Positions 1 to 64,000 of a stretch of DNA of 64,000 nt are shown piece by piece. Position 1 is the stretch's first letter; the number at the start of each line of letters is the position of its first letter. Made by a program: the position numbers and the translations under genes. The notes beneath the pieces are model-generated. The model saw only the letters and a list, made by a program, of their open reading frames with translations. It was not told the DNA's origin and made no database searches. The stretch covers positions 1 to 64,000 of the forward strand of contig NZ_JANHDJ010000007.1 in NCBI RefSeq assembly GCF_024494645.1, in the 5' to 3' direction. This DNA comes from Halohasta litorea. GTDB lineage: Archaea > Halobacteriota > Halobacteria > Halobacteriales > Haloferacaceae.

Positions 1-89
1 GAGCTATCTGCCACGAGTCTAAACTCGTGCGACTAGCATGGCTAAATCGAATCCCAATAGCAATGTCCTCCGGCAGGATCAACCGGAAT
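1..89 (-). rRNA. 16S ribosomal RNA, 5' end (partial)
   Basis: Read on the minus strand, the sequence from 89 downwards begins ATTCCGGTTGATCCTGCCGG, the standard start of archaeal 16S rRNA. It continues into the conserved first helix region (GATTTAGCCATGCTAGTCG) and runs off the left edge, so only the first 89 nt are present. The rRNA operon therefore extends leftwards outside the window. Its leader and promoters lie at 90-552. Confidence 0.97.
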
Positions 90-92
90 GTT

Positions 93-142
93 CCCCCATC
101 AGAGATGAGGGGGTGGCGGGAACAATCCATCAGAGATGGATT
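93..142 (-). repeat. Duplicated hairpin in the 16S leader
   Basis: The 11-bp word CATCAGAGATG occurs at 97-107 and again at 128-138. Each copy is the core of a small hairpin with an AGA loop. One is 93-100 with 104-112, with one bulged base. The other is 124-131 with 135-142, a perfect 8-bp stem. They sit between the mature 16S 5' end and the upstream leader hairpin. A role in pre-rRNA folding or processing is inference. Confidence 0.7.
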
Positions 143-144
143 GG

Positions 145-230
145 TCACCAAAATGTGTCTCATTGCATGGTCCGAGTTCGGCGTCCACCGAGCGATCGGG
201 TGACACCGAACTACCAAGGCTAACGTCGGA
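145..230 (-). other. 16S pre-rRNA leader with hairpin 177-210 (candidate processing-stem strand)
   Basis: The segment just upstream of the 16S gene is strongly structured. Bases 177-191 pair with 196-210 around a GCGA loop, a 15-bp stem with two mismatches. Haloarchaeal 16S leaders contain the 5' strand of the long processing stem cut at a bulge-helix-bulge motif. The 3' strand would lie beyond 16S, outside the window, so the assignment cannot be completed here. Confidence 0.45.
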
Positions 231-275
231 TCCCATCTGTACGGCGTACCGCAGGGGCGGGATCCCCATTTCTTC

Positions 276-316
276 GGATTAGATCGAACGCGACTGACGG
301 GTATAAACCCGTCGAA
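276..316 (-). promoter_or_regulatory. rRNA operon promoter, 16S-proximal
   Basis: On the minus strand TTCGACGGG (316-308) is followed by the TATA element TTTATAC (307-301). About 27 nt further on is AATCCGAAG (280-272), which resembles the TGCGAA initiator of haloarchaeal rRNA promoters. Predicted transcription start is about 277, some 190 nt ahead of 16S. Confidence 0.7.
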
Positions 317-403
317 CTCGACTCGGTGTGAGTCGAACGGCGTTGATCTGCTCCACGAGTGCCGACCGAGTTGAACGGTCGGGCAGTCCCGTGTGTTGTC
401 TGT

Positions 404-445
404 TGCATTCCATCCGAATGCCCTCGCACATATAAGGGCATCGTC
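404..445 (-). promoter_or_regulatory. rRNA operon promoter, middle
   Basis: On the minus strand the TATA element CTTATATG lies at about 437-430. It is followed about 28 nt later by TGCAACAG (407-400) at the expected start site. The upstream TTCGAC-like box is weak here, so this is less certain than its neighbours. Predicted start is about 405. Confidence 0.55.
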
Positions 446-510
446 TTGGGATGGCCGCCGTCGGGCGATTCCGACGGCGGGTGTCGTCCGGGAGTGCCCC
501 GTGCGACCTT

Positions 511-552
511 CGCATTACATCGAATGCCGGGTTGATACTTAACCCCGTCGAA
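511..552 (-). promoter_or_regulatory. rRNA operon promoter, distal
   Basis: On the minus strand TTCGACGGGGTTAAGTATC (552-534) matches the shape of the described haloarchaeal rRNA P1 promoter, an upstream TTCGACGG box then a TATA element. TGCGAAGG (514-507) follows at the usual start-site distance, giving a predicted start of about 512. The three starts (512, 405, 277) form a tandem array. Confidence 0.72.
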
Positions 553-805
553 GGAAAGCCGCCACGTCATGCGGTTTCATGCCGTGTGGGGCAGTATACA
601 TACCGTACTCAAACAACAGGATAGCAAGTGGAAGCGACTCAGTGGAAAAACAGTCGACACACGCGGCTACGTGCGTAGAATGTAACGCGGCAGGAGATCG
701 AACGGTCATCCCTTGCTTTCACAGCCGGTCCCGTCGGGTGAATAGCCGCGCAGATGGGACTCATAGCAGAAGAGACTAAACAGTATCGGAGCCACGAGAC
801 GCCAC
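553..805. other. Non-coding region between the rRNA promoters and the MC1 gene
   Basis: No credible gene was found. The short open frames here have no start context or family resemblance. A TATA-like stretch on the minus strand at about 592-604 (TATGTATAC) could be a further upstream rRNA promoter, but its initiator match is poor. Confidence 0.4.
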
Positions 806-833
806 GAAAATAGTCAGCCCGGTCGACCGGTCG
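806..833 (-). terminator. Possible terminator of the MC1 gene
   Basis: Immediately after the MC1 stop codon, minus-strand reading gives the 12-bp palindrome CCGGTCGACCGG (830-819) and then CTATTTTC (813-806). A GC hairpin followed by a short T tract is a plausible archaeal termination signal, but this is a weak pattern call. Confidence 0.3.
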
Positions 834-1157
834 TCACTCCTCGAGATGCTCGATACCCTGCTTGGAGACGTTGGCCTCCGTGATCTCCTCTGGCATCCAG
901 TCGGGCTTGTTGTCCGGAGCCGTCTCGTGCCAGGCCCACCCCTCATAGATATGGACCTTGTCGGTGCCCTTCTCGCGGAGTTCGAGGTCGACACGGTCGG
1001 CGTCGTCCTCCGACGGAGCTGGTTCGAGGCGACGGGCCGCCTTCAGTGCAGCCTGTCGGGGCGTGTTTCCGGAAAACACACTTTCTTCTGCGCCATCATC
1101 GTCGCGGAGTGCGAAATTGCGCTTACCATCTTCTCGTACCATGGTTTTACTCACCAT
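834..1157 (-). CDS. Non-histone chromosomal protein MC1
   Basis: Small basic/acidic DNA-binding protein of the MC1 family, which bends and compacts DNA in haloarchaea and methanogens. The conserved family blocks are visible: RNFALRDDDG near the start, the GNTPRQAALKAARR motif, RLREKG-like LELREKGTDKVHIYEGW, and the C-terminal WMPEEI stretch. The length of about 107 residues fits the family. A strong TATA box (minus strand, 1190-1178) puts the transcript start at about 1157, so the ATG there is chosen as a leaderless start. ATGs at 1172 and 1142 are alternatives. The gene is transcribed towards the rRNA promoters. MC1 is usually abundant, which agrees with the strong promoter. Confidence 0.93.
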   Translation of the reverse strand: MVSKTMVREDGKRNFALRDDDGAEESVFSGNTPRQAALKAARRLEPAPSEDDADRVDLELREKGTDKVHIYEGWAWHETAPDNKPDWMPEEITEANVSKQGIEHLEE

Positions 1158-1176
1158 GGCAACCGAGTACATGGTC

Positions 1177-1190
1177 TAATATAAATATAT
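1177..1190 (-). promoter_or_regulatory. TATA box of the MC1 gene
   Basis: Minus-strand ATATATTTATATTA at 1190-1177 is a near-ideal archaeal TATA box. Its centre is about 26 nt from the ATG at 1157, which decides the chosen start. Confidence 0.65.
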
Positions 1191-1379
1191 CGGGGAAATG
1201 AGTACTTTTCAGCCAAACATTTAAATAGTATCGTACTCCCGTCCGCCGGTTGGGTGGTAGTTTATCGGTGACAACGGATGGTTCGGACGGCAAACGGAGT
1301 ACCGCGCGGTCCCGAGGCGTGAGAATCGGTAAACAACACTTATGTAGTCGGTGTGGCGAAGTGGAGACAGACACCCGCG

Positions 1380-1577
1380 ATGGTTCGCAAAAAAAAGCTC
1401 AGCCCGAGTGGTGCGAAAGACGACGACGGCGAGTACCACAACGTTCACGTCAACCTACACGAAGACGAACTCGCAGTTGCTGGTATGAGTATCGGTGATG
1501 AAGTGTTCGTCCGCGTGCGTGACGGGAAGATAATCATCCAGAAAGCGGACCCCGACGACGTCGAACACGACTTTTAG
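1380..1577 (+). CDS. Small AbrB/SpoVT-like protein
   Basis: Predicted protein of 65 residues starting MVRKKKLSPSG. The second half (VNLHEDELAVAGMSIGDEVFVRVRDGKIIIQKADPDD) has the swapped-hairpin pattern of AbrB/SpoVT DNA-binding domains: a beta strand, a GDEV turn, then a strand rich in Val/Ile. Such small proteins act as dimeric transcription regulators or antitoxins elsewhere, but no toxin gene is adjacent. The ATG at 1380 is preferred over an upstream ATG at 1353 because a TATA-like CTTATG lies about 38 nt upstream and the extra residues are not domain-like. Function in this cell is unknown. Confidence 0.75.
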   Translation: MVRKKKLSPSGAKDDDGEYHNVHVNLHEDELAVAGMSIGDEVFVRVRDGKIIIQKADPDDVEHDF

Positions 1578-1633
1578 CCCTCCCGCTCGACGCTTCGGGA
1601 AGTTGATTGCGGTGGAATCGCTCACACCACATA

Positions 1634-2692
1634 ATGCGTCCTTACAGTCTCGCAAAGCCGGTTTTGTTCTCCCTCCCGCCGGAAACGGCCCATCGAACGG
1701 TGCATACTGCCCTTCGAGCAGTACAGCGAACACCGATCGTCGACCTCCTGCGCCGACAGTATACAGTCGCTAACCCACGGCTAGCGACCACTGTCTTCGG
1801 GCTCGACTTCCCGAACCCGGTCGGCGTTGCCGCAGGGTTCGACAAGAACGCCGAAATCCCACGCGTCCTGGAAGCCCTCGGCTTCGGCCACGTCGAGATC
1901 GGCGGCGTCACCGCCGAGCGGCAGCCGGGCAACCCCAAGCCACGGATGTTCCGACTCCCCGAAGACGGCGCGCTTATCAATCGGATGGGATTCAACAACG
2001 AGGGAGCCGACCGGATCGGCCGACGGCTCGATAGCGAACCCCAGCCCGACGTGCCGCTCGGTGTCAACATCGGCAAATCGAAGTCGACACCGCTCGAAGC
2101 GGCAGCCGACGACTACCTGTATACCTACGAGCGCGTGGCCGAGGCGGGCGACTACTTCGCGGTCAACGTCTCGAGTCCCAACACGCCCGGCCTCCGCTCG
2201 CTCCAGGACCGCGACTCGCTCGAAGCGATCCTCGGCACGCTGAAAGACGCCGGAGCGCGACCCCTGCTGGTCAAACTCTCGCCGGACCTCGCCCGACCGG
2301 CGATCGAAGACGCGCTGGCGGTCGTCGAGGACCTCGGCCTCGACGGCGTCATTGCGACCAACACGACGACGAGCCGGCCCGACTCGCTGCAGAACCCGAA
2401 CAAGGCCGAAACGGGAGGCCTCTCGGGGAAACCGATCGAGGGCGAGGCGACCGACCTCATTCGGTTTATCGCCGAACGGACCGACACACCCATCATTGGC
2501 GTCGGCGGGATCAGCGATGCCGAAGGGGCATACGAGAAGATCCGCGCGGGTGCGAGTATCGTCCAGCTCTACACCGGCCTCGTCTTCGAGGGACCAGCGC
2601 TCGCACGCGATATTAATCGAGGGCTCCTGGAGCTCCTGGACCGAGACGGATTCGACTCCATCGAAGAGGCCGTCGGCGTCGACCTGCAATAG
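1634..2692 (+). CDS. pyrD: Dihydroorotate dehydrogenase (quinone), class 2
   Basis: Catalyses the fourth step of pyrimidine synthesis, oxidising dihydroorotate to orotate with FMN and passing electrons to quinone at the membrane. The sequence shows the class 2 pattern: an N-terminal amphipathic region (LAKPVLFSLPPETAHR), GFDKNAEIPRVLEALGFG, the FMN-binding block GNPKPRMFRLPEDGALINRMGFNN, the active-site NVSSPNTPGLRSLQ with the class 2 catalytic serine, LVKLSPD, and the phosphate-binding GVGGISDAEGAYEKIRAGAS near the end. The ATG at 1634 (MRPYSLAK) is preferred to one nine codons upstream. Length about 352 residues is normal. It is apparently monocistronic. Confidence 0.95.
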   Translation: MRPYSLAKPVLFSLPPETAHRTVHTALRAVQRTPIVDLLRRQYTVANPRLATTVFGLDFPNPVGVAAGFDKNAEIPRVLEALGFGHVEIGGVTAERQPGNPKPRMFRLPEDGALINRMGFNNEGADRIGRRLDSEPQPDVPLGVNIGKSKSTPLEAAADDYLYTYERVAEAGDYFAVNVSSPNTPGLRSLQDRDSLEAILGTLKDAGARPLLVKLSPDLARPAIEDALAVVEDLGLDGVIATNTTTSRPDSLQNPNKAETGGLSGKPIEGEATDLIRFIAERTDTPIIGVGGISDAEGAYEKIRAGASIVQLYTGLVFEGPALARDINRGLLELLDRDGFDSIEEAVGVDLQ

Positions 2693-2797
2693 CCGGCAGC
2701 GGCAGTGTCACGATACGGTCGACGCCGAGCGTGTTCGAATCGAAACCCGCGTTTGAGCCTCCACAATCTATTTTTAAAACAGATCGGGAGTGATGGT

Positions 2798-3376
2798 ATG
2801 AACAGACGGCAGTTCCTCGCGACGACCGCGATACCGGTCGGGATCACGACTGCTGGGTGTGCGGCCAATACTGGCCGGACCGTAGAACTCGAAGCCGAAA
2901 CCGAACGGCAGGACGACGGCCAGCAAAACGAGACGTACCTCGTCTACCGGCACGACAGCGAGGAAGTCCGCGTTGTCGGGTTCAATCAGGGATCGTTCCC
3001 GCAGTCACTGGACGACCGGTTCGGGTTCGGGATGTTCATCGAGTACGACGAGTCGACGACACTGGAGTCGTTCCGGTTCGACCTCCGCGCACCGCCGACC
3101 GGCGAACCCGCCGACATCTACCTCGCCTCCCCAACCGGAGCGGTGTGGCCGAATCTGACGTACGGACGGGTCGATGGTGAGGGGTCGGCACGGATCGCAC
3201 TGTCGGACGCACCGGATGTCACCGACGAAACGGTGTTTATCAACACCTTCGTCGACCCGAACACCGCCCCGGTCGAACAGATCGCGATCGACCTCGAACT
3301 GGAACTCACTGCGCCGGACGGTCCTGCGACCTATCGCGCGGAGACGACCACCACGTTCGAACCAGAGACGCGATGA
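2798..3376 (+). CDS. Hypothetical Tat-exported lipoprotein
   Basis: 192 residues, not recognised as a named family. The N-terminus MNRRQFLATTAIPVGITTAGC has the twin arginine followed by a hydrophobic stretch and a lipobox-like TAGC, so it is predicted to be exported folded and anchored by a lipid. The rest looks like a beta-rich extracellular domain (SFRFDLRAPPTGEPADIYLASPTG, IAIDLELELTAPDG). A TATA-like TATTTTTAAAAC lies about 25 nt before the ATG at 2798, supporting this start over one 31 codons upstream. Substrate or partner unknown. Confidence 0.75.
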   Translation: MNRRQFLATTAIPVGITTAGCAANTGRTVELEAETERQDDGQQNETYLVYRHDSEEVRVVGFNQGSFPQSLDDRFGFGMFIEYDESTTLESFRFDLRAPPTGEPADIYLASPTGAVWPNLTYGRVDGEGSARIALSDAPDVTDETVFINTFVDPNTAPVEQIAIDLELELTAPDGPATYRAETTTTFEPETR

Positions 3377-3428
3377 GGACCGTAGACAGCAAATCGGTCG
3401 GCGTCGAAATCGAGCAACGAGACCGACG

Positions 3429-3767
3429 TTACTCCGGTTTGTATGCATCTAACGGCGGTGAAAACGCATCGAGCACGTCGCATGATGTTTTGGCGTAGAC
3501 GCTGTGGACGGTTCCCGGTGGAATGACGTACGAATCACCGGGGCCGACAGTCGTGTCGTACTCGCCGCGAAGTTCGAGCTGTCCATCGATGACGTAGCTC
3601 GCCTGAACGGTGTCAGCGTGGCTATGGAGTTCCCCTTCATCGCCCGCATTCAGTGAGTAATGAACCAGCATCATCCGGTCGGTATACCCCAGCACACGCC
3701 GCTGGCCACCGCTCTCGAACTCGTCGATTTGCGCCGGGTCGTCCCACGTGTAGACTCCCATACCCAT
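3429..3767 (-). CDS. Cupin-domain protein
   Basis: 112-residue single-domain cupin. Both cupin motifs are visible: GDEGELHSHADTVQASYVIDGQLELRG (motif 1, metal-ligand His pair) and GDSYVIPPGTVHSVYA (motif 2, PPGTVH). Stand-alone cupins of this size bind a metal or small ligand and can be enzymes, isomerases or sensors. The sequence does not decide which. A TATA-like TTTTTATT lies about 20-25 nt upstream of the ATG at 3767, and an in-frame ATG two codons in is equally possible. It is convergent with the lipoprotein gene and separated from valS by a short gap. Confidence 0.85.
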   Translation of the reverse strand: MGMGVYTWDDPAQIDEFESGGQRRVLGYTDRMMLVHYSLNAGDEGELHSHADTVQASYVIDGQLELRGEYDTTVGPGDSYVIPPGTVHSVYAKTSCDVLDAFSPPLDAYKPE

Positions 3768-3813
3768 ACACGTGTAAAACTGCCAATAAAAAACTGCTGC
3801 CGGAGCCGCGAGC

Positions 3814-6486
<2,673 letters not shown>

Positions 6487-6585
6487 TAGTCGGCGAAAGA
6501 CGCCGGGGGGACTAATGTTAATCGGCTCGGGAATCGCCCAGTGGATCGAACGGCCGCTATCAGCGCTGATACTCCGCCCACGGCC

Positions 6586-6594
6586 TTTATTTAA
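6586..6594 (+). promoter_or_regulatory. TATA box of the histidine kinase gene
   Basis: TTTATTTAA at 6586-6594 lies about 27 nt before the GTG at 6617, consistent with leaderless initiation there rather than at the out-of-frame ATG at 6601. Confidence 0.5.
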
Positions 6595-6616
6595 GCGTGC
6601 ATGAAACCGGATCGCA

Positions 6617-8347
6617 GTGGCAGTATCCGTTCCGTGGCCCGCGGTCGGCTCGTTCGTCGCCGGAGTGATTTCGATCTTCTTTCTGCGGTATCTCTGGCCC
6701 TATCGGGACGAGAAGGGGGCGAATTACTTTATGGGCGTTATCGGCTGTGTCACCCTCTGGACGGTCTCCTACGGCCTCGCGCTGCTGGTGTTCGAACCGA
6801 CGCTGCGGTTCGCCTTCGAGATCCCGATCTGGCTCGGGCTCAACGGGAGTGCCGTCTTCTTTCTGGCGTTCGCTTTCGAGTACACGGGTCGCACGCAGGC
6901 AGTCGAGTCGCCGCTAATGCGGGGGCTCGTCGGTTTTCAACTGTTTACGACGGCACTCGTGGCGACGAATCCGATCCACGGGCTCGTCTGGAGCGAGTAC
7001 AGCATCGAGCCGGTCGCCGGGGTTGCTGGCGTTGCGGTGACAAACGAGCCGTTGCTGTTCGCGATCCTCCTGATAACCGGGATGATCACGACCGCCGGGA
7101 TCGTGCTGTTGGCCGACGCGTTCGCAAGCTACGGCCCGTTGTATCGGTACCAAACGCTTGCGATCGCCGTCTCGCCGATTCCGGTTTTCGCAGGAATCGT
7201 CCTCTGGGCCGTTCAGATCGGACCGGTTCCGGAGCTCAACCTCGCGCCCCTGTTGTTTCCGGTCCACCTCGGCCTGGATATGTATGCCTTCTTCCGCCGG
7301 AACATGTTCGAACTCACGCCTGCGGCCCGACGGGCGGGCGACCAGACCGCCATTGACGATCTCGGCATCGGCGTGGTGATCGTCGACGACGACGCACAGA
7401 TCATCAACCTCAACGAGACGGCCGCAGAGATATTCGACCACGACAAGCGGACTCTGCTGGGTGCGCCGCTCGACAGCATCTGCCCCGAAATCGATCTCTC
7501 GGCCACCGGCCAGCGGATGCAGCGGCGCGGCGAGCGACGACAACGGGAGTATGCGGTCTCGCTGTCGGAGATTTCGGATTCGGGTGGGAATCCTGTGGGC
7601 CATACGGTGACGCTCCAGGACATCACGACCGAACGGCAGCGGGAACAACGACTAGCGGTTCTCAACCGTGTGCTCCGGCACAACCTTCGGAACGACCTCA
7701 ACGTCGCCAGCGGCTACCTCGATATCGTCCGCGAACGGACCGACAGCGAGCAGGTGAAAGACATGTTGGGTGTCGCCGCGAGAAACGTCGAGGGCGTGCT
7801 CGAACTCGGAGAGAAGGCCCGGTCGGTCGAGCGGACACTCAACGCCGACGAGCTGGGGACCGAGCCCGTGGAAATCGCGCCACTGGTCGACGATATCGCC
7901 ACGAGCCTCACGGAGGACCACGGCGGGACAGTCGACAACCGCGTTCCGACCGATCTCGCCATCGAGACGAACCCCCAACTGCTCCGCAGCCTGTTCGCCA
8001 ACCTCATCGAAAACGGACTCGAACACAGCGAAACGAACAAACCGGCAGTGACGGTCGACGTGGTCGTCGACTGCCACAGCGCGAGGTTCGATATCCGTGA
8101 CAACGGGCCGGGGATTCCGGCACACGAACTGGATGTGATCGACGAGGGCGAAGAGACGGATCTCGAACACGGCAGCGGGATCGGGCTGTGGCTGGTCACA
8201 TGGGCGAGCACCGCCCTCGGCGGCAGCGTCTCGTTCGACACTGGCGAGGACGGAACGACGGTGACGGTGACCCTGCCGGATGTCGTCGAGTCGGCAGTCG
8301 ACGGTGAAACGGACTCGACTGCCGAGAGGCAGCCACCGGCGAGCTGA
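6617..8347 (+). CDS. Membrane histidine kinase with 7TM sensor and PAS domain
   Basis: 576 residues. Residues 8-225 form about seven hydrophobic helices typical of the histidine-kinase N-terminal 7TM sensor region. A PAS domain follows (about 245-340, GIGVVIVDDDAQIINLNETAAEIF). The phospho-acceptor helix RVLRHNLRNDLN places the histidine at 355. The ATPase domain shows the N box (NLIENGLEHSE), G1 (DNGPGIP) and G2 (GSGIGLWLV). Start is GTG at 6617. No response regulator is adjacent, as is common for haloarchaeal orphan kinases. The stop codon abuts that of the convergent downstream gene (TGATCA, 8345-8350). Ligand unknown. Confidence 0.92.
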   Translation: MAVSVPWPAVGSFVAGVISIFFLRYLWPYRDEKGANYFMGVIGCVTLWTVSYGLALLVFEPTLRFAFEIPIWLGLNGSAVFFLAFAFEYTGRTQAVESPLMRGLVGFQLFTTALVATNPIHGLVWSEYSIEPVAGVAGVAVTNEPLLFAILLITGMITTAGIVLLADAFASYGPLYRYQTLAIAVSPIPVFAGIVLWAVQIGPVPELNLAPLLFPVHLGLDMYAFFRRNMFELTPAARRAGDQTAIDDLGIGVVIVDDDAQIINLNETAAEIFDHDKRTLLGAPLDSICPEIDLSATGQRMQRRGERRQREYAVSLSEISDSGGNPVGHTVTLQDITTERQREQRLAVLNRVLRHNLRNDLNVASGYLDIVRERTDSEQVKDMLGVAARNVEGVLELGEKARSVERTLNADELGTEPVEIAPLVDDIATSLTEDHGGTVDNRVPTDLAIETNPQLLRSLFANLIENGLEHSETNKPAVTVDVVVDCHSARFDIRDNGPGIPAHELDVIDEGEETDLEHGSGIGLWLVTWASTALGGSVSFDTGEDGTTVTVTLPDVVESAVDGETDSTAERQPPAS

Positions 8348-9361
8348 TCAGGAATCGGCCTCAAGCAACGCCTCATACACCGGCCACGAGGAGTCACCCG
8401 CAGGCGGGCGAGTCCGCTCGCCGTCGCGGATGACGCCGGAGCCCGCCTCGACTCCACCGATCACAGCCGCGGTCGTCCCACGACCGCGGAGCCTGCTCAG
8501 CACCGCGTCAGTGGACGCGGAATCGACCGCGACAAGCAGCGAGCCGGAGCTGGTCGCGGTCCACGGCTCCATCCCGAGAGCATCACAGAGCCGCAGGACA
8601 TCGGGATCGGTCGGGACGTGCTCGGAGCCGACCGAAAACTGGACGCCTGCACCGGCAGCCATCTCGTGGAGCGCACCGAGCAGGCCGCCTTCGGTTACGT
8701 CGTGGACCGCGGTCACGCCGCTGGCGTCGGCCGCCGCGAGCGCGTCCCGAACCCCATCGAGATCGTCGAGGCGGACCGCAACACGGTCGACAACACTCTG
8801 CTCGCAGTCGATCTGCTCGGGAAACAGCGAGGCGAACAAGGAGGCGGCTTCGACCGCCGGGCCGGTCGTGAGCACGAGGTCGTCGCCCGGCCGCGAGCCG
8901 TCCGGTCGGATGATCTCGTCGTGGTCGCCGACTGCCATCGCCGTCGCACCGCCGACCCACGGGAACGAACAGCCCTCATAGCGGGCGGTGTGGCCGGTGA
9001 CGATATCGACGCCGAGGTCGGTACACTCGTCGTGGATCGCTCCCCAGACGGTGGCGAACTCGTCGTCGGTCAGTTCCGGCGGGAGAGAGAAACTGATAGC
9101 GAGATGTGAGGGCGAGAGACCCGAGACCGCCACGTCTGCGAGAACGATCCGGACCGCGAAGCGCCCCGCGCGCTCGAAGCCGAGGTCGGGGAGGATCGAG
9201 ACGGGATCAGTGGCGACTGCGAGTGCGGTGCCGTCGACGTCGATCACGCCGAAATCGACACCGTGTTTCGGGCCGATCCGCACGTCCGAGCGGTCGGCTC
9301 CGAGCCGTGGGGCGATCTGTGAGTGGAAGAACTCCCGTGGTATCTTTCCCGTCTGCGGCAT
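8348..9361 (-). CDS. AIR synthase / HypE-like family protein
   Basis: 337 residues with the PurM/ThiL/HypE fold: the N-terminal IPREFFHSQIAPRLGA segment, GPKHGVDFGVIDVDG, ATDPVSILPDLGFERAGRFAV, the central TGHTARYEG and VGGATAMAVG, and C-terminal GVTAVHDVTEGGLLGALHEMAAGAG. HypE dehydrates thiocarboxamide to make cyanide for NiFe hydrogenases, and relatives are phosphate-dependent kinases or cyclo-ligases. No hydrogenase genes are nearby and the typical HypE C-terminal PRIC tail is absent (it ends EALLEADS), so the substrate is open. An AT-rich word abuts the ATG and is too close to act as its TATA box. Confidence 0.85.
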   Translation of the reverse strand: MPQTGKIPREFFHSQIAPRLGADRSDVRIGPKHGVDFGVIDVDGTALAVATDPVSILPDLGFERAGRFAVRIVLADVAVSGLSPSHLAISFSLPPELTDDEFATVWGAIHDECTDLGVDIVTGHTARYEGCSFPWVGGATAMAVGDHDEIIRPDGSRPGDDLVLTTGPAVEAASLFASLFPEQIDCEQSVVDRVAVRLDDLDGVRDALAAADASGVTAVHDVTEGGLLGALHEMAAGAGVQFSVGSEHVPTDPDVLRLCDALGMEPWTATSSGSLLVAVDSASTDAVLSRLRGRGTTAAVIGGVEAGSGVIRDGERTRPPAGDSSWPVYEALLEADS

Positions 9362-9410
9362 TTAAATAATAACGAGGGGCGACTGGTTTGGATGTGTCGA
9401 CAGCTGTGTG

Positions 9411-9830
9411 CTACGAAATCGAGCTGCCCCGCTCGCGAACGATCACGTAGCCGACGAGGGCGACGGCCCACAGCAGGATGCCGAGAGTCACGAGATCGGA
9501 GGGGATCGGATAGCCGAGGTTCCACGCGAGCACGAGGATATGAAGCGCCGCAAGGAGCCCCATGGTGCTGAGTGTGGTTACCGAGGCCACGTGGGGGTCC
9601 TCAGGCGGGTCGACCCGAAACCCACCTCGAAGCACAGCCAGCGTCAACAGCATGATCGCCGGAAGCAAAAACACGGCAAGAGGTTTCGAAACGTAGGTAT
9701 TCGGCTCCCAAGCCAGCGAGAAGTGGATCACCATTTCGGCTGGCAGGCGGGGCCAGACGGCCACCCCAGCGGCGGCAGTCACCGCGATGAGACCGAGGCT
9801 GCTGATCGTCGCATGACGACGAGACAACAT
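9411..9830 (-). CDS. Small membrane protein with DUF1648-type domain
   Basis: 139 residues starting MLSRRHATISSLG. The first helix is followed by VAVWPRLPAEMVIHFSLAWEPNTYVSKPLAVFLLPAIML, which matches the DUF1648 pattern (a short loop with Pro and His between two helices). Two further helices precede the C-terminus. Proteins with this domain include SdpI-like immunity proteins, but the full SdpI architecture is not present here. An AT-rich TATA element (9856-9866, minus strand) about 30 nt upstream supports the ATG at 9830 rather than an ATG 29 codons earlier. Function unknown. Confidence 0.75.
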   Translation of the reverse strand: MLSRRHATISSLGLIAVTAAAGVAVWPRLPAEMVIHFSLAWEPNTYVSKPLAVFLLPAIMLLTLAVLRGGFRVDPPEDPHVASVTTLSTMGLLAALHILVLAWNLGYPIPSDLVTLGILLWAVALVGYVIVRERGSSIS

Positions 9831-9932
9831 ACCCGGCACTGGTGTCGTGTGGAAAAATAAATCGTTGGGAGAGTCAAATCGAGTTACAACCCATAAAAAA
9901 TACGACCGAAATCGCAATCGGTCGGAGCTGTT

Positions 9933-11681
9933 CTACTGAAGCGCGTCGAGGCGGAGTTCGAACGCCGCAACCGGCAGTTCCAGGTCATGGTTGACCAAGA
10001 CCTGTGGATGGATCTCGCCGATCACACCCACTGTGTCCCCGTCGACGACCACGTCGGCGACTCGTCCATTTATAAAGGACGGATGCTCGGTGGCGGGCGT
10101 TTCGAGGGTCGCATCGAAGTCCGCACAGAGCGCGGCCAGCCGCGCCTTGGCGTCCTCGTAGGTCGCGTCGTGGCGGGCGATGACTGCACCGATCGACCGC
10201 CACTCGGCGACATTGGTGTTTTCGGACTCGTCTACCTCGGCAGCCAGCCCGATCTCCGCTAGCTCCTGGGGATAGGCTCGATGGGTGTTGTTTTCGAGGA
10301 CCAGCAACAACGACGGCAGCACCCAACTCCGGAGTTGGGTGTAGTCCTCACTGTAGGGACCGGTGATCTCGACGGGGTCGCCCGCGCCAACAACGTCAGT
10401 ACCGGGCTCGATGCCGAGTCGGTCGTAGTTGGCCTCGCCCGAAATTATATGGAAGTTCAGCAGGTCCTCGAAGCCGAGGCCGACGAGGCTCGCGCGGGCA
10501 GCGTCTTCGAGGCGGGTGCGCTCGTGTCGACCGCCCACCGTCCCCACGTCGGGATACCGCGGCTCCAATTCGTTGAAGCCGTAGGCCCGGCCCAGATCGT
10601 CGATCAAGTCCATCGGATGGAGCACGTCGACCCGGTAGGGCGGGATTTCGACCTCGTAGACCGTTCCGTCGGCATCGGCCGAGTCATCGACCGACGCCGA
10701 GAGGCCCGATCGTTCGAAGAGATCCAGGACAGTATGCTGGTCGAGGTCGACGCCCAGAACGGTCTCGATACGATCGTGACTCAGGTGTTTGGTGCGAACC
10801 GAGAAGTCCGGGCGGACCAGATTCGGGCCGTATTCGTCGTCGGCCCCCTTGGCGTCGTCGTACTCGATGTCGACGTCCTCGATGGTGCCGCCGCGTGCGG
10901 AGAGCGCATAGCAGATGACGTTGCAGATGTGGTCGATCGTCCACTGGTCGGTGCCGGTGAGTTCGATCAACAGATCCCGTGATTCGGCTTCGACTTCCGT
11001 GCGGCGGCCGTTGATCACCGGCGGGAACGAAAACAGCCCGAGTTGGTCGTAGATCGCCGGATACCGATCGAAGCCATCCAGGAGGTCGGCGTACGTCGTG
11101 CCGGTCTCATGGCGGTCGAGCACTTCGGCGGGCGTCATCTCCTCGTCGGCGTCGAGGGGGACGAAGCTGTCACCCTCGGGGTCGACACCTCGATAGGTGA
11201 TCGAGGGGCCACCCTCGTCGGCGTCGTAGGCCTGGCCCTTCACCATCGTCAGGTCGTGAATCCCGATGGCGGCCTTCGCGCGTTTGCGACCCATCGTCGC
11301 GTGGAGCTTTTCTTGCAGTTGAATCAGCGAATCCAGTGCATCCTCGGAGAGGTTCACGTCGCGGACGATCGCACCGGTGACGTAGGGGCGCTCGTCGGGG
11401 ACGCTTTCGTCGACGTGGAACGTCCAGTCGGCGTCGTTGGTGTCGGGGACGTACAGCCCGCGGTCGTCGCCGTACTGGTAGCGGAGCGACCGGGCGACCC
11501 CCTCGACAGAGAGGCGGTCGAGGCGGTCGGGCGCGAATTCGAGCTGCATCATGCCCTCCTCGGTCTCGCCTTCGTATTCGAGCCCGAGGTTGAACAGGTC
11601 GTCTTTCAGTTCGTCGTCGCTCTTTTCGTCGTGGGCAGTCAACTCGCGGAGTTCGTCAGGGTCAACGTCGACAACAGGCAT
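9933..11681 (-). CDS. pheT: Phenylalanyl-tRNA synthetase beta subunit
   Basis: 582 residues, the archaeal/eukaryotic-type beta subunit, which pairs with PheS in an alpha2-beta2 enzyme charging tRNA-Phe. It begins MPVVDVDPDELRELTAHDEKSDDELKDDLFNLG, characteristic of the archaeal form. It contains the B3/B4 tRNA-editing-like region (DLTMVKGQAYDADEGGPSITYRG), the B5 domain and a class II-like core without catalytic motifs (YGFNELEPRYPDVGTVGGRHE; EIHPQVLVNHDLELPVAAFEL). Its ATG overlaps the pheS stop codon by one base (TAATG), so the two are cotranscribed. Confidence 0.96.
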   Translation of the reverse strand: MPVVDVDPDELRELTAHDEKSDDELKDDLFNLGLEYEGETEEGMMQLEFAPDRLDRLSVEGVARSLRYQYGDDRGLYVPDTNDADWTFHVDESVPDERPYVTGAIVRDVNLSEDALDSLIQLQEKLHATMGRKRAKAAIGIHDLTMVKGQAYDADEGGPSITYRGVDPEGDSFVPLDADEEMTPAEVLDRHETGTTYADLLDGFDRYPAIYDQLGLFSFPPVINGRRTEVEAESRDLLIELTGTDQWTIDHICNVICYALSARGGTIEDVDIEYDDAKGADDEYGPNLVRPDFSVRTKHLSHDRIETVLGVDLDQHTVLDLFERSGLSASVDDSADADGTVYEVEIPPYRVDVLHPMDLIDDLGRAYGFNELEPRYPDVGTVGGRHERTRLEDAARASLVGLGFEDLLNFHIISGEANYDRLGIEPGTDVVGAGDPVEITGPYSEDYTQLRSWVLPSLLLVLENNTHRAYPQELAEIGLAAEVDESENTNVAEWRSIGAVIARHDATYEDAKARLAALCADFDATLETPATEHPSFINGRVADVVVDGDTVGVIGEIHPQVLVNHDLELPVAAFELRLDALQ

Positions 11682-13186
11682 TAGTAGACCACCTCGGTTT
11701 CCCGCAGCAGTTCGAGATCACACAGCGTCCCGTGGACGTCCCGAATGTCTTCGAAGCCATACATCAACATGAGCAGGCGTTCGAGGGCGAGCCCCCATGC
11801 CATCACGTCACACTCGATCCCAAGCGGTTCGAGCACTTCGGGCCGGAACATCCCCGAGTTCCCGATCTCGACGAGCTCGCCCGTGGTTGGATGCGTCCCA
11901 AAGAGCTCGAAGGACGGCTCCGTGTAGGGGTTGTAGTGGGGTTTGAACTGGATATCGGTGATTCCGAACTGGTTATAAAACTCCTCGAAGGTCCCCATCA
12001 GGTCACGGACCGAGAGGTCCTCGGCCATCACCCAGCCCTCGATCTGGAAGAACTCAAGCAAGTGGGTCGGGTCAAGCGTGTCGTTGCGGTAGACTTTCTC
12101 GACCGAGAAGTACCGCTGTGGCGGCTCGATGTCCGCGCCAGCGAAGCCCGATAGATACCGCATTGATAAGGAAGTCGTGTGGCCCCGGAGGGCGACGGCT
12201 TCGGCGAAGTCGCGGCTCCAGGGTGAATGATACCCCTCGCCGTCCTCGCCGACGCCCTCGCGGTGGGCCGACTCGACGCGATCGACGAGTTGGTCGGGGA
12301 GCTCCTGGATCGGCGGCACGTCGAGGGCGAACCGATCCCAATGCGTGCGCGCGGGGTGATCTTGCGGCATGAACAAGCAATCGTTGATCCAGAAGTCGGC
12401 GTCGGCGTGGGGACCTTCCATCTCGTCGAACCCCATCCCGACCAGCACGTCCTTCACGCGGTCGGCGGTCTGCCGGAGGATGTGTTTGCGGCCACCCTCG
12501 ACGCTCGGCGCGTCGGCTGCGACGTTGTACTCGGCGAACTCCACGTCCTGCCAGTCGCCACTGGTGAGCATCTCGGGGGTAAGGCGGTCGACCGTCTCCG
12601 CGGCCTCGATCCCCTCCATCAGCGCAGTGACGGCCTTCTCGGTGAGTGTGACCTTCCGAACGGTGCGTTCGCTTTGCTCGACCAACTCGCGGCGTTCGAG
12701 CTGGTCCAGGAGATCGGTGTCGTCGACCGGCTCGCCTGCCGCGAGCGTTTCGAGTGCGGAAGCCTCGGGATCGCTGTCGGGATCAGCATCCGGGTCGGCA
12801 GTCACCTCGCCGGAGTCGATCGAGCCGTAGCCCTTGCGCGCAAAATTGGAGAGCGCGATGTCGACCTGTGGGCCGCCGAGGCCCGAGGCCCCGATGAGCT
12901 GGCCCATCGAGACGGGCTTGTCGTCGGCTCCGGCCTCGATGGCAGCCTTATAAAGGCGCACTTCGGGGAGGCCGTCGTCGAGATACTCGTGGGCCTCCTC
13001 GGTGAGCTCGGCGCTGGTGTCGGTTGTTTCGTCGACGGTCACGAGGCCTTCGTCGCGGAGGTCGAAGGCCGCGCGAGTGACGGCGGCGGGGTCGAGGTCG
13101 GTCTCGTCGGCCAGCCGGTCGACGGCGGTCGGGTCTGTCGCGCTGGCGGCTTCTAACACCGCGAGTTGTGAGTCCGGGAGTCGCAT
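11681..13186 (-). CDS. pheS: Phenylalanyl-tRNA synthetase alpha subunit
   Basis: 501 residues, the catalytic subunit of PheRS. The N-terminus holds winged-helix repeats involved in tRNA binding (QLAVLEAASATDPTAVDRLADETDL, and again around EEAHEYLDDGLPEVRLYKAAIEAG). The class II catalytic core shows motif 2 (VEKVYRNDTLDPTHLLEFFQIEG), the Phe-binding region GDIQFKPHYNPYTEPSFE-like sequence, and motif 3 (CDVMAWGLALERLLMLMYG). It is first in the pheS-pheT operon, with a 1-nt stop/start overlap. The gap 13187-13310 before the divergent CPBP gene must hold its promoter. Confidence 0.96.
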   Translation of the reverse strand: MRLPDSQLAVLEAASATDPTAVDRLADETDLDPAAVTRAAFDLRDEGLVTVDETTDTSAELTEEAHEYLDDGLPEVRLYKAAIEAGADDKPVSMGQLIGASGLGGPQVDIALSNFARKGYGSIDSGEVTADPDADPDSDPEASALETLAAGEPVDDTDLLDQLERRELVEQSERTVRKVTLTEKAVTALMEGIEAAETVDRLTPEMLTSGDWQDVEFAEYNVAADAPSVEGGRKHILRQTADRVKDVLVGMGFDEMEGPHADADFWINDCLFMPQDHPARTHWDRFALDVPPIQELPDQLVDRVESAHREGVGEDGEGYHSPWSRDFAEAVALRGHTTSLSMRYLSGFAGADIEPPQRYFSVEKVYRNDTLDPTHLLEFFQIEGWVMAEDLSVRDLMGTFEEFYNQFGITDIQFKPHYNPYTEPSFELFGTHPTTGELVEIGNSGMFRPEVLEPLGIECDVMAWGLALERLLMLMYGFEDIRDVHGTLCDLELLRETEVVY

Positions 13187-13310
13187 CGCTTGTTGGAGGG
13201 AATGAGACGGGTCGACAGTTAGCGTTTGCGAAGACGAGAAGCGAGTACAACTCGAAGACTCGGTCGTGGAGTTTCTGTAAATTTTTCAATAGGTAGACAA
13301 AAATGACAGT

Positions 13311-14306
13311 ATGGACGGCCCTCCAGCCGACGAGCAGTCTCCCCGCAGCGTCAGCGAACATGTCTGGTATCTGCCCGACACCGACCGCGTGCGTCCGACA
13401 TGGCGGGTGATCGTCCCGCTCGTCGTCGGTATGACACTGTATCTCGGTGTCTCGGCCGCGGCGTGGGTCCCGGTCGGATTCGAAGTGCAGTCCCCAGTCG
13501 ACACCGCGACCTCAGCACTGTTACTCGGCGGCCAGCTCGCCGCCCCGATTGGGGGCCTCGTTGCTGTGCTCACAATCGTATCGCGTCTGGATCGCCGACC
13601 GACCTCGATCGGGGATTTGGTCCCCTCGAAACCGTGGCTCCTGGATTTCGGCGGCGGCCTCGTGATCGGCCTCGTCGCGGCAGTGTGTATGGTTGCCGTG
13701 CCGATCACAGCGGGCGAGACGACGATGACCGTCGAGCCGAGCGGCGTGGGCGTCGACTCGGTCGCCCTCGGCGCGGTCGTGCTCGTCGGACTGGTTGGCT
13801 CGCTGGTGGCGACAGTGGTCTTCCAGGAGCTCCTCTTTCGGCGAGTCGTCATCACGAACGTCGTCGAGGCAGTCGGGGACCGGGCGGACCCACGGCAGGC
13901 AGTCGGGATCGGGGTCGCCGCCAGTACGGTCTGCTACGGCGGCTTCGAGCTGCTCATCAGCGGGGTGGTTCGCGGGCCCAGCATCGCCGTCCCGGCGGCA
14001 CTCCTCGGGCTCTATTACGCCGCCGCCTACGTGTTCACGGGTCGGTTGGGGCTTCCGATCGGCCTCCACCTCGGTGGTGCGATCGCCCTCGGGAGCCTCT
14101 ATGGGACGCCGACCGGCGGCTTTCACCTGCCGTCGGTCGTGGTCGTCGACACCCTCACACTCGATCAGTCGCTGGCCGTGTCGGTTCGACTCCAGTTGGT
14201 CCGCGTGCTCGTCGGCGGGCTGTTGGTCGGACTCTGGGTGTACGCCTTTTATAACGATTTTAACGTCGAGGAGCGTGTGTTCGGGGCCGATAGCGAGGGG
14301 TTGTAA
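13311..14306 (+). CDS. CPBP (Abi)-family intramembrane protein
   Basis: 331 residues with about eight hydrophobic helices. The region VVFQELLFRRVVITNVVEAVG corresponds to motif 1 of CPBP intramembrane proteases (EExxxR), but the first Glu is Gln here. The later LPIGLHLGGAIALGSLYG matches the His-containing motif. Characterised relatives include Rce1 CAAX proteases and bacteriocin-immunity proteins. The altered first motif and the weak second (FxxxH) motif make proteolytic activity uncertain. It may be a degenerate or divergent member. The gene is divergent from pheS and ends 12 nt before the convergent acetyltransferase gene. Confidence 0.8.
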   Translation: MDGPPADEQSPRSVSEHVWYLPDTDRVRPTWRVIVPLVVGMTLYLGVSAAAWVPVGFEVQSPVDTATSALLLGGQLAAPIGGLVAVLTIVSRLDRRPTSIGDLVPSKPWLLDFGGGLVIGLVAAVCMVAVPITAGETTMTVEPSGVGVDSVALGAVVLVGLVGSLVATVVFQELLFRRVVITNVVEAVGDRADPRQAVGIGVAASTVCYGGFELLISGVVRGPSIAVPAALLGLYYAAAYVFTGRLGLPIGLHLGGAIALGSLYGTPTGGFHLPSVVVVDTLTLDQSLAVSVRLQLVRVLVGGLLVGLWVYAFYNDFNVEERVFGADSEGL

Positions 14307-14318
14307 CCGAACTCGAAG

Positions 14319-14882
14319 TCAGTCGGCCGCGTCGACTTCTTTTATAATCGTTGCCGGGTTGCCTCCGACGACGACCCCCTCCGGAACGTCGTCGGTGACG
14401 ACCGCACCGGAGCCGATCACCGCGTCGTCGCCGACAGTCACGCCGGGATTGATCGTCGCGTGGCCGCCGATCCAGACGTTATCGCCGATTTCGACGGGGT
14501 TGCCGTACTCCAAGCCGGTTGCTCGCTCTTCGGGGTCGATCGGATGCGTCGCCGTATATATGTGGACACCCGGCCCGATCAGACAGTCGTCGCCGATCTC
14601 GACGCGACAGACATCCAGGATAACACACTCGAAGTTGACCGCCACCTCGTCGCCGACGTGAATGTTGTAGCCGTAGTCACACCGGAACGGCGGCTCGATG
14701 AAACACTCGCCGCGTGAGCCGAGAAGGGTATCCAGGAGCTCCCGGCGACGGTCGGCCTCGTCGGCAGCGGTGCGGTTGTAGCGTCGCGTGAGGTCGCGTG
14801 CGCGCTGGCGATCCTCGACGAGTTCGGGATCGGTCGGGTCGTACAGCTTGCCGTTCAGCATCGCCGCTTTCTCGGTAGCCAT
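14319..14882 (-). CDS. Maltose/sugar O-acetyltransferase family protein
   Basis: 187 residues with left-handed beta-helix hexapeptide repeats. The N-terminal MATEKAAMLNGKLYDPTDPELVEDRQRARDLTRRYN block is typical of the maltose/galactoside acetyltransferase subfamily (mac domain). It is followed by PPFRCDYGYNIHVGDEVAVNFECVILDV, the catalytic-His segment GPGVHIYTATHPID, and repeated IGDNVWIGGHATINPGVTVGDDAVIGSGAVVTDDVPEG. It transfers acetyl groups from acetyl-CoA to a sugar hydroxyl, with the true acceptor unknown. The ATG at 14882 starts the mac domain exactly, so the 32-codon upstream extension is rejected. Confidence 0.9.
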   Translation of the reverse strand: MATEKAAMLNGKLYDPTDPELVEDRQRARDLTRRYNRTAADEADRRRELLDTLLGSRGECFIEPPFRCDYGYNIHVGDEVAVNFECVILDVCRVEIGDDCLIGPGVHIYTATHPIDPEERATGLEYGNPVEIGDNVWIGGHATINPGVTVGDDAVIGSGAVVTDDVPEGVVVGGNPATIIKEVDAAD

Positions 14883-15016
14883 AACGAAATCGGTGGCCGA
14901 GAGACTGTCGCGGCGGCGGTTAGCGGTTGCGGTGGGACCGCCGAGCCGACGGTCGCCCGGCTGCCGAGAGGCGACCAATCGGTAGTATTAACAACCATAA
15001 TTGATCCTGTATACTC

Positions 15017-15238
15017 GTGACTGTCGACCGTGATAAGGAGGCACACCCCGCAGACGAGCTTCCGGACGAGACGATCCTCCACCTCCTCGAAGAGCACAAA
15101 GCCTTGTCAACCAAAAAAATCGCTTCGGAGGTCGAAGCGAGTCTGTCGACCAGCCGAACCCGGCTCCAGAAGATGGCGCAGGTCGGCCTGATCGAACGGC
15201 GACAGACAGTCAAAGGCGACGTGTGGCTGACGTGGTGA
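15017..15238 (+). CDS. Small winged-helix DNA-binding protein
   Basis: 73 residues, essentially one winged-helix domain. ELPDETILHLLEEHKALSTKKIASEVEASLSTSRTRLQKMAQVGLIERRQTVKGDVWLTW gives helix 1, an HTH (LSTKKIASEVEASLSTSRTRLQKM) and a beta wing ending in WLTW. It probably works as a dimeric transcription regulator whose target is not evident. Start is GTG at 15017. A TATA-like TAGTATTAACAACC about 25 nt upstream supports leaderless initiation there. It is convergent with trpS, with a 21-nt gap. Confidence 0.82.
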   Translation: MTVDRDKEAHPADELPDETILHLLEEHKALSTKKIASEVEASLSTSRTRLQKMAQVGLIERRQTVKGDVWLTW

Positions 15239-15259
15239 GTGTCGCGTTGTAGCGACCGA

Positions 15260-16858
15260 CTACTCCGACCCGCCCGGCCCCCGGCGGTTCGAGTCGAGAT
15301 CGATATCCAGATCGTCGAGCAGTTCCTTCGCTTCCTCGCGTTTCTCCTGGTGGTTCTTCAGGAACTCCTTCATGAGCACGGCGGCCTGCTCCTTGCAGTC
15401 ACCGCAGAGCCGCTCGCCGCCGACACATTCCTCGTAGACCTCCTCGGCGAGCCCGTCGTCATCGTTGGCCAGCAGGTAGGCATATAGCTCGTAGACCGGG
15501 CAGTCGTCGGCCTCGCCGCCCAACTCGCGCTGGAGTTCGGCGGTTTCGCGGCCCCCGGTGGTCGCGGATTTGACCTTGTCGTAGCCCTCCTCGGGGTCGT
15601 CCAGGAGACTGATATGGCTCGCCGGAATCGACGACGACATTTTGCCGCCGGTCAGCCCGGTCATAAACCGGTGGTAGATCGAGGAGGGCTGGATGAAGCC
15701 GTAACCGCCGTTGTCGACCTCGACCTCACGGGCTAACTCCTCGGCCTCGTCGAGATCCATCCCGAAGGCGTCGATGTGGCCCTCGTAGACCCGCTTTTCG
15801 CCATTTATACTCTCAATCATCGCCTCGAAGGCCTCGTCGGGCCCATGGCGGTGGAAGAACCGAACGCGGGGGCGGACCGGCTCCATCCCGGCCTCCGAGA
15901 GCTTGTCGACCGCCGAGGCGCAAGCCGCCGTGAGTTCAGCGTCGACCTCGTGGTCGTCCAGCCAATCGGCGGCATCCTCACAGCGGACCATTTCGTCATC
16001 GTCGAGGTCGGCCGCCAGCGCGTCGTAGGCCTGCCGGATCAACTCGCCTTCGGCGGCGTCGGTCTCGAAGCTGGCGTAGGCTTCGGTGACCTTGAAAAAC
16101 CGCATCCGAACCGAGAGGTCTCGTGCCAGCCGGACGTGGGGGTCCTGGTCGGGGCCGACCGGGATAACCGTCGGTTTGGGTTCGTCGACCAACTGCGGGT
16201 AGAGCATATCGGCCATCTGGGTGGCGACGCTCTGCATATGGCCGACGTTGGTCTCGCCGTCGAAGCCGTAGATCGAGGCGAACTCCGCGAACCGGGCTTT
16301 CGAACCGAGTTCGAACGCGAGGTCCTGGAGCTCCCGGTTCTGGGACTGTCGATACAGGGTCCCCTCCTCGGCGTCGAAGCCGAGGGCAAGCAAGCTCAGG
16401 AGGTAGCTCTCGGCGTGTTCGTCGATCTCGTCCCAGCTCATCCCGCGGGCCGAGTGGGCTTCGAGGTCGGCGATCAGACCGTAGGCATCCGCGCCCTGCT
16501 GTTGGTGCCAGATTATCTCGTCGAAGACGAGCTTGTGGCCGATATGCGGGTCGCCCGTCGGCATAAAGCCCGACAGTACCGCGGCAGGTTCGTCGTTGGC
16601 CAGCGCCTCGGCGACCGGGCCGTAGTCGCGGTGGCCGAAGATGACCCCGCGACGCATCAGGTAGTGGGGGTTGGGCACGTTGGGAAGAATCTCGTCGAAC
16701 TCCTCGATGCCGAACTCCTCGAACAGCTTCCGGTAGTCGGCGACCGTCGACGATCCCCAGGGGTCGATGGTGGTCTCGTCGACGCCGCCGTCGGCCAGCG
16801 GCTCGGCTCCGCGTCCTGTGCCACCATCGTCGGTCCGTGGTGTATCGTCGTCGGTCAT
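15260..16858 (-). CDS. trpS: Tryptophanyl-tRNA synthetase
   Basis: 532 residues, a class I synthetase charging tRNA-Trp. The HIGH motif appears as SGFMPTGDPHIGHKLVFDE, the KMSKS loop as LTGGKMSSSIPASHISLLDD, and the tryptophan-pocket region around QSVATQMADMLYPQLV. The N-terminal ~50 residues are a poorly conserved acidic extension (TDDDTPRTDDGGTGRG), and the C-terminus carries an extra Cys cluster (CVGGERLCGDCKEQ). The start at 16858 overlaps the endA stop by 4 nt (ATGA), so trpS is translationally coupled downstream of endA. Confidence 0.95.
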   Translation of the reverse strand: MTDDDTPRTDDGGTGRGAEPLADGGVDETTIDPWGSSTVADYRKLFEEFGIEEFDEILPNVPNPHYLMRRGVIFGHRDYGPVAEALANDEPAAVLSGFMPTGDPHIGHKLVFDEIIWHQQQGADAYGLIADLEAHSARGMSWDEIDEHAESYLLSLLALGFDAEEGTLYRQSQNRELQDLAFELGSKARFAEFASIYGFDGETNVGHMQSVATQMADMLYPQLVDEPKPTVIPVGPDQDPHVRLARDLSVRMRFFKVTEAYASFETDAAEGELIRQAYDALAADLDDDEMVRCEDAADWLDDHEVDAELTAACASAVDKLSEAGMEPVRPRVRFFHRHGPDEAFEAMIESINGEKRVYEGHIDAFGMDLDEAEELAREVEVDNGGYGFIQPSSIYHRFMTGLTGGKMSSSIPASHISLLDDPEEGYDKVKSATTGGRETAELQRELGGEADDCPVYELYAYLLANDDDGLAEEVYEECVGGERLCGDCKEQAAVLMKEFLKNHQEKREEAKELLDDLDIDLDSNRRGPGGSE

Positions 16859-17922
16859 GGTGTCAGTCGGCTCACGGTGAGCCACTCTACCTCCTCGTTG
16901 GCTCCGGTCAGCGCAAAAACCATTCGTTTCCGGACCCCACCGGCGAGCCGGACGTCCAGCGATAGCTCCCGTGGGTCGAAGGCGTGGTCGGCCTCGACGA
17001 CCCGAACGAGACACTCCGAGTGCGGCAGGTCCTCGACCGACTCGACCGTATTGTACGTCCGGAAGTCAGCACCGAACTTGAACCCCGTTTTCGGGACGAC
17101 CTGCTGGCTCCGGAGCGCACGGTAAACCGTCAGCCTGCGGTCGAACCGCTCGCCCTCGACGGCCCGACCGCGCTCGCGAATTGCCTCGACTGCGGGACCA
17201 CCGACGTCTTTCAAATCGAGGTGTCCCTCGGCAGCGAGCCCGGCGGCCTCCACGAGAGAGAGTTGGACCGCGGAGTCGACGATCGCCTCGCGGGCAGTCA
17301 ATGGCTGGCCGTAAAAACCGTGGTCAAAAAAGCCGTCGGGGGAATCCCAGACGACGACCCGGTCGTCGATCAGCGAGCCAGCCAGCGAGTCGGGTGGCTG
17401 GTAGGTAGTGCCGCCATCGAACTCCGGCTGGCTGGTCTCGAAATACGAGATTTCGCTTTCCTCGTCGACGACTGCCAGCGTCACCCCACCCAGTTCGGCG
17501 GCGGGAACCGACGCGCGCTCGCCGACCACGACGATCCGATGGGCAGGCTTGCCGTCGCCGGGTTTGGTGCCGCGAGGGTAGACCGTGAGATCAGTCCACT
17601 CGCTGTCGTCCTCGCCGGGCCACCCCTCGCGGGCGGGCGAGAGATAGAATCCCCGGTCACGGAGTTCGGCGTAGACGAGGAATCGGAGGGCGAAGCGGTC
17701 GACTGCCGAGGCGGAGTCGAGGAAAAAGGCCTCGAAATCGAAGTGTGAGCCACCATCGACGATGTAGTCGAGATCACCGCGGAAGAGGAGATGGGCAGCC
17801 TCGACCCGTGAGACGCGGATCGAGTTACCACCGTCGGGCGTGCCGTAGCCGCGGGCGTCGTAGAACTGCTGGCGGGCGTTGCCAGCGATTTCGACGACGC
17901 CATCCCGGAGCTGTCCGTTCAT
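16855..17922 (-). CDS. endA: tRNA-splicing endonuclease
   Basis: 355 residues, about twice the size of the single-domain archaeal enzyme, as in Euryarchaeota where two repeated units are fused. The C-terminal catalytic unit shows VPKTGFKFGADFRTY (Tyr), LPHSECLVRVV (His) and GGVRKRMVFAL (Lys), the catalytic triad of the family. The N-terminal half (ARGYGTPDGGNSIRVSRVEAAHLLFRG; AELRDRGFYLSP) is the degenerate structural repeat. It cleaves bulge-helix-bulge motifs in pre-tRNAs and pre-rRNAs. It is first gene of an endA-trpS pair with a 4-nt overlap. Haloarchaeal tRNA-Trp is classically intron-containing, so the pairing makes functional sense. Confidence 0.95.
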   Translation of the reverse strand: MNGQLRDGVVEIAGNARQQFYDARGYGTPDGGNSIRVSRVEAAHLLFRGDLDYIVDGGSHFDFEAFFLDSASAVDRFALRFLVYAELRDRGFYLSPAREGWPGEDDSEWTDLTVYPRGTKPGDGKPAHRIVVVGERASVPAAELGGVTLAVVDEESEISYFETSQPEFDGGTTYQPPDSLAGSLIDDRVVVWDSPDGFFDHGFYGQPLTAREAIVDSAVQLSLVEAAGLAAEGHLDLKDVGGPAVEAIRERGRAVEGERFDRRLTVYRALRSQQVVPKTGFKFGADFRTYNTVESVEDLPHSECLVRVVEADHAFDPRELSLDVRLAGGVRKRMVFALTGANEEVEWLTVSRLTP

Positions 17923-17981
17923 ACCCGTTCGGGGTGTGGCTGGGCAAAAGGAACTGCGGTTCGTCCGTTTGGAGCATCGTA

Positions 17982-18004
17982 GTAACGGTATGCAACCACG
18001 TTAC
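17982..18004. promoter_or_regulatory. Inverted repeat upstream of the HxlR gene
   Basis: GTAACG (17982-17987) and CGTTAC (17999-18004) form a perfect 6-bp inverted repeat with an 11-nt spacer. It ends about 12 nt before the TATA element ACTATATTC (18016-18023) of the HxlR gene, at the position expected for an upstream operator. Whether HxlR itself binds it is inference. Confidence 0.4.
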
Positions 18005-18043
18005 AATACGAACCACTATATTCGCTGAGTCGTACACTGTGGT

Positions 18044-18373
18044 ATGGCAGAACAGCAGACCAAGGCGATCGTCGACGACAACTCCCCGTGTCCGGTGATC
18101 GAGTCGCTCGAAGAGATCGGTTCCCAGTGGCGGCTGGCGGTCCTCTACGATCTCCAGGACGGCGAAAAGCGATTCAACGAGCTCAAACGCTCGACCGGCG
18201 CGAACTCCCGGACGCTCTCGCGGGTGTTGGACGACCTCCAGGAGACCAATTATGTCGCCCGACGGTACGAGGAGGATAGCCCGATCGCGACCTACTACTC
18301 GCTGACCGAGAAGGGCGAGTCGCTGTGCCCGGTGTTCGACGAGATCAGCGCGTGGTCCGAAGAGTGGCTGTGA
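18044..18373 (+). CDS. HxlR-family transcriptional regulator
   Basis: 109 residues with the MarR-like HxlR winged helix. CPVIESLEEIGSQWRLAVLYDLQDGEKRFNELKRSTGANSRTLSRVLDDLQETNYVARRYEEDSPIATYYSLTEKGESL contains the characteristic single Cys before the first helix, the recognition HTH and the YxLTxxG wing. HxlR proteins often sense electrophiles or aldehydes through that Cys in bacteria. The nearby zinc alcohol dehydrogenase makes a similar role attractive but unproven. TATA at 18016-18023 gives leaderless initiation at ATG 18044. The inverted repeat at 17982-18004 may be its operator. Confidence 0.92.
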   Translation: MAEQQTKAIVDDNSPCPVIESLEEIGSQWRLAVLYDLQDGEKRFNELKRSTGANSRTLSRVLDDLQETNYVARRYEEDSPIATYYSLTEKGESLCPVFDEISAWSEEWL

Positions 18374-18446
18374 GCGAGGCGGCCAACCCGCCGAACCGAT
18401 TTTCAGCCAGTGGGAAACTGGTCTAAAGCCAAGACAGTCACGGAAA

Positions 18447-18794
18447 ATGATCACGTACGGAGGGAGCGGCACCCCGACGGTGATCAGCATGAACCACTAC
18501 ATATCGATGATCGTACTGGCGAACACCGTGACGACGGTTGCAGGCGGAATCATCGCACTCCTCGCTCGCCGAGCGTTCCGCAGAACACAGACCGGCCCAC
18601 TGGGGCTCGCCGCCGTCGGGTTCGGCTGTATTATCGGCGGTGCGGCGGGCGGCACCGTCGGCTACCTGTTTTCCGAGACCCTCATGGTCGGGCTGTTGAT
18701 CCAGAGCGTCTCGACGGCGGGCGGCGTGATACTGATTCTCTGCTCGCTGTACGCGGGGCCATACTCACCGGCAGCAGCAGAGTCGACCGGCTAA
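18447..18794 (+). CDS. Small haloarchaeal membrane protein
   Basis: 115 residues with three hydrophobic helices: MIVLANTVTTVAGGIIALLARRAF, LAAVGFGCIIGGAAGGTVGYLF, and GLLIQSVSTAGGVILILCSLY. A basic RRAFRRTQT loop follows the first helix. I do not recognise a characterised family, although this layout is common in haloarchaea. An in-frame ATG at 18489 (MNHYISMIV) would give a shorter protein of 101 residues. It sits between the HxlR regulator and the alcohol dehydrogenase on the same strand, with no overlap. Function unknown. Confidence 0.7.
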   Translation: MITYGGSGTPTVISMNHYISMIVLANTVTTVAGGIIALLARRAFRRTQTGPLGLAAVGFGCIIGGAAGGTVGYLFSETLMVGLLIQSVSTAGGVILILCSLYAGPYSPAAAESTG

Positions 18795-18840
18795 GGCGGC
18801 CGACGGATGGCTTTTTCCACTATCGGCACCCTCATCCGGT

Positions 18841-19878
18841 ATGCGCGCAGCGAGATACCACGGCCCGGGCGACATCCGCATCGAATCGGTCGACGAACCT
18901 ACCCTCGACTCCCCCAAGGGAGCGATCATCCGGGTCACTCATACCGCCGTCTGCGGCTCGGACCTCTGGTTCTACCGCGGCGAGAACGACCGCGATGTCC
19001 CCTCCCGCGTCGGCCACGAGCCGATGGGGATCGTCGAGGAAGTCGGCGAGGATGTCGTTTCGGTCGAGCCGGGCGACCGCGTCTTCGCCCCGTTCTTGAT
19101 CAGCTGCGGCCGCTGTGAGTTCTGCCGGAAGGGACTGCACACCTCCTGTGTGAACAGCGACAGCTGGAGCGGGGCCAACGGCGGCGCACAGGGCGAGTAC
19201 GTCCGGTGTCCCGAGGCCGACGGCACTCTCATCCGCGTGCCGGATCGCCACGCCGACGACGAGGACACCCTGCGGTCGATCCTCCCGCTGACGGACGTGA
19301 TGGCGACCGGCCACCACGCCGCCGTCGGCGCGGGCGTTGAGGCTGGCTCCACCTGCGCGGTCGTCGGCGACGGCGCGGTCGGCCTCTGTGGCGTCTTGGC
19401 GGCCAGACGGCTCGGCGCCGAGCGCATCATCGCTATCGGCCACCACGAGGATCGGCTCGACATTGCCGCGGAGTTCGGCGCGACCCACCTCGTCAGCGAG
19501 CGCGGCGAGGCAGCGATCAAGACGGTCCAGGAGTTGACCAACGGCGGCGTGAATCACGTCCTGGAATGCGTGGGCGCGACGTCGTCGATGGAGACCGCCC
19601 ACGGGGTCGCCCGCCCCGGCGGCACCGTCGGCTACGTCGGCGTTCCCCACGGGATGGGCGAGGGACTGGATCTCGAACCCTTCTTTCGGGGCAATATCAC
19701 GCTCAACGGCGGCGTTGCGCCGGTCCGAGCCTACGCCGAGGAGCTACTGGCCGACGTGCTCCAGGGGACGCTCGATCCCTCGCCGATCTTCACGAAAACG
19801 GTCGATCTCGACGGCGTGCCGGAGGGGTATGCGGCGATGGATAACCGCGAGGCGATCAAAGTGCTGGTCAAACCCTGA
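18841..19878 (+). CDS. Zinc-dependent alcohol dehydrogenase family protein
   Basis: 345-residue medium-chain dehydrogenase/reductase. The catalytic-zinc segment AVCGSDLWFYRGEN and VGHEPMGIVEEVG is present. The structural-zinc lobe CGRCEFCRKGLHTSC has all four Cys. The nucleotide-binding motif is VVGDGAVGLCGVLAARRLGAERI. The C-terminal half has the usual PGGTVGYVGVPHG segment. It oxidises an alcohol or polyol with NAD(P)+, but the substrate cannot be read from sequence. It starts at ATG 18841, close behind the small membrane protein, in the HxlR-led cluster. Confidence 0.92.
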   Translation: MRAARYHGPGDIRIESVDEPTLDSPKGAIIRVTHTAVCGSDLWFYRGENDRDVPSRVGHEPMGIVEEVGEDVVSVEPGDRVFAPFLISCGRCEFCRKGLHTSCVNSDSWSGANGGAQGEYVRCPEADGTLIRVPDRHADDEDTLRSILPLTDVMATGHHAAVGAGVEAGSTCAVVGDGAVGLCGVLAARRLGAERIIAIGHHEDRLDIAAEFGATHLVSERGEAAIKTVQELTNGGVNHVLECVGATSSMETAHGVARPGGTVGYVGVPHGMGEGLDLEPFFRGNITLNGGVAPVRAYAEELLADVLQGTLDPSPIFTKTVDLDGVPEGYAAMDNREAIKVLVKP

Positions 19879-20001
19879 GGACGAAACGCGACAGTCCAGA
19901 ACACCACCCCGACACTGCCGCGGCGTGTGTGTCAGTCACAGACAGCGGCAAGTACGTACCCTTGCGGAATCAGTTAGCCAGCCGGGAGACTATTTGTGGT
20001 G

Positions 20002-20598
20002 ATGACTGATTCAACCGACCACCATCACGAACAAGTCGACACGACAGTAGCCGAGCGGGACGACTGGGCCCGTCGGCGGCGGAAGGGAATCCCGACCGGG
20101 GAGAACCTGCTCGTCATCGCCTGCATGGACGAACGGATTCCGGTCGAGAAGGCACTCGGACTCGAACTCGGCGACGCCCAGATATTCCGGAACGCCGGCG
20201 GGAAAGTCACCGACGACGTGATCCGCTCGGCGGCGCTGACGACGAACTTCTTCGATACCGACGAGATCATCGTTATCAACCACACCGACTGCGGGATGAT
20301 GAGCGCCGCCAACGAGGACGTCCGCGAGGGGTTGGAGGCACAAGTCGGCGACCTCGATTCGGCCACTCTCGATCCGTCACTTCCGGAGCTGTCCATCGGC
20401 GATGCCGATCTCCTGGACTGGGTGAAGATGACCGACGACATCGACGAGGCCTGTGCCGCTCAGGTCGAGTACCTTCGTCAGTCCGAGTTTATTCCGGATG
20501 ACGTGACGGTTTCGGGCTATGTGTACGAAGTCGAGTCGGGGCACCTCCGAGAGCCGAACGGTCGGATCGCCGAGGAGATCAGCGAACGGCAAGCCTAA
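20002..20598 (+). CDS. Beta-class carbonic anhydrase
   Basis: 198 residues. Interconverts CO2 and bicarbonate. The zinc and catalytic motifs are visible: C41-x-D43-x-R45 in IACMDER, and H94-x-x-C97 in NHTDCG. The RNAGGKVTDDVIRSAAL block between them is typical of the small clade of beta-CAs found in archaea and Gram-positives. Start at ATG 20002 is chosen over a GTG two codons earlier. The next gene is convergent, 9 nt after its stop. Confidence 0.93.
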   Translation: MTDSTDHHHEQVDTTVAERDDWARRRRKGIPTGENLLVIACMDERIPVEKALGLELGDAQIFRNAGGKVTDDVIRSAALTTNFFDTDEIIVINHTDCGMMSAANEDVREGLEAQVGDLDSATLDPSLPELSIGDADLLDWVKMTDDIDEACAAQVEYLRQSEFIPDDVTVSGYVYEVESGHLREPNGRIAEEISERQA

Positions 20599-20607
20599 CT
20601 GGGAGAC

Positions 20608-21366
20608 TCACAGCGACGCTGATTCGGACTCCGGCGTGGCCTCACAGCCGCCGTCCAGACACCGCTCGCCGGAGGCCGTCCGGAACCGCGGGAGGCCACA
20701 CTCGCAGTCGTCGACCACGACCCCCGAGGGAAAGGAAAACGAGGTCTCACAGTCGGGATAGTCGTCACAGCCGAGGAAGATCCGGCCGTCGGGGCTCCGG
20801 ACGCGGAGCGGCGAGCCACAGTCGGGGCAGGTCCACTCCTCGTCGAACCGCTCGCGGACCGCCGCCGACAGCGACTCACAGGCGTAGTCGACACACAGCT
20901 CGAACGACTCGCCGCGGTTGACGCACATCTGCGGAAGGCCGCAGTCCTCGCAGTCGCGGTCGAGGACCGTTGCCCCGGCGGGCAGGCCATAGGTCTCCTC
21001 GCAGTCGAGACATGAGATCTTCCCGCGGACTCGGACGAGCGGCCCAGCACAGTCGGGGCAGGTCCCGACCGGGACCCCGGCCTCGGAGACCGCGAAGGAT
21101 TCGAAGCCGCTGGCGTCGTTTGAGGTCACCAGGAGCTCCTGGCTGTCGGCGTGGGCCCGGAGGCTGAAGGCCGCGCCGTCGTGTTCGATCGTCACGTCGT
21201 CGGGGCGGGTGAGCCACGCAACTGGCTGGTAACCGTCGGCATCGTGGACCAACACGGTGCGATCGGGTTTGACGAGAATCACCACATGGCCGCGCTGGAT
21301 GCGGTCACGGGTGCCTTCGAAGCGAACGGTACAGTCACCGGCGAGTATCCGGGTTTGCGGGGACAT
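20608..21366 (-). CDS. NucS-like N-terminal domain fused to topoisomerase-type zinc ribbons
   Basis: 252 residues. Residues 5-80 (ILAGDCTVRFEG, GHVVILVKPDRTVLVHDADGYQPVAWL) resemble the N-terminal DNA-binding domain of NucS/EndoMS. The nuclease domain that normally follows is missing. In its place are about four Cys-rich units: C103/C106-C119/C122, C139/C142 with C148/C158/C163, C180/C183-C200/C206 (a topoisomerase I-type C4 finger, CPDCGSP and FLGCDDYPDC), and C221/C223-C236/C241. It is probably a single- or double-stranded nucleic-acid-binding protein with no visible catalytic residues. Start at ATG 21366 begins the NucS-like domain. The longer open frame upstream is not domain-like. Confidence 0.8.
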   Translation of the reverse strand: MSPQTRILAGDCTVRFEGTRDRIQRGHVVILVKPDRTVLVHDADGYQPVAWLTRPDDVTIEHDGAAFSLRAHADSQELLVTSNDASGFESFAVSEAGVPVGTCPDCAGPLVRVRGKISCLDCEETYGLPAGATVLDRDCEDCGLPQMCVNRGESFELCVDYACESLSAAVRERFDEEWTCPDCGSPLRVRSPDGRIFLGCDDYPDCETSFSFPSGVVVDDCECGLPRFRTASGERCLDGGCEATPESESASL

Positions 21367-21439
21367 AAGCCGTGTAACCGCTTTTTCAGTTCTAAATGTA
21401 CGTGCGAGATTCTTTAGGCGAAGCCGTGGACTGGGCCGT

Positions 21440-22105
21440 ATGGCTGACGACGGAGCCGAAATCACGGCCGTACTGTTCGACATGGACGGCGTCATCGTCG
21501 ACTCCGAACGCTACTGGCACGACGAACAGCCCGAACACATCTTTCCACAGACCCTGGAGGGCGAACAGCCGGAGCTCGAAGAGACGACCGGGATGTACTA
21601 CAAGGAGATCTACGACTACCTCGACGAGGAGTACGAAACGACAATTAGCAAGGAGGAGTTCGTCGACCTCTTCGACGAGGTGGCCATGGACATCTACCAC
21701 AATCGCGTCGAACTGCTCGACGGCTTTCACGAGACCCGCGAGGAGTTGGCCGACCGTGATATCCCGGTCGCCATCGTCACCTCCTCGCCGTCGTCGTGGC
21801 ACGATATCGTGATCGATCGCTTCGATATCGACGTCGACGAGATCATCACCGCGGAAAACCTCGACGCCGACGGCAAACCGGCACCGGATATTTACGAGAA
21901 GGCCGCCGAGATCGTCGGCCACGCACCTGAAAACTGTCTCGTCGCCGAAGACTCGAAAAACGGTATCGAGTCAGCCGAACGGGCGGGAGCCGTCGTCGTC
22001 GGCTACCGCGCCGAACACAATTCGGATACCGATCTCTCGGCTGCCGATGTTGTCGCCGAGGACTCCGAAGAGCTACACGAGGCGATCCTCTCGCGGGCCG
22101 GATAG
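21440..22105 (+). CDS. HAD-superfamily hydrolase (beta-phosphoglucomutase-like), copy 1
   Basis: 221 residues with all HAD motifs: motif I LFDMDGVIVDSE, a helical cap (PELEETTGMYYKEIYDYLDEEY), motif II TSSPSS, motif III Lys in DADGKPAPDIYEKA, and motif IV EDSKNG. The DGV.VDSE form and EDSKNGIESA block place it in the PGM/phosphatase subgroup that acts on sugar phosphates or 2-phosphoglycolate-type substrates. ATG 21440 is chosen because it directly precedes the core domain. The next gene is a clear paralog in the same orientation, 121 nt downstream. Confidence 0.92.
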   Translation: MADDGAEITAVLFDMDGVIVDSERYWHDEQPEHIFPQTLEGEQPELEETTGMYYKEIYDYLDEEYETTISKEEFVDLFDEVAMDIYHNRVELLDGFHETREELADRDIPVAIVTSSPSSWHDIVIDRFDIDVDEIITAENLDADGKPAPDIYEKAAEIVGHAPENCLVAEDSKNGIESAERAGAVVVGYRAEHNSDTDLSAADVVAEDSEELHEAILSRAG

Positions 22106-22226
22106 CGGCTCGGTCGATCAGCCGGAGCGTCGAGTCGACCACGGCCCCTTTTATAAATCGACGATCATCTCGCTTCCGTCGGACGTGACCCCAAGGTAGT
22201 TCACTCACGGCGGTCGACGGGACAGT

Positions 22227-22895
22227 ATGGCAGACAGTGCCGACCGCAGCCGGGCAGTCCTGTTCGATATGGACGGCGTCATCGTCGACTCCGAGCGCTA
22301 CTGGCGGACCGAACAGCCCGACCACATTTTCCCGGCGACGCTCGCCGGCGAGCATCCGGATCTCGACGAGACGACCGGGATGAACTACCGGGAGATCTAC
22401 GACCATCTCGATGCGCACTACGAGACGAAAATCAGTAAGGCGGAGTATATCGAGATCTTCGACGAGACGGCCCGGGAGATCTACAGCGAGCGCGTGGGGC
22501 TCCTGGATGGCTTCCACGACCTCGTCGAGGACCTCCGGGCGGCGGGCGTACCGGTCGCGATCGTCACCTCCGCGCCGCCGTCGTGGCACAAGATCGTCAC
22601 CGAGCGGTTCGACGTCGACGTAGACGAAACGATCAGCGCCGAGGATATCGACGGTGACGGCAAGCCCGCCCCCGATATCTACGAGTACGCCGCCGGAGTG
22701 GTCGACCGCGAGCCGGGCGACTGTCTCGTGATCGAGGACTCGAAAAACGGCATCGAGGCCGGGAAGAACGCGGAGATGGCCGTGATCGCCTACCGCAGCG
22801 GGCCGAACGACGACACCGACCTCTCGGCAGCCGACGCCATCGTCGAGAGCGCCGCGGAACTCCGCGAGGCGATCCGCTCGCGGGCGGGACGCTAA
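22227..22895 (+). CDS. HAD-superfamily hydrolase, copy 2 (tandem paralog)
   Basis: 222 residues, co-linear with the preceding gene over its whole length: LFDMDGVIVDSERYW, EIYDHLDAHYETKISKAEY, GLLDGFHDLVEDL, VAIVTSAPPSWH, DGDGKPAPDIYEYA and EDSKNGIEAG. All catalytic HAD residues are kept, so it is not a decaying copy. Differences concentrate in the cap region, which suggests a shifted substrate. It has its own upstream region (22106-22226) with an AT-rich TTTTATAAATCG at about 22150. Its stop overlaps the convergent Cu-ATPase stop (22892-22895). Confidence 0.92.
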   Translation: MADSADRSRAVLFDMDGVIVDSERYWRTEQPDHIFPATLAGEHPDLDETTGMNYREIYDHLDAHYETKISKAEYIEIFDETAREIYSERVGLLDGFHDLVEDLRAAGVPVAIVTSAPPSWHKIVTERFDVDVDETISAEDIDGDGKPAPDIYEYAAGVVDREPGDCLVIEDSKNGIEAGKNAEMAVIAYRSGPNDDTDLSAADAIVESAAELREAIRSRAGR

Positions 22896-25297
22896 TCCAG
22901 CGGCCGGAGCGTCGAGTTCAACACGACAAGCAGGCTGCTGGCCCCCATGGCGACCGCCGCAAATAAGGGATTTAAGAGGCCGGTCGCCGCCAGCGGGATG
23001 GCGACCCCATTATAACAGAAGGCCCATGCGAGGTTCTGCCGGATGCGGCTCCGGGTCTTGGAGGCGATCGTAAACATTCTCGGCACGGCCGAGAGGTCGC
23101 CGTCGACGACGATCACATCGCCCGCGTCGGTGGCGAGTTTTGTCCCGGTGGCCAGTGCGACCCCGAGATCAGCCGCCGCCAGCGCGGGGGCGTCGTTGCT
23201 CCCGTCGCCGATCATCGCAACACGACCCTGGGACTGGAGCCGCCGGATCGTCTCGGCCTTCGCTTCGGGTGGCACGCCCGCGAAAACGTGGTCGACCGCC
23301 GGGTGGGTCTCGAAGGGCCGGGTGGCGGCAGAGTCGTCGCCGGTGAGGACGACGATCTCTCGGTCGCCGTCAGCCAGCGAGTCGACAACCGCCTTCCAGT
23401 CGGCCTTCGGCTCGTCGCCGACGCCAATGACGCCCTGGATCGTCTCGTCCCAACCGACCACGACCGCGACATCCCCCTGTTCTGTCAGTCGGTCCGCCTC
23501 GGTGTGGTAATCGTCGGGGTCGGCCCACCCCTCGAACAGCGAGGAGTGGCCGACGGTTACCTCGCGGCCTGCGACCCGGCCGCGGACCCCCGTGTCGAAA
23601 GTCTCGACCGTGTCGACGCCGCCGATCGTCTCAGTCGCCGTAGCCGACACGAGTTCGCCGCCATCAGTAGCGTGTTCGCTCGCCGCAGGCGTGGCGTCAG
23701 TGGTCGAAGCGGCGGCGACAATAGCATCGGCGATGGGGTGGGCCGAGGCGCGCTCAAGGGCAGCCGCAGTCGACAACAGGTCATTGGGATCGTCGCCTGC
23801 CACCTCAGTCACCTGCATCTCGCCGCTGGTGAGCGTCCCCGTCTTGTCGAGGGCGATCACGTCGACGTCGGCCGCCGTCTCGAAGATTGCCGAGGAGGCC
23901 ACCACCATCCCGCGGCTGGCAGCAGTCTGGATTCCCTGTGCAACTGCCAGCGGCGTCGCGAGTCCCAGCGCGCAGGGACAGGAGGCGATGACGACCGTCA
24001 GCCCCACCAACAGGGCGGCGGTCGGCGAGCCGCCCGAGAGGAGCGTCCAGCCAGCGGCCAGCACCCCCACCGTCAGCACCAGCGGGACGAAGATCGTCGC
24101 CAGTTTGTCGGCGAAGCGCTGGACGCCCGGCGAACCGCTTTGAATCTCCCACAGTAGCTCGACGATCCGGTCGAGGGTGCTTTCGGCCGCCTCGCCCGCC
24201 CGAATCGTCAGCGGCTGGTCGGTGACGACCGTCCCGCCCCGTACGTCGTCGCCCGGCCGCTTGGTTCGCGGCACCGACTCCCCGGTTACCAATGCCTCGT
24301 CGACCGCCGCGACGCCCGACTCGACGACGCCGTCGACCGGAATCCGGTCGCCCGGTCGGACCAGCAGCTCGTCGTCGGGCTCGATCGCTGAGACGGGAAC
24401 CGTCGAACCATCGGGGCGGCGGGCTTCGTCGACCTGGATCGTCGTCAGGTCCGTGAGGAGATCGGAGGCCCGCCCCTTGATCGTCGATTCGTAGTAGTTG
24501 CCGACCGTCACTACGAGGATGATGGCGACGGTGACGTCGAAATACAGGTCGGTCCGGCCCATCACCATCGCCAGTGTGCTGTAGCTGTAGGAACCGAGGG
24601 CCGCAACTGAGACCAGCAAGTCCATGTTGGGTTGTCCCGCCCGGAGGCTGACGTAGGCTCCGCGGAGGATCGGATACCCCGTATAAAAGAGCACGAGCGA
24701 GGCCAAAAGCCAGAGCTGCGCGAACAGATAGAGGCCGTCGAAGCCGCCGAGGTCGACCAGCGGCTCGATGTCGAAGTAGGTCGGATAGAGAAACAGGACG
24801 TACCACAGCATCGTCATCATCCCGAACAGCCCGCCGCCGACGAGGAACTTCACGACCTCGATATCGCCCGCCAGCTCGCGGTCGGCCTCGACCGAGCGCT
24901 CGGTGGCCTCGTAGCCGTACCCCGAGACGAGGTCTGGCAGCTCGTCGGCCGCCAGCTGGTCGGGATCGTAGTGAATTTTGAGGGTGTCGGTCGCGTAGCT
25001 CGCGCTGACCGCCCCGATGCCCTCGTGAGATGTGGCCGTCGACTCCAGGAAGGCCTCACAGGTCGAACAGTGCATCCCCGAAACGCTGAGGTACTGCTCG
25101 TCGTACCCCGCCAGATCGTCGGCGGCGTCGGTTGCCTCGCGGAGCTGGGCGCTGGCCGTCTCGGCGTCGGCCGCGGCGACGTCATCGACCGTCCGAGCGA
25201 CCGCCAGACAGCCCCGACAGCAGTACTCGCCGTCGACGTCCGGATCCGTGATCGGGGGCGACGGCGTATCGAGGTCACAGAGGGTACAGTTGCTCAT
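22892..25297 (-). CDS. Copper-type P1B ATPase (CcoI/FixI-like)
   Basis: 801 residues. The N-terminus has a Cys cluster (C4, C7, C26, C27, C30; CTLCDLD then EYCCRGC), typical of the ATPases that serve terminal-oxidase assembly. An HMA domain follows with SGMHCSTC (C77, C80). Then come the transmembrane CPC motif (ASCPCALGLATP), the phosphorylation site DKTGTLTSG, TGES in the actuator domain, and GDGSNDAPAL. It exports Cu(I) across the membrane. The adjacent ba3 oxidase genes suggest that the copper is for oxidase assembly rather than detoxification. It follows a 61-residue membrane protein gene on the minus strand, divergent from cbaDBA. Confidence 0.93.
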   Translation of the reverse strand: MSNCTLCDLDTPSPPITDPDVDGEYCCRGCLAVARTVDDVAAADAETASAQLREATDAADDLAGYDEQYLSVSGMHCSTCEAFLESTATSHEGIGAVSASYATDTLKIHYDPDQLAADELPDLVSGYGYEATERSVEADRELAGDIEVVKFLVGGGLFGMMTMLWYVLFLYPTYFDIEPLVDLGGFDGLYLFAQLWLLASLVLFYTGYPILRGAYVSLRAGQPNMDLLVSVAALGSYSYSTLAMVMGRTDLYFDVTVAIILVVTVGNYYESTIKGRASDLLTDLTTIQVDEARRPDGSTVPVSAIEPDDELLVRPGDRIPVDGVVESGVAAVDEALVTGESVPRTKRPGDDVRGGTVVTDQPLTIRAGEAAESTLDRIVELLWEIQSGSPGVQRFADKLATIFVPLVLTVGVLAAGWTLLSGGSPTAALLVGLTVVIASCPCALGLATPLAVAQGIQTAASRGMVVASSAIFETAADVDVIALDKTGTLTSGEMQVTEVAGDDPNDLLSTAAALERASAHPIADAIVAAASTTDATPAASEHATDGGELVSATATETIGGVDTVETFDTGVRGRVAGREVTVGHSSLFEGWADPDDYHTEADRLTEQGDVAVVVGWDETIQGVIGVGDEPKADWKAVVDSLADGDREIVVLTGDDSAATRPFETHPAVDHVFAGVPPEAKAETIRRLQSQGRVAMIGDGSNDAPALAAADLGVALATGTKLATDAGDVIVVDGDLSAVPRMFTIASKTRSRIRQNLAWAFCYNGVAIPLAATGLLNPLFAAVAMGASSLLVVLNSTLRPLD

Positions 25298-25351
25298 GGT
25301 CGACGGTCGGGCGGCCGGAGGTGGGAGTACCGAAGGCGAGACATCGTGGCC

Positions 25352-25537
25352 TCAGGCGTGCGTCGAGTGGCCGTGGCCCCCGTTCGAGACGGGGGTGAAG
25401 ATGAGATACAGCGAGGTGGCGATAATACCGATATTGAGCAGCGAGACGGCCACGATCGGGTCCGAAACCAGCGTGTAGTAGGCGATCGCTGGGAGGGCAC
25501 CGAGACTCAGGAGGCTGGCAGTACGTGGTGATACCAT
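25352..25537 (-). CDS. Small membrane protein with His-rich tail, upstream of the Cu-ATPase
   Basis: 61 residues, two predicted helices (SLLSLGALPAIAYYTLV and IVAVSLLNIGIIATSLYLIF) and a C-terminal tail NGGHGHSTHA with three His that could bind copper. A TATA box GTTATATTTC (minus strand, about 25569-25560) lies 25 nt before the ATG at 25537. It is followed after 54 nt by the Cu-ATPase gene and is presumably cotranscribed with it. I do not recognise the family. The location suggests a role in the oxidase or its copper supply. Confidence 0.72.
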   Translation of the reverse strand: MVSPRTASLLSLGALPAIAYYTLVSDPIVAVSLLNIGIIATSLYLIFTPVSNGGHGHSTHA

Positions 25538-25579
25538 TTGGTCAGCCTACCGAGGCTTGAAATATAACTCTTTGTCCGC

Positions 25580-25598
25580 ATTCCCAGCCAGCGGGAAT
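25580..25598. promoter_or_regulatory. Inverted repeat between the divergent oxidase and Cu-ATPase promoters
   Basis: ATTCCC (25580-25585) and GGGAAT (25593-25598) form a perfect 6-bp inverted repeat with a 7-nt spacer. It lies between the minus-strand TATA (25560-25569) and the plus-strand TATA-like CTTTTACAG (about 25610-25618). It could be a shared operator for both transcripts. This is inference from position and symmetry only. Confidence 0.4.
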
Positions 25599-25642
25599 CC
25601 AGAACTCACTTTTACAGAATGTTTTGCAAACTACAACCAACA

Positions 25643-25801
25643 ATGTCCGGAGAGAATACAGTCAGGGAGATCGGACACGACGAGTTCGACCCATACGGAA
25701 CGCTGGCGCTGATACTGATCTATTTCGCGATCCTCAGCGTCATGTGGGTCTTCATGTACTTCGTCGAGTTCCTGGGTAACGATCTCACAGTCCTCGCATA
25801 A
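25643..25801 (+). CDS. cbaD: ba3-type oxidase small subunit (CbaD-like)
   Basis: 52 residues: an N-terminal cytoplasmic segment (SGENTVREIGHDEFDPYGTLALIL) and one transmembrane helix (LILIYFAILSVMWVFMYFVEF). This is the layout of the single-helix subunit IIa of ba3-type oxidases. Its position directly before subunit II (one base between stop and start) supports the call. A TATA-like CTTTTACAG lies about 27 nt upstream of ATG 25643. An ATG eight codons earlier is less likely. Confidence 0.8.
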   Translation: MSGENTVREIGHDEFDPYGTLALILIYFAILSVMWVFMYFVEFLGNDLTVLA

Positions 25802-25802
25802 G

Positions 25803-26309
25803 ATGAACATTCACAACTACGAGAAACTCTGGCTCGTGTTGGCGATGGTGATGATTATCGGCTTTATCAGTACGGTCGTCTACGGGGCGACGGCGGTCGG
25901 GATCGAGATGGTCAACGACGAGGGCGGGACGATCGACTCGACTGCGCTCGAAGAGGACGATCGGTTCGCCGAACCGCGGGTCGAACGGGTGGGTGACAAC
26001 GAGTACGAGGCCTACGTGGTCGCCCGGCAGTTCATCTTCGAGCCCGATCCCATCGAGATCCCCGCAAACAGCACGCTGACGTTCTACGTGACTTCGCCGG
26101 ACGTGATCCACGGCTTCGAGGTCGTCGGCACGAACGCCAACGCGATGGTGATTCCGGGCGAGGTGACGGAGCTGACCGTCGAGCTGAACGAGCCCGGGGA
26201 GTACGGCATCCTCTGCAACGAGTACTGCGGCGGCGGCCACCACACGATGGAAGGCAAACTGATCGTCCAGCCGGAAGACGAGTTCGAACAGGGAGGCAAC
26301 GATGAGTGA
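25803..26309 (+). CDS. cbaB: ba3-type cytochrome oxidase subunit II (CuA)
   Basis: 168 residues with one N-terminal helix and an external cupredoxin domain. The binuclear CuA ligands are all visible: H103 (DVIHGFEV), then C138, E140, C142, H146 and M149 in LCNEYCGGGHHTMEG. It accepts electrons from halocyanin or a c-type donor outside the membrane and passes them to subunit I. The short length and single helix match B-type (ba3) oxidases. Its last codons overlap the start of subunit I by 8 nt. Confidence 0.94.
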   Translation: MNIHNYEKLWLVLAMVMIIGFISTVVYGATAVGIEMVNDEGGTIDSTALEEDDRFAEPRVERVGDNEYEAYVVARQFIFEPDPIEIPANSTLTFYVTSPDVIHGFEVVGTNANAMVIPGEVTELTVELNEPGEYGILCNEYCGGGHHTMEGKLIVQPEDEFEQGGNDE

Positions 26310-28095
26310 GCAGCTCGAATCGGGCGCGCCGACGTTCCTGGATGACTACCCCAAGGAGGCGGCGGTCGTCAAGGCGGCACTCTGGAGTTCCTTCATCGCG
26401 CTGGCCCTCGGGGCGGTCTTCGGGGTTATCCAGGCGCTCCACCGAACGAACATCCTGCGGCTGATCGACTCGACCGACTACTACACGGTGTTGACCGCCC
26501 ACGGCGTGCTGATGGTGGTCTCGTTTACCATCTTCTTCCTCGTGGGGCTCTTTACGTGGGCGACCGTCCGGAGTTTCGATCGGGGCGTCGAGTCTATCCG
26601 CTACACCTGGACCTGGTACGGGCTGATGGTCGCCGGGACGCTGATGGCGGTCGTCGCCATCCTCGGCGGCTTCGTCCCCCAGACCGACATCAGCGCCGAC
26701 GTGCTGTTCACGTTCTACGCGCCGATGCAGGCCCACCCGCTGTTCTACGGCGGACTGACGATCTTCGTCATCGGGACCTGGCTCGCAGGCGCCGACTGGT
26801 TCTGGTCGTGGCGAGCGTGGAAAGCCGAAAACCCCGACGAGCGCATCCCGCTGCAGGCGTTTATGGTGCTGACGACGATGCTGATGTGGTACATTGCGAC
26901 CATCGGCATCGCCATCGCGGTCGTCGTTTTCCTCCTGCCGTGGTCGCTGGGGATTTTCGACCAGATCAACCCCCTCTTAACACGGACGCTGTTTTGGTTC
27001 TGGGGCCACCCTGTCGTCTACTTCTGGCTCATGCCTGCCTACCTGCTGTGGTACACTGTCCTGCCGACGATCTCGGGCGGTCGGCTGTTCAGCGATCCGC
27101 TCGCTCGCGGCGTCTTCGTGCTGTTCCTCCTGCTGTCGACGCCGGTTGGCATCCACCACCAGTACGTCGACCCCGGCATTGCGGAAGGGTTCAAAGTGAT
27201 CGCAATGACAAACACGATGTTCCTGCTGCTGCCGAGTCTGCTGACGGCCTTTACGGTCGTCGCAAGCGTCGAACACGGCGCACGACAGCGGGGCGGCACT
27301 GGCCTCTTCGGCTGGCTGCGGGCGCTGCCGTGGCGTGACCCGGCCTTTACCGGGATGATGCTCGCGGGACTCATGTTCGCCGCTGGTGGCTTCAGCGGGA
27401 TGATCAACGCCGGGATGAACATCAACTACCTCATCCACAACACCATCTGGGTGCCGGGGCACTTCCACCTCACCGTCGGCACCGCCGTCGCGCTGACGTT
27501 CATGGCGGCGACCTACTGGCTGTGGCCCCAGTTGACGAATCGACGGCTGTTCAGCCGACCGATCGCGCTGGCCCAGGTCGTCATCTGGTTCGTCGGGATG
27601 GGCCTAATGTCGAACGCGATGCACGTCATGGGACTGTTCGGCGTCCCGCGGCGGACCGCCGAGCCGCAGTACGAGGGCTTCGAGTTCGTCACCTCCTTCG
27701 GTTCGATCACCGAACTGCGGCTCCAGCTCGCTATCGGCGGCACGCTGCTTTTCATCTCGACGGTGCTTTTCGTCTCGAACATCGCGCTCAGTGCGGGCGC
27801 ACCGAAACTGAGCGGGCTCGGCAAGCCGCTGTCGGAGCCGCTGTCGGGGGCTCACGACTCGCCGGAGATCCTGGACAACCTGAAACTCTGGTTCGGGATC
27901 GCCTTCGTGCTCGTGGTGCTTGCCTACTCGCTGCCGCTGGCGAGCATCATCAGCCGCGGTGGGGTCCTGGGTCCCGGCGTCGATCCGGTGCCGATGATCA
28001 TCGAGCCGCTCGGGGCGACGCTTGAGCCACTCGTTGCCAGCCTCCAGCCGCTGCTGGGTCGGCTCGCTGCCGTTGTCGGAGGGGTGGGAGCATGA
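26302..28095 (+). CDS. cbaA: ba3-type cytochrome oxidase subunit I
   Basis: 597 residues with about 13 helices. Reduces O2 at a heme-CuB centre and pumps protons. Visible ligands: the low-spin heme His in TVLTAHGVLMVV, CuB/cross-link region FWGHPVVYFWLMPAYL (His and Tyr), the CuB His pair in GIHHQYVDPGI, and heme His residues in VPGHFHLTVGTAVALTF. The short P-V-V-Y-F-W segment and the lack of a K-channel Glu/D-channel pattern fit B-type oxidases. It overlaps cbaB by 8 nt and the next gene by 4 nt (ATGA). Confidence 0.95.
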   Translation: MSEQLESGAPTFLDDYPKEAAVVKAALWSSFIALALGAVFGVIQALHRTNILRLIDSTDYYTVLTAHGVLMVVSFTIFFLVGLFTWATVRSFDRGVESIRYTWTWYGLMVAGTLMAVVAILGGFVPQTDISADVLFTFYAPMQAHPLFYGGLTIFVIGTWLAGADWFWSWRAWKAENPDERIPLQAFMVLTTMLMWYIATIGIAIAVVVFLLPWSLGIFDQINPLLTRTLFWFWGHPVVYFWLMPAYLLWYTVLPTISGGRLFSDPLARGVFVLFLLLSTPVGIHHQYVDPGIAEGFKVIAMTNTMFLLLPSLLTAFTVVASVEHGARQRGGTGLFGWLRALPWRDPAFTGMMLAGLMFAAGGFSGMINAGMNINYLIHNTIWVPGHFHLTVGTAVALTFMAATYWLWPQLTNRRLFSRPIALAQVVIWFVGMGLMSNAMHVMGLFGVPRRTAEPQYEGFEFVTSFGSITELRLQLAIGGTLLFISTVLFVSNIALSAGAPKLSGLGKPLSEPLSGAHDSPEILDNLKLWFGIAFVLVVLAYSLPLASIISRGGVLGPGVDPVPMIIEPLGATLEPLVASLQPLLGRLAAVVGGVGA

Positions 28096-28313
28096 ACCGA
28101 ACCTCGAAGGCGGGCATCCTCGTCGGCAGTGGGATGCTGTTTGTTATCGTCTGGGAGATCCGCAGCGCGCTGGGGCTGCTGGTAGGGATCGACACCAACC
28201 CACAGCTCTACATGCTGCTGACCCTCGCGATCGTCGGTCTCACGGCATTCGCCCTCGCCATCGGTCTGATCGGCGTCACGCCCGAGACCCCCGCGGACGA
28301 AGACACCTCGTGA
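28092..28313 (+). CDS. Small oxidase-linked membrane protein (CbaE-like)
   Basis: 73 residues with two helices (GILVGSGMLFVIVWEIRSALGLLV and LYMLLTLAIVGLTAFALAIGLIGV) and an acidic tail. It overlaps the end of subunit I by 4 nt (ATGA), so it is translated with the oxidase. Haloarchaeal ba3 operons often carry a small protein at this place named CbaE. Assignment is by position and topology, not by a catalytic motif. Confidence 0.7.
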   Translation: MNRTSKAGILVGSGMLFVIVWEIRSALGLLVGIDTNPQLYMLLTLAIVGLTAFALAIGLIGVTPETPADEDTS

Positions 28314-29020
28314 GTCGGATGGCCTTCGACGCGACGAGCATGCTCCAGGAGCTCATCGATCGATCGCCGTCGACGGTCGCCCTCCTGGGGGCGGGCCTCG
28401 CGGTCGGCATCTATGCGGTCGCCACCAGCGCGTATCTGGCGGCCGTCGGGCCGACAATCACCGATCTCCGGGTGTTCGTCTACCCGCCCGTCTGGATCGG
28501 TGTGAGCGTCGCCGCGGCCCTCTGGGTCGACCGAACCGTTCGTCACCGACCGCGGCCGTGGCTCGGGCGGGCCGTCGGCATCGCCTACGTCCTCGGCATC
28601 GCGTGGCTGAGCGGGCTGGTCGATGTTAGTTCCGGGATGACCACGCTCCGCGTGGTGTCGACGCTGCCCGGCTGGGGGCCGATCGGCCTCTACGACAACG
28701 GGCTGGTGAGCCTCTCGGTCGTCCCGTTCAAACTGGTCGCCTACCTCGCGCTCGGCCACATCGTCGCGGTGTTGGTGGCCGCCCAGGGCGGATCGGCCCG
28801 TGCGGCGGCCCTCGGAATGGCCTCCTGTGTGAGCTGTGCGGCCCCGCTATTGCTGGCGGTCGGTGGCCTCCTCGGCGGGGCTCAGGCGACCTCAATGGTG
28901 GCCTCGATCGGCTACGACATCGCCACCGTGCTACTGGTCGCCACGTTCGCCCTGCTCGCACGGGCAGCCGGTCGAACGACCCCCGACGAGGCTGCCAACG
29001 CTCCAGGAGGCGGGCCGTGA
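28310..29020 (+). CDS. Membrane protein with CxxC in a helix, oxidase operon
   Basis: 236 residues with about six helices, not recognised as a named family. The striking feature is MASCVSCAAPLLLAVGGLLGG, a CxxC (C173, C176) at the start of a membrane segment. That resembles the thiol/copper-handling motifs of CcdA-type or copper-chaperone membrane proteins. Start GTG at 28310 overlaps the preceding stop (GTGA), as the next gene does too. ATG 28319 is an alternative. Operon position after cbaE and before a thioredoxin-like protein suggests a part in oxidase assembly or copper insertion. Confidence 0.78.
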   Translation: MSRMAFDATSMLQELIDRSPSTVALLGAGLAVGIYAVATSAYLAAVGPTITDLRVFVYPPVWIGVSVAAALWVDRTVRHRPRPWLGRAVGIAYVLGIAWLSGLVDVSSGMTTLRVVSTLPGWGPIGLYDNGLVSLSVVPFKLVAYLALGHIVAVLVAAQGGSARAAALGMASCVSCAAPLLLAVGGLLGGAQATSMVASIGYDIATVLLVATFALLARAAGRTTPDEAANAPGGGP

Positions 29021-29547
29021 ACCGGCGTCGACTACTGGCCGGACTCGCTGGAGTGGGCGTGGTCGGCGGCGGCTGGGCCGCCAGCAGCGGCTGGGCGGCT
29101 GACGACGGGGCGATCGACGATACGCCGACCGCCGAGTTCACTGTCGAAACAATCGACGCGCCGGGGAGCAGCGCCGGGACGCTCACCGTCCCGGGCAACC
29201 GGCCGATGCTCGTCGACTTCGTCTCGGTCGGCTGCGAAGTCTGTAGCGACTCGATGCCCGCCCTGACGGAGTTCCAGGAGACCCGCCGCGAGTCGCTGCG
29301 GTTCGTCTCGCTGTCGACCGACCCGGTCGGCTTCTCGGTCGAACAATCGAGTCTTCGGGAGTGGTGGGCCGACCACGACGGCGCGTGGCCGCTGGGGGTC
29401 GACAGCCAGCTGTCGGTCGCCAACCGACTGGACGTGAGCAGCGTCCCGACGGCGGTCGTCATCGACAGCGAGGGACAAATCCGTGGCCGTACCAGCGGCC
29501 GGAAATCGATCGAAAAACTCGACTCACTGGTCGAGCCGGTTTTATAA
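29017..29547 (+). CDS. Tat-exported thioredoxin-like (TlpA/redoxin) protein
   Basis: 176 residues. The N-terminus MNRRRLLAGLAGVGVVGGGW is a twin-arginine signal. The mature part is a thioredoxin fold with the redox-active pair C73-x-x-C76 in DFVSVGCEVCSDSMPAL, and a cis-Pro segment VSSVPTAVVIDSEGQI. It probably keeps oxidase cysteines (for example the CuA pair) reduced outside the membrane. GTG start overlaps the previous stop by 4 nt (GTGA), so it is the last gene of the cba operon. Confidence 0.88.
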   Translation: MNRRRLLAGLAGVGVVGGGWAASSGWAADDGAIDDTPTAEFTVETIDAPGSSAGTLTVPGNRPMLVDFVSVGCEVCSDSMPALTEFQETRRESLRFVSLSTDPVGFSVEQSSLREWWADHDGAWPLGVDSQLSVANRLDVSSVPTAVVIDSEGQIRGRTSGRKSIEKLDSLVEPVL

Positions 29548-29641
29548 AAGGCGGTCGCCGAATCGGGTTCGAGTATCGGCCGGATTATGAACCGTTGACG
29601 GCCGCATGTGCTGTTTTCACCTGATGAGAATCGAATACGGC

Positions 29642-29649
29642 CTTATAAG
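29642..29649 (+). promoter_or_regulatory. TATA box ahead of the winged-helix regulator
   Basis: CTTATAAG at 29642-29649 is palindromic and lies about 26 nt before the ATG at 29672. This points to a transcript starting at or next to that ATG, 58 nt ahead of the regulator's own start at 29730. Confidence 0.5.
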
Positions 29650-29671
29650 CGGTGGTCGACACAGTGAGAGT

Positions 29672-29722
29672 ATGCGAGCCGACACGATAGCACAGCAGGG
29701 CCACGGAGACCGGAGATGGTGA
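29672..29722 (+). CDS. Possible 16-codon leaderless upstream ORF
   Basis: ATG at 29672 sits where the TATA box at 29642-29649 predicts the transcript to begin. It opens a frame of 16 codons (MRADTIAQQGHGDRRW) ending TGA at 29720-29722, eight nt before the regulator start in another frame. It could be a regulatory leader peptide, chance, or the remnant of an N-terminus split by a frameshift. No homology can be judged at this length. Confidence 0.3.
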   Translation: MRADTIAQQGHGDRRW

Positions 29723-29729
29723 AGGGCGG

Positions 29730-30257
29730 ATGACCCGCGAGAAGATCCACGAGTACGTCGCGGCCAATCCGGGCGTCCATTTCAACGACCTGGCTCGATC
29801 GCTCGACCTCGCGCCGGGACAGGTCCAGTACCATCTCCGAAAACTCAAGCGAAACGACGAAATCGTCGAGGAGCCGCTCTACGGCCGGACCCACTACTTC
29901 ACGCCGGAGTACGACGAAGGCGAACGCGGGGCGCTGGCGGTCGCCCGCCGCGAGACGGCCCGCGACATCCTCGTGACGCTGCTTATAAACGGGCCGAACA
30001 CGCCGAACGCGGTCGCCGAGGAGATCGACATCGCCCGCAGCACCCTGGAGTGGCACCTCGACCACCTCGTCGAGCAGGGGCTGGTCGACAAACGGCGGGA
30101 GGACGGCAACCGGATCAGGCTCGTCCTCGCCGATCCGGAATCGACGACCGGGCTCCTGCGGACGGTCGAACCGTCGCTGCTCGCCCAGTTGTGTGCGGGC
30201 TTCTCGCGGCTGTTCGACGGCGTCTTCGCGGTCGACCCGCGGCCGACCGACGGATAG
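29730..30257 (+). CDS. Transcription regulator with two winged-helix domains
   Basis: 175 residues. Domain 1 is REKIHEYVAANPGVHFNDLARSLDLAPGQVQYHLRKLKRNDEI, and domain 2 is ARDILVTLLINGPNTPNAVAEEIDIARSTLEWHLDHLVEQGLVDKRRED. Both are ArsR/MarR-like HTH units with a following wing (YFTPEY; RIRLVL). This tandem architecture is frequent in haloarchaeal regulators. It lies between the cba operon and the convergent nosDFY operon, so it is a candidate regulator of the island. No metal-binding Cys cluster is evident. Confidence 0.88.
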   Translation: MTREKIHEYVAANPGVHFNDLARSLDLAPGQVQYHLRKLKRNDEIVEEPLYGRTHYFTPEYDEGERGALAVARRETARDILVTLLINGPNTPNAVAEEIDIARSTLEWHLDHLVEQGLVDKRREDGNRIRLVLADPESTTGLLRTVEPSLLAQLCAGFSRLFDGVFAVDPRPTDG

Positions 30258-30271
30258 AACTGCGGTCTCTT

Positions 30272-31096
30272 TTATAAGTGCCTACGGGAGAGCAGCAGTG
30301 TCGCCGCGAGCAGCGAGCCGACGAGCCAGCCCACGAGGCCGAACAGGCTCCACAGCGGCGCGGCGGAGCCGCCCTCACCCGCCGAAGCGACCCCGATGAC
30401 GGTCTCGAAGACCAGCCCCCGGTAGGCGCTGTTGGGCGCGACCGCCAGCGCCGACAGCAGGTTCGACTCCGTGAGCCAGCCGTCGGCCAACCCCAGGACG
30501 ATCAGGGCGTCGCCACCCGCCGCGGCCAAGAGGACGCCGCCGGTCGCCAACACGATCGCCGCCCGCACCGACCGGGCGACGACCGACAGCAACACGACCA
30601 GCGCCTCCATCGCCAGCCCGAACAGCAGCGTGAGCACGATGAAGCGCCCCCAGAGGATCGGCGAGTCGACGCCGGAGTGGGTGGCGAAGACGGTCGTATC
30701 GGGGCCAGCGGCGACGGCGATCACCAACCCCGAGACCAGCAGCCCGCTGAGAAGGACAGCTGAGAGAACGGCCGCACGCCCCACGTAGATGGCGGCGACG
30801 TAGACCCACGCGGGGACGTTGTAGGTCTCCAGGACCGCGAGTTCGCCGCGTTCGAGATCGTCGACGACGCTCCGGTAGCCGACGGCGATGGCGACAAGCG
30901 GCACCAGCAGTTCCAGCGGCAACAGCAGGTCGACGACCGCCGGAAGGTAGCCCGTCTGGGCCCCACCTCCGCCAGCAGTTAGTGCGAACAGCAGGCCCGC
31001 AACGCCGACCGCCAGCAGGGCGTAGATCCGGGTCCGGGCCACCGTTTGGAGTTCGCGGGCAACGAGAGTCCGAAACTGCGAGCGTGCGCCGGTCAT
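30272..31096 (-). CDS. nosY: NosY-like ABC transporter permease
   Basis: 274 residues with six hydrophobic helices, and an N-terminal FRTLVARELQTVARTRIYALLAVGVAGLLFAL typical of NosY/ABC-2-type permeases. The large first loop carries VVDDLERGELAVLETYNVPAWVYVAAIYVGR, close to the conserved NosY segment. NosY forms the membrane part of the NosDFY transporter, which delivers copper or sulfur for the copper sites of nitrous oxide reductase in denitrifiers. Here it is last gene of nosD-F-Y, with 4-nt overlaps throughout, and no nosZ is present. Confidence 0.87.
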   Translation of the reverse strand: MTGARSQFRTLVARELQTVARTRIYALLAVGVAGLLFALTAGGGGAQTGYLPAVVDLLLPLELLVPLVAIAVGYRSVVDDLERGELAVLETYNVPAWVYVAAIYVGRAAVLSAVLLSGLLVSGLVIAVAAGPDTTVFATHSGVDSPILWGRFIVLTLLFGLAMEALVVLLSVVARSVRAAIVLATGGVLLAAAGGDALIVLGLADGWLTESNLLSALAVAPNSAYRGLVFETVIGVASAGEGGSAAPLWSLFGLVGWLVGSLLAATLLLSRRHL

Positions 31097-31815
31097 GCCT
31101 CGACCTCCCGGCGAGCGGCAGGCTCCCGGATGACTGATTCATAAACCTCCCAGAGCGTCTCCGCGTTGGTCGCGTCGGCGAGTTCGGCGGGCGAGCCGCT
31201 GACGACGACCGAGCCGCGGTTGAGGAAGACGACCCGGTCGGCGAACCGCTCGACCAGCGACAGATCGTGGGAACTGACGAGGACTGCAGTGCCATCAGCC
31301 GCGCGGTCGGCGAGCGTCTCGAAAGCGCTGGTTGCCATACTCGGGTCAAGCCCGCTGGCTGGCTCGTCGAAGACGGCCACTGGCGGCTCCCCGACGAGCG
31401 ATTGGGCGATCCCCAGCAGGCGGCGCATCCCGCCGGAGAGCGCCTCGACCCGGCGGTCGGCGGCATCCGCGAGTCCGACACGCCGGAGGGCTACCTCGGT
31501 CTCGGCGGGCTCGTCGAGCAGCGCGGCGTAGAAGGCGATCGTCTCGGCGGCGGTGAACTGCGGCCGAAAGGACGGCTGCTGGGGCAGGTAGCCGATGGGC
31601 CGGTCGACCTCCGGGCCCGTGTACCGGACCTCACCCGCAGTTGGCGAGAGATGCCCCAACAGAATCCGAAGCAGGGTGGTCTTCCCGGTGCCGTTGGGGC
31701 CGACGATAGCGGTGAGTTCGCCGGGGGCGACCGCGATGTCGACGTCCTCCAGGACCGACAACTCACCGTACTCGTGGTACAATCCCTCCCCGACGAGAAT
31801 CGGATCGGTGGTCAT
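31093..31815 (-). CDS. nosF: NosF-like ABC transporter ATPase
   Basis: 240 residues. Walker A GPNGTGKTTLL, Q-loop YLPQQPSFRPQFTAAE, signature LSGGMRRLLG, Walker B VAVFDEPASGLDP and the switch His in VLVSSHDLS are all present. With NosY it forms the energised transporter NosFY. Start ATG 31815 overlaps the nosD stop by 4 nt, and its end overlaps the nosY start by 4 nt. Confidence 0.92.
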   Translation of the reverse strand: MTTDPILVGEGLYHEYGELSVLEDVDIAVAPGELTAIVGPNGTGKTTLLRILLGHLSPTAGEVRYTGPEVDRPIGYLPQQPSFRPQFTAAETIAFYAALLDEPAETEVALRRVGLADAADRRVEALSGGMRRLLGIAQSLVGEPPVAVFDEPASGLDPSMATSAFETLADRAADGTAVLVSSHDLSLVERFADRVVFLNRGSVVVSGSPAELADATNAETLWEVYESVIREPAARREVEA

Positions 31816-33809
31816 GGCTGGGCCTCGCTTCTACCGGCTGACGGGTCGGCTGTAGCAGTCATGGCTGTGGTGTCGTTGGTGGGGAGGGCATCGATCCCGT
31901 GGGTCACGACGGTCGACGACCGGCGGAGCAACGCGGGGTTCTGTGGGTCGGTCTGTGGGTCGGGATCGATGACGCTCCCCGAGCGGAGTCCTGGAGCCGA
32001 TCCCCGGAGCGCCCGCAGCCCCTTTTTAACTGGTGATTCGGCAACCGTCCGCCGGGCGGGCGAGCGGTGGAGTTGGCCGTCCACGGAGTCGGTCGGGACG
32101 TAGGCGCGGTCGTAGGTGTCGCCGGTGGCCTCCCCGTAGGCCCCCTGCCAATAGTTGCCGTGACCGTTGTGGGCCCAGACCCGGAGCGGTCCGGCGCTGG
32201 CTCCGGCGTGATGCTCGTTGTCGACGAAGTCGTTCTTCCAGACCCGGCTGGTCGCCAGCACCGAGCCGGTCCGCATTCCGTAGGTGTTGTTCCGAACGAC
32301 GTTGTGCTCGTACAGCGAGCCGATCGCGCTGGTCGTGATTCCGATCCGGCTGTCGACGGCGATGTTGCGGGCGATATAAGAGTCCGAACCGCTGGTCGAG
32401 ATGGCGTTCGAGGTGTTGGCCACGACGTTGCCGACGATGGCGTTCCGGGCAGGGTCGGTCATGATTGTGATGCCGCCGAACTCCTGGTCGGCAAAGCGGT
32501 TCTCGGCGACGACCGCGTCGGAGGTGTGCATCAGGTGGACGCCGTAGCGGTTCGCCCGGAACGTGTTGTTCCGGATGACGGTCTCGGGCGAGCGGTGGAG
32601 ATAGATCCCATCGCGGCCAGCCCGGAACGTCGAGTCCTCGACGACGACCGACGACCGCATTGCCATCACGCCCATGAAGCCGTCGTTCCATTTCGGAGGC
32701 CCTGTCACCGAGAGGTTCCTGACGACTGTTTCGGGGCTATCGCGCAACAGCACCCCGTTGGCGGGCGTCGACGGGACAGTCACGTCGGCGACGTGGACGC
32801 CGGGCGCGCCGACCGCTGCGATCGCCGCATCGCCGTGGCCGTAGCCGAGTTCGATGTTGGCGTCCCACTCGTCGCCGGTGACAGCCGACTCGTCGCGGGT
32901 CTGGTTGCCGATTCCGGTGATTGTAGGCCCGACGATGCCCACATCGTCGGCCGTCACACGAACCGGCGAGCCGGTGCCGTTGCCCACGATCGTCGCCCCC
33001 GGCCCGCGGAGGGTGATCGAGCGATCGATCTCGATCGGCCCCTCGTAGCGGCCAGGAGCGAGCCGGATGCCCGAGCCGTTGGGAGCACCGTCGATCGCGG
33101 CCTGTATCGAGTCGCCGGGGTCGAGTTCGGCTGTTACCTCGCGGTTCAGGAGCGGTCGGTCGGCGGCAACGCGGGCGTCGGCTGCGGCCCGCTTGTCGTC
33201 GACGCCCTCGCGGACGACCGACGCGTCGTCGAGTTCGATCGGGCGGTCGGTGAACTCGGTCCAGGAGAGCACCGACCCGCCGGTCTCTTCGGCGAACGCG
33301 TCAGCATCGCCGCGGTCGGCGAAGGGGACGCCGACCGGGCCGCCGGGCGTCGACGCACCGCTATCGACGACGAAGGCCGCCTCGTCGGCACTGACCCACG
33401 TGGGGCGGTCGTCGGTGTGGATCGTCCCGTTGGCGTCGAGAGTGAGCCCCGTGTCGTCGTAGGCGGTGACGTAGGTGACGACGGGGTAGCCGAACTGCTG
33501 TTGGCGAGTGGGTTCGTCGAAGGCTGCCGCCGCGGTCTCGACGCCGTAGTAGCCGATCACGTACTGGTACTGCGAGTAGAACACCTGTGCCCGCGGAATC
33601 TGGCTGTCGTCGTCGATCCCCAGCGAGACCTCGGAGGCGAAGCCGACAGACCGGGTGTCCTCGAACGGAACCGGGTCGGGCACCGAGGCGTCGACATCGG
33701 CGACGAACAGGCCGCCCGCGAGGAGTCCACAGACCAACAGGCCGACGGCAACCACACCGAGGGTGTGGTCGGCGAGCAGTCGACCGAAAGGCGTTCGCAT
33801 ATACTCCAC
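31812..33809 (-). CDS. nosD: NosD-like beta-helix protein with NosL-like N-terminal region
   Basis: 665 residues. After an N-terminal membrane anchor (about 16-37), residues 70-187 look like a NosL domain without the copper motif: VVTYVTAYDDTGLTL and VPFADRGDADAFAEETGGSVLSW parallel segments of the NosL protein at 34625-35200. From about 225 a right-handed parallel beta-helix follows (SIQAAIDGAPNGSGIRLAPGRYEG, then repeats such as ETVIRNNTFRANRYGVHLMHTSDAVVAENRF). NosD is the extracytoplasmic partner of NosFY in copper-site maturation. Start MEYMRTPFGR; the ATG three codons in is possible. It heads nosD-F-Y and is divergent from the ccdA-like gene. Confidence 0.9.
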   Translation of the reverse strand: MEYMRTPFGRLLADHTLGVVAVGLLVCGLLAGGLFVADVDASVPDPVPFEDTRSVGFASEVSLGIDDDSQIPRAQVFYSQYQYVIGYYGVETAAAAFDEPTRQQQFGYPVVTYVTAYDDTGLTLDANGTIHTDDRPTWVSADEAAFVVDSGASTPGGPVGVPFADRGDADAFAEETGGSVLSWTEFTDRPIELDDASVVREGVDDKRAAADARVAADRPLLNREVTAELDPGDSIQAAIDGAPNGSGIRLAPGRYEGPIEIDRSITLRGPGATIVGNGTGSPVRVTADDVGIVGPTITGIGNQTRDESAVTGDEWDANIELGYGHGDAAIAAVGAPGVHVADVTVPSTPANGVLLRDSPETVVRNLSVTGPPKWNDGFMGVMAMRSSVVVEDSTFRAGRDGIYLHRSPETVIRNNTFRANRYGVHLMHTSDAVVAENRFADQEFGGITIMTDPARNAIVGNVVANTSNAISTSGSDSYIARNIAVDSRIGITTSAIGSLYEHNVVRNNTYGMRTGSVLATSRVWKNDFVDNEHHAGASAGPLRVWAHNGHGNYWQGAYGEATGDTYDRAYVPTDSVDGQLHRSPARRTVAESPVKKGLRALRGSAPGLRSGSVIDPDPQTDPQNPALLRRSSTVVTHGIDALPTNDTTAMTATADPSAGRSEAQP

Positions 33810-33966
33810 CTTGCCGACTCGCGGCTTTACCGTCTCTGGTACGGCCGTCGAATCCCGCGACGGTCAGGGTGCGACGAAAACAGCACGTTTACAATCGCAC
33901 ACGATACACAATACTGAACACACTCGGAGACGACCTACAGGTCGACGACTCCGGGATACCGGGCTC

Positions 33967-34617
33967 ATGAACGGCACCCTCCTCAACGAGATCGGGCTTG
34001 CAGTCGGCACGGGCGTGGCGACGTTCTTCTCGCCGTGTGCATACGCGCTGTTGCCGGGGTACGTCGGCGTCTATCTGGGAGCCAGCGGTGACGACCAGTC
34101 GCTGGTCGACGACGCGGTCTACGGGCTTGCGGCGGCGGTCGGCGTGCTCGTCGTGGTCGGCCTCACGATTGCCGCGGTCGCCGCGGTCGGCGAGCCAGTC
34201 AGGGAGTTAGTGACGTGGATCGAACCGCTGACGGGGATCGCCCTCATCGGGTTCGGTCTCCTGTTGCTCCGGGGGTCGGCAGTCGGCTGGCACATCCCCC
34301 TGCCCGAACAGCGGTCCGGCGTCGTCGGCTTCGGGCTGTTCGGGGCAGTATACGCGATCGCCGCGGTTGGCTGTGTTGCGCCGCTGTTTTTCGGGCTCGT
34401 GCTCAACGCGCTCCGGTCGGGAGTCACACAGAGCATGATCGTGATCGGGGCCTACGGCGGGACGATCGCGGCGCTGCTGTTGGGGTCGACGTTCGCCATC
34501 GGCATGGGATATGAACTCACCGAGCTGAAACTGGCCCGGCTGTCGGTCGTCGGTCGGCGGCTCGGCGGCGGCCTGCTGGTAGTCGCCGGAGCGGTCCAAC
34601 TCGCACTAACGATTTAA
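33967..34617 (+). CDS. CcdA-like cytochrome biogenesis membrane protein
   Basis: 216 residues with six helices. GVATFFSPCAYALLPGYVGVYLG carries the first conserved Cys with the CcdA-type PCxxxLLP pattern. AIAAVGCVAPLFFGLVL carries the second. CcdA shuttles reducing equivalents from cytoplasmic thioredoxin to exported thiol proteins, so it could reduce the TlpA-like and SCO proteins of this island. ATG 33967 starts just before the first helix, and longer frames upstream are rejected. It is convergent with nosL. Confidence 0.87.
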   Translation: MNGTLLNEIGLAVGTGVATFFSPCAYALLPGYVGVYLGASGDDQSLVDDAVYGLAAAVGVLVVVGLTIAAVAAVGEPVRELVTWIEPLTGIALIGFGLLLLRGSAVGWHIPLPEQRSGVVGFGLFGAVYAIAAVGCVAPLFFGLVLNALRSGVTQSMIVIGAYGGTIAALLLGSTFAIGMGYELTELKLARLSVVGRRLGGGLLVVAGAVQLALTI

Positions 34618-34624
34618 AAACGCT

Positions 34625-35200
34625 TCAGGATTTGATGCTGTCGACCAACTCGCGGTCGACGTCGGTCGCCGCCAGCACCTCGCCGCCGTACTCCTCGGCG
34701 AAGGATTCGGCATCGGCCTCGTCGCTGAAGGGGATGAGATCCGGCCCCATCGAACCGATGACCTCGCTGTTGGCGACCACCGAGAGCGCGGATTCGACCT
34801 CGTAGTTCTCGGCGGCGAGGTGCGCCGAGATCGCGGGCTGATCATCGCCCTCAACGGTGTAGTCGACCTCGCTGTAGTCGGTGAGATAGGTGACGATTGG
34901 GGTGGCGTCCTCAGCGACCCGGTCGGACCGATAGGTGTAGGTACAGGTGCCGCTGCAGAACCACGCCGGGCCGTCGCGGTCGGGGTGGTCCTCGAAAAAC
35001 ACCTGGCCGGTCGGACCGGGGTGTTCCTGGATCACCATCCCACACTGATCGCAGCTCTGGCTCTCGTCAAGGGTGACTGCCGCCGGGAGATCGTCGCCCC
35101 CGCCGGTACAGCCCGCGAGCCCGACTACCAGCCCGCCGCCGACGGCTGTCAGCACGGTTCGTCGATCGAGATCCGCCTCGGTCTCGGGTGGAACGACCAT
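34625..35200 (-). CDS. nosL: NosL-family copper-binding lipoprotein
   Basis: 191 residues. The N-terminus has a Tat signal with lipobox (DRRTVLTAVGGG...GLAGC, Cys31). The NosL copper site is C50-DQ-C53-G-M55. A second pair C82-x-x-x-C86 (WFCSGTC) follows. The C-terminal region (IGSMGPDLIPFSDEADAESFAEEYGGEVL) is typical of NosL. NosL binds Cu(I) and hands it to NosD/NosZ in denitrifiers. Without NosZ here, the likely client is CuA of the ba3 oxidase. TATA-like GTTAACTC (35230-35222, minus strand) lies about 25 nt upstream. Confidence 0.92.
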   Translation of the reverse strand: MVVPPETEADLDRRTVLTAVGGGLVVGLAGCTGGGDDLPAAVTLDESQSCDQCGMVIQEHPGPTGQVFFEDHPDRDGPAWFCSGTCTYTYRSDRVAEDATPIVTYLTDYSEVDYTVEGDDQPAISAHLAAENYEVESALSVVANSEVIGSMGPDLIPFSDEADAESFAEEYGGEVLAATDVDRELVDSIKS

Positions 35201-35316
35201 ACGAATACGAGAGATAGTAGCGAGTTAACGAATCTGGTACGAGCCTCGAAGACCGCGTGGCGGATTCGAGAGGTCGACCAGAGCGTACTTTGGTGTCGGA
35301 CGGTATTGTACAGCAA

Positions 35317-36003
35317 ATGCAACGACGGAGCGTGCTTCGGCGAGCGGCCGCGGCGGGCGCGGCCGGAGTAGTCGGGGCGACCGCGGGCTGTCTCACCGGA
35401 CTTTTCGAGTCGGGACCGACAAACGTTGTCCTGGACGAACCGGAGGACCAACTCGCCGACAGCGAGGATCTGGGCTACCCGGCCTACGGCCAGACGTTCC
35501 CCGACTTTACCCTTCCCGAGGTTTTCGCCGAGGAACCCTACTCGTCGGCCGACCGCGACCGGCCCGGCCTGTACACCAGCTTCTATGCGTTCTGTCCGGC
35601 CGAGTGTCTCCTGTTGATGGGTGGGATGGCCAACGTCCAGTCGACGCTAGCCGACCGCGAACTGCTCGATGCGGTCGATCTGGTGGGGATTACGTTCGAT
35701 CCGACCCGCGACACCCCCGAAGAGCTCGACAGCCACGCAGAGGAGATGGGCATCCGCCACGGCCACGAGCGGTGGCACTACCTCCGGCCCGAGAGCGACG
35801 AGCGCGCCGAGGAAGTCGTCGGCGACAAACTGGGCATCGGCTTCGAGAAGACCGGCGGCGGCGAGACCTACGAGTTTACCCACATCACGATTACGTTCCT
35901 CGTCAACCCCGACGGTGTCGTCGAGCGGGCCTATCGGGGCGAAACACTCGACGTTGAGGGGGTCGTCTCCGACCTCGAAACCGTCGTCGACGCCTACGCC
36001 TGA
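35317..36003 (+). CDS. SCO1/SenC-family copper chaperone, lipoprotein
   Basis: 228 residues. The N-terminus MQRRSVLRRAAAAGAAGVVGATAGC is a Tat signal with lipobox Cys25. The thioredoxin-like SCO domain contains the copper/redox motif C93-P-A-E-C97 and the distal ligand His189 in YEFTHITITFLVNPDG. ITFDPTRDTPEEL is a conserved SCO segment. SCO proteins metallate or reduce the CuA site of cytochrome oxidase. ATG 35317 is chosen because it starts the signal peptide and lies about 28 nt after a TATA-like GTACTTTGG. The SafE-type gene follows after 9 nt. Confidence 0.92.
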   Translation: MQRRSVLRRAAAAGAAGVVGATAGCLTGLFESGPTNVVLDEPEDQLADSEDLGYPAYGQTFPDFTLPEVFAEEPYSSADRDRPGLYTSFYAFCPAECLLLMGGMANVQSTLADRELLDAVDLVGITFDPTRDTPEELDSHAEEMGIRHGHERWHYLRPESDERAEEVVGDKLGIGFEKTGGGETYEFTHITITFLVNPDGVVERAYRGETLDVEGVVSDLETVVDAYA

Positions 36004-36012
36004 GATCCACTG

Positions 36013-36837
36013 ATGGTCTTCCCCGTACTCCTCCAGACGTGTACGCCGTCGGGCCCGGCAGGTGCGCTCGACGGTGCGACCGTCAGCCTCGGTGTCTTTT
36101 TCCTGATCGGCCTTTTCGGCGGCGCCCACTGTCTCGGGATGTGTGGCCCGCTGGTGACGACCTATGCCGACCGGATGGACGGTGGAGGGTCGAAAAGTCG
36201 GTCGAACCGGCTGTCGGTGGGAATGGTCCGCCAACACGGCCTGTTTAATCTGGGGCGGACGCTGAGCTACACGCTCATCGGCGGCCTTTTCGGACTGGCT
36301 GGTTCGCTCGTGGCCGTCTCGGTCGGACAGGTGACGACACTCCTGCGCGAACTCAACATCGTTGTCGGCCTCACGGTCGGCTTGCTCATCATGGCCGCCG
36401 GGGTGAACTACCTGCTTCGGGGGCGAGTGTTGTCGCTGCCCGGTGAGTCGCTGTTCGGGCCACTCACTCGGGCCGTCCAGCGCCGCCTCACCGCGCGGAT
36501 CGACGCCTCGGTCGACGGGCCGGGCATCCTCGGACTGGGCGCGCTCCACGGCCTGCTGCCGTGTCCGCTGTTGTACCCCGCCTTCCTCTATGCGTTCGTC
36601 CAGGCATCACCAGCCGGTGGAGCGGTCTCGCTGGCCGTGTTGGGGCTCGGTACGATCCCCTCGTTGTTTATATATGGGACGCTGTTTCAGTCGCTGTCGA
36701 CGACCACCCGAACTCGGCTCCACCGGGTGCTCGGCGTCGCGTTCATCCTACTGGGCTACATCCCGCTGCAGCATGCGCTGATGTTGCTGGGCGTCGACCT
36801 TCCGCATCCGCCGATCCCGTTCTACCAGCCGCTGTGA
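36013..36837 (+). CDS. TauE/SafE (UreH-2)-type membrane protein
   Basis: 274 residues with about six helices. FLIGLFGGAHCLGMCGPLVTTYA carries the GGxHCxGMCG signature of the family found beside cbb3/ba3 oxidase assembly genes and copper ATPases. LHGLLPCPLLYPAFLYAF is the second Cys-containing half. These proteins are thought to move or hold metals or thiols in the membrane. It sits 9 nt after the SCO gene in the same transcript and ends the copper island. Name transfer to sulfite export would be unsafe. Confidence 0.87.
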   Translation: MVFPVLLQTCTPSGPAGALDGATVSLGVFFLIGLFGGAHCLGMCGPLVTTYADRMDGGGSKSRSNRLSVGMVRQHGLFNLGRTLSYTLIGGLFGLAGSLVAVSVGQVTTLLRELNIVVGLTVGLLIMAAGVNYLLRGRVLSLPGESLFGPLTRAVQRRLTARIDASVDGPGILGLGALHGLLPCPLLYPAFLYAFVQASPAGGAVSLAVLGLGTIPSLFIYGTLFQSLSTTTRTRLHRVLGVAFILLGYIPLQHALMLLGVDLPHPPIPFYQPL

Positions 36838-36908
36838 GGCCGCAGGGGATTCCTACGCAGTGGGAAGGCGCGTCCGGTATTATGTGATCGACAGTCGATG
36901 ATTCGGGT

Positions 36909-37169
36909 ATGACACAGCAATCCGGCACACAGACGGCTGATTCGGGGAGTGACACGCTCTTCAAGCTCATCGGCGTCGCACTGGTCGCGCTCTCGGCGGT
37001 CGTTCTCGTCGCGGTGCTGTGGTACACCGTCGGCCTCGCCGCCCTCCAGTCGATCGCCAGCCCGTTCGTCCTCGGCACCGTCGTCTTCACGGTGGTCGTC
37101 GCCATCGTCTTTAAAAAGAGCTCGGACGTTGTCGACCGCGAGATTGCCCACAAGCGTAGCAGGAACTGA
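36909..37169 (+). CDS. Small two-helix membrane protein
   Basis: 86 residues: a Thr/Ser-rich start (TQQSGTQTADSGSD), two helices (LIGVALVALSAVVLVAVLWYTVGLAAL and PFVLGTVVFTVVVAIVF) and a basic tail KKSSDVVDREIAHKRSRN. TATA-like GGTATTATG lies about 25 nt before ATG 36909, supporting a leaderless gene separate from the SCO/SafE transcript. No family recognised. Confidence 0.65.
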   Translation: MTQQSGTQTADSGSDTLFKLIGVALVALSAVVLVAVLWYTVGLAALQSIASPFVLGTVVFTVVVAIVFKKSSDVVDREIAHKRSRN

Positions 37170-37306
37170 GCCGTCCGTTGCTCGGCTGGATCGGTATCGA
37201 GGGGAGACGCTGTTATAAATCCAGAATAGTTCTCGGTCGCAGTACGAAGTGAGACCCCTGATCAAACAGCACTGGGAACCAACGATCTACGGCACCAACC
37301 CGTCTC

Positions 37307-37810
37307 TTATTTAAAAAGATACCTGAAACTCAACACCACTAGTGCGTAGAACGCGGACACGAGTCCCAGTGCCGGACCGCGAAAGACGATCTTCGATAGT
37401 TCGTGTGACGCAAAGAGGCTCACCCCGAGTTCGAATCTGAGGATCGTCGTGAACGTCGTATGCAGACGGAACAGCAGTATTCCGAACAGGAGACACAACA
37501 ACAGGAGTGCGAAGTACCGTCGACGGTGCTCGTCCGGGGTGTTCCAGGCGGTAAGACCCATCACGAGTGCCGAACTCACGCTCGTCCCCACAAAGCCGCC
37601 CAAAACGACGAGGCCGCCGATAGGGTCGGGGATCGAGAGGAGACCGGACTGCGACAAGCCGAACCACACAGAAATAAGCACGTCAAAGACTGGCCAGAGA
37701 AGGACACCAAGCACGTAGCCGTAGGGTGGTGTGAGAAACCGATGCTGGAGCAGCGGTTCCAGTTCGGGACGAGGGACGTCGACCTCCTTTTTAAACCCTT
37801 CTAACACCAT
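37307..37810 (-). CDS. Hypothetical four-helix membrane protein
   Basis: 167 residues with about four helices (YVLGVLLWPVFDVLISVWFGL; GGLVVLGGFVGTSVSSALVMGL; YFALLLLCLLFGILLF; LGLVSAFYALVVLSFRYLF). The Lys/Glu-rich N-terminus is MVLEGFKKEVDVPRPELEP. A strong TATA region (TTTATAAATATAG, minus strand, 37838-37822) precedes ATG 37810 at leaderless distance. Base composition is lower in GC than its neighbours, so recent acquisition is possible. No family recognised. Confidence 0.65.
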   Translation of the reverse strand: MVLEGFKKEVDVPRPELEPLLQHRFLTPPYGYVLGVLLWPVFDVLISVWFGLSQSGLLSIPDPIGGLVVLGGFVGTSVSSALVMGLTAWNTPDEHRRRYFALLLLCLLFGILLFRLHTTFTTILRFELGVSLFASHELSKIVFRGPALGLVSAFYALVVLSFRYLFK

Positions 37811-37865
37811 GCTGTTATGACTATATTTATAAATATTAAACCTTTGTCAATTGTCGGCTCAAGTT

Positions 37866-40202
37866 CTATTCGACAGTCACCGACCGACTCGCCCGCACCG
37901 GTGGCAGCGGGAGGTCAGGGAACGTGACCTCGACGGTGAATTCGAGGTCCTCGGCCGCGCCGAAGACGCCAACCGGGACCGTCGTAGTGTCTGACACATA
38001 GCAGCGCTTTTCGTTCATCTCGACCCCGTTGACCGTGACTCGGATTCCTGCAGTCGCGCTTCCGGTGGTCGTGCTGACGGTGATCTCCCGCATCTCGTTT
38101 TCGCCGCGGGCGATCGAATCGGGGAACGCCCCCCAGTCGACGGTGATCCGTGGGAGGTCGCGGGCCGACTCGACGATCCGCTCGGCGACGCCCGCGGTGA
38201 TCCCCGCACGGGTGAGTTCGCTCACCCCAGCGTCGACGACCTCGCCGGGTGTCGTCAGTCCAGCCTGCGCGAGCGTTTCGGCCCGCCCCGCGCCGACGCC
38301 GTCGATGGCCGTCAGGGCGACCGCCTCGCGGGCGACGCCGTGGTCGACACGGGCTTCGATCCGCCGGGCCAGATTGGCCGCCCGCGGGCCAGCAAAGCGG
38401 TCCAGGAACTCGTGGAGCGCCGCCAGCAATCGGAGGGCGTTCTGCCGAATGACCCACGCGTCGCTCCGGAGCTCGGCGGGGGTGGTACCCTCCATTCCGG
38501 CGTGGAGAATCGCCAGCACCTTCCGGTGGCCGTCTTCGAGGTCGGTGCTGGTGCTGCGAAGCACCTCGTCTATGGCATCGGTTTCGGCCTGACGGGCCGA
38601 GACGCTATCGAACTCGTCGGCGCTGGCGACGGCCTCCAGGACGTCCTCAACACTGATCCGCTCGCGGTCGGTGAGGCTGGCGAACCGCGTAGCCGTGCCG
38701 AGGCGGAGGTAGTATTTCGAGGTCAGCGTCCCGATCGCGGTGGCCTCGACGCCGAGGTCGTCGTCGGTTGCGACGAAGCCGCGGTCAACGAGGGTTTGGA
38801 GAGTCGAGCGGACCCGCTCGCGGAGCCCGTCGAGGCCGTAGTCGGCCGGTTTGGACTGGGCCCGCTGGTAGTAGAAAGTGGTTTCGAGCCAGCTCATCAC
38901 GTCATCGAGATCCTGGATCGTTCCCATCGCGATTTCGGCGTTGAGGTGCGAATCGAGGTCGTCTGCCAACCTGGATTCGATCTCCTTGCCCTCCCGAAGC
39001 AGCCGTCGGTATTTGTCGGCGTCGGCGTGGTCACAGACCACCCAGCCGTAGCCCACGTCGTCGTACCCCGGCCGCCCCGCCCGGCCGAGCATCTGGAGGA
39101 TGTCCAGTGGGCTGATGTCGACCTCGCCTTCGAGGGGGTCGTGGTATTTCGTGTCCCGAATGACGACACAGCGGGCCGGGAGGTTGACGCCCCACGCGAG
39201 CGTCGAGGTCGAAAACAGCAGTTGAATCTTGCCCTCTTTGAACCACTGTTCGACCCGGTTTCGGTCCTCCTTGGCGAGGCCAGCGTGGTGGAAGGCCACG
39301 CCGTCGGGAACGCCCTTTTGGAGTTTGTCGTTGCTCAGCTCCTGGGCGTCGGTATGAAAGTCGTAGTCGCCGCGCGCGCCCATCGGGATGTCGCGCTCGG
39401 CGATCTCGTCGCGGGCCTTGGCGGCCGCCCGGACCGCGTCCTGGCGGGAGGAAACGAAGACGAGCGCTTGGCCGTCCTCGCGGATGTGGGGTTCGGCGAT
39501 GTCCAGCGCAGCGTAGAGGCGGCGGTATTTGTCGGCGAAGGCGTTGTCGCCGTGGCTGTAGGTCCGCACGTCAGAATGGAGGTCGACCGGGCGATAGTCG
39601 TCGCCGAACTCGAAGGTCGATTCGGGCGGCGCATCGAGCCAGCCAGCCACGTCGTCGATGTTGGGCATTGTCGCCGAGAGCGCGACGATCCGGGGATCAC
39701 AGAGCCGCCGGAGCCGCGAGACGGTGGCTTCCAGGACGCCGCCGCGACCATCCGAATCCAGGAGATGCACCTCGTCGACGATGACGCAGTCGACACCAGT
39801 AATAAACGAGTAGCGCGGCGAATCGTGTTTCCGGGTGGCCGAGTCGGTCTTTTCGGGGGTCATCACCAGGATGTCGGCGCGTTCGGCCCGCCGGGGGTTG
39901 AGATCGCGCTCGCCGGTGACGACGTATACCGAATAGCCCAACTCCTCGAACCGGTCCCATTCGGCCTCCTTTTCGTTCGTCAGCGCGCGCATGGGCGCGA
40001 TGAACAGCGCGGTGCCGTCGTCCCGGAGGGTCCGGCAGATAGCGAGTTCGGCCAGCGCGGTCTTGCCGGAGGCGGTCGGCGCGCTGGCGACGATGTTGTC
40101 GGAGCCGTCCAGGATGGCGGGCAGGGCCTCCCGCTGCATCCGGTTGAACTCCTCGAAGCCGAAGGCGTCGGCGAAATCGGGGACTGCGTCGGCGACCTTC
40201 AC
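37866..40202 (-). CDS. Ski2-like DEAD/DEAH helicase
   Basis: 778 residues, superfamily 2. Walker A ASAPTASGKTALAELA, motif Ia APMRALTNEKEAEW, motif II DEVHLLDSDGRGG, motif III LSATMPN, motif V STSTLAWGVNLPA and motif VI QMLGRAGRPGYDD are visible. After the helicase core comes a helical region with helix-hairpin-helix elements (ALTAIDGVGAGRAETLAQAGLTTPGEV) and a C-terminal beta-sandwich (ITVSTTTGSATAGIRVTVNGVE), an arrangement close to Sec63/Brr2-type helicases. Probably acts on RNA or branched DNA. Starts with GTG at 40202. It is divergent from lipA and ends 55 nt before the TATA-rich region of the neighbouring gene. Confidence 0.92.
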   Translation of the reverse strand: MKVADAVPDFADAFGFEEFNRMQREALPAILDGSDNIVASAPTASGKTALAELAICRTLRDDGTALFIAPMRALTNEKEAEWDRFEELGYSVYVVTGERDLNPRRAERADILVMTPEKTDSATRKHDSPRYSFITGVDCVIVDEVHLLDSDGRGGVLEATVSRLRRLCDPRIVALSATMPNIDDVAGWLDAPPESTFEFGDDYRPVDLHSDVRTYSHGDNAFADKYRRLYAALDIAEPHIREDGQALVFVSSRQDAVRAAAKARDEIAERDIPMGARGDYDFHTDAQELSNDKLQKGVPDGVAFHHAGLAKEDRNRVEQWFKEGKIQLLFSTSTLAWGVNLPARCVVIRDTKYHDPLEGEVDISPLDILQMLGRAGRPGYDDVGYGWVVCDHADADKYRRLLREGKEIESRLADDLDSHLNAEIAMGTIQDLDDVMSWLETTFYYQRAQSKPADYGLDGLRERVRSTLQTLVDRGFVATDDDLGVEATAIGTLTSKYYLRLGTATRFASLTDRERISVEDVLEAVASADEFDSVSARQAETDAIDEVLRSTSTDLEDGHRKVLAILHAGMEGTTPAELRSDAWVIRQNALRLLAALHEFLDRFAGPRAANLARRIEARVDHGVAREAVALTAIDGVGAGRAETLAQAGLTTPGEVVDAGVSELTRAGITAGVAERIVESARDLPRITVDWGAFPDSIARGENEMREITVSTTTGSATAGIRVTVNGVEMNEKRCYVSDTTTVPVGVFGAAEDLEFTVEVTFPDLPLPPVRASRSVTVE

Positions 40203-40322
40203 GTCGACTCACCGGCGGTGGGCCTCATTGGTTCGTGAGGGGGTCCGCCCAATCAAAGGCGTTTCCTTCCGGTCGGAGTGACTGATCCGTATGCTTTTGC
40301 TGGCGGCGACGGAATACGGCGT

Positions 40323-41258
40323 ATGGCACGCCGTCGACGCCGCAAGCCCGACTGGCTGAAGATGCGGCCCCCGTCGGGCCAGCGGTTCGCCGACATCAAG
40401 TCGACGCTGCGAGACCGGAACCTCCACACCGTCTGTGAGGAGGCCAACTGCCCGAACCTCGGCGACTGCTGGTCGGGGCGAGACGGCCCCGGCACGGCGA
40501 CGTTCATGCTGATGGGCGATCGCTGTTCGCGCGGCTGTAACTTCTGCGATGTCGAAACCGGCGGGATGGAGCCGCTCGACCCCGAGGAACCCGCCAACGT
40601 CGCGGCAGCGGTCGACGAGATCGGTCTCGACTACGTGGTGCTTACGTCGGTCGACCGCGACGACCTTCCCGATCAGGGCGCGGGCCACTTCGCCCAAACC
40701 ATTCGGGAGATCAAGCAGCGCGATCCGTCGATTCTGGTCGAAGTCCTCATCCCGGATTTCCAGGGCAAACCCGAACTGGTGCGGAAGATCATCCGCGCCG
40801 AACCGGACGTGATCGCCCACAACATCGAGACCGTTGACCGCCTCCAGTGGCCCGTCCGTGATCGTCGGGCGAACTACGAGCAGAGTTTGGACGTGTTGAA
40901 GCAGGTCGACCGCGAGTCCGATATATATACCAAGACGAGTCTTATGCTCGGCGTCGGCGAGTACGCCCACGAGATCTACCAGACGCTCTCTGATCTCCGG
41001 CAGGTGAACGTCGACATCGTCACCCTCGGCCAGTACCTCCAGCCCTCGCGGTCGCATCTCGACGTGTTTAGTTACGTCCACCCTGACGCCTTCGAGACGT
41101 GGCAGGCAGTCGCCGAAGAGGAGTTAGGCTTTCTCTACTGTGCCTCGGGGGCGATGGTGCGGTCGTCTTACAAGGCGGGTGAGCTGTTCGTAGATGCGCT
41201 GGTGCGTGATGGCCAAAGCGTCGACGAAGCGCGAGCGACTGCAGCGGCTGCCGAGTGA
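40323..41258 (+). CDS. lipA: Lipoyl synthase
   Basis: 311 residues, a radical SAM enzyme that inserts two sulfurs into the octanoyl group of lipoyl domains. The auxiliary cluster motif is CEEANCPNLGDC. The radical SAM motif C-x3-C-x2-C is in GDRCSRGCNFCDVETG. The C-terminal RSSYKAGE serine motif is present. Needed for lipoylation of oxoacid dehydrogenase E2 and glycine cleavage H protein, and a lipoyl E2-like protein is encoded at 49023. ATG 40323 begins MARRRRRKPDWLKM. A GTG 15 codons earlier is possible but unlikely. Confidence 0.95.
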   Translation: MARRRRRKPDWLKMRPPSGQRFADIKSTLRDRNLHTVCEEANCPNLGDCWSGRDGPGTATFMLMGDRCSRGCNFCDVETGGMEPLDPEEPANVAAAVDEIGLDYVVLTSVDRDDLPDQGAGHFAQTIREIKQRDPSILVEVLIPDFQGKPELVRKIIRAEPDVIAHNIETVDRLQWPVRDRRANYEQSLDVLKQVDRESDIYTKTSLMLGVGEYAHEIYQTLSDLRQVNVDIVTLGQYLQPSRSHLDVFSYVHPDAFETWQAVAEEELGFLYCASGAMVRSSYKAGELFVDALVRDGQSVDEARATAAAAE

Positions 41259-41271
41259 TTTTAAAAGCCGA

Positions 41272-42525
41272 TCAAGAACCTACGGCGGGAACGAACTGTC
41301 CTGTTTCGCGGTGAATCCCACCGACCAGTACGACCGCTGCGACTAACGGCAGTGCGGCACAGACGGCATAAATCGGCACGAATCCCACAGTGTCGACCAA
41401 TGGCAACGTGACAACTGGCCCCAATCCACCGCCGACATCCCCGAAGACGTTGTTCGTCCCGACGGCCCGGCCCATCTGGTCGGTCGGCGTGAGATCCGCA
41501 AGGAGTGCCATCAGCGGACCACTCGTCCCACCCTGTCCGGCTCCGATGGCGAGACAGGCGACCGCCAGCGAAACCACGGAGTCAGCGACCGCCAGCAGGG
41601 TGAAACCCACCGTGGTCGTCACCAGAAACCCCAGCAGGATCGGGACACGGGACTGTCGACGATCGCTCACGTAGCCACCAGTGAACATGAACAGGCCAGC
41701 AGACAGCACCGTGACGGCCATGAATATCCCCGACGAGCCCTGGGGGCCGAGGCCAAAGACGCTCACCTCGATGGCCGGTAAGAAGAGCACGAGGGTGGCG
41801 AACAGCGCGCCGATGTAGACGAACAGCACGACGAAGTTCGTCACCCCAACAGTGAGCGTCGGCAGCGCGGTGTGGATATCCCATGGCGGGGCCGAGGTGC
41901 CCGGGCTGTCGACGTGGGTCTCCGGGATGATGAAATACGACAGCAGGGTCGCGCCGAAGGCGAAGGCGGTCGCCAGCCCGAAGGCGGCCATCGTCCCGGC
42001 GAGTTCGCTGACAACGCCGCCGAGGACCACGCCGGTCGGAAACCCGAAGAGGACGCCGCCGCGGACCAGCCCCATGTTCGCCCCGCGGGAGCCGCCGTCG
42101 CTGAGGTCGGCGGCGATGGTGTAGGCGGTCGCAAACACGAGCGCACTACCGATTCCCCAACCGATCCGGGCGACCAGGAACCACGCCTCGGGCAGCGGCG
42201 CGACGAGGGCGACGAGGTAGCCGACCGTGCCGACGCTCTGGATGAGCATCCCGACAACAAAGGGGGTTCGCGTGCCGATCCGGTCGACCAGACTCCCGGC
42301 GGGCGCGTTGGCGATCAGCCGAGAGAACCGATTCGCGCTCAGGATGACGCCGACGACGAACGGCGAGATGCCGAGGAGCGTGCCGAGGTTCGGCAGGATT
42401 GGAAACACCACCCCACCGCCGAAGCCGATAAAGAAGGTGCTGGCGATCACCGCGAGGATGACGATCGACTGGTTGTTTATAATTCGCCGGAGGCGGTCGA
42501 CCGCTCGGCGAACGGTCTCACCCAC
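41272..42525 (-). CDS. MFS transporter
   Basis: 417 residues with 12 predicted helices. The motif A region LVDRIGTRTPFVVGMLIQSVG between helices 2 and 3 and its repeat GGYVSDRRQSRVPILLGFLVTT are clear. Drug/proton antiporter or sugar-type MFS; substrate unknown. Start: GTG at 42525 (VGETVRRAVDRLRRIINNQS) is preferred, because the 36-codon extension to ATG 42633 is low-complexity and passes through an inverted repeat. However, a TATA-like element near 42661 would fit ATG 42633 as a leaderless start, so both remain open. It ends 13 nt after the convergent lipA. Confidence 0.88.
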   Translation of the reverse strand: MGETVRRAVDRLRRIINNQSIVILAVIASTFFIGFGGGVVFPILPNLGTLLGISPFVVGVILSANRFSRLIANAPAGSLVDRIGTRTPFVVGMLIQSVGTVGYLVALVAPLPEAWFLVARIGWGIGSALVFATAYTIAADLSDGGSRGANMGLVRGGVLFGFPTGVVLGGVVSELAGTMAAFGLATAFAFGATLLSYFIIPETHVDSPGTSAPPWDIHTALPTLTVGVTNFVVLFVYIGALFATLVLFLPAIEVSVFGLGPQGSSGIFMAVTVLSAGLFMFTGGYVSDRRQSRVPILLGFLVTTTVGFTLLAVADSVVSLAVACLAIGAGQGGTSGPLMALLADLTPTDQMGRAVGTNNVFGDVGGGLGPVVTLPLVDTVGFVPIYAVCAALPLVAAVVLVGGIHRETGQFVPAVGS

Positions 42526-42611
42526 CGATGACCACCTGGCGGCAGCGCCCGAACCGGTGGAGTACTGCGAAACCGACCCACAAACGGAACCGAACCCACC
42601 AATCGACCCGC

Positions 42612-42634
42612 TGTGCTGGAACCATACCAGCACA
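42612..42634. promoter_or_regulatory. Inverted repeat near the MFS gene start
   Basis: TGTGCTGG (42612-42619) and CCAGCACA (42627-42634) are a perfect 8-bp inverted repeat with a 7-nt spacer (AACCATA). It lies 87 nt upstream of the chosen MFS start and about 25 nt downstream of a TATA-like element on the minus strand, so it could be an operator or an RNA hairpin at the transcript start. Confidence 0.45.
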
Positions 42635-42716
42635 ATGGGGGTGGCGGCTTTAGGGCTGTATATCCGCGGACGACCGATGACACGAGAACACCGCTCCGGA
42701 CGCTATTGACTGGTAT

Positions 42717-42824
42717 ATATTCTACAATATCCGTATGAGAGCGGTAATAGCCGAACGGAGTCTACACACTCGACTATATTTCTATTATAAATCGATTTAA
42801 TAAAAACTACCCCAGAGACAAGTG
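42717..42824 (+). promoter_or_regulatory. AT-rich promoter region of the pst operon
   Basis: This 108-nt stretch is far richer in A/T than its surroundings (TATATATTCTACAATATCC, CTATATTTCTATTATAAATC). It ends with the TATA box TTTAATAAAA (42797-42806), about 24 nt before ATG 42825. Phosphate-responsive control of haloarchaeal pst operons is known. I cannot identify the operator by eye, but this is where it should be. Confidence 0.55.
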
Positions 42825-43907
42825 ATGACGAGAGACGGAGAGCGTCTGTCCGAGATCGTAACGCGCCGCAAATTCATGGTCGCCTCGGGTGCCGCAGGGA
42901 TCGCAGGTCTTGCGGGCTGTGCGGGTGGAGAAGGCTCCAACACCGCAGACGGCAGCGAAAGCGGCGACACCGAGCCGCTGACCGCGGATGGCTCCTCGAC
43001 GGTCTACCCGATCACGAGCCAGGCAGGCTCGCTGTGGAACGGCAACGCGCCGGCCAGCGACGAGGAGTACTGGGGGCCCGGCCAGTACGGCATTGACACG
43101 GACAAGAACATGGCCGACTACTGGGCGGGACTCTACGGCTTCGAACCCAGCGGCGAGGAGGGCACCCCGCCGTTTTTCACCTCGATCGGCCTCAACCACA
43201 CCGGTGTCGGCCTCGAAAAGCTCGAAAACGGCCAGGTCGACATCGGCGACGCCAGCGCGCCGGTCAGCGCGGAGTTCCCCGACCGCAGCGAGGAGGAACT
43301 CTCGTCGTTCACCGACCACGTCGTTGCAGTCGACGCCCAGCCGGTCGTCGTCAGTTCGGAGATCTACGAGGCGGGCGTCACCGAACTCACGCTCACGGAC
43401 ATCCAAGACATCTACCAAGGCCGCACTACCAACTGGTCCGAACTCGGCGGTCCCGACCGCGACATTCAGGCGATCGGCCGCGCCGAAGGCTCCGGGACTG
43501 ATACTTCGTTCCGCGCCAACGTGCTGGGCGACCCCGACGCCTCGATGTCCGGCGTCGACAGCCGCCGCGGCCAGAACCAGCAGGTCAAAACCGACATCGA
43601 CAACGCCGACAACGCGATCGCCTACATCGCCCTGGCGTTCGTCGACGACTCGACGCCCGCGATCGACCTCGAAATCGACGGCGAGCTGTTCGAGTACCCC
43701 GACGACTTCGGTTCGCTGGACTACCCGCTGTCGCGGGCGCTCCACACCTACACGTGGGACGGCACCTCGAACAAGGAGGCCGCATTTATCCGCATGCTGC
43801 TGAGCGACTACGGCCAGCAGATGTTCGTCGAGACCGCCGACTACCTGCCGCTGACCGACGAACGCCGCCAGGAAGAGCTCGACAAACTCCCCGAGCCGTC
43901 GAACTGA
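42825..43907 (+). CDS. pstS: Phosphate ABC transporter, substrate-binding lipoprotein
   Basis: 360 residues. Tat signal with lipobox: TRRKFMVASGAAGIAGLAGC. The mature protein is a PstS-type binding protein: ADGSSTVYPIT near the start, QVDIGDASAPVSAEF, ELTLTDIQDIYQGRTTNWSELGG, and GRAEGSGTDTSFRANVLG (phosphate-loop SGT). It captures phosphate outside the cell and delivers it to PstCA. Start ATG 42825 follows a GTG one codon earlier. It is the first gene of pstS-C-A-B-phoU; the 52-nt gap to pstC allows differential expression. Confidence 0.95.
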   Translation: MTRDGERLSEIVTRRKFMVASGAAGIAGLAGCAGGEGSNTADGSESGDTEPLTADGSSTVYPITSQAGSLWNGNAPASDEEYWGPGQYGIDTDKNMADYWAGLYGFEPSGEEGTPPFFTSIGLNHTGVGLEKLENGQVDIGDASAPVSAEFPDRSEEELSSFTDHVVAVDAQPVVVSSEIYEAGVTELTLTDIQDIYQGRTTNWSELGGPDRDIQAIGRAEGSGTDTSFRANVLGDPDASMSGVDSRRGQNQQVKTDIDNADNAIAYIALAFVDDSTPAIDLEIDGELFEYPDDFGSLDYPLSRALHTYTWDGTSNKEAAFIRMLLSDYGQQMFVETADYLPLTDERRQEELDKLPEPSN

Positions 43908-43959
43908 GCGACACAGCCGACCCCGGTTTCGCTGACGGTATTCATACGACATTCAATAC

Positions 43960-45072
43960 ATGACTGAGTTACCCCTGTTCGACCTCGAAACACGGTTGGG
44001 ACGGCTGTCCGATGTCGACCGCGACATCGGATCGCTGGCCGCCGGTGGCGCTGGCTGTCTGTTCGCCACGTTCGTTCTATTCGTCCTGAACTCGACGCTC
44101 GCAGTGATCCCATTGATCGGGTTCCTGGCAGTCACCGGCTACGGCTGGTACGCCCACCAGGCCGAGACCGCCCGCGCGCTGACGTTTCTCGCTACCGCCT
44201 CGACGATCCTCATCCTCGGCCTGATCACGGTGTACGTGTTCGTCGAAGCCCTCCCCGTTCTCCAGCGGATGGGTGTGCGGCTGTTCGGCTTCACCGAGCC
44301 GGTTGAGGTCTTCGGCGTCACGCTCATCCCGAGTGTCGAGAGCTACTGGAGCACAAGCCAACACGTCTACTCGCTGATCCCGATGATCTGGGGGACGTTC
44401 GTGACGACGCTGATTGCGACGGCGATCGCCGCCCCGCTGGGGATCGCCGCCGCGCTGTTCCTCGCTGAGATCGCCCCGCCGCTGGTCCGGGAAACGGTCA
44501 AACCCGGCGTCGAGATTCTGGCCGGGATTCCGTCGATCGTCTACGGCTATCTCGGCTTCGTGGTGCTGAACACGTTCCTCTACGAGAACTTGGAGATGGC
44601 CAACCTCGGCAGCCTGTTTCTGGTCGGCCTCGTGATCGGCCTGATGGCGCTGCCGACGGTCGTCTCGGTCGCTGACGACGCGCTCACCAGCGTCCCCGAC
44701 GCGATGCGAGACGGCGCGGTGGCGATGGGGCTGACCGAGTGGCAGACGATGAAGTCGATCACGCTTCCGGCGGCGCTGTCGGGCGTCTCGGCGGCGGTCC
44801 TGCTCGGGATCGGGCGGGCTGTCGGCGAGACGATGGCCGCGACCGTGATCCTCGGCCACAGCCAGGTGTTGCCTGATCCCCTCCAGGACGTCTTCGATAA
44901 CACCGAGACGCTGACGAGCCTGATCGCCAGCCAGTACGGTAACGCCAACGGCCTCCACATGAACGCGCTGTTCACCGCGGGGGTCGTGCTGTTCGTGACG
45001 GTCCTCGTCCTCAGTATCGCTGCCCGACGCATCGAGCTTCGGATGGACCGCAAGCTCGGGGGTGGCCAATGA
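43960..45072 (+). CDS. pstC: Phosphate ABC transporter permease
   Basis: 370 residues. An N-terminal pair of helices precedes the PstC permease core. It includes LIPMIWGTFVTTLIATAIAAPLGIAAALFLAEIAPP, GIPSIVYGYLGFVVL, and the EAA-type coupling loop DGAVAMGLTEWQTMKSITLPAALSGVSAAVLLGIGRAVGETMAA. It forms the channel with PstA. The stop overlaps the pstA ATG by 4 nt (ATGA), indicating coupled translation. Confidence 0.95.
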   Translation: MTELPLFDLETRLGRLSDVDRDIGSLAAGGAGCLFATFVLFVLNSTLAVIPLIGFLAVTGYGWYAHQAETARALTFLATASTILILGLITVYVFVEALPVLQRMGVRLFGFTEPVEVFGVTLIPSVESYWSTSQHVYSLIPMIWGTFVTTLIATAIAAPLGIAAALFLAEIAPPLVRETVKPGVEILAGIPSIVYGYLGFVVLNTFLYENLEMANLGSLFLVGLVIGLMALPTVVSVADDALTSVPDAMRDGAVAMGLTEWQTMKSITLPAALSGVSAAVLLGIGRAVGETMAATVILGHSQVLPDPLQDVFDNTETLTSLIASQYGNANGLHMNALFTAGVVLFVTVLVLSIAARRIELRMDRKLGGGQ

Positions 45073-46619
45073 GCTACACAGCGGAGTCGGAGCTGGTCGT
45101 CGACAACACCTCCACCGCCGAACGGCTCGCCTCGGCGGTCGTCGGGCTGGGACTGGTGACGTTCGTCTTCTCGCTTGTGGGCGTTACACAGGTCGTCACC
45201 GCCGAGACGACGATCCTCGGGATCAGTCTCTACGACTTCCTCGCGGGCGGCCTGCTGTTGATGGGTGTCGGCACGGTCTCCCTCGGTATCGGCTCGCGAA
45301 CGGGTGTTTTCAACACGAGCCCGGATGCGACGCCCGGAGCGGTCACCGCAGCCCTGTTCGGTCTTGGGGCGTTCGCCCTCGCCGGACTCGTCGCCTCCCA
45401 GTCGCTCGGCCTCGGCACGGTCGGCTGGCTCCTGGGTGCCACCCTCGTCGGTGGCGTGACGTTCGCCGGTGTCGCCCTCGCGCCCGAAGATATCGGCTCG
45501 ACGCTCCCGCCGGGAGTCGCCGCTATCGGGGTCGCTGTGGCGATCCTGGCCGGGATCATCACCCCCGCCTTCGCGTGGGAACCCGAGGGGTTTTCGGCGA
45601 CACTGACGGGCTCGATGGCGATCCCGCTGCTGCTCGCCGCCTCGACGCTCGTCACGATGTGGGGCGGCGCGAAAGCCTACGAGGGGTATGGAAGCAAAGG
45701 TCGACAGACCGCCGCCTACCTGCTCGTTGGAATCAACGCGGTCAGCATCATCGCGGTGTTGGTCGCCCTGCTGCTGTTTATCGCCTCGAAAGGCATCGGT
45801 CCGGCCTTCGAGGGTTTCTCGCTCGTGCCCTTCGAGTGGCCCTTCGTCACCAACGGCTACTCCTTCCGGCCGGAGGTCGTCAACGGCGTCTTCCCGGCGA
45901 TCATGGGGACGATCTGGCTCGTGATCGGTGCGGTGATTACCGGCGTTCCGGTGGCGGTCGCGGCGGCGATCTTCCTCACCGAGTACGCCGAACAGGGCCG
46001 ATTCGTCGGCGCAGTCGAGATCGCCACCAACGGACTATGGAGTACGCCCAGCGTCGTCTACGGGCTGTTCGGCTACGCCTTCCTCATCCCGCGGCTCGGC
46101 GGCACGACCTCACTGATCTCGGGAATGCTCGTCCTCGGCTTCATGCTGATGCCGCTGTGTCTGATCACCTCACGGGAGGCGATCAAGGCCGTTCCCGACG
46201 AATACCGGGATGCGAGTGCAGCCCTCGGCGTGAGCCGGTGGGAGACGATCCGCAGCGTCGTCCTCCCCGCCGCGATGCCGGGAATCCTCACCGGCGTCAT
46301 CCTCGGCGTGGGGCGGATCGCAGGCGAAACCGCACCGATCCTGCTGGTGATGGCCGGTGGGCTCCGTGACGACGCGCCCAACGTCCTGGGTTCTTTCGAG
46401 TTCATCAGCAGTCCGCCGTTCGTCGCCAACGACGCGCTGCTCGAAAGCGCACCGGCGCTGCCCTACCAGCTGTATGCGACCATTACCGCGGGCGTCTCGG
46501 CCGAAAACGCCGCCGCGTTCGGCTGGGCGACCGCCTTCGTCCTGCTGGTCGTCGTGCTGTCGTTCTACGCGCTCGGCATCGCCTCGCGGCTCTACTTCCG
46601 ACGGAGACTCAACGCATGA
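45069..46619 (+). CDS. pstA: Phosphate ABC transporter permease, long form
   Basis: 516 residues, much longer than the usual ~290. The C-terminal ~290 residues are the canonical PstA core ([50 protein letters not shown]; the coupling loop [48 protein letters not shown]). The first ~220 residues are five or six extra helices of unknown role. It overlaps pstC and pstB by 4 nt each. The extension may be lineage-specific. Confidence 0.93.
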
Positions 46620-47539
46620 CAGACACATCATCACTCGGTGCGAACGCACCCACCGACACGACAGTCGCAGAGAACGCTGACCGACCGCAAACCACAGACC
46701 GACACGAGGACACGCCCGACTCCTGGACCGACTACGCCTTCGAGGGCGAGCCGAAGCTGAGCGTCGACGGCCTCGACGTCCACTACGGCAGCGACCAGGC
46801 GCTCGACGATATCTCGATCGAGATCCCCGAGCAGAGCGTCACCGCGCTGATCGGGCCCTCCGGCTGCGGAAAATCCACGTTCCTCCGATGTCTCAACCGG
46901 ATGAACGACCGGATTCGTGCCGCCGAGGTCGACGGCACGGTCACCTTCGAGGGCCAAGATATCTATCAGGACGGACTCGATCTCGTCGAACTCCGCAAGC
47001 GGGTCGGGATGGTGTTTCAGGCCCCCAATCCGTTCCCGAAATCGATCCGGGACAATATCGCCTACGGCCCGCGGAAACACGGTACGGTCCAGACCGATCT
47101 GCTGGCCAAACTCACCGGCCGCGACGACAGCGACCAGGAGGACGAAATCGTCGAGCGGTCGCTGCGGCAGGCCGCGATCTGGGAGGAGGTCAACGATCGG
47201 CTCGACGACAACGCGCTCGGCCTGTCGGGTGGCCAGCAACAGCGGCTCTGTATCGCCCGCTGTCTCGCGGTCGACCCCGAGGTCATCCTGATGGACGAAC
47301 CGGCCTCCGCGCTCGATCCGATTGCGACCGCCAAGATCGAGGACCTCATCGAGGAGCTCGCCGAGGAGTACACGGTCGTCATCGTCACCCACAATATGCA
47401 GCAAGCGGCTCGAATCTCGGATCAGACCGCCGTGTTCCTCACCGGCGGTCGGCTCGTCGAGTACGGCGAGACCGATCAGGTCTTCGAGAACCCGAAAAGC
47501 CAGCGGGTCGAAGACTACATCACCGGCAAGTTCGGGTGA
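46616..47539 (+). CDS. pstB: Phosphate ABC transporter ATPase
   Basis: 307 residues. Walker [20 protein letters not shown], the PstB-specific [23 protein letters not shown], signature [13 protein letters not shown], Walker [14 protein letters not shown] and the switch His in [13 protein letters not shown] are all present. An insertion of about 20 acidic residues ([14 protein letters not shown]) and an N-terminal polar extension of about 45 residues are seen. It powers phosphate import through PstCA. Confidence 0.96.
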
Positions 47540-47615
47540 TCATCGTGTCGACGGATCGAACTCGGGCCGCAAGCGGTGTGGAGAGCTCCCACCGGCAGCG
47601 CCTCCAGGACTGAGT

Positions 47616-48641
47616 ATGGAGACACGCAAAATCCAGTCGGTCGGCGGCGGCACCTACACCGTCTCGCTACCGAAAGAGTGGGGGAAATCAGAAGGGGTCG
47701 CACCGGGCGATGTCGTCAATATCCACCGGCACCGCGATGGCATCCTCGCCATTCAGACACGGGAGTCCGACTCGACGGACCACACGGAATCGACGGTGCG
47801 GATCGCCCGCGACGAGACCGAGCGACTCGAAGGGGTGCTCCGGGCGGCCTACGCGGCCGGGATAAAGGAGCTCACGCTCGTTGCAGACAGCGAGTTCAGT
47901 ACCGGCCAACGGCGGCTTGTCGAGGCGGTCGCAAAGAAGCTGACCGGCGTCTCGGTCGTCGAGGCCGCCGAGACGGAGATCACCGTCCAGGTGCTGTTGA
48001 ACCGCGAGGAGGTCTCGGTTAGCCAGTCGGTTCGCCAGCTCAAATTCATCGCGCTGTCGATGCACGAGACCGCCATCGAGTCGCTGACCGACGACTCGGC
48101 GACGCATCTGGCGACGCGGGACGATCAGGCCGATCGGTTGTATGCGATGATCGACCGGTCGTTTCGACGGGCCCTCTGGCGGCTCGACGAGGTCGACGCC
48201 TTGGGCTACAGCCGCCCCGAGCTGTTCGAACGCTGGAAGACGACACGCGAACTGGAGCGGGTCGCTGACCACGCCGAGGGGATCGCCACGACGAGCCCGG
48301 CGGTCGACGGTTCGGTGCCGGAGTCGGCCCTCGAAGCGGTCCGGACGTTCGGCCAGGAGGCCCGGTCGATCGTGGCCGACGGCGTCGCGGTCATCGTCGG
48401 CGACGCGGGTGCCGAGACCGCCCACGAGGCGCTGGTGGCTCGTGACGAGCTCTGTGCGTCGATCGCGTGTCTCGTGGACGATTTCGGGGCGACGAGCGAC
48501 GCGGCCCAACTGCGGCCGGTGTTACACAGGGTCCGACGCACGGCCGAACACGGCGGGAACATCGCGGAGCTCGGTCTCCAGGACGCGGTGCGCCACGGCG
48601 AACTCACCGCACCGAAACCGGTCGACGAGAACATGCGTTGA
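47616..48641 (+). CDS. phoU: AbrB-PhoU fusion regulator
   Basis: 341 residues. Residues 1-45 (METRKIQSVGGGTYTVSLPKEWGKSEGVAPGDVVNIHRHRDGILAI) are an AbrB/SpoVT DNA-binding domain. The rest contains PhoU helical-bundle repeats (QLKFIALSMHETAIESLTDD; DQADRLYAMIDRSFRRALWRLDEV; RELERVADHAEGIATT, with acidic residues that bind metal clusters in PhoU). It probably links Pst transporter state to transcription in one polypeptide, unlike bacterial PhoU, which works through PhoR. Located 76 nt after pstB. Confidence 0.92.
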   Translation: METRKIQSVGGGTYTVSLPKEWGKSEGVAPGDVVNIHRHRDGILAIQTRESDSTDHTESTVRIARDETERLEGVLRAAYAAGIKELTLVADSEFSTGQRRLVEAVAKKLTGVSVVEAAETEITVQVLLNREEVSVSQSVRQLKFIALSMHETAIESLTDDSATHLATRDDQADRLYAMIDRSFRRALWRLDEVDALGYSRPELFERWKTTRELERVADHAEGIATTSPAVDGSVPESALEAVRTFGQEARSIVADGVAVIVGDAGAETAHEALVARDELCASIACLVDDFGATSDAAQLRPVLHRVRRTAEHGGNIAELGLQDAVRHGELTAPKPVDENMR

Positions 48642-48725
48642 GAACGAGCGGCCAACGCCAGTGGTCGCTCCAACGCCGATTTGTGTTCCCACAACGTCTT
48701 TGATATGCGGACCCAATGGGATGGT

Positions 48726-48965
48726 ATGGTAGACACGAAATCCCTCCTCAAAGGTGCAGGGGTCGTCATCCTTGCGCTGATCCTGCTGCGGATCGCCCTC
48801 TGGCTCCTCGGCGTCGTAATCGGTATCGTGTTCTGGGGGCTCCAGCTGGCGCTGTCGCTGTTGTTTGTCGGACTCCTGCTGTACGGCGTCTACTGGGCCT
48901 ACACCACGTTCGTCTCCGACTCGAAGACCACCACCCGCGAGCGCGAGAAGGTCTTCGAGCGGTAG
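48726..48965 (+). CDS. Small two-helix membrane protein
   Basis: 79 residues with two adjacent helices (GAGVVILALILLRIALWLLGVVIGIVF and LALSLLFVGLLLYGVYWAYTTF) and a charged tail ending KTTTREREKVFER. A TATA-like TTTGATATG about 25 nt upstream supports ATG 48726 over ATGs 15 and 7 codons earlier. It stands between phoU and the E2-like gene, and function is unknown. Confidence 0.72.
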   Translation: MVDTKSLLKGAGVVILALILLRIALWLLGVVIGIVFWGLQLALSLLFVGLLLYGVYWAYTTFVSDSKTTTREREKVFER

Positions 48966-49022
48966 CCCGATGGGACGGTCGGAATCGCTGCAAGTATCCC
49001 ACAGGTCGACGATAGTCCACGT

Positions 49023-50357
49023 ATGACAGACACACCGTTCACGCTCCCCGACCTCGGCGAGAGCGACAGCGGCGAACTGGTGACATGGCTCGTCGAGGCT
49101 GGCGAGACAATCAGCGAAGACCAGCCCATCGCCGAAGTCGAAACCGAAAAATCGGTCGTCGAAGTCCCCGCACCGAACGCCGGGACCGTAACCGAACTGC
49201 TCGTCGAGGAGGGCTCGACCGTCGAGGTCGGCGCGGAAATCCTCCGTATGGAGGCCGACGAGTCGGCGGACGCCGAATCAGCCGACGCCGAGGCCGAGCC
49301 TGCGGCCGACAGCGAGGCCGAACCGGAACCGACCGACCAGCCAGCCGAGGAAGTGACGATCTCCGACGAGCGGGTGTTCGCCCCGCCGCGAGTCAGGCGA
49401 CTGGCCCGCGAGTTGGGCGTCGACATCGCCAGCATCGAGGGGTCGGAAACCGGCGGCCGAATCAACGAGGATGACGTTCGTGCGGTAGCCGAAAGCACGG
49501 ACGAGGCCGAAGACGGGACGGCCGGACCGAAGCCGTTCACCCCGAGCGGCAAGTCGGCCGTCTCGAAAGACGGCGAGGCCGTCAGCGGCACGGGCATAAC
49601 GGATAAATCCGAATCCAAAGCCGAGTCCGGTCCCAAACCGTTCACGCCGAGCGGCAAGTCGGCCGTCTCGAAAGGCGGCGAGGCGGTCAGCGGCGCAGGG
49701 ATGGCCGACAAAGAAGCCGCGCGATCGGCGGGGGCAGTCACCCATGCCGCCCACTACGACACCGCGGTCGTCGCCGAACTCACCGATCTCCGCGCGGAAC
49801 TCGAACCCCATGCCGAAGCCCACGGCGTGGAGTTGACGCTCCTCCCGCTGCTTATCAAGGCGGTCGTCCGAGCGCTGGCCGAGCGGCCGACGCTCAACGC
49901 GACGGTCGACGAAGACGACACGGTCACCACCAGCGACGAGTACCACATCGGCCTCGCGGTCGCCACCGACGACGGCCTCGCGGTACCGGTCGTGCGGAAC
50001 GCCGACGAGAAGACGATCCTCAAACTGGCCGACGAGATCGGCGACCTCCTGGACCGAGCCGAAGCAGGCGAGCTGACCGCCGAGGAAACCGGCGGCACGT
50101 TCACGGTGACAACCCCCGGCGCGATCGGCGACGAGTACGCGACGCTCCCCCTCGACGCCGAAACCGCGAGCCTCGCACTGGGTGCGGTCGAACTGCGGCC
50201 CGTGGTTGCGGACGGCGAGGTCGTCGCCCGCGAGACGCTGCCGCTGTCGCTGTCGGTCGACCCGCGGGCGGTCGACAGCACCGAGGCGGCGGCGTTCGTC
50301 GAGCAGGTGGTCGGCTATCTGGAGTCGCCGACGCGGCTGCTGTTGACGCTGACGTAA
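49023..50357 (+). CDS. Lipoyl E2-like protein (dihydrolipoamide acyltransferase family), catalytic His lost
   Basis: 444 residues with full E2 domain order. The lipoyl domain is 1-78 with lipoyl Lys43 (VETEKSVVEVP). The peripheral subunit-binding domain is 119-156 (FAPPRVRRLARELGVDIASIEGS). A linker contains two near-identical 24-residue units. The acyltransferase domain runs from about 235. The active-site DHRxxDG motif reads DPRAVDS: the catalytic His is Pro414, Asp418 remains, and the Gly is Ser419. TFTVTTPGAIGDEYATLPLD also departs from the family's GG-Y-G-TPIIN pattern. It probably cannot carry out standard CoA acyl transfer. Followed by lpdA after 37 nt, with no E1 genes adjacent. Confidence 0.88.
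   Translation: MTDTPFTLPDLGESDSGELVTWLVEAGETISEDQPIAEVETEKSVVEVPAPNAGTVTELLVEEGSTVEVGAEILRMEADESADAESADAEAEPAADSEAEPEPTDQPAEEVTISDERVFAPPRVRRLARELGVDIASIEGSETGGRINEDDVRAVAESTDEAEDGTAGPKPFTPSGKSAVSKDGEAVSGTGITDKSESKAESGPKPFTPSGKSAVSKGGEAVSGAGMADKEAARSAGAVTHAAHYDTAVVAELTDLRAELEPHAEAHGVELTLLPLLIKAVVRALAERPTLNATVDEDDTVTTSDEYHIGLAVATDDGLAVPVVRNADEKTILKLADEIGDLLDRAEAGELTAEETGGTFTVTTPGAIGDEYATLPLDAETASLALGAVELRPVVADGEVVARETLPLSLSVDPRAVDSTEAAAFVEQVVGYLESPTRLLLTLT
49531..49702 (+). repeat. Tandem duplication in the E2-like linker
   Basis: A 68-nt unit at 49531-49598 is repeated at 49635-49702 with about ten differences. Both encode the PKPFTPSGKSAVSK-x-GEAVSG linker unit. They sit between the subunit-binding and acyltransferase domains and lengthen the flexible arm. 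Confidence 0.85.
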
Positions 50358-50394
50358 GGGCCGGGATTTTACCCTCGCGTACTGAATAGCGAGT

Positions 50395-51813
50395 ATGGTC
50401 GATGGAGACGCAACCGAAACCGAGTTGGTAGTGATCGGCGCAGGCCCCGGCGGCTACGTGGCCGCCATCCGCGCCGCACAGCGTGATCTCGATGTCACCC
50501 TCGTCGAAAAAGGCGACTTCGGCGGTACCTGTTTAAATACGGGCTGTATCCCTTCCAAGGCCTATATTACGGCCACCGACATCGCCCACGAGGCCTCGAA
50601 CGCGGAGCTGATGGGCATCTCGGCGAACCCGGAGGTCGACCTCTCGGCGATGAACGAGTGGAAAAACGGCGTGGTCGACCAGCTGACCGGCGGCGTCGAA
50701 AAACTCTGCAAGGCAAACGGCGCGACATTGGTCGAGGGCACCGCGCGCTTCGTCGACGACCACACCGTGGCGGTCGACGGCAGCGAGGGACAGGACAGCG
50801 AAACCATCGCCTTCGAGAACGCGATCGTCGCCACCGGCTCCCGTCCGATCGAGGTTCCTGGATTCGCCTACAGCGACGAGCCCGTCTGGAGTTCGACCGA
50901 TGCCCTCGCGGCGACCGAGATCCCCGACCGGCTGGTCGTCGTCGGTGGCGGGTATATCGGGATGGAGCTGTCGACGGTGTTCGCCAAACTCGGCACCGAA
51001 GTCATGGTCGTCGAGATGCTCGACGACATCCTCCCGCAGTACGGCAGCGACGTTACCAAGATCATTCGATCGAAGGCCGAAGAGCTCGGTATCGAGTTCA
51101 ACTTCGGCGAAGGAGCCAGCGAGTGGACCGAGGCCGACGAGGGGATCGTCGTCGAAAGCGAGACCGAAGACGGCGAAACGTCGAGCTACGAGGCCGACGC
51201 GGTACTGGTCGCAGTGGGCCGTGCGCCCGTGACCGACACCCTCGACCTCGAAGCGGCGGGGATCGAGACGACCGACCGCGGGACGATCCCGACCGACGAC
51301 CGGATGCGAACCAACGTCGACCACATCCACGCCATCGGCGACGTGGCGGGTGACCCGATGTTGGCCCATGCGGCCTCGAAAGAGGGGATCGTCGCCGCCG
51401 AGGTCGTCGCCGGGGAGCCAGCCGCGATGGATGTCCAGGCGGTTCCGGCGGCCGTCTTCACCGACCCCGAGATCGCCACCGCCGGGATGACCGCAGCAGA
51501 GGCCGAGGAGGCCGGATTCGATCCCGTGGTCGGGGAGATGCCGTTCCGGGCCTCCGGGCGGGCGCTCACGACGGGCCACACCGACGGTTTCGTCAAAATC
51601 GTCGCCGACGCCGAGAGCGGCTTCGTGCTGGGCGGCAAGATCGTCGGCCCCGAGGCCTCCGAGCTGATCGCCGAAGTGACGCTGGCGATCGAACTCGGCG
51701 CGACACTCGAAGACGTGGCCTCGACGGTCCACACGCATCCGACGCTCGCCGAGGCAGTGATGGAGGCCGCCGAGAACGCCGAGGGACAGGCGATCCACAC
51801 GCTGAACCGGTAG
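50395..51813 (+). CDS. lpdA: Dihydrolipoamide dehydrogenase
   Basis: 472 residues, an FAD flavoprotein that reoxidises dihydrolipoamide with NAD+. FAD motif VVIGAGPGGYVAAIRAAQ; redox disulfide C46-LNTG-C51 in GGTCLNTGCIPSK; NAD motif VVGGGYIGMELSTVFAKLG; second FAD contact IHAIGDVAGDPMLAHAAS; catalytic His-Glu pair in VHTHPTLAEAVMEA. All residues needed for activity are present, in contrast to the E2-like partner upstream. It likely also serves other lipoyl systems such as glycine cleavage. Confidence 0.96.
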   Translation: MVDGDATETELVVIGAGPGGYVAAIRAAQRDLDVTLVEKGDFGGTCLNTGCIPSKAYITATDIAHEASNAELMGISANPEVDLSAMNEWKNGVVDQLTGGVEKLCKANGATLVEGTARFVDDHTVAVDGSEGQDSETIAFENAIVATGSRPIEVPGFAYSDEPVWSSTDALAATEIPDRLVVVGGGYIGMELSTVFAKLGTEVMVVEMLDDILPQYGSDVTKIIRSKAEELGIEFNFGEGASEWTEADEGIVVESETEDGETSSYEADAVLVAVGRAPVTDTLDLEAAGIETTDRGTIPTDDRMRTNVDHIHAIGDVAGDPMLAHAASKEGIVAAEVVAGEPAAMDVQAVPAAVFTDPEIATAGMTAAEAEEAGFDPVVGEMPFRASGRALTTGHTDGFVKIVADAESGFVLGGKIVGPEASELIAEVTLAIELGATLEDVASTVHTHPTLAEAVMEAAENAEGQAIHTLNR

Positions 51814-51903
51814 CGCCGATACCCCCTCGATTTCGTATGGAGATACCGAACGATCGGTGGCGAGAGAGGGAACGTTACGTTCCTCCATGGGCTACGGGAC
51901 CGT

Positions 51904-52356
51904 ATGAGCGACTCATCACCGGACGACGAGCCGTCGAGCGAAACGCGTGCAGGTCGTCCCGACGACAGACGGGACGATCGCCCCGACGACGTGATCGAAC
52001 CGCCGACAGCCCGCAACGATCGGCCACCGGCGGCGTCGACCGAGAACGCCGCACCGAGAGCGTCGGGAGCGACGAGTCGACATGAGGAGGTGATCGCGGT
52101 CGACTCGAAGTGGTGGTACTGGGTGGCGGCGGTTCCGATCTACGTCGCCGTGGGCATCCTCGGCGGGATCGTCGCCGGAGTGTTGTTCCTGCTGGGGTTC
52201 GCCGTAGATATCGGCGGCGGGATGGGGATCGCAACCGGGATCGTTACGCTCGGCATCGTCGTCGGGTCACTCGCCTACGGCCTCGTCGGACTGGTGTTAG
52301 CGTTCCTGTTCCCGCTCGGGATTTATAAGGATTCCATGGCGATCGGGACGCCCTGA
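51904..52356 (+). CDS. Hypothetical membrane protein with disordered N-terminus
   Basis: 150 residues. The first ~65 are charged and low-complexity (SSPDDEPSSETRAGRPDDRRDDRPDD). Two or three helices follow (WWYWVAAVPIYVAVGILGGIVAGVLFLLGFAV, IATGIVTLGIVVGSLAYGLVGLVLAFLFPLGIY) and a short tail. No family recognised. It is a plausible gene between lpdA and glmM on the same strand; its own start context is weak. Confidence 0.65.
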   Translation: MSDSSPDDEPSSETRAGRPDDRRDDRPDDVIEPPTARNDRPPAASTENAAPRASGATSRHEEVIAVDSKWWYWVAAVPIYVAVGILGGIVAGVLFLLGFAVDIGGGMGIATGIVTLGIVVGSLAYGLVGLVLAFLFPLGIYKDSMAIGTP

Positions 52357-52447
52357 GGCGGTTGGTATACAGAACGACTGTATCGAACGATGACCGCTGA
52401 TACATCCGGTTCGGAACCAATATGAAGCAGCCGACTGAGTGACGGAT

Positions 52448-53803
52448 ATGAAGGTATTCGGTTCCAGTGGCGCTCGCGGGGTGGCGGGACGCGATCTCAC
52501 CCCCGAGTTCGTCCTGCAGGTGGCGAGGGCCGCGGGGACGGTCTGGGAGGCCGACCGCGCAGCCGTCGCGACCGACACGCGGACGACGGGACAGCTGTTC
52601 GCTGATGCCACCGCTGCTGGACTCGCAAGCGCCGGGCTCGACATCGACCGCCTCGGCCAAACACCGACACCGGCGGTTGCTCACTACTGCGAACGCGAGG
52701 GGGTTCCAGGAATCCTCCTGACGGCCTCGCACAACCCCCCGGAGTACAACGGTGTCAAACTCATCGGCGCGGATGGTGTCGAGCTCTCGGTCGAGATCCT
52801 CGAACGCATCGAGGACCGTGTTCTGACCGAGGAGTTCGACACGGAGACGTGGGCGTCGGTCGGCGAGACGACACACATCGAGACCGCCACCAGCGACTAC
52901 GTCGACTCGCTGGTCGAAGCGGTCGACCGCGAGAAAATCGCCGACGCCGACCTCACCGTCGCGCTCGATCCGGGCCACGGCGCGGGCACGTTCGCCAGCC
53001 CCGAGTTCTACCGGCGGCTGGGCTGTCGCGTCGTCACGGTCAACGCCCAACCCGACGGCCATTTCCCCGGGCGGCTCCCCGAGCCGGTTCCCGAGAACCT
53101 CGAAGACCTCGGGCGACTGGTCGGCGCGACCGATGCCGACATCGGCATCGCCCACGACGGCGACGCCGACCGGTCGGTGTTTTTCGACGAGACCGGCCGG
53201 TTTATCAACGGCGATGCCTCGCTTGCGGCGCTCGCGGAGACCGAACTCACCGGGAGTGATTCGACGGTTGCGGCGGTCAACGTCTCCCAGCGGCTGGTCG
53301 ACGTCTGTGATCGCGTCGGCGCTGATCTCGAACTCACGCCCATCGGCGCGACCCACATCATCACTCGCGTCAAGGAGCTGTGGGCCGAGGGCCGGTCGGT
53401 CCCGATCGCCGGGGAGGGCAATGGGGGAGTCTTCTTCCCGAACCACCGCCTCGTGCGGGATGGACCCTACATCGGCGCGAAGTTCCTGGAGCTGATCGCC
53501 GAGACGCCCGCCAGTGAGGTCGTCGCCCCCTATCAGGACTACCACAACGAACGGATCAACCTCACCTACGAGTCGGAGGCCGAACTCCAGGCGCTGTTGG
53601 ATGCGGCCACCGACTACGTCGGCGACAGCGATGCCGAGGTAACCACCATCGACGGCTACCGGCTCGACTACGGCGATGCGTGGGTTCTGGTGCGGCCGAG
53701 CGGCACCGAGCCGAAAGTCCGGATCGCCTCGGAGGCCACAAGCCCCAGCCGGGCGACCGAGCTCGCCAAAGACGTCGAGGCGGCCCTCGAAGCCGCCCGA
53801 TAG
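52448..53803 (+). CDS. glmM: Phosphoglucosamine/phosphohexose mutase
   Basis: 451 residues of the alpha-D-phosphohexomutase family. The phosphoserine loop is TASHNPPEYNG (Ser94), the metal-binding loop is AHDGDADRSVFF, the sugar-binding loop is IAGEGNGGVFF, and the phosphate-binding loop is VRPSGTEPKVRI. N-terminal FGSSGARGVAG is typical of archaeal GlmM. It interconverts glucosamine-6- and glucosamine-1-phosphate (or related hexose phosphates) for sugar nucleotide synthesis. ATG 52448 starts the domain directly; a GTG three codons earlier is less likely. Confidence 0.92.
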   Translation: MKVFGSSGARGVAGRDLTPEFVLQVARAAGTVWEADRAAVATDTRTTGQLFADATAAGLASAGLDIDRLGQTPTPAVAHYCEREGVPGILLTASHNPPEYNGVKLIGADGVELSVEILERIEDRVLTEEFDTETWASVGETTHIETATSDYVDSLVEAVDREKIADADLTVALDPGHGAGTFASPEFYRRLGCRVVTVNAQPDGHFPGRLPEPVPENLEDLGRLVGATDADIGIAHDGDADRSVFFDETGRFINGDASLAALAETELTGSDSTVAAVNVSQRLVDVCDRVGADLELTPIGATHIITRVKELWAEGRSVPIAGEGNGGVFFPNHRLVRDGPYIGAKFLELIAETPASEVVAPYQDYHNERINLTYESEAELQALLDAATDYVGDSDAEVTTIDGYRLDYGDAWVLVRPSGTEPKVRIASEATSPSRATELAKDVEAALEAAR

Positions 53804-53917
53804 TCGCCGTATTTCGTCTCCCTGCTCGCAGTAGCGCGCAGTCGACGGCCGAATTCTAGACCGAGTTGGAACGGACCTTGAAAAACCCATTACCCGAGTG
53901 GCGTCGTTGGGAGAGCT

Positions 53918-54004
53918 ATGCACCAGCCTTGCAGTCAGCCGCCGACAGCGCTCTCGGCCGACCGATGGGGTCTCCCGCCGAGTCGTGAGGGGTGGCCGAC
54001 ATGA
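53918..54004 (+). CDS. Possible 28-codon ORF overlapping the molybdoenzyme start
   Basis: ATG 53918 opens 28 codons (MHQPCSQPPTALSADRWGLP...) ending TGA at 54002-54004, overlapping the ATG at 54001 as ATGA. The 4-nt overlap is the coupling arrangement used elsewhere here, but no strong TATA box or homology supports it, and chance is a fair explanation. Confidence 0.25.
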   Translation: MHQPCSQPPTALSADRWGLPPSREGWPT

Positions 54005-55506
54005 GTCGCCTCGGTCGACTCACCGAGGGCGAACGATTCTGGCGTGTCGTCACCGCAGCCCTCGCGGCTGTCGCCGCGGTCGCCGGTTCGTATGCCTACG
54101 CCGGGTTCAGTCAGCGGTTCGTCGTCGAGCCAGCCGCCGCCTTCCTCACCGAAACCACGCCCGCGATCCTCGTAAATACGGTCTTAGACTCCCTGGGCAA
54201 CTTCGCCCAGCCAGCGCGGTTGGCGACTGCCGCGGCGATCAGTATCGCCGTCGTTGGGTTCGTCGTCTGGCTGGCGCTCGAACTGGAGGTCGTCGCCGAC
54301 CGCCAGTATCTCGGCGTCCCGCTGACCGCGGCGGGCGTCTGGCTGCTCGCGGCGGCAGTGACCGGCGCATACGTCGCTGCGGTGGCGGCCGCGATCCCAG
54401 CAACGCTGGTCGTCGGTATCATCTCCTTTTTCGGCGCGAACGACCCGCTGAGCGTCCGCACGGCCAGAAAGGTCGACGACCGGAAGCGGGCGACCCTTAA
54501 AACGGGTGTCGGCGTCGCCGGGCTGGCCGGGGCGAGCTACTTCGTCGGCCAGCGCCGAACGCCCGAGGGAAGCGTCCAGTATCTCGGCGGGGGCAGCTCG
54601 CCGCCACGGGCGGTCCAGGAGCTGCTGGATTCGGCTGCCGACGCCGCGTTCGACCTCCCGGATGCGCCGGGACTGATCAGCGAAATCGGGAGCTTTTATA
54701 CGGTCGATATCGCCACCGTCGCGCCGATGGTCGATTCGGCCGACTGGTCGCTGACGATCACCGGCGCGGTCGAAAACGACGTGGAGATCACGTACGACGA
54801 ACTCCGGGAGATGGAGGCCGACCACTTCTACAGCACGCTCCGCTGTGTGGGTGAGGACCTCAACGCCCGGAAGATGGACAACGCCGTCTGGACCGGTGTG
54901 CCGCTGTCGCGGCTCCTGGAGGAGGCCGGACCGCAGGCCGAGGAAGCGATCTCTCGGGCCGAGGATGGCTATTTCGTCTCGACGAGCCGCGAAGAACTGG
55001 CCGAATCCTACGTCGTCTATGGGATGAACGGGCGACTGCTCCCCCGGGAACACGGCCATCCGGTGCGGCTGATGGTCCCGGGCAACTGGGGCGAGGTCAA
55101 CACGAAGTGGGTCAGCGAACTCGAATTCACCGACGAGCCGGAGGGCTACTGGGAGAATCGCGGCTGGACCGGCACCGGCGAGGTCAGACAGATTGCCAAG
55201 ATCTGGTCGGTCGACCGAAGCGGCGAGGGTGTCACCGTCGGCGGCCACGCCTACGCTTGCTGTGCGGCCATCGACCGGGTCGAAGTTTCGATCGACGGAG
55301 GAGAGTCCTGGACGACCGCGGAACTCACCGAGCCGCTGGGCCCGGTCGACGGCTGGCAGCAGTGGCGCTACACCTTCGACCCCGAGGAGCCGACCGACCT
55401 CGTCGCGCGGGCGGTCGACGCCGACGGCAACGACCAACCCGAGATGGAATCCGACCAGTTCCCCGACGGGCCGAGCGGCTGGGTGTCACGGACCATCCAA
55501 CCCTAG
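54001..55506 (+). CDS. Membrane-anchored sulfite-oxidase-family molybdoenzyme
   Basis: 501 residues. The first ~165 contain four or five helices (FWRVVTAALAAVAAVAGSYAYAG; AAAISIAVVGFVVWLALEL; LTAAGVWLLAAAVTGAYVAAVAAAIPATLVVGIISFF). The rest is the molybdopterin domain: YSTLRCVGEDLNARKMDNAVWTGVPL with the molybdenum-ligand Cys, LPREHGHPVRLMVPGNWGEVNTKWV, then an Ig-like dimerisation domain (GGHAYACCAAIDRVEVSIDGGESWTTAEL). The active site should face outside. Substrate (sulfite, S-oxides or other) cannot be told. ATG 54001 is chosen over a GTG three codons earlier. Confidence 0.9.
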   Translation: MSRLGRLTEGERFWRVVTAALAAVAAVAGSYAYAGFSQRFVVEPAAAFLTETTPAILVNTVLDSLGNFAQPARLATAAAISIAVVGFVVWLALELEVVADRQYLGVPLTAAGVWLLAAAVTGAYVAAVAAAIPATLVVGIISFFGANDPLSVRTARKVDDRKRATLKTGVGVAGLAGASYFVGQRRTPEGSVQYLGGGSSPPRAVQELLDSAADAAFDLPDAPGLISEIGSFYTVDIATVAPMVDSADWSLTITGAVENDVEITYDELREMEADHFYSTLRCVGEDLNARKMDNAVWTGVPLSRLLEEAGPQAEEAISRAEDGYFVSTSREELAESYVVYGMNGRLLPREHGHPVRLMVPGNWGEVNTKWVSELEFTDEPEGYWENRGWTGTGEVRQIAKIWSVDRSGEGVTVGGHAYACCAAIDRVEVSIDGGESWTTAELTEPLGPVDGWQQWRYTFDPEEPTDLVARAVDADGNDQPEMESDQFPDGPSGWVSRTIQP

Positions 55507-55527
55507 GTGGAGCCGTCGAGATACCCG

Positions 55528-55680
55528 TCAGTCGCTGACGTACCGGCCGCCGCCGAGGACGGCATCACACGAGGGGCAGACCACGAGGACGGAACCCATT
55601 TCGAGCGTCGCGTCCTCCCCGGAGATGAACCACTGTTTGACAGCCGACTCGCTGTGTGAACATTCAGGACAGATGGGCAT
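55528..55680 (-). CDS. 50-residue zinc-ribbon protein
   Basis: Reading minus from 55680 gives a 50-residue protein with CPEC at residues 4-7 and CPSC at 35-38, a classic four-Cys zinc ribbon, ending GGGRYVSD. A good TATA box AATATATTTG (55714-55705, minus strand) lies about 28 nt before the ATG. Such mini zinc proteins are abundant in haloarchaea and some affect growth or biofilm behaviour. This one's target is unknown. It is convergent with the molybdoenzyme gene. Confidence 0.8.
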   Translation of the reverse strand: MPICPECSHSESAVKQWFISGEDATLEMGSVLVVCPSCDAVLGGGRYVSD

Positions 55681-55753
55681 ACCCGCACTCGGTCACAGAG
55701 TAGCAAATATATTACTGGTACGACTGTGGGGCTCGACGCGACGGTCGACTAGC

Positions 55754-56953
55754 TCAACTCACGGCGTACTCGTCGAGCGCGGCATCGATGGCGTCGATCC
55801 CCGCCTCGACGGCCGCCAGATCGTCGCCGACGGCTCCGGCGGCAAGCCGGTCGAACTCCTCGTCGGTGAGTTCGCTTTCGGCGACCGCGACCTGCCGGAG
55901 TCGATCGTAGTCGTCGGTTCGGGTCAGCCGCGCGAGCCTTCGACGGTGGTACTCGATCGATTCGCCGTCGGGGTCAGCGTCGGCGTCCGACGTCGCCCCC
56001 TCGCGGTCGGTCGCCGCATCGAGCTGGCGGACGAGCGGCGCGAGTTCCTGGAGGCGGGCCCGAAGCACCCCGCTCTCTGCGGGCGGCCACTCGATCAACA
56101 GGGGCTCGGGTCCCAGCCGATTTAAATAGGTCTGGTGGACCGAGACGTGGGTGCGGAGCGCACCCGGATCGTCGACGTAGTGCTCCAGTTTCGACGGCGA
56201 GTACTCTGCGTACTCCCGGAGCGTCGTCAATGGCTCCTCGCCCGCGGGCGCGGACTCGATGTAGTCTGCGAGATCCCGCGGCGGGCGGTCGGCGTCGACG
56301 AGCGGCCGGTCGGCACCCGCGGCCAGCAGATCAAATAGCTCGCGGGCGCTCTCAGTCCGGCGGAACGCGTCGAAGGCCTCGCGGACGGCCGCGTTGTAGG
56401 CTTCGACCGGCTCTCGGAGGGGATCGAGCGAGGCCTCAAGATCGACCCCGCCGAGCTCGCGAATGCGGCGGAGTCGGTCGGCCTCCCCTTCGAGTTCATC
56501 CCGGCGAGCCTTGGCGTCGTGGCGGGCCTGTCGGTAGGCGCTGTGGGCCTCCTCGCGGCGCTCCAAGAGGTCGACCGCCTCGGCGGCAGCCTCGATCTGC
56601 TCGCGGGCGTAGTCGAAATCCGATTCGTTGAGCCGGCGTTTGTCCATCCGGTCGCTGGCCCGCTGGAACGCATCGGCAGCGAGAGTGTCATCGGAGAGCC
56701 CCTCGGCGAGCGCGATGAACTCGTTTTGGAACTGGAGATACGCCTTGAAATCGCCGGTGCCGGTCGCGCTCTCGGCGTAGCGATCCAACAGCCGTGTCGC
56801 GTTCCGGTAGGCGTCGGCAGCCGCCTCGATGTTGTCCTCGCCGTGATCGTCGATCGCGGCTTCGATCTCCTGGACCCGGCGGGAGGCGGCGGCTAACTCC
56901 GCGACTACGTCGGCAGCGGGCGTCGACTCGGCCGCAGTGGCGGGGTCCGCCAT
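55754..56953 (-). CDS. Coiled-coil-rich hypothetical protein
   Basis: 399 residues, highly acidic and mostly alpha-helical. Long heptad-like stretches (VVAELAAASRRVQEIEAAIDDHGE; AREQIEAAAEAVDLLERREEAHSAYRQARHDAKARRDELEGEADRLRRIREL) suggest coiled coils over much of the first half. No enzymatic motif is seen. ATG 56953 fits the composition change and lies just after the hisI stop (56955), so it is probably cotranscribed with hisI. Family occurs in haloarchaea without known function, as far as I can tell. Confidence 0.75.
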   Translation of the reverse strand: MADPATAAESTPAADVVAELAAASRRVQEIEAAIDDHGEDNIEAAADAYRNATRLLDRYAESATGTGDFKAYLQFQNEFIALAEGLSDDTLAADAFQRASDRMDKRRLNESDFDYAREQIEAAAEAVDLLERREEAHSAYRQARHDAKARRDELEGEADRLRRIRELGGVDLEASLDPLREPVEAYNAAVREAFDAFRRTESARELFDLLAAGADRPLVDADRPPRDLADYIESAPAGEEPLTTLREYAEYSPSKLEHYVDDPGALRTHVSVHQTYLNRLGPEPLLIEWPPAESGVLRARLQELAPLVRQLDAATDREGATSDADADPDGESIEYHRRRLARLTRTDDYDRLRQVAVAESELTDEEFDRLAAGAVGDDLAAVEAGIDAIDAALDEYAVS

Positions 56954-56954
56954 C

Positions 56955-57323
56955 TTATTCGTAGACGTCATCGGGATCGAAGACGGTTTCGCCGACCGCC
57001 TCGCCGTCGACCGTCCGGTAGAAACAGCTCTCGTGGCCGGTGTGGCAGGCACCACCCTCCTGATCGACGAGGTAGAGTAGGGTGTCAGCATCGCAGTCGA
57101 CCCGTACTTCCTGGATCTCCTGGAGGTGGCCGCTGCTTGCGCCTTTCTTCCAGAGCTCATCGCGGCTCCTGGAGTAGTAGTGGGCGTACCCCGTCTCTCT
57201 GGTGGCTTCCAGGGCCTCGGGCGAGACGTAGGCCACCATGAGCACGTCCTTCGAGTCGGCGTCCTGTGCGACCGCGGGGACGAGTCCGTTTGCGCCGAAG
57301 TCGACGTCGATCTGCTCGGTCAT
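56955..57323 (-). CDS. hisI: Phosphoribosyl-AMP cyclohydrolase
   Basis: 122 residues, third step of histidine synthesis (opening the adenine ring of PR-AMP). Conserved segments: [62 protein letters not shown], with metal ligands in DCDAD and the C-terminal [15 protein letters not shown] stand-alone HisI without the HisE domain, as is usual in archaea. ATG 57323 follows a TATA-like CTTTTAAATAAT (57384-57373, minus strand). Confidence 0.95.
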
Positions 57324-57379
57324 TGGTCCGACCGAGGAGCGGCGGGCCAATAGGGTTTTCCTCGTTCGTCGGCGATTAT

Positions 57380-58390
57380 TTAAAAGAGGCCGAGCCAGCC
57401 GAAGAGACCGAACAGCAGGTCACCATACGTAAAGGCGACCAGCAGGCCGACGAACATCGGGACGACGAAGGGCAAACCGGGCGAGACCCACAGCGTCTCG
57501 CGGTCGGTCGCGGCCAGCAGGTCAAGGGCGTCGCGGAGCCCCTCGGGCGTCGAGCCGTAGGCGGTGCCCTCGATCTCATCGAAGAACCGCTCGGCGGCCC
57601 ACGGATCGTCGACCGTCTCGGCGGCCTCAGTCCCACTTGCGGCGGTGTCGGCGTGCGACTGATCGACGCCGCCGTCGGTTCGGGGGCCGACGTGAGTGCC
57701 ACCGTCGGTCGGCTCGTGGGTGGCCTCAACGCTGCTCGGATCGCGGTGGGCTTCGGGGTCGTCCTGGAGGGCCGCCAGTGTCGTCCCGCGCCACCGGAGG
57801 TACATCCGCAGCGCATCGAGATCCAGCCCCCGAGCGATGCCGTTGGGCGTCTCGAACAGTTTGCCGTGGCGGTCGGGAATCGAGTCGACAGCGACGGGTC
57901 GGGCGAAGAACATCGCCCTCGGCTCGATGTAACCCCGGAGGAGATTACCAAGCGCCAACAGCAGCGGCACGATCGCCGCGATCAGGACCGTATCGGTGAG
58001 CACGGTGAGCGAGAAGACGCCGAGTGGGGTGTCGACCAGCGGGAGCGAGAGCGTTCCGAGGGTGTACTCCGGAAACGTCGGCAGCAGGACCGCCAGCGTG
58101 ATCAACGCCTTGGCGTCCGCGCCGCCGAAGCCGCCGAGCCACCAGAAGGCGTAGCCTAACGGGGCAATAAAAAGGAGGCTCACACCGACCTGGACGAGAA
58201 ACAGGCGTCCCTCGTAGGTGCCAAAGGATGGCAGTTGGATAGCCTCCCACACGAGGGCGACGACTCCGACCGCGACCAGCGGCGGCCATAGTTTGTTGGG
58301 GAGTCGACGCGTGTTGATATCCCGCCAGGCGGCCCACGCGAAGACGGGCAACACGACGAGTCGCAGCAGATCCGGTCCCGAAGCGATCAT
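57380..58390 (-). CDS. pibD: Prepilin/prearchaellin peptidase (A24 family, PibD-like)
   Basis: 336 residues. Aspartyl protease in the membrane that cleaves class III signal peptides of pilins and archaellins. Catalytic Asp24 is in [12 protein letters not shown] and Asp92 in the GxGD-type motif [11 protein letters not shown]. About six helices are predicted. A hydrophilic insertion (about 150-300), largely acidic and cytoplasmic, separates the core from the last helix. That makes it longer than the ~230-residue FlaK type. No pilin genes are adjacent. Its TAA stop lies within the TATA element proposed for hisI. Confidence 0.9.
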
Positions 58391-58459
58391 TATCTCAATG
58401 CGGAACGTCAGGGTAGATAGTCCTTTAGGTGTCTTCGGGACAGCCCGTTCGGGATCGAC

Positions 58460-61400
58460 TCACAGGCCCACCAGCTCCTGGATGGTCTCGAAGACGACTG
58501 CTGGCTCGACGAGTACCCCGCTGAACAGCGCGGCGGTGATGACCACCAAGACCTTCCCGTAGCGGCTGATCCAGACCCGCGTTGCGGTCGGCAACTGCGC
58601 GCGAACGATCGGCAGCGCCATCACGCCGAGGAAGATGCCGAGGCCGCCCGCCAGGGCGCTGTCAGCGAACTTCGTCAGGCCGACATAGATGACGAGCACC
58701 CCGGCCGTGTAGCTGAGGATCTTGCCCTTCTGCATCCAGAGCCGGTCGGCAACGCCCGTGCGGGTGCCCGCATCGAGTTCGTCCTCGTCGGCTTCGGCAT
58801 TGATCTCGTCGTCCGCGTCGATCTCGTCGGGAGCGACTGGCTCGCCAGCGTCCGCATCGGCATCCTCAGCTGGCTCCTCGGCGGTCGTCTCGGCAGTGTG
58901 GTCGTCGGCTGTGCGGTCGTCGTCTGCGGTAGGTGTTGTCTCGGTCATTGAATCGTCCTCGGAGGGCTGGTCGCCGACGGTGATATCGATATCCGCCGAA
59001 TCAGTCTCACAGCTGATCGTAAACCCAAGGGTTTTGCCAGCGTCGGCGGCGGTTGTCTGGTACTCCAGGAGCACGGCTGCGGCTGTATGTGCATCCAGAT
59101 CCAGCGGTGTGTCGTCCTCGCGTTCGTCAAGCGATAGCGAAACGACGCGTGTGCCCGGAACGTCGCCTTTGTTTTCGATCGTCGCCTCGATAGCCAGCAG
59201 CTCGCCGGGTGCCACATCGCTGTCTTCGTCAGTGGATGTGTCATCAGCGACGCTGTCGGCTTCGTCGACCGCACGCGTGACCGAACTCACGACGAAGGCG
59301 GCCTGTTCGGGTTCGGCAAGCAGCATCCCGGCCGAACCGGGCACGGAGGCAACCGCCTTGGTAACGGCTGCTGGCGCAACCGTCACGAACAGTTCAGTGC
59401 GGGAGAGTGCAACGACAGTGAGATACGACCCGACCGCGGCCGCGCTGCCACCGACCACGCGCAGCGGCGTTATGATCGGCATCGACTGGACGGGCACGGT
59501 CTCGTCTTCCTCATCGGTCGGTTGCTCGCTGGAGTCGTCGGTCTCGGTCGACGGGAGCGGCGAATCCGTCGGCTCGTCTGCCAGCTCCGGGTCGGGTTCC
59601 AGTTCAGGGTCGTCTGTGGGTTCGTCGTCTGGTGATGATGACGAAGACGACGATGAGGAGGACGAAGAGCCGCCAGCTGTGGGAACACTCACCGACAGCG
59701 AGACGGAGGCATCGAAGCCGCTGGCTTCGGCGGAAATCACCGTCGATCCCGGATCAACCGCGGTGATCTCGCCGCCGTCATCGACAGTCGCAACCGAGCT
59801 CTCGCTGCTCAAATACGTCGCTGGCTCCGTGGCGGTCCGTGTCGAGTCGTCCGACAGCGAGAGGTCGACCGTCGATGTGGCGGTGTCGTCGGGTTCGATA
59901 TCGGTCCCGCTCAGCGAGAGCGCGTACTCGTCGACCCGCCAGACGTGAATCGGATAGCCGTCGGTGGCGATCCAGACCGGATTGAACGAGAGGTTGGTGT
60001 TTTCGATTGCCGCCGATCCCTGAAGCTCGGCCGTCGAGAGCCCGGTGATACCGTCGATCGAGCCGTCGCCGACGGCCGCCGTAACGCCGCTTTTCGACGA
60101 ATCAAAGTAAGAATCCTGGATTTCGATGGAGGGCCCGACTTCACCAACGAACGAGCCGTTGTTCGCATTGCCGGAGACCTCGCCGACCGAAACCAAGTTA
60201 GACATAACAACCGCCCCAAGGGCGCTCATCCGGCCAGCCAGACCACCAACGGATGCATTCCCGGTCACAGCACCATATGCAGAGGAATTTTCCGTTGGTC
60301 CGTTCGTGGTGCCGACTAACCCGCCGACATAGCTGCCGGATGTCGTATTCCCCATCACGTCGCCGGTCGCAACCGAGCGGAAAATGTCGCTCGAAGTCGA
60401 ACCAATCAGCCCACCGATATTGTCTTCACCGCTAACAGTTCCAGTGGCGGACGACTCGACGACCACAACATAATCCCCACCGCTTCCGAGCAGCCCACCG
60501 ACACTCTCGCCGCGTGCTGCGGAGACGGTTACGCTCGTCGTCACGTTGGAAAGGGAATCGAATCCAGGATCGGCACCATAGCCCTGAGAGCCACCAACGA
60601 CGCCACCGACACCTGTGCCATCCGGTGCGGAAACGGTTCCAGTGGCACCTGAATCACGGATCTGTCCATCAGCTCCGAGATCGCCGACTATGCCGCCGAC
60701 CGATTCCAATCCACTCTGTTCTGTACCCGACGTTGCTCCTGCCTGAACGTCTGTGGTTACCTGAACCCCGGAGATGGTCCCGGAACTGCGGCCGACAAGC
60801 GTTCCGGTATTCGAGCTTCCGGACACCGTTGCATCGACGATCGAGAGATCCGAGACCGTACTCCCGACTCCCATCTCACTAATCAGCCCGACATTGTCGG
60901 TCGTCGACCGATTGATCGTGAGGTCGCTGATCGTATGGCCACCGCCGTCGATCGAGCCGGTGAACTCGCCGGAGCCGTTCGCGATCGGCTCGAAGCCAGC
61001 CCCATCGTTCCACTCTGCGGTCTCACTCAGATCGGCGGAGCCCGAAAACGTGTAGTTCGCCGTAGGGTCGACGGTGAGCGCCTGTAGTCCGTAGCTATCG
61101 TCGACGCGGTAGGGGTCCGATTCGGAGCCATCGCCGACGGCCGCATCCAGGAACTGCCAGGTGAGCTGTGGGTAGGAGTCGGTCGGAACCCACTCGTCGT
61201 AGAACGCCAGTTCGGCCATACTGCCCGCGGCGGTCGCGTTATTGCCGGTCATCTGGGCCGTCGAGAGAGCAGTTGGATTCCCGGTTCCAGAGCCGATGCC
61301 ATCGGTGGCAGCCAGTCCCACGGTCTCGAAATCCCAGTAGGTCGAGGACGGTATTCCGGGTGTCGAGGAGTTGCCAACGACACCGCCGACGGCCGACTCG

Positions 61401-62173
61401 CCGTCGGTCGATCCGACGACATACGACAACGCAATACTCGCCGTTCCGGTGCCGTCCGAGAGGTTGCCGACCAGCCCGCCGACGCCACTGGTTCCGTCGA
61501 CGCTACCAGTCGCGGCGGTGGTACTGAGGGTGCTGTTGGTCCCGGTACCGACCAGTCCGCCGACCGCGTTCGACCCCTCGACGCTGGCAGTTGTGGACGA
61601 ATCGGTGACGGTACCGTTTGTTAGCGCACCGACAAGCCCACCCACCTGATTGCCATCCCCGACGATCGTACCACCGACAGCCGAGGCGGAGAGTTCGCCA
61701 TCCGAGAGGGTGCCGACGAGCCCGCCGACCTGCTGGCCCCCGTGGATATCAACGGCTTCGAGCGAGACGTTAGAGAGGGTCGCCCCCGCGGTGAGTTCGC
61801 TGAAGAGGCCGACGGCGTCGGCCGACGAGCGGTTGATTGCCAGTCCGTCAATGGTGTATCCGTCGCCGTCGAAACGGCCGCTGAACCCCTCGGTGTCGTT
61901 GCCGACCGGCTCGAAGCCAGCCCCACCGTCCCAGGCCGACGTATTGCTCGCGTCGATATCCGCCACCAGCCGATAGGTCGCAGTCAGATTGCCCCCCATC
62001 GCCTGTAACCCGGAACTATTTTCGATCTGATAAGGGTCCTCGTCGGTCCCTTCACCCGCCAAATCCGCATCCGGATCGAGGGCGACGAGCGGCTCGGCAG
62101 CCACCATCCCTGAAAACAGCGTCAGTCCAACGACGACGATGAGAATGGCAGACCAGCAGCCCCGGCGACTCAT
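58460..62173 (-). CDS. Large GLUG-repeat surface protein
   Basis: 1,237 residues. Signal peptide (AILIVVVGLTLFSGMVAAEP). Two duplicated beta-helix blocks each begin with DPYQIENSSGLQAM or DPYRVDDSYGLQAL, then IDGxGxTI/DLxINRS, and carry many GLUG repeats (VGGLVGTLSDG, VGGLVGNSS). A bacterial Ig-like region follows, then a Ser run and acidic Pro-rich linker, a membrane segment (VVGGSAAAVGSYLTVVAL), a CARDB-like domain (GELLAIEATIENKGDVPGTRVVSLSL), a long acidic linker, and three C-terminal helices. Probably a cell-surface adhesin or cell-wall-associated protein. Neighbouring pibD may be incidental. Confidence 0.85.
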   Translation of the reverse strand: MSRRGCWSAILIVVVGLTLFSGMVAAEPLVALDPDADLAGEGTDEDPYQIENSSGLQAMGGNLTATYRLVADIDASNTSAWDGGAGFEPVGNDTEGFSGRFDGDGYTIDGLAINRSSADAVGLFSELTAGATLSNVSLEAVDIHGGQQVGGLVGTLSDGELSASAVGGTIVGDGNQVGGLVGALTNGTVTDSSTTASVEGSNAVGGLVGTGTNSTLSTTAATGSVDGTSGVGGLVGNLSDGTGTASIALSYVVGSTDGESAVGGVVGNSSTPGIPSSTYWDFETVGLAATDGIGSGTGNPTALSTAQMTGNNATAAGSMAELAFYDEWVPTDSYPQLTWQFLDAAVGDGSESDPYRVDDSYGLQALTVDPTANYTFSGSADLSETAEWNDGAGFEPIANGSGEFTGSIDGGGHTISDLTINRSTTDNVGLISEMGVGSTVSDLSIVDATVSGSSNTGTLVGRSSGTISGVQVTTDVQAGATSGTEQSGLESVGGIVGDLGADGQIRDSGATGTVSAPDGTGVGGVVGGSQGYGADPGFDSLSNVTTSVTVSAARGESVGGLLGSGGDYVVVVESSATGTVSGEDNIGGLIGSTSSDIFRSVATGDVMGNTTSGSYVGGLVGTTNGPTENSSAYGAVTGNASVGGLAGRMSALGAVVMSNLVSVGEVSGNANNGSFVGEVGPSIEIQDSYFDSSKSGVTAAVGDGSIDGITGLSTAELQGSAAIENTNLSFNPVWIATDGYPIHVWRVDEYALSLSGTDIEPDDTATSTVDLSLSDDSTRTATEPATYLSSESSVATVDDGGEITAVDPGSTVISAEASGFDASVSLSVSVPTAGGSSSSSSSSSSSSPDDEPTDDPELEPDPELADEPTDSPLPSTETDDSSEQPTDEEDETVPVQSMPIITPLRVVGGSAAAVGSYLTVVALSRTELFVTVAPAAVTKAVASVPGSAGMLLAEPEQAAFVVSSVTRAVDEADSVADDTSTDEDSDVAPGELLAIEATIENKGDVPGTRVVSLSLDEREDDTPLDLDAHTAAAVLLEYQTTAADAGKTLGFTISCETDSADIDITVGDQPSEDDSMTETTPTADDDRTADDHTAETTAEEPAEDADADAGEPVAPDEIDADDEINAEADEDELDAGTRTGVADRLWMQKGKILSYTAGVLVIYVGLTKFADSALAGGLGIFLGVMALPIVRAQLPTATRVWISRYGKVLVVITAALFSGVLVEPAVVFETIQELVGL

Positions 62174-62216
62174 TGACCACCACAGTATCGTCCGGTGTTC
62201 GGTCGACTGGTGGTCA
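62174..62216. promoter_or_regulatory. Inverted repeat at the GLUG-protein start
   Basis: TGACCACCA (62174-62182) and TGGTGGTCA (62208-62216) are a perfect 9-bp inverted repeat with a 25-nt spacer, directly next to the start codon of the surface protein on the minus strand. It could be an operator or an mRNA hairpin. Confidence 0.5.
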
Positions 62217-62524
62217 TCGCTGCCAGCAGCCGCCCCGCGAGGCTACCTGCCACGGGACGCAGAAAAGACTGCACGTCTTGCTTGGGTCCGTCTATCCAGG
62301 AGTGATGAGAGATGGGCTTCATGAGCTGTCGAGCAGTAGCGGTGTCCGCCGAGAATACTGCAGACGATCCAGACTACCGTTCTTAGGTGACTGTCTCGGG
62401 TGGTGTACATATAGCCGATACCAGCGCATAGTGGCATATCGAGATCGTGCGGTAGAAGGCTATAGAATGGCGATATCTGGCATATAGCGAAGGAATATTA
62501 TATCATGCTACTATGTGGTAGCAA
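62217..62524 (+). promoter_or_regulatory. Intergenic region with the channel promoter and inverted repeat
   Basis: No gene is visible in this stretch. Its right half is unusually AT-rich. A TATA box AATATTATAT (62494-62503) lies about 26 nt before ATG 62525. Between them TGCTAC (62506-62511) and GTAGCA (62518-62523) form a 6-bp inverted repeat that would cover the transcription start, a typical repressor position. The word TGGCATAT recurs twice (about 62431 and 62479). Confidence 0.5.
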
Positions 62525-63553
62525 ATGGATCGTCTCTCGTTGCGAAGGAGAACGCGCCAGTTGGTCGACCCAACGCACACTACTGGAGGAGGTATTCTCT
62601 TTAATTGGCTCATTATGTGTCTCATTCTCGTGAATGTCCTTGCAGTCATGTTTGAGACGGTCGAGTCGACGTATGCAGCCTACAGCACGCAGTTGTTCCT
62701 GTTGGAAACGGTCTCGGTCGGTGTTTTTACTGTCGAGTATCTCGCTCGAATCTGGAGTGCCGTCGAAGCCGGAGAACCCTACGAGCGACCGATTGTGGGC
62801 CGACTGCGGTATGCCACGCGACCGCTGTTGCTGTTTGATTTCATCGCCATCGCGCCGTTTTATCTCACGGCGATAGGCGGGGTTTCGGATCTCCGGTTTC
62901 TGCGTGCGCTGCGCTTGCTGCGATTTCTCCGTCTGTTCCGACTCGTTCGGTACAGCGAGTCGATGCAAGCCTTCGGCCGGGCGTTCTATCTCAAACGCGG
63001 CCAGCTCGTCGTGGCGATGTCCGGCAACCTGATTTTACTGGTCGTTTCCTCTTCGCTGATGTATTTTGCCGAACACGCTGCGCAGCCCGAGGCGTTCCCG
63101 TCGATTCCAGGAACCATGTGGTGGGGAGTTGTCACACTGACGACGGTTGGCTATGGTGATGTGACGCCGATTACGCCGTTGGGACAGCTCATCGGAAGCG
63201 CTGTTGCCATTCTCGGGATCGGCCTGTTTGCACTTCCGGCCTCGATCATGGCCTCCGGCTTTATCCAGAGCTCGTCGTACGAAACCGGATTCTGTCCCGA
63301 CTGTGGACACGAGATCGACTGGGAGTCCGATATCAGTACTGACGGCCCGACATACCAAGTGGGCGATCGCATCCGGATCGATATCACCCGAGAGAGCATG
63401 CTCTCGTACGATTACCATGGCAGCCATGGCGTTGTCAAAGCATACGATGCGGAGGCAGACGAGTTCGAAATCGAGTTGGATGACAACAATGATACGATTG
63501 CCGCAACATGGCGTGATCTCCGAACGCCACTGAACCACACCGACACGGTATGA
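62525..63553 (+). CDS. Voltage-gated-type potassium channel with CPDC and L21e/KOW-like tail
   Basis: 342 residues. Six helices with an S4-like voltage sensor 124-143 (LRFLRALRLLRFLRLFRLVR, Arg every third residue), a pore helix and the K+ selectivity filter T206-TVGYGD-212. After S6 come CPDC (C257, C260) and an SH3-like segment 277-336 (YQVGDRIRIDI...YHGSHGVVKAYD...FEIELDD) that resembles ribosomal protein L21e/KOW folds. The pore should pass K+. The tail may be a cytoplasmic gating or tethering domain. Leaderless start at 62525. Confidence 0.9.
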   Translation: MDRLSLRRRTRQLVDPTHTTGGGILFNWLIMCLILVNVLAVMFETVESTYAAYSTQLFLLETVSVGVFTVEYLARIWSAVEAGEPYERPIVGRLRYATRPLLLFDFIAIAPFYLTAIGGVSDLRFLRALRLLRFLRLFRLVRYSESMQAFGRAFYLKRGQLVVAMSGNLILLVVSSSLMYFAEHAAQPEAFPSIPGTMWWGVVTLTTVGYGDVTPITPLGQLIGSAVAILGIGLFALPASIMASGFIQSSSYETGFCPDCGHEIDWESDISTDGPTYQVGDRIRIDITRESMLSYDYHGSHGVVKAYDAEADEFEIELDDNNDTIAATWRDLRTPLNHTDTV

Positions 63554-63617
63554 GACCGACATCGAGTGCTGCCGCTCACGGAGGTATAAAAAATTGGGGA
63601 TCGGTGTGCAGCCGTCG

Positions 63618-64000
63618 TTAGATAACGCGGTTCTGCAGGTAGTCGAGGTGTTTGGCGTTGTAGACGATCTTGACATCGTCGGCAGCAGGGCTTCCGATAC
63701 AGGTGAGTCGGACGTTCTTCTCGTCGACTTCCTCGTCGGAGAGGATCTGCTGCATATCCATGTCGATGTCGCCCTCTTTGACGATGGCCGCACAGTTCGC
63801 ACAGGCACCGGCGCGGCACGAGAAGGGCCAGTCGTAGCCCTGTGCCTCGGCGGCTTCGAGGATATACTCGCCTTCGTTGACCTCAAGCGAGCCGAAGTCC
63901 TCTTCATCGAGACCTGCGTCTTCTGCGTTTGCGAAGAGATCGTCGTCGTCGATCTCCCAGCCTTCGTCGTCGAGTACCTCGTAATTTAGGTAAGTTACCG
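63618..64000 (-). CDS. 2Fe-2S ferredoxin, halobacterial type (5' end cut by window)
   Basis: The minus-strand frame from 64000 to the TAA at 63618-63620 encodes [14 protein letters not shown]..., an acidic halophile-specific insertion ([20 protein letters not shown]), then [23 protein letters not shown] and the plant-type cluster ligands C-RAGA-C-AN-C with the fourth Cys in LTCIGSP, ending LDYLQNRVI. This matches the halobacterial ferredoxin, electron acceptor of pyruvate and 2-oxoglutarate ferredoxin oxidoreductases. Only the first few residues are missing at the right edge. Confidence 0.96.

Follow-up and report, generated by a model that had tools for sequence, protein, structure and literature searches.

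Little is known about copper delivery to B-type cytochrome oxidases, those of archaea above all. Among the closest described systems is NosDFY–NosL of Pseudomonas stutzeri (PDB IDs: 7o0y and 7osf), which matures N2O reductase (NosZ) and comprises the β-helical NosD, an ABC ATPase with its permease, and the Cu(I)-binding lipoprotein NosL. NosL is reported to be specific for CuZ, its effect on CuA being confined to copper-limited conditions (PMC6530538). The canonical haloarchaeal nos cluster (halocyanin–nosZ–membrane protein–nosD–F–Y–L; e.g. loci L201–L206) also holds NosD, F, Y and L. NosZ-free nosDYF/nosL clusters have been reported in Bacillus azotoformans (PMC3475470), orphan nosFY genes in haloarchaea were already known from an earlier report on Haloferax volcanii (cited in PMC9240420), and the Haloferax mediterranei NosD entry HFX_RS15875 is already annotated with both the NosL and NosD families (PMC9240420, table 3).

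The Halohasta litorea locus lies in a window of 64,000 nucleotides (the whole stretch of DNA analysed), from a genome 99.94% complete in 34 contigs. With a probability of roughly 60%, we read the cluster as encoding cytochrome ba3 and, dedicated to it, a set of proteins for copper loading outside the cytoplasm; NosL and NosLD–F–Y form the core of that set, NosLD denoting the fused protein described below. The named genes are intact open reading frames with family support, and both the gene set and the tight overlaps given in the initial annotation stand, with coordinates unchanged:

22885–37878: 15-kb block missing as a unit from the congeneric genome G444
22892–25297, minus strand: Cu(I) P1B-type ATPase, CcoI/FixI-like, with an HMA domain, two extra N-terminal CxxC motifs and CPC
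25352–25537, minus strand: small membrane ORF of 61 aa
25643–25801, plus strand: cbaD, small ba3 subunit (BLAST, 79–88% to Natronocalculus and Halohasta salina)
25803–26309, plus strand: cbaB, ba3 subunit II, with a complete CuA motif CxxxCxxxHxxM
26302–28095, plus strand: cbaA, ba3 subunit I (heme/CuB; Pfam COX1 3e-87)
28092–28313, plus strand: cbaE, small ba3 subunit
28310–29020, plus strand: DUF7546 membrane protein with CxxC (Pfam), initially described as a CxxC membrane protein
29017–29547, plus strand: thioredoxin-like exported protein (TlpA/ResA type), CEVC
29730–30257, plus strand: double winged-helix regulator, HVO_0163-N type
30272–31096, minus strand: nosY, ABC-2 type permease
31093–31815, minus strand: nosF, ABC ATPase with Walker A and LSGG
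31812–33809, minus strand: NosLD, initially called nosD (start codon uncertain, GTG 33809 or ATG 33800)
33967–34617, plus strand: CcdA-like membrane protein (C24, C136), by motif and BLAST similarity; a Pfam search gave no match
34625–35200, minus strand: nosL, Tat lipoprotein with C50xxC53xM55 and GxMG M151
35317–36003, plus strand: SCO1/SenC protein, Tat lipoprotein, CPAEC
36013–36837, plus strand: DsbD_2/SafE-type membrane protein (HCLGMCG)

Subunit I and the CuA-bearing subunit II stand in cba order, which identifies the oxidase as a cytochrome ba3. The genes cbaB and cbaA overlap by 8 bp, while 4-bp overlaps join cbaA/cbaE, cbaE/DUF7546, DUF7546/TlpA-like, nosY/nosF and nosF/nosD; NosD shares its operon with the NosF ATPase and the NosY permease. 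The copper-site and active-site motifs are unbroken in the ATPase (CPC and DKTGT), CbaB, the SCO protein (CxxxC, within its SCO domain), the thioredoxin-like protein (CxxC) and NosF. In seven loci of related clusters (L046, L127–L129, L131, L137 and L199), the 61-aa membrane ORF is conserved as a neighbour of cbaD and the ATPase gene.

Closer inspection of the gene called nosD revealed an N-terminal NosL-like domain that the initial annotation had overlooked. Sequence, Pfam and an AlphaFold model concur that its product is a NosL–NosD fusion, with a transmembrane anchor, a ligand-less NosL-like domain and then the NosD β-helix. The NosL-like domain spans approximately residues 50–185 of the protein (P0001), with a Pfam NosL match of 1.1e-11 at residues 67–183. 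Its NosL fold is indicated by Pfam matches in 46/46 sequences, a phmmer match to 2hpu (3e-6) and Foldseek, which with the NosLD model also retrieves NosL 7og7 (TM 0.68 of target). The β-helix occupies residues 228–625 and carries conserved H400, H420, M422 and M445, the last three being invariant in both NosLD alignments (25-row and 46-row). In the model (pLDDT 85.5) this segment matches NosD 7o0y with a Z-score of 40.4. The protein scores 79.8 bits on Pfam NosD (cut-off 23.6), and 182 bits on NCBIfam TIGR04247, under that model's stricter cut-off of 300, making it a divergent member of the family.

Among 89 relatives, no fused domain has the CxxC, His or GxMG Met that serve NosL as Cu(I) ligands; 12 of them have a Met in the M55 column alone. 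The separate NosL of the locus retains all ligands and scores 126.6 bits on Pfam NosL, as expected of a Cu(I)-binding NosL lipoprotein, and the ligands are kept in 60 of 64 standalone NosL proteins. NosLD–F–Y and NosL make up the NosDFYL machine in a Halobacteriales version. No NosLD was found outside Halobacteriales among the matches listed from a 393-genome phylum sample; coverage of bacteria amounts to one contig (L154), likely mis-binned. Since they have no H420, M422 or M445 and mostly lack NosL, a set of proteins that we call subfamily B (L107–L112, L114, L117 and one copy in L115) was separated from ligand-bearing NosLD in the counts that follow.

The initial annotation had found no NosZ in the window, and this absence extends to the whole, near-complete genome and to any known clade. 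In profile searches, nos_propeller had no match anywhere in the genome, the Sec-NosZ model matched solely at its CuA/cupredoxin end, and clade-III L-NosZ gave weak partial matches only; a hidden NosZ, clade III included, is therefore rejected, and the machine has no NosZ client here. Contig C29 of the same genome carries NirK, Nar-type and qNor-like genes, a truncated denitrification set.

A truncated denitrifier without NosZ is what one would expect if the Nos genes were the remnant of a lost NosZ pathway. Across a survey of 155 Halobacteriales genomes, however, it is a short NosD that tracks NosZ (27/28, odds ratio (OR) 463); this protein has ∼459 aa, no NosL domain and 24–30% identity to NosLD. 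Many NosZ-positive genomes carry NosLD alongside the short NosD, and NosLDFYL is intact and conserved across dozens of NosZ-free genomes. Because NosLD and the NosZ-linked NosD are distinct proteins, we consider the remnant reading largely refuted and highly improbable.

The survey instead ties the module to cbaA. Ligand-bearing NosLD and cbaA occur together in 60 genomes, alone in 12 and 17, respectively, and are both missing from 66 (OR 19, p = 1e-15). The odds ratio is 37 without NosZ, bearing out the co-occurrence in nosZ-negative haloarchaea that the initial annotation implied, and 34 without NosZ and NirK. As the genomes are related, stratification offers a partial control for kinship, giving an OR of 10.6 by family and ∼5 within genera. 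For NirK the association is weak overall (OR 2.9) and gone within cbaA-positive genomes (OR 1.4), while that with cbaA is still strong in NirK-negative genomes (OR 32); NirK is thus rejected as the main client. Overall, the NosDFY–NosL module is far more often accompanied by cbaA than by NosZ or NirK. Some of the 17 cbaA-positive genomes without ligand-bearing NosLD are incomplete, and genus g43 has NosLDFYL with SCO, TlpA and CcdA and no cbaA.

Gene neighbourhoods recur along the same lines. NosLDFY adjoins cbaDBA or a different heme-copper oxidase in Halohasta, Natronocalculus, Halonotius, the Halalkalirubrum relative SHRA6, Natronoglomus, Haloarcula salina, a Salinarchaeum MAG and f6 genomes, while its neighbours in other families are CoxB, a heme-A synthase gene or both. 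SCO lies within 10 kb in 37 of 75 named loci, and an HVO_0163-N-type regulator is found at that distance from NosLD in 26/80 and 34/75. Most genomes hold the module at a site that does not adjoin cbaA. In G444, which lacks the block, the HAD and helicase genes that flank it directly follow each other, 87 bp apart. The ba3 genes and the Nos module are missing together, and G444 retains one CuA subunit, of another oxidase, versus two in H. litorea. No direct or inverted 9-mers were found at the block ends, and its GC content (0.655 versus 0.631 and 0.647) is not foreign, so terminal repeats and foreign composition were both rejected.

Taken together, these patterns suggest that a modified Nos copper-loading machine probably supplies cytochrome ba3 with copper. 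We infer the sequence of copper transfer and the function of the fused domain as follows. The P1B ATPase would export Cu(I) from the cytoplasm, and lipoprotein NosL would take it up through Cys-x-x-Cys-x-Met, His and Met. NosL would then dock on NosLD and hand Cu(I) to the β-helix His/Met site, after which ATP-driven NosFY may reshape NosLD so that NosL is released and the oxidase apo-subunit bound. The ligand-less fused domain probably serves docking, either by positioning NosL or by filling its site in cis. The SCO, TlpA-like, CcdA and DsbD_2 proteins may keep the CuA cysteines reduced and help insertion.

The initial annotation had proposed that NosDFYL metallates CuA of the ba3 oxidase. 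Its link to the oxidase is well supported, given the missing NosZ, the co-occurrence with cbaA, the oxidase and SCO linkage and the joint absence from G444. CuA as the target is weakened by the 17 cbaA genomes without the module, by a module without an oxidase (G010, below) and by the CuZ specificity of NosL when copper is sufficient, on account of which CuB is a candidate equal to CuA; the machine may load either site or both. By analogy with NosZ, whose catalytic CuZ is assembled by NosL/NosDFY and whose CuA is served by SCO-type factors (PMC6530538, PMC7558416), the machine might target CuB in subunit I, leaving CuA to SCO, thioredoxin and CcdA; the joint occurrence of SCO and NosLDFY points to roles that complement rather than duplicate one another. 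Against this rather unlikely division of labour stands G010, where the module's neighbour is a cupredoxin and the genome has no oxidase. The same genome, whose module adjoins halocyanin and which has no heme-copper oxidase, CuA subunit, NirK or NosZ, favours a general extracellular Cu(I) supply for cupredoxin-type proteins (halocyanin, CuA domains, NirK), with the cbaA link reflecting copper-demanding lifestyles. A halocyanin found close to NosLD in 5 of 75 loci points the same way, as does the weak overall NirK association. We nevertheless find a general supply doubtful, as NirK adds nothing once cbaA is considered, cbaA stays strongly associated in NirK-negative genomes, and G444 lost the block with its ba3 genes while keeping another CuA oxidase subunit.

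If a Nos-type ABC machine does act on the oxidase, the machinery would be a general copper-site loader rather than N2O reductase-specific, and haloarchaeal nosDFY/nosL genes could not be taken as signs of N2O reduction; long versus short NosD provides a simple marker. More tentatively, supply of ba3 here may belong to an order-wide, NosZ-independent Nos branch that is dedicated to a heme-copper oxidase and whose metal-free fused NosL serves as an integral docking module; this might be the first ATP-powered device that inserts copper into a cytochrome oxidase.

Compared with P. stutzeri NosDFY–NosL, the Halohasta set has no NosZ/CuZ client, its NosD is extended by an N-terminal anchor and a NosL domain without ligands, and it adjoins a ba3 oxidase and SCO. 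The canonical haloarchaeal cluster differs in its short NosD, tied to NosZ. Bacillus azotoformans and Haloferax volcanii, as here, have Nos accessory genes without an adjoining NosZ; the available text of those reports (PMC3475470, PMC9240420) proposes no oxidase client and describes no NosL–NosD fusion as such. In HFX_RS15875, automatic annotation had already seen the domain pair of NosLD, which PMC9240420 treats only as a NosZ accessory, leaving fusion and ligand loss unanalysed. SCO/PCuAC and CcoI/FixI oxidase assembly factors likewise include a SCO protein, a thioredoxin-like protein and a P1B ATPase encoded next to oxidase genes; the literature found gives no case in which they are combined with an ABC machine of the Nos type, as in Halohasta.

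Every gene named at the locus by the initial annotation was found intact in the window genome, which is haloarchaeal and near-complete (34 contigs, completeness 99.94%). The plus strand carries a run of cbaDBAE (the cytochrome ba3 oxidase genes), DUF7546 and a TlpA-like gene, and the minus strand carries nosD-F-Y, with overlaps of 4–8 bases; ccdA-like, nosL, sco and DsbD_2 genes lie alongside. Gene order is identical in Halohasta salina, the nearest named relative among 75 loci, with core proteins at 73–91% identity. The features discussed here are:

21257-22105 and 22227-22895, tandem pair of HAD-phosphatase-like genes, left of the block
22885-37878, the block of about 15 kb that is missing from the congener G444
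31812-33809, minus strand, nosD, encoding the fused protein NosLD

The reported lack of NosZ extends to the full genome: searches with three models (classical and clade III) turned up no NosZ, and what they hit was either confined to CuA/cupredoxin ends or weak and partial. Given NirK on contig C29, an adjoining nitrate reductase subunit and qNor-like gene (both named by sequence inspection), and no NosZ, the genome looks like that of a truncated denitrifier. This locus (L207, G000:C29:20000-39900) also holds a halocyanin gene. In canonical haloarchaeal nos clusters (L201-L206), a conserved membrane protein of 240-310 aa lies between NosZ and NosD.

The window NosD, at 660 residues, comprises a transmembrane helix, a NosL-like domain and a beta-helix. 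Pfam detects NosL (1.1e-11) and NosD (2.6e-22), with both families present in 46/46 aligned members, and phmmer matches the solved NosL 2hpu and NosD 7o0y. The AlphaFold model (pLDDT 85.5, pTM 0.83) has NosD as its top Foldseek match, with NosL 7og7 also recovered; in VIA-align, 365 residues superpose on NosD 7o0y with rmsd 4.3 and Z 40.4, and unrelated beta-helices score lower (32.7). The CxxC, His and GxMG Met are absent from the fused NosL domain in 89 relatives and kept in 60/64 standalone NosL sequences. Three beta-helix residues, H420, M422 and M445, do not vary in either the 25-row or the 46-row alignment, H400 is nearly invariant in the 25-row one, and phmmer places H420/M422/M445 opposite His/Met/Met in P. 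stutzeri NosD, a sequence pattern that would fit a Cu(I) site. A small subfamily B has lost these three residues and probably differs in function; its loci (L107-L112, L114, L117, L115:11317-13419) encode fused NosL-NosD with nosF-nosY oriented divergently, mostly without NosL.

Across 155 Halobacteriales genomes NosD takes two forms: a short one (~460 residues) that adjoins NosZ and co-occurs with it in 27/28, and the long fused one. Ligand-bearing fused NosD is strongly associated with cbaA, the subunit I gene (Table). The family-stratified Mantel-Haenszel odds ratio is 10.6, and about 5 within genus, which controls partly for kinship of the genomes. For NirK, the odds ratio is 2.9 in the whole set and 1.4 in the genomes that have cbaA. 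In NosZ-free genomes, for which the initial annotation asked whether nosDFY-nosL co-occur with cbaAB, the association is strong; ten of these genomes have cbaA without ligand-bearing NosLD and seven show the reverse. In a 393-genome phylum sample, NosLD among the matches listed fell entirely within Halobacteriales. NosLD-F-Y on one contig labelled as a Nitriliruptoraceae bacterium MAG (L154) share 44-54% identity with their window counterparts; this contig is likely mis-binned.

Table. Genomes with fused NosD and cbaA (both; fused only; cbaA only; neither; odds ratio)
All 155: 60; 12; 17; 66; 19.4
NosZ-free: 42; 7; 10; 62; 37
Without NosZ and NirK: 17; 3; 7; 42; 34

Around 80 survey and 75 named NosLD loci, NosF and NosY are almost always nearby, and NosL accompanies 66/80 and 65/75, respectively; within 10 kb, SCO is found at 18/80 and 37/75, and DsbD_2 at 14/80 and 30/75. 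cbaA or another heme-copper oxidase gene adjoins NosLD in Halohasta, Natronocalculus, the Halalkalirubrum relative SHRA6, Halonotius (two), Natronoglomus, Haloarcula salina, a Salinarchaeum MAG and f6 (two genomes), and CoxB and/or heme-A synthase genes do so at L047, L048, L106, L119 and L123.

The congener G444 (single contig, 3,332,022 bases) lacks window 22885-37878: the flanking HAD and helicase genes abut, 87 bases apart, and NosLD was not found there in the phylum sample. It has one CuA subunit, against two in the window genome. The module (NosLDFY plus NosL) is thus either there with the ba3 genes or missing with them, while another oxidase in this genus manages without it. At the tandem-HAD position G444 has one HAD-sized region, to which both window copies align (72% and 83% nucleotide identity).

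Two cases show that an oxidase is the usual partner of the module, not a strict one. In G010 (98% complete, single contig), NosLDFY and NosL, their ligands complete, adjoin halocyanin (L084, 8362-13738), and searches found neither NirK nor NosZ, nor any heme-copper oxidase or CuA subunit. In genus g43 the module occurs with SCO/TlpA/CcdA, and the sole oxidase is non-cbaA.

In the NosDFYL system (structures 7o0y/7osf), NosL gives Cu(I) to NosD, and NosFY powers a conformational switch. By analogy, the simplest reading is a similar relay directed to the oxidase, in which copper would pass from NosL to NosLD and on to the oxidase, driven by NosFY. The initial annotation proposed that NosDFYL metallates CuA of the ba3 oxidase. 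That reading is supported in part and can be sharpened: co-occurrence with cbaA, linkage and G444 make this oxidase the one most likely served, but do not single out CuA; CuB, CuA or both are possible. CuA is served by SCO-type factors (PMC7558416), and NosL deletion spares the CuA of NosZ when copper is sufficient, while both NosZ centres fail under copper limitation (PMC6530538).

Our literature search, which fell short of most subscription journals, found no work tying NosDFYL to an oxidase or analysing the NosL-NosD fusion. Published reports mention orphan nosFY in Haloferax volcanii and annotate H. mediterranei NosD with both NosL and NosD families (PMC9240420), and describe Bacillus nosDYF clusters separate from nosZ (PMC3475470); Halobacterium nosFY is given as a copper ABC transporter (PMC3600143). 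The cluster encodes a variant Nos copper-loading machine, which most likely serves the ba3 oxidase.
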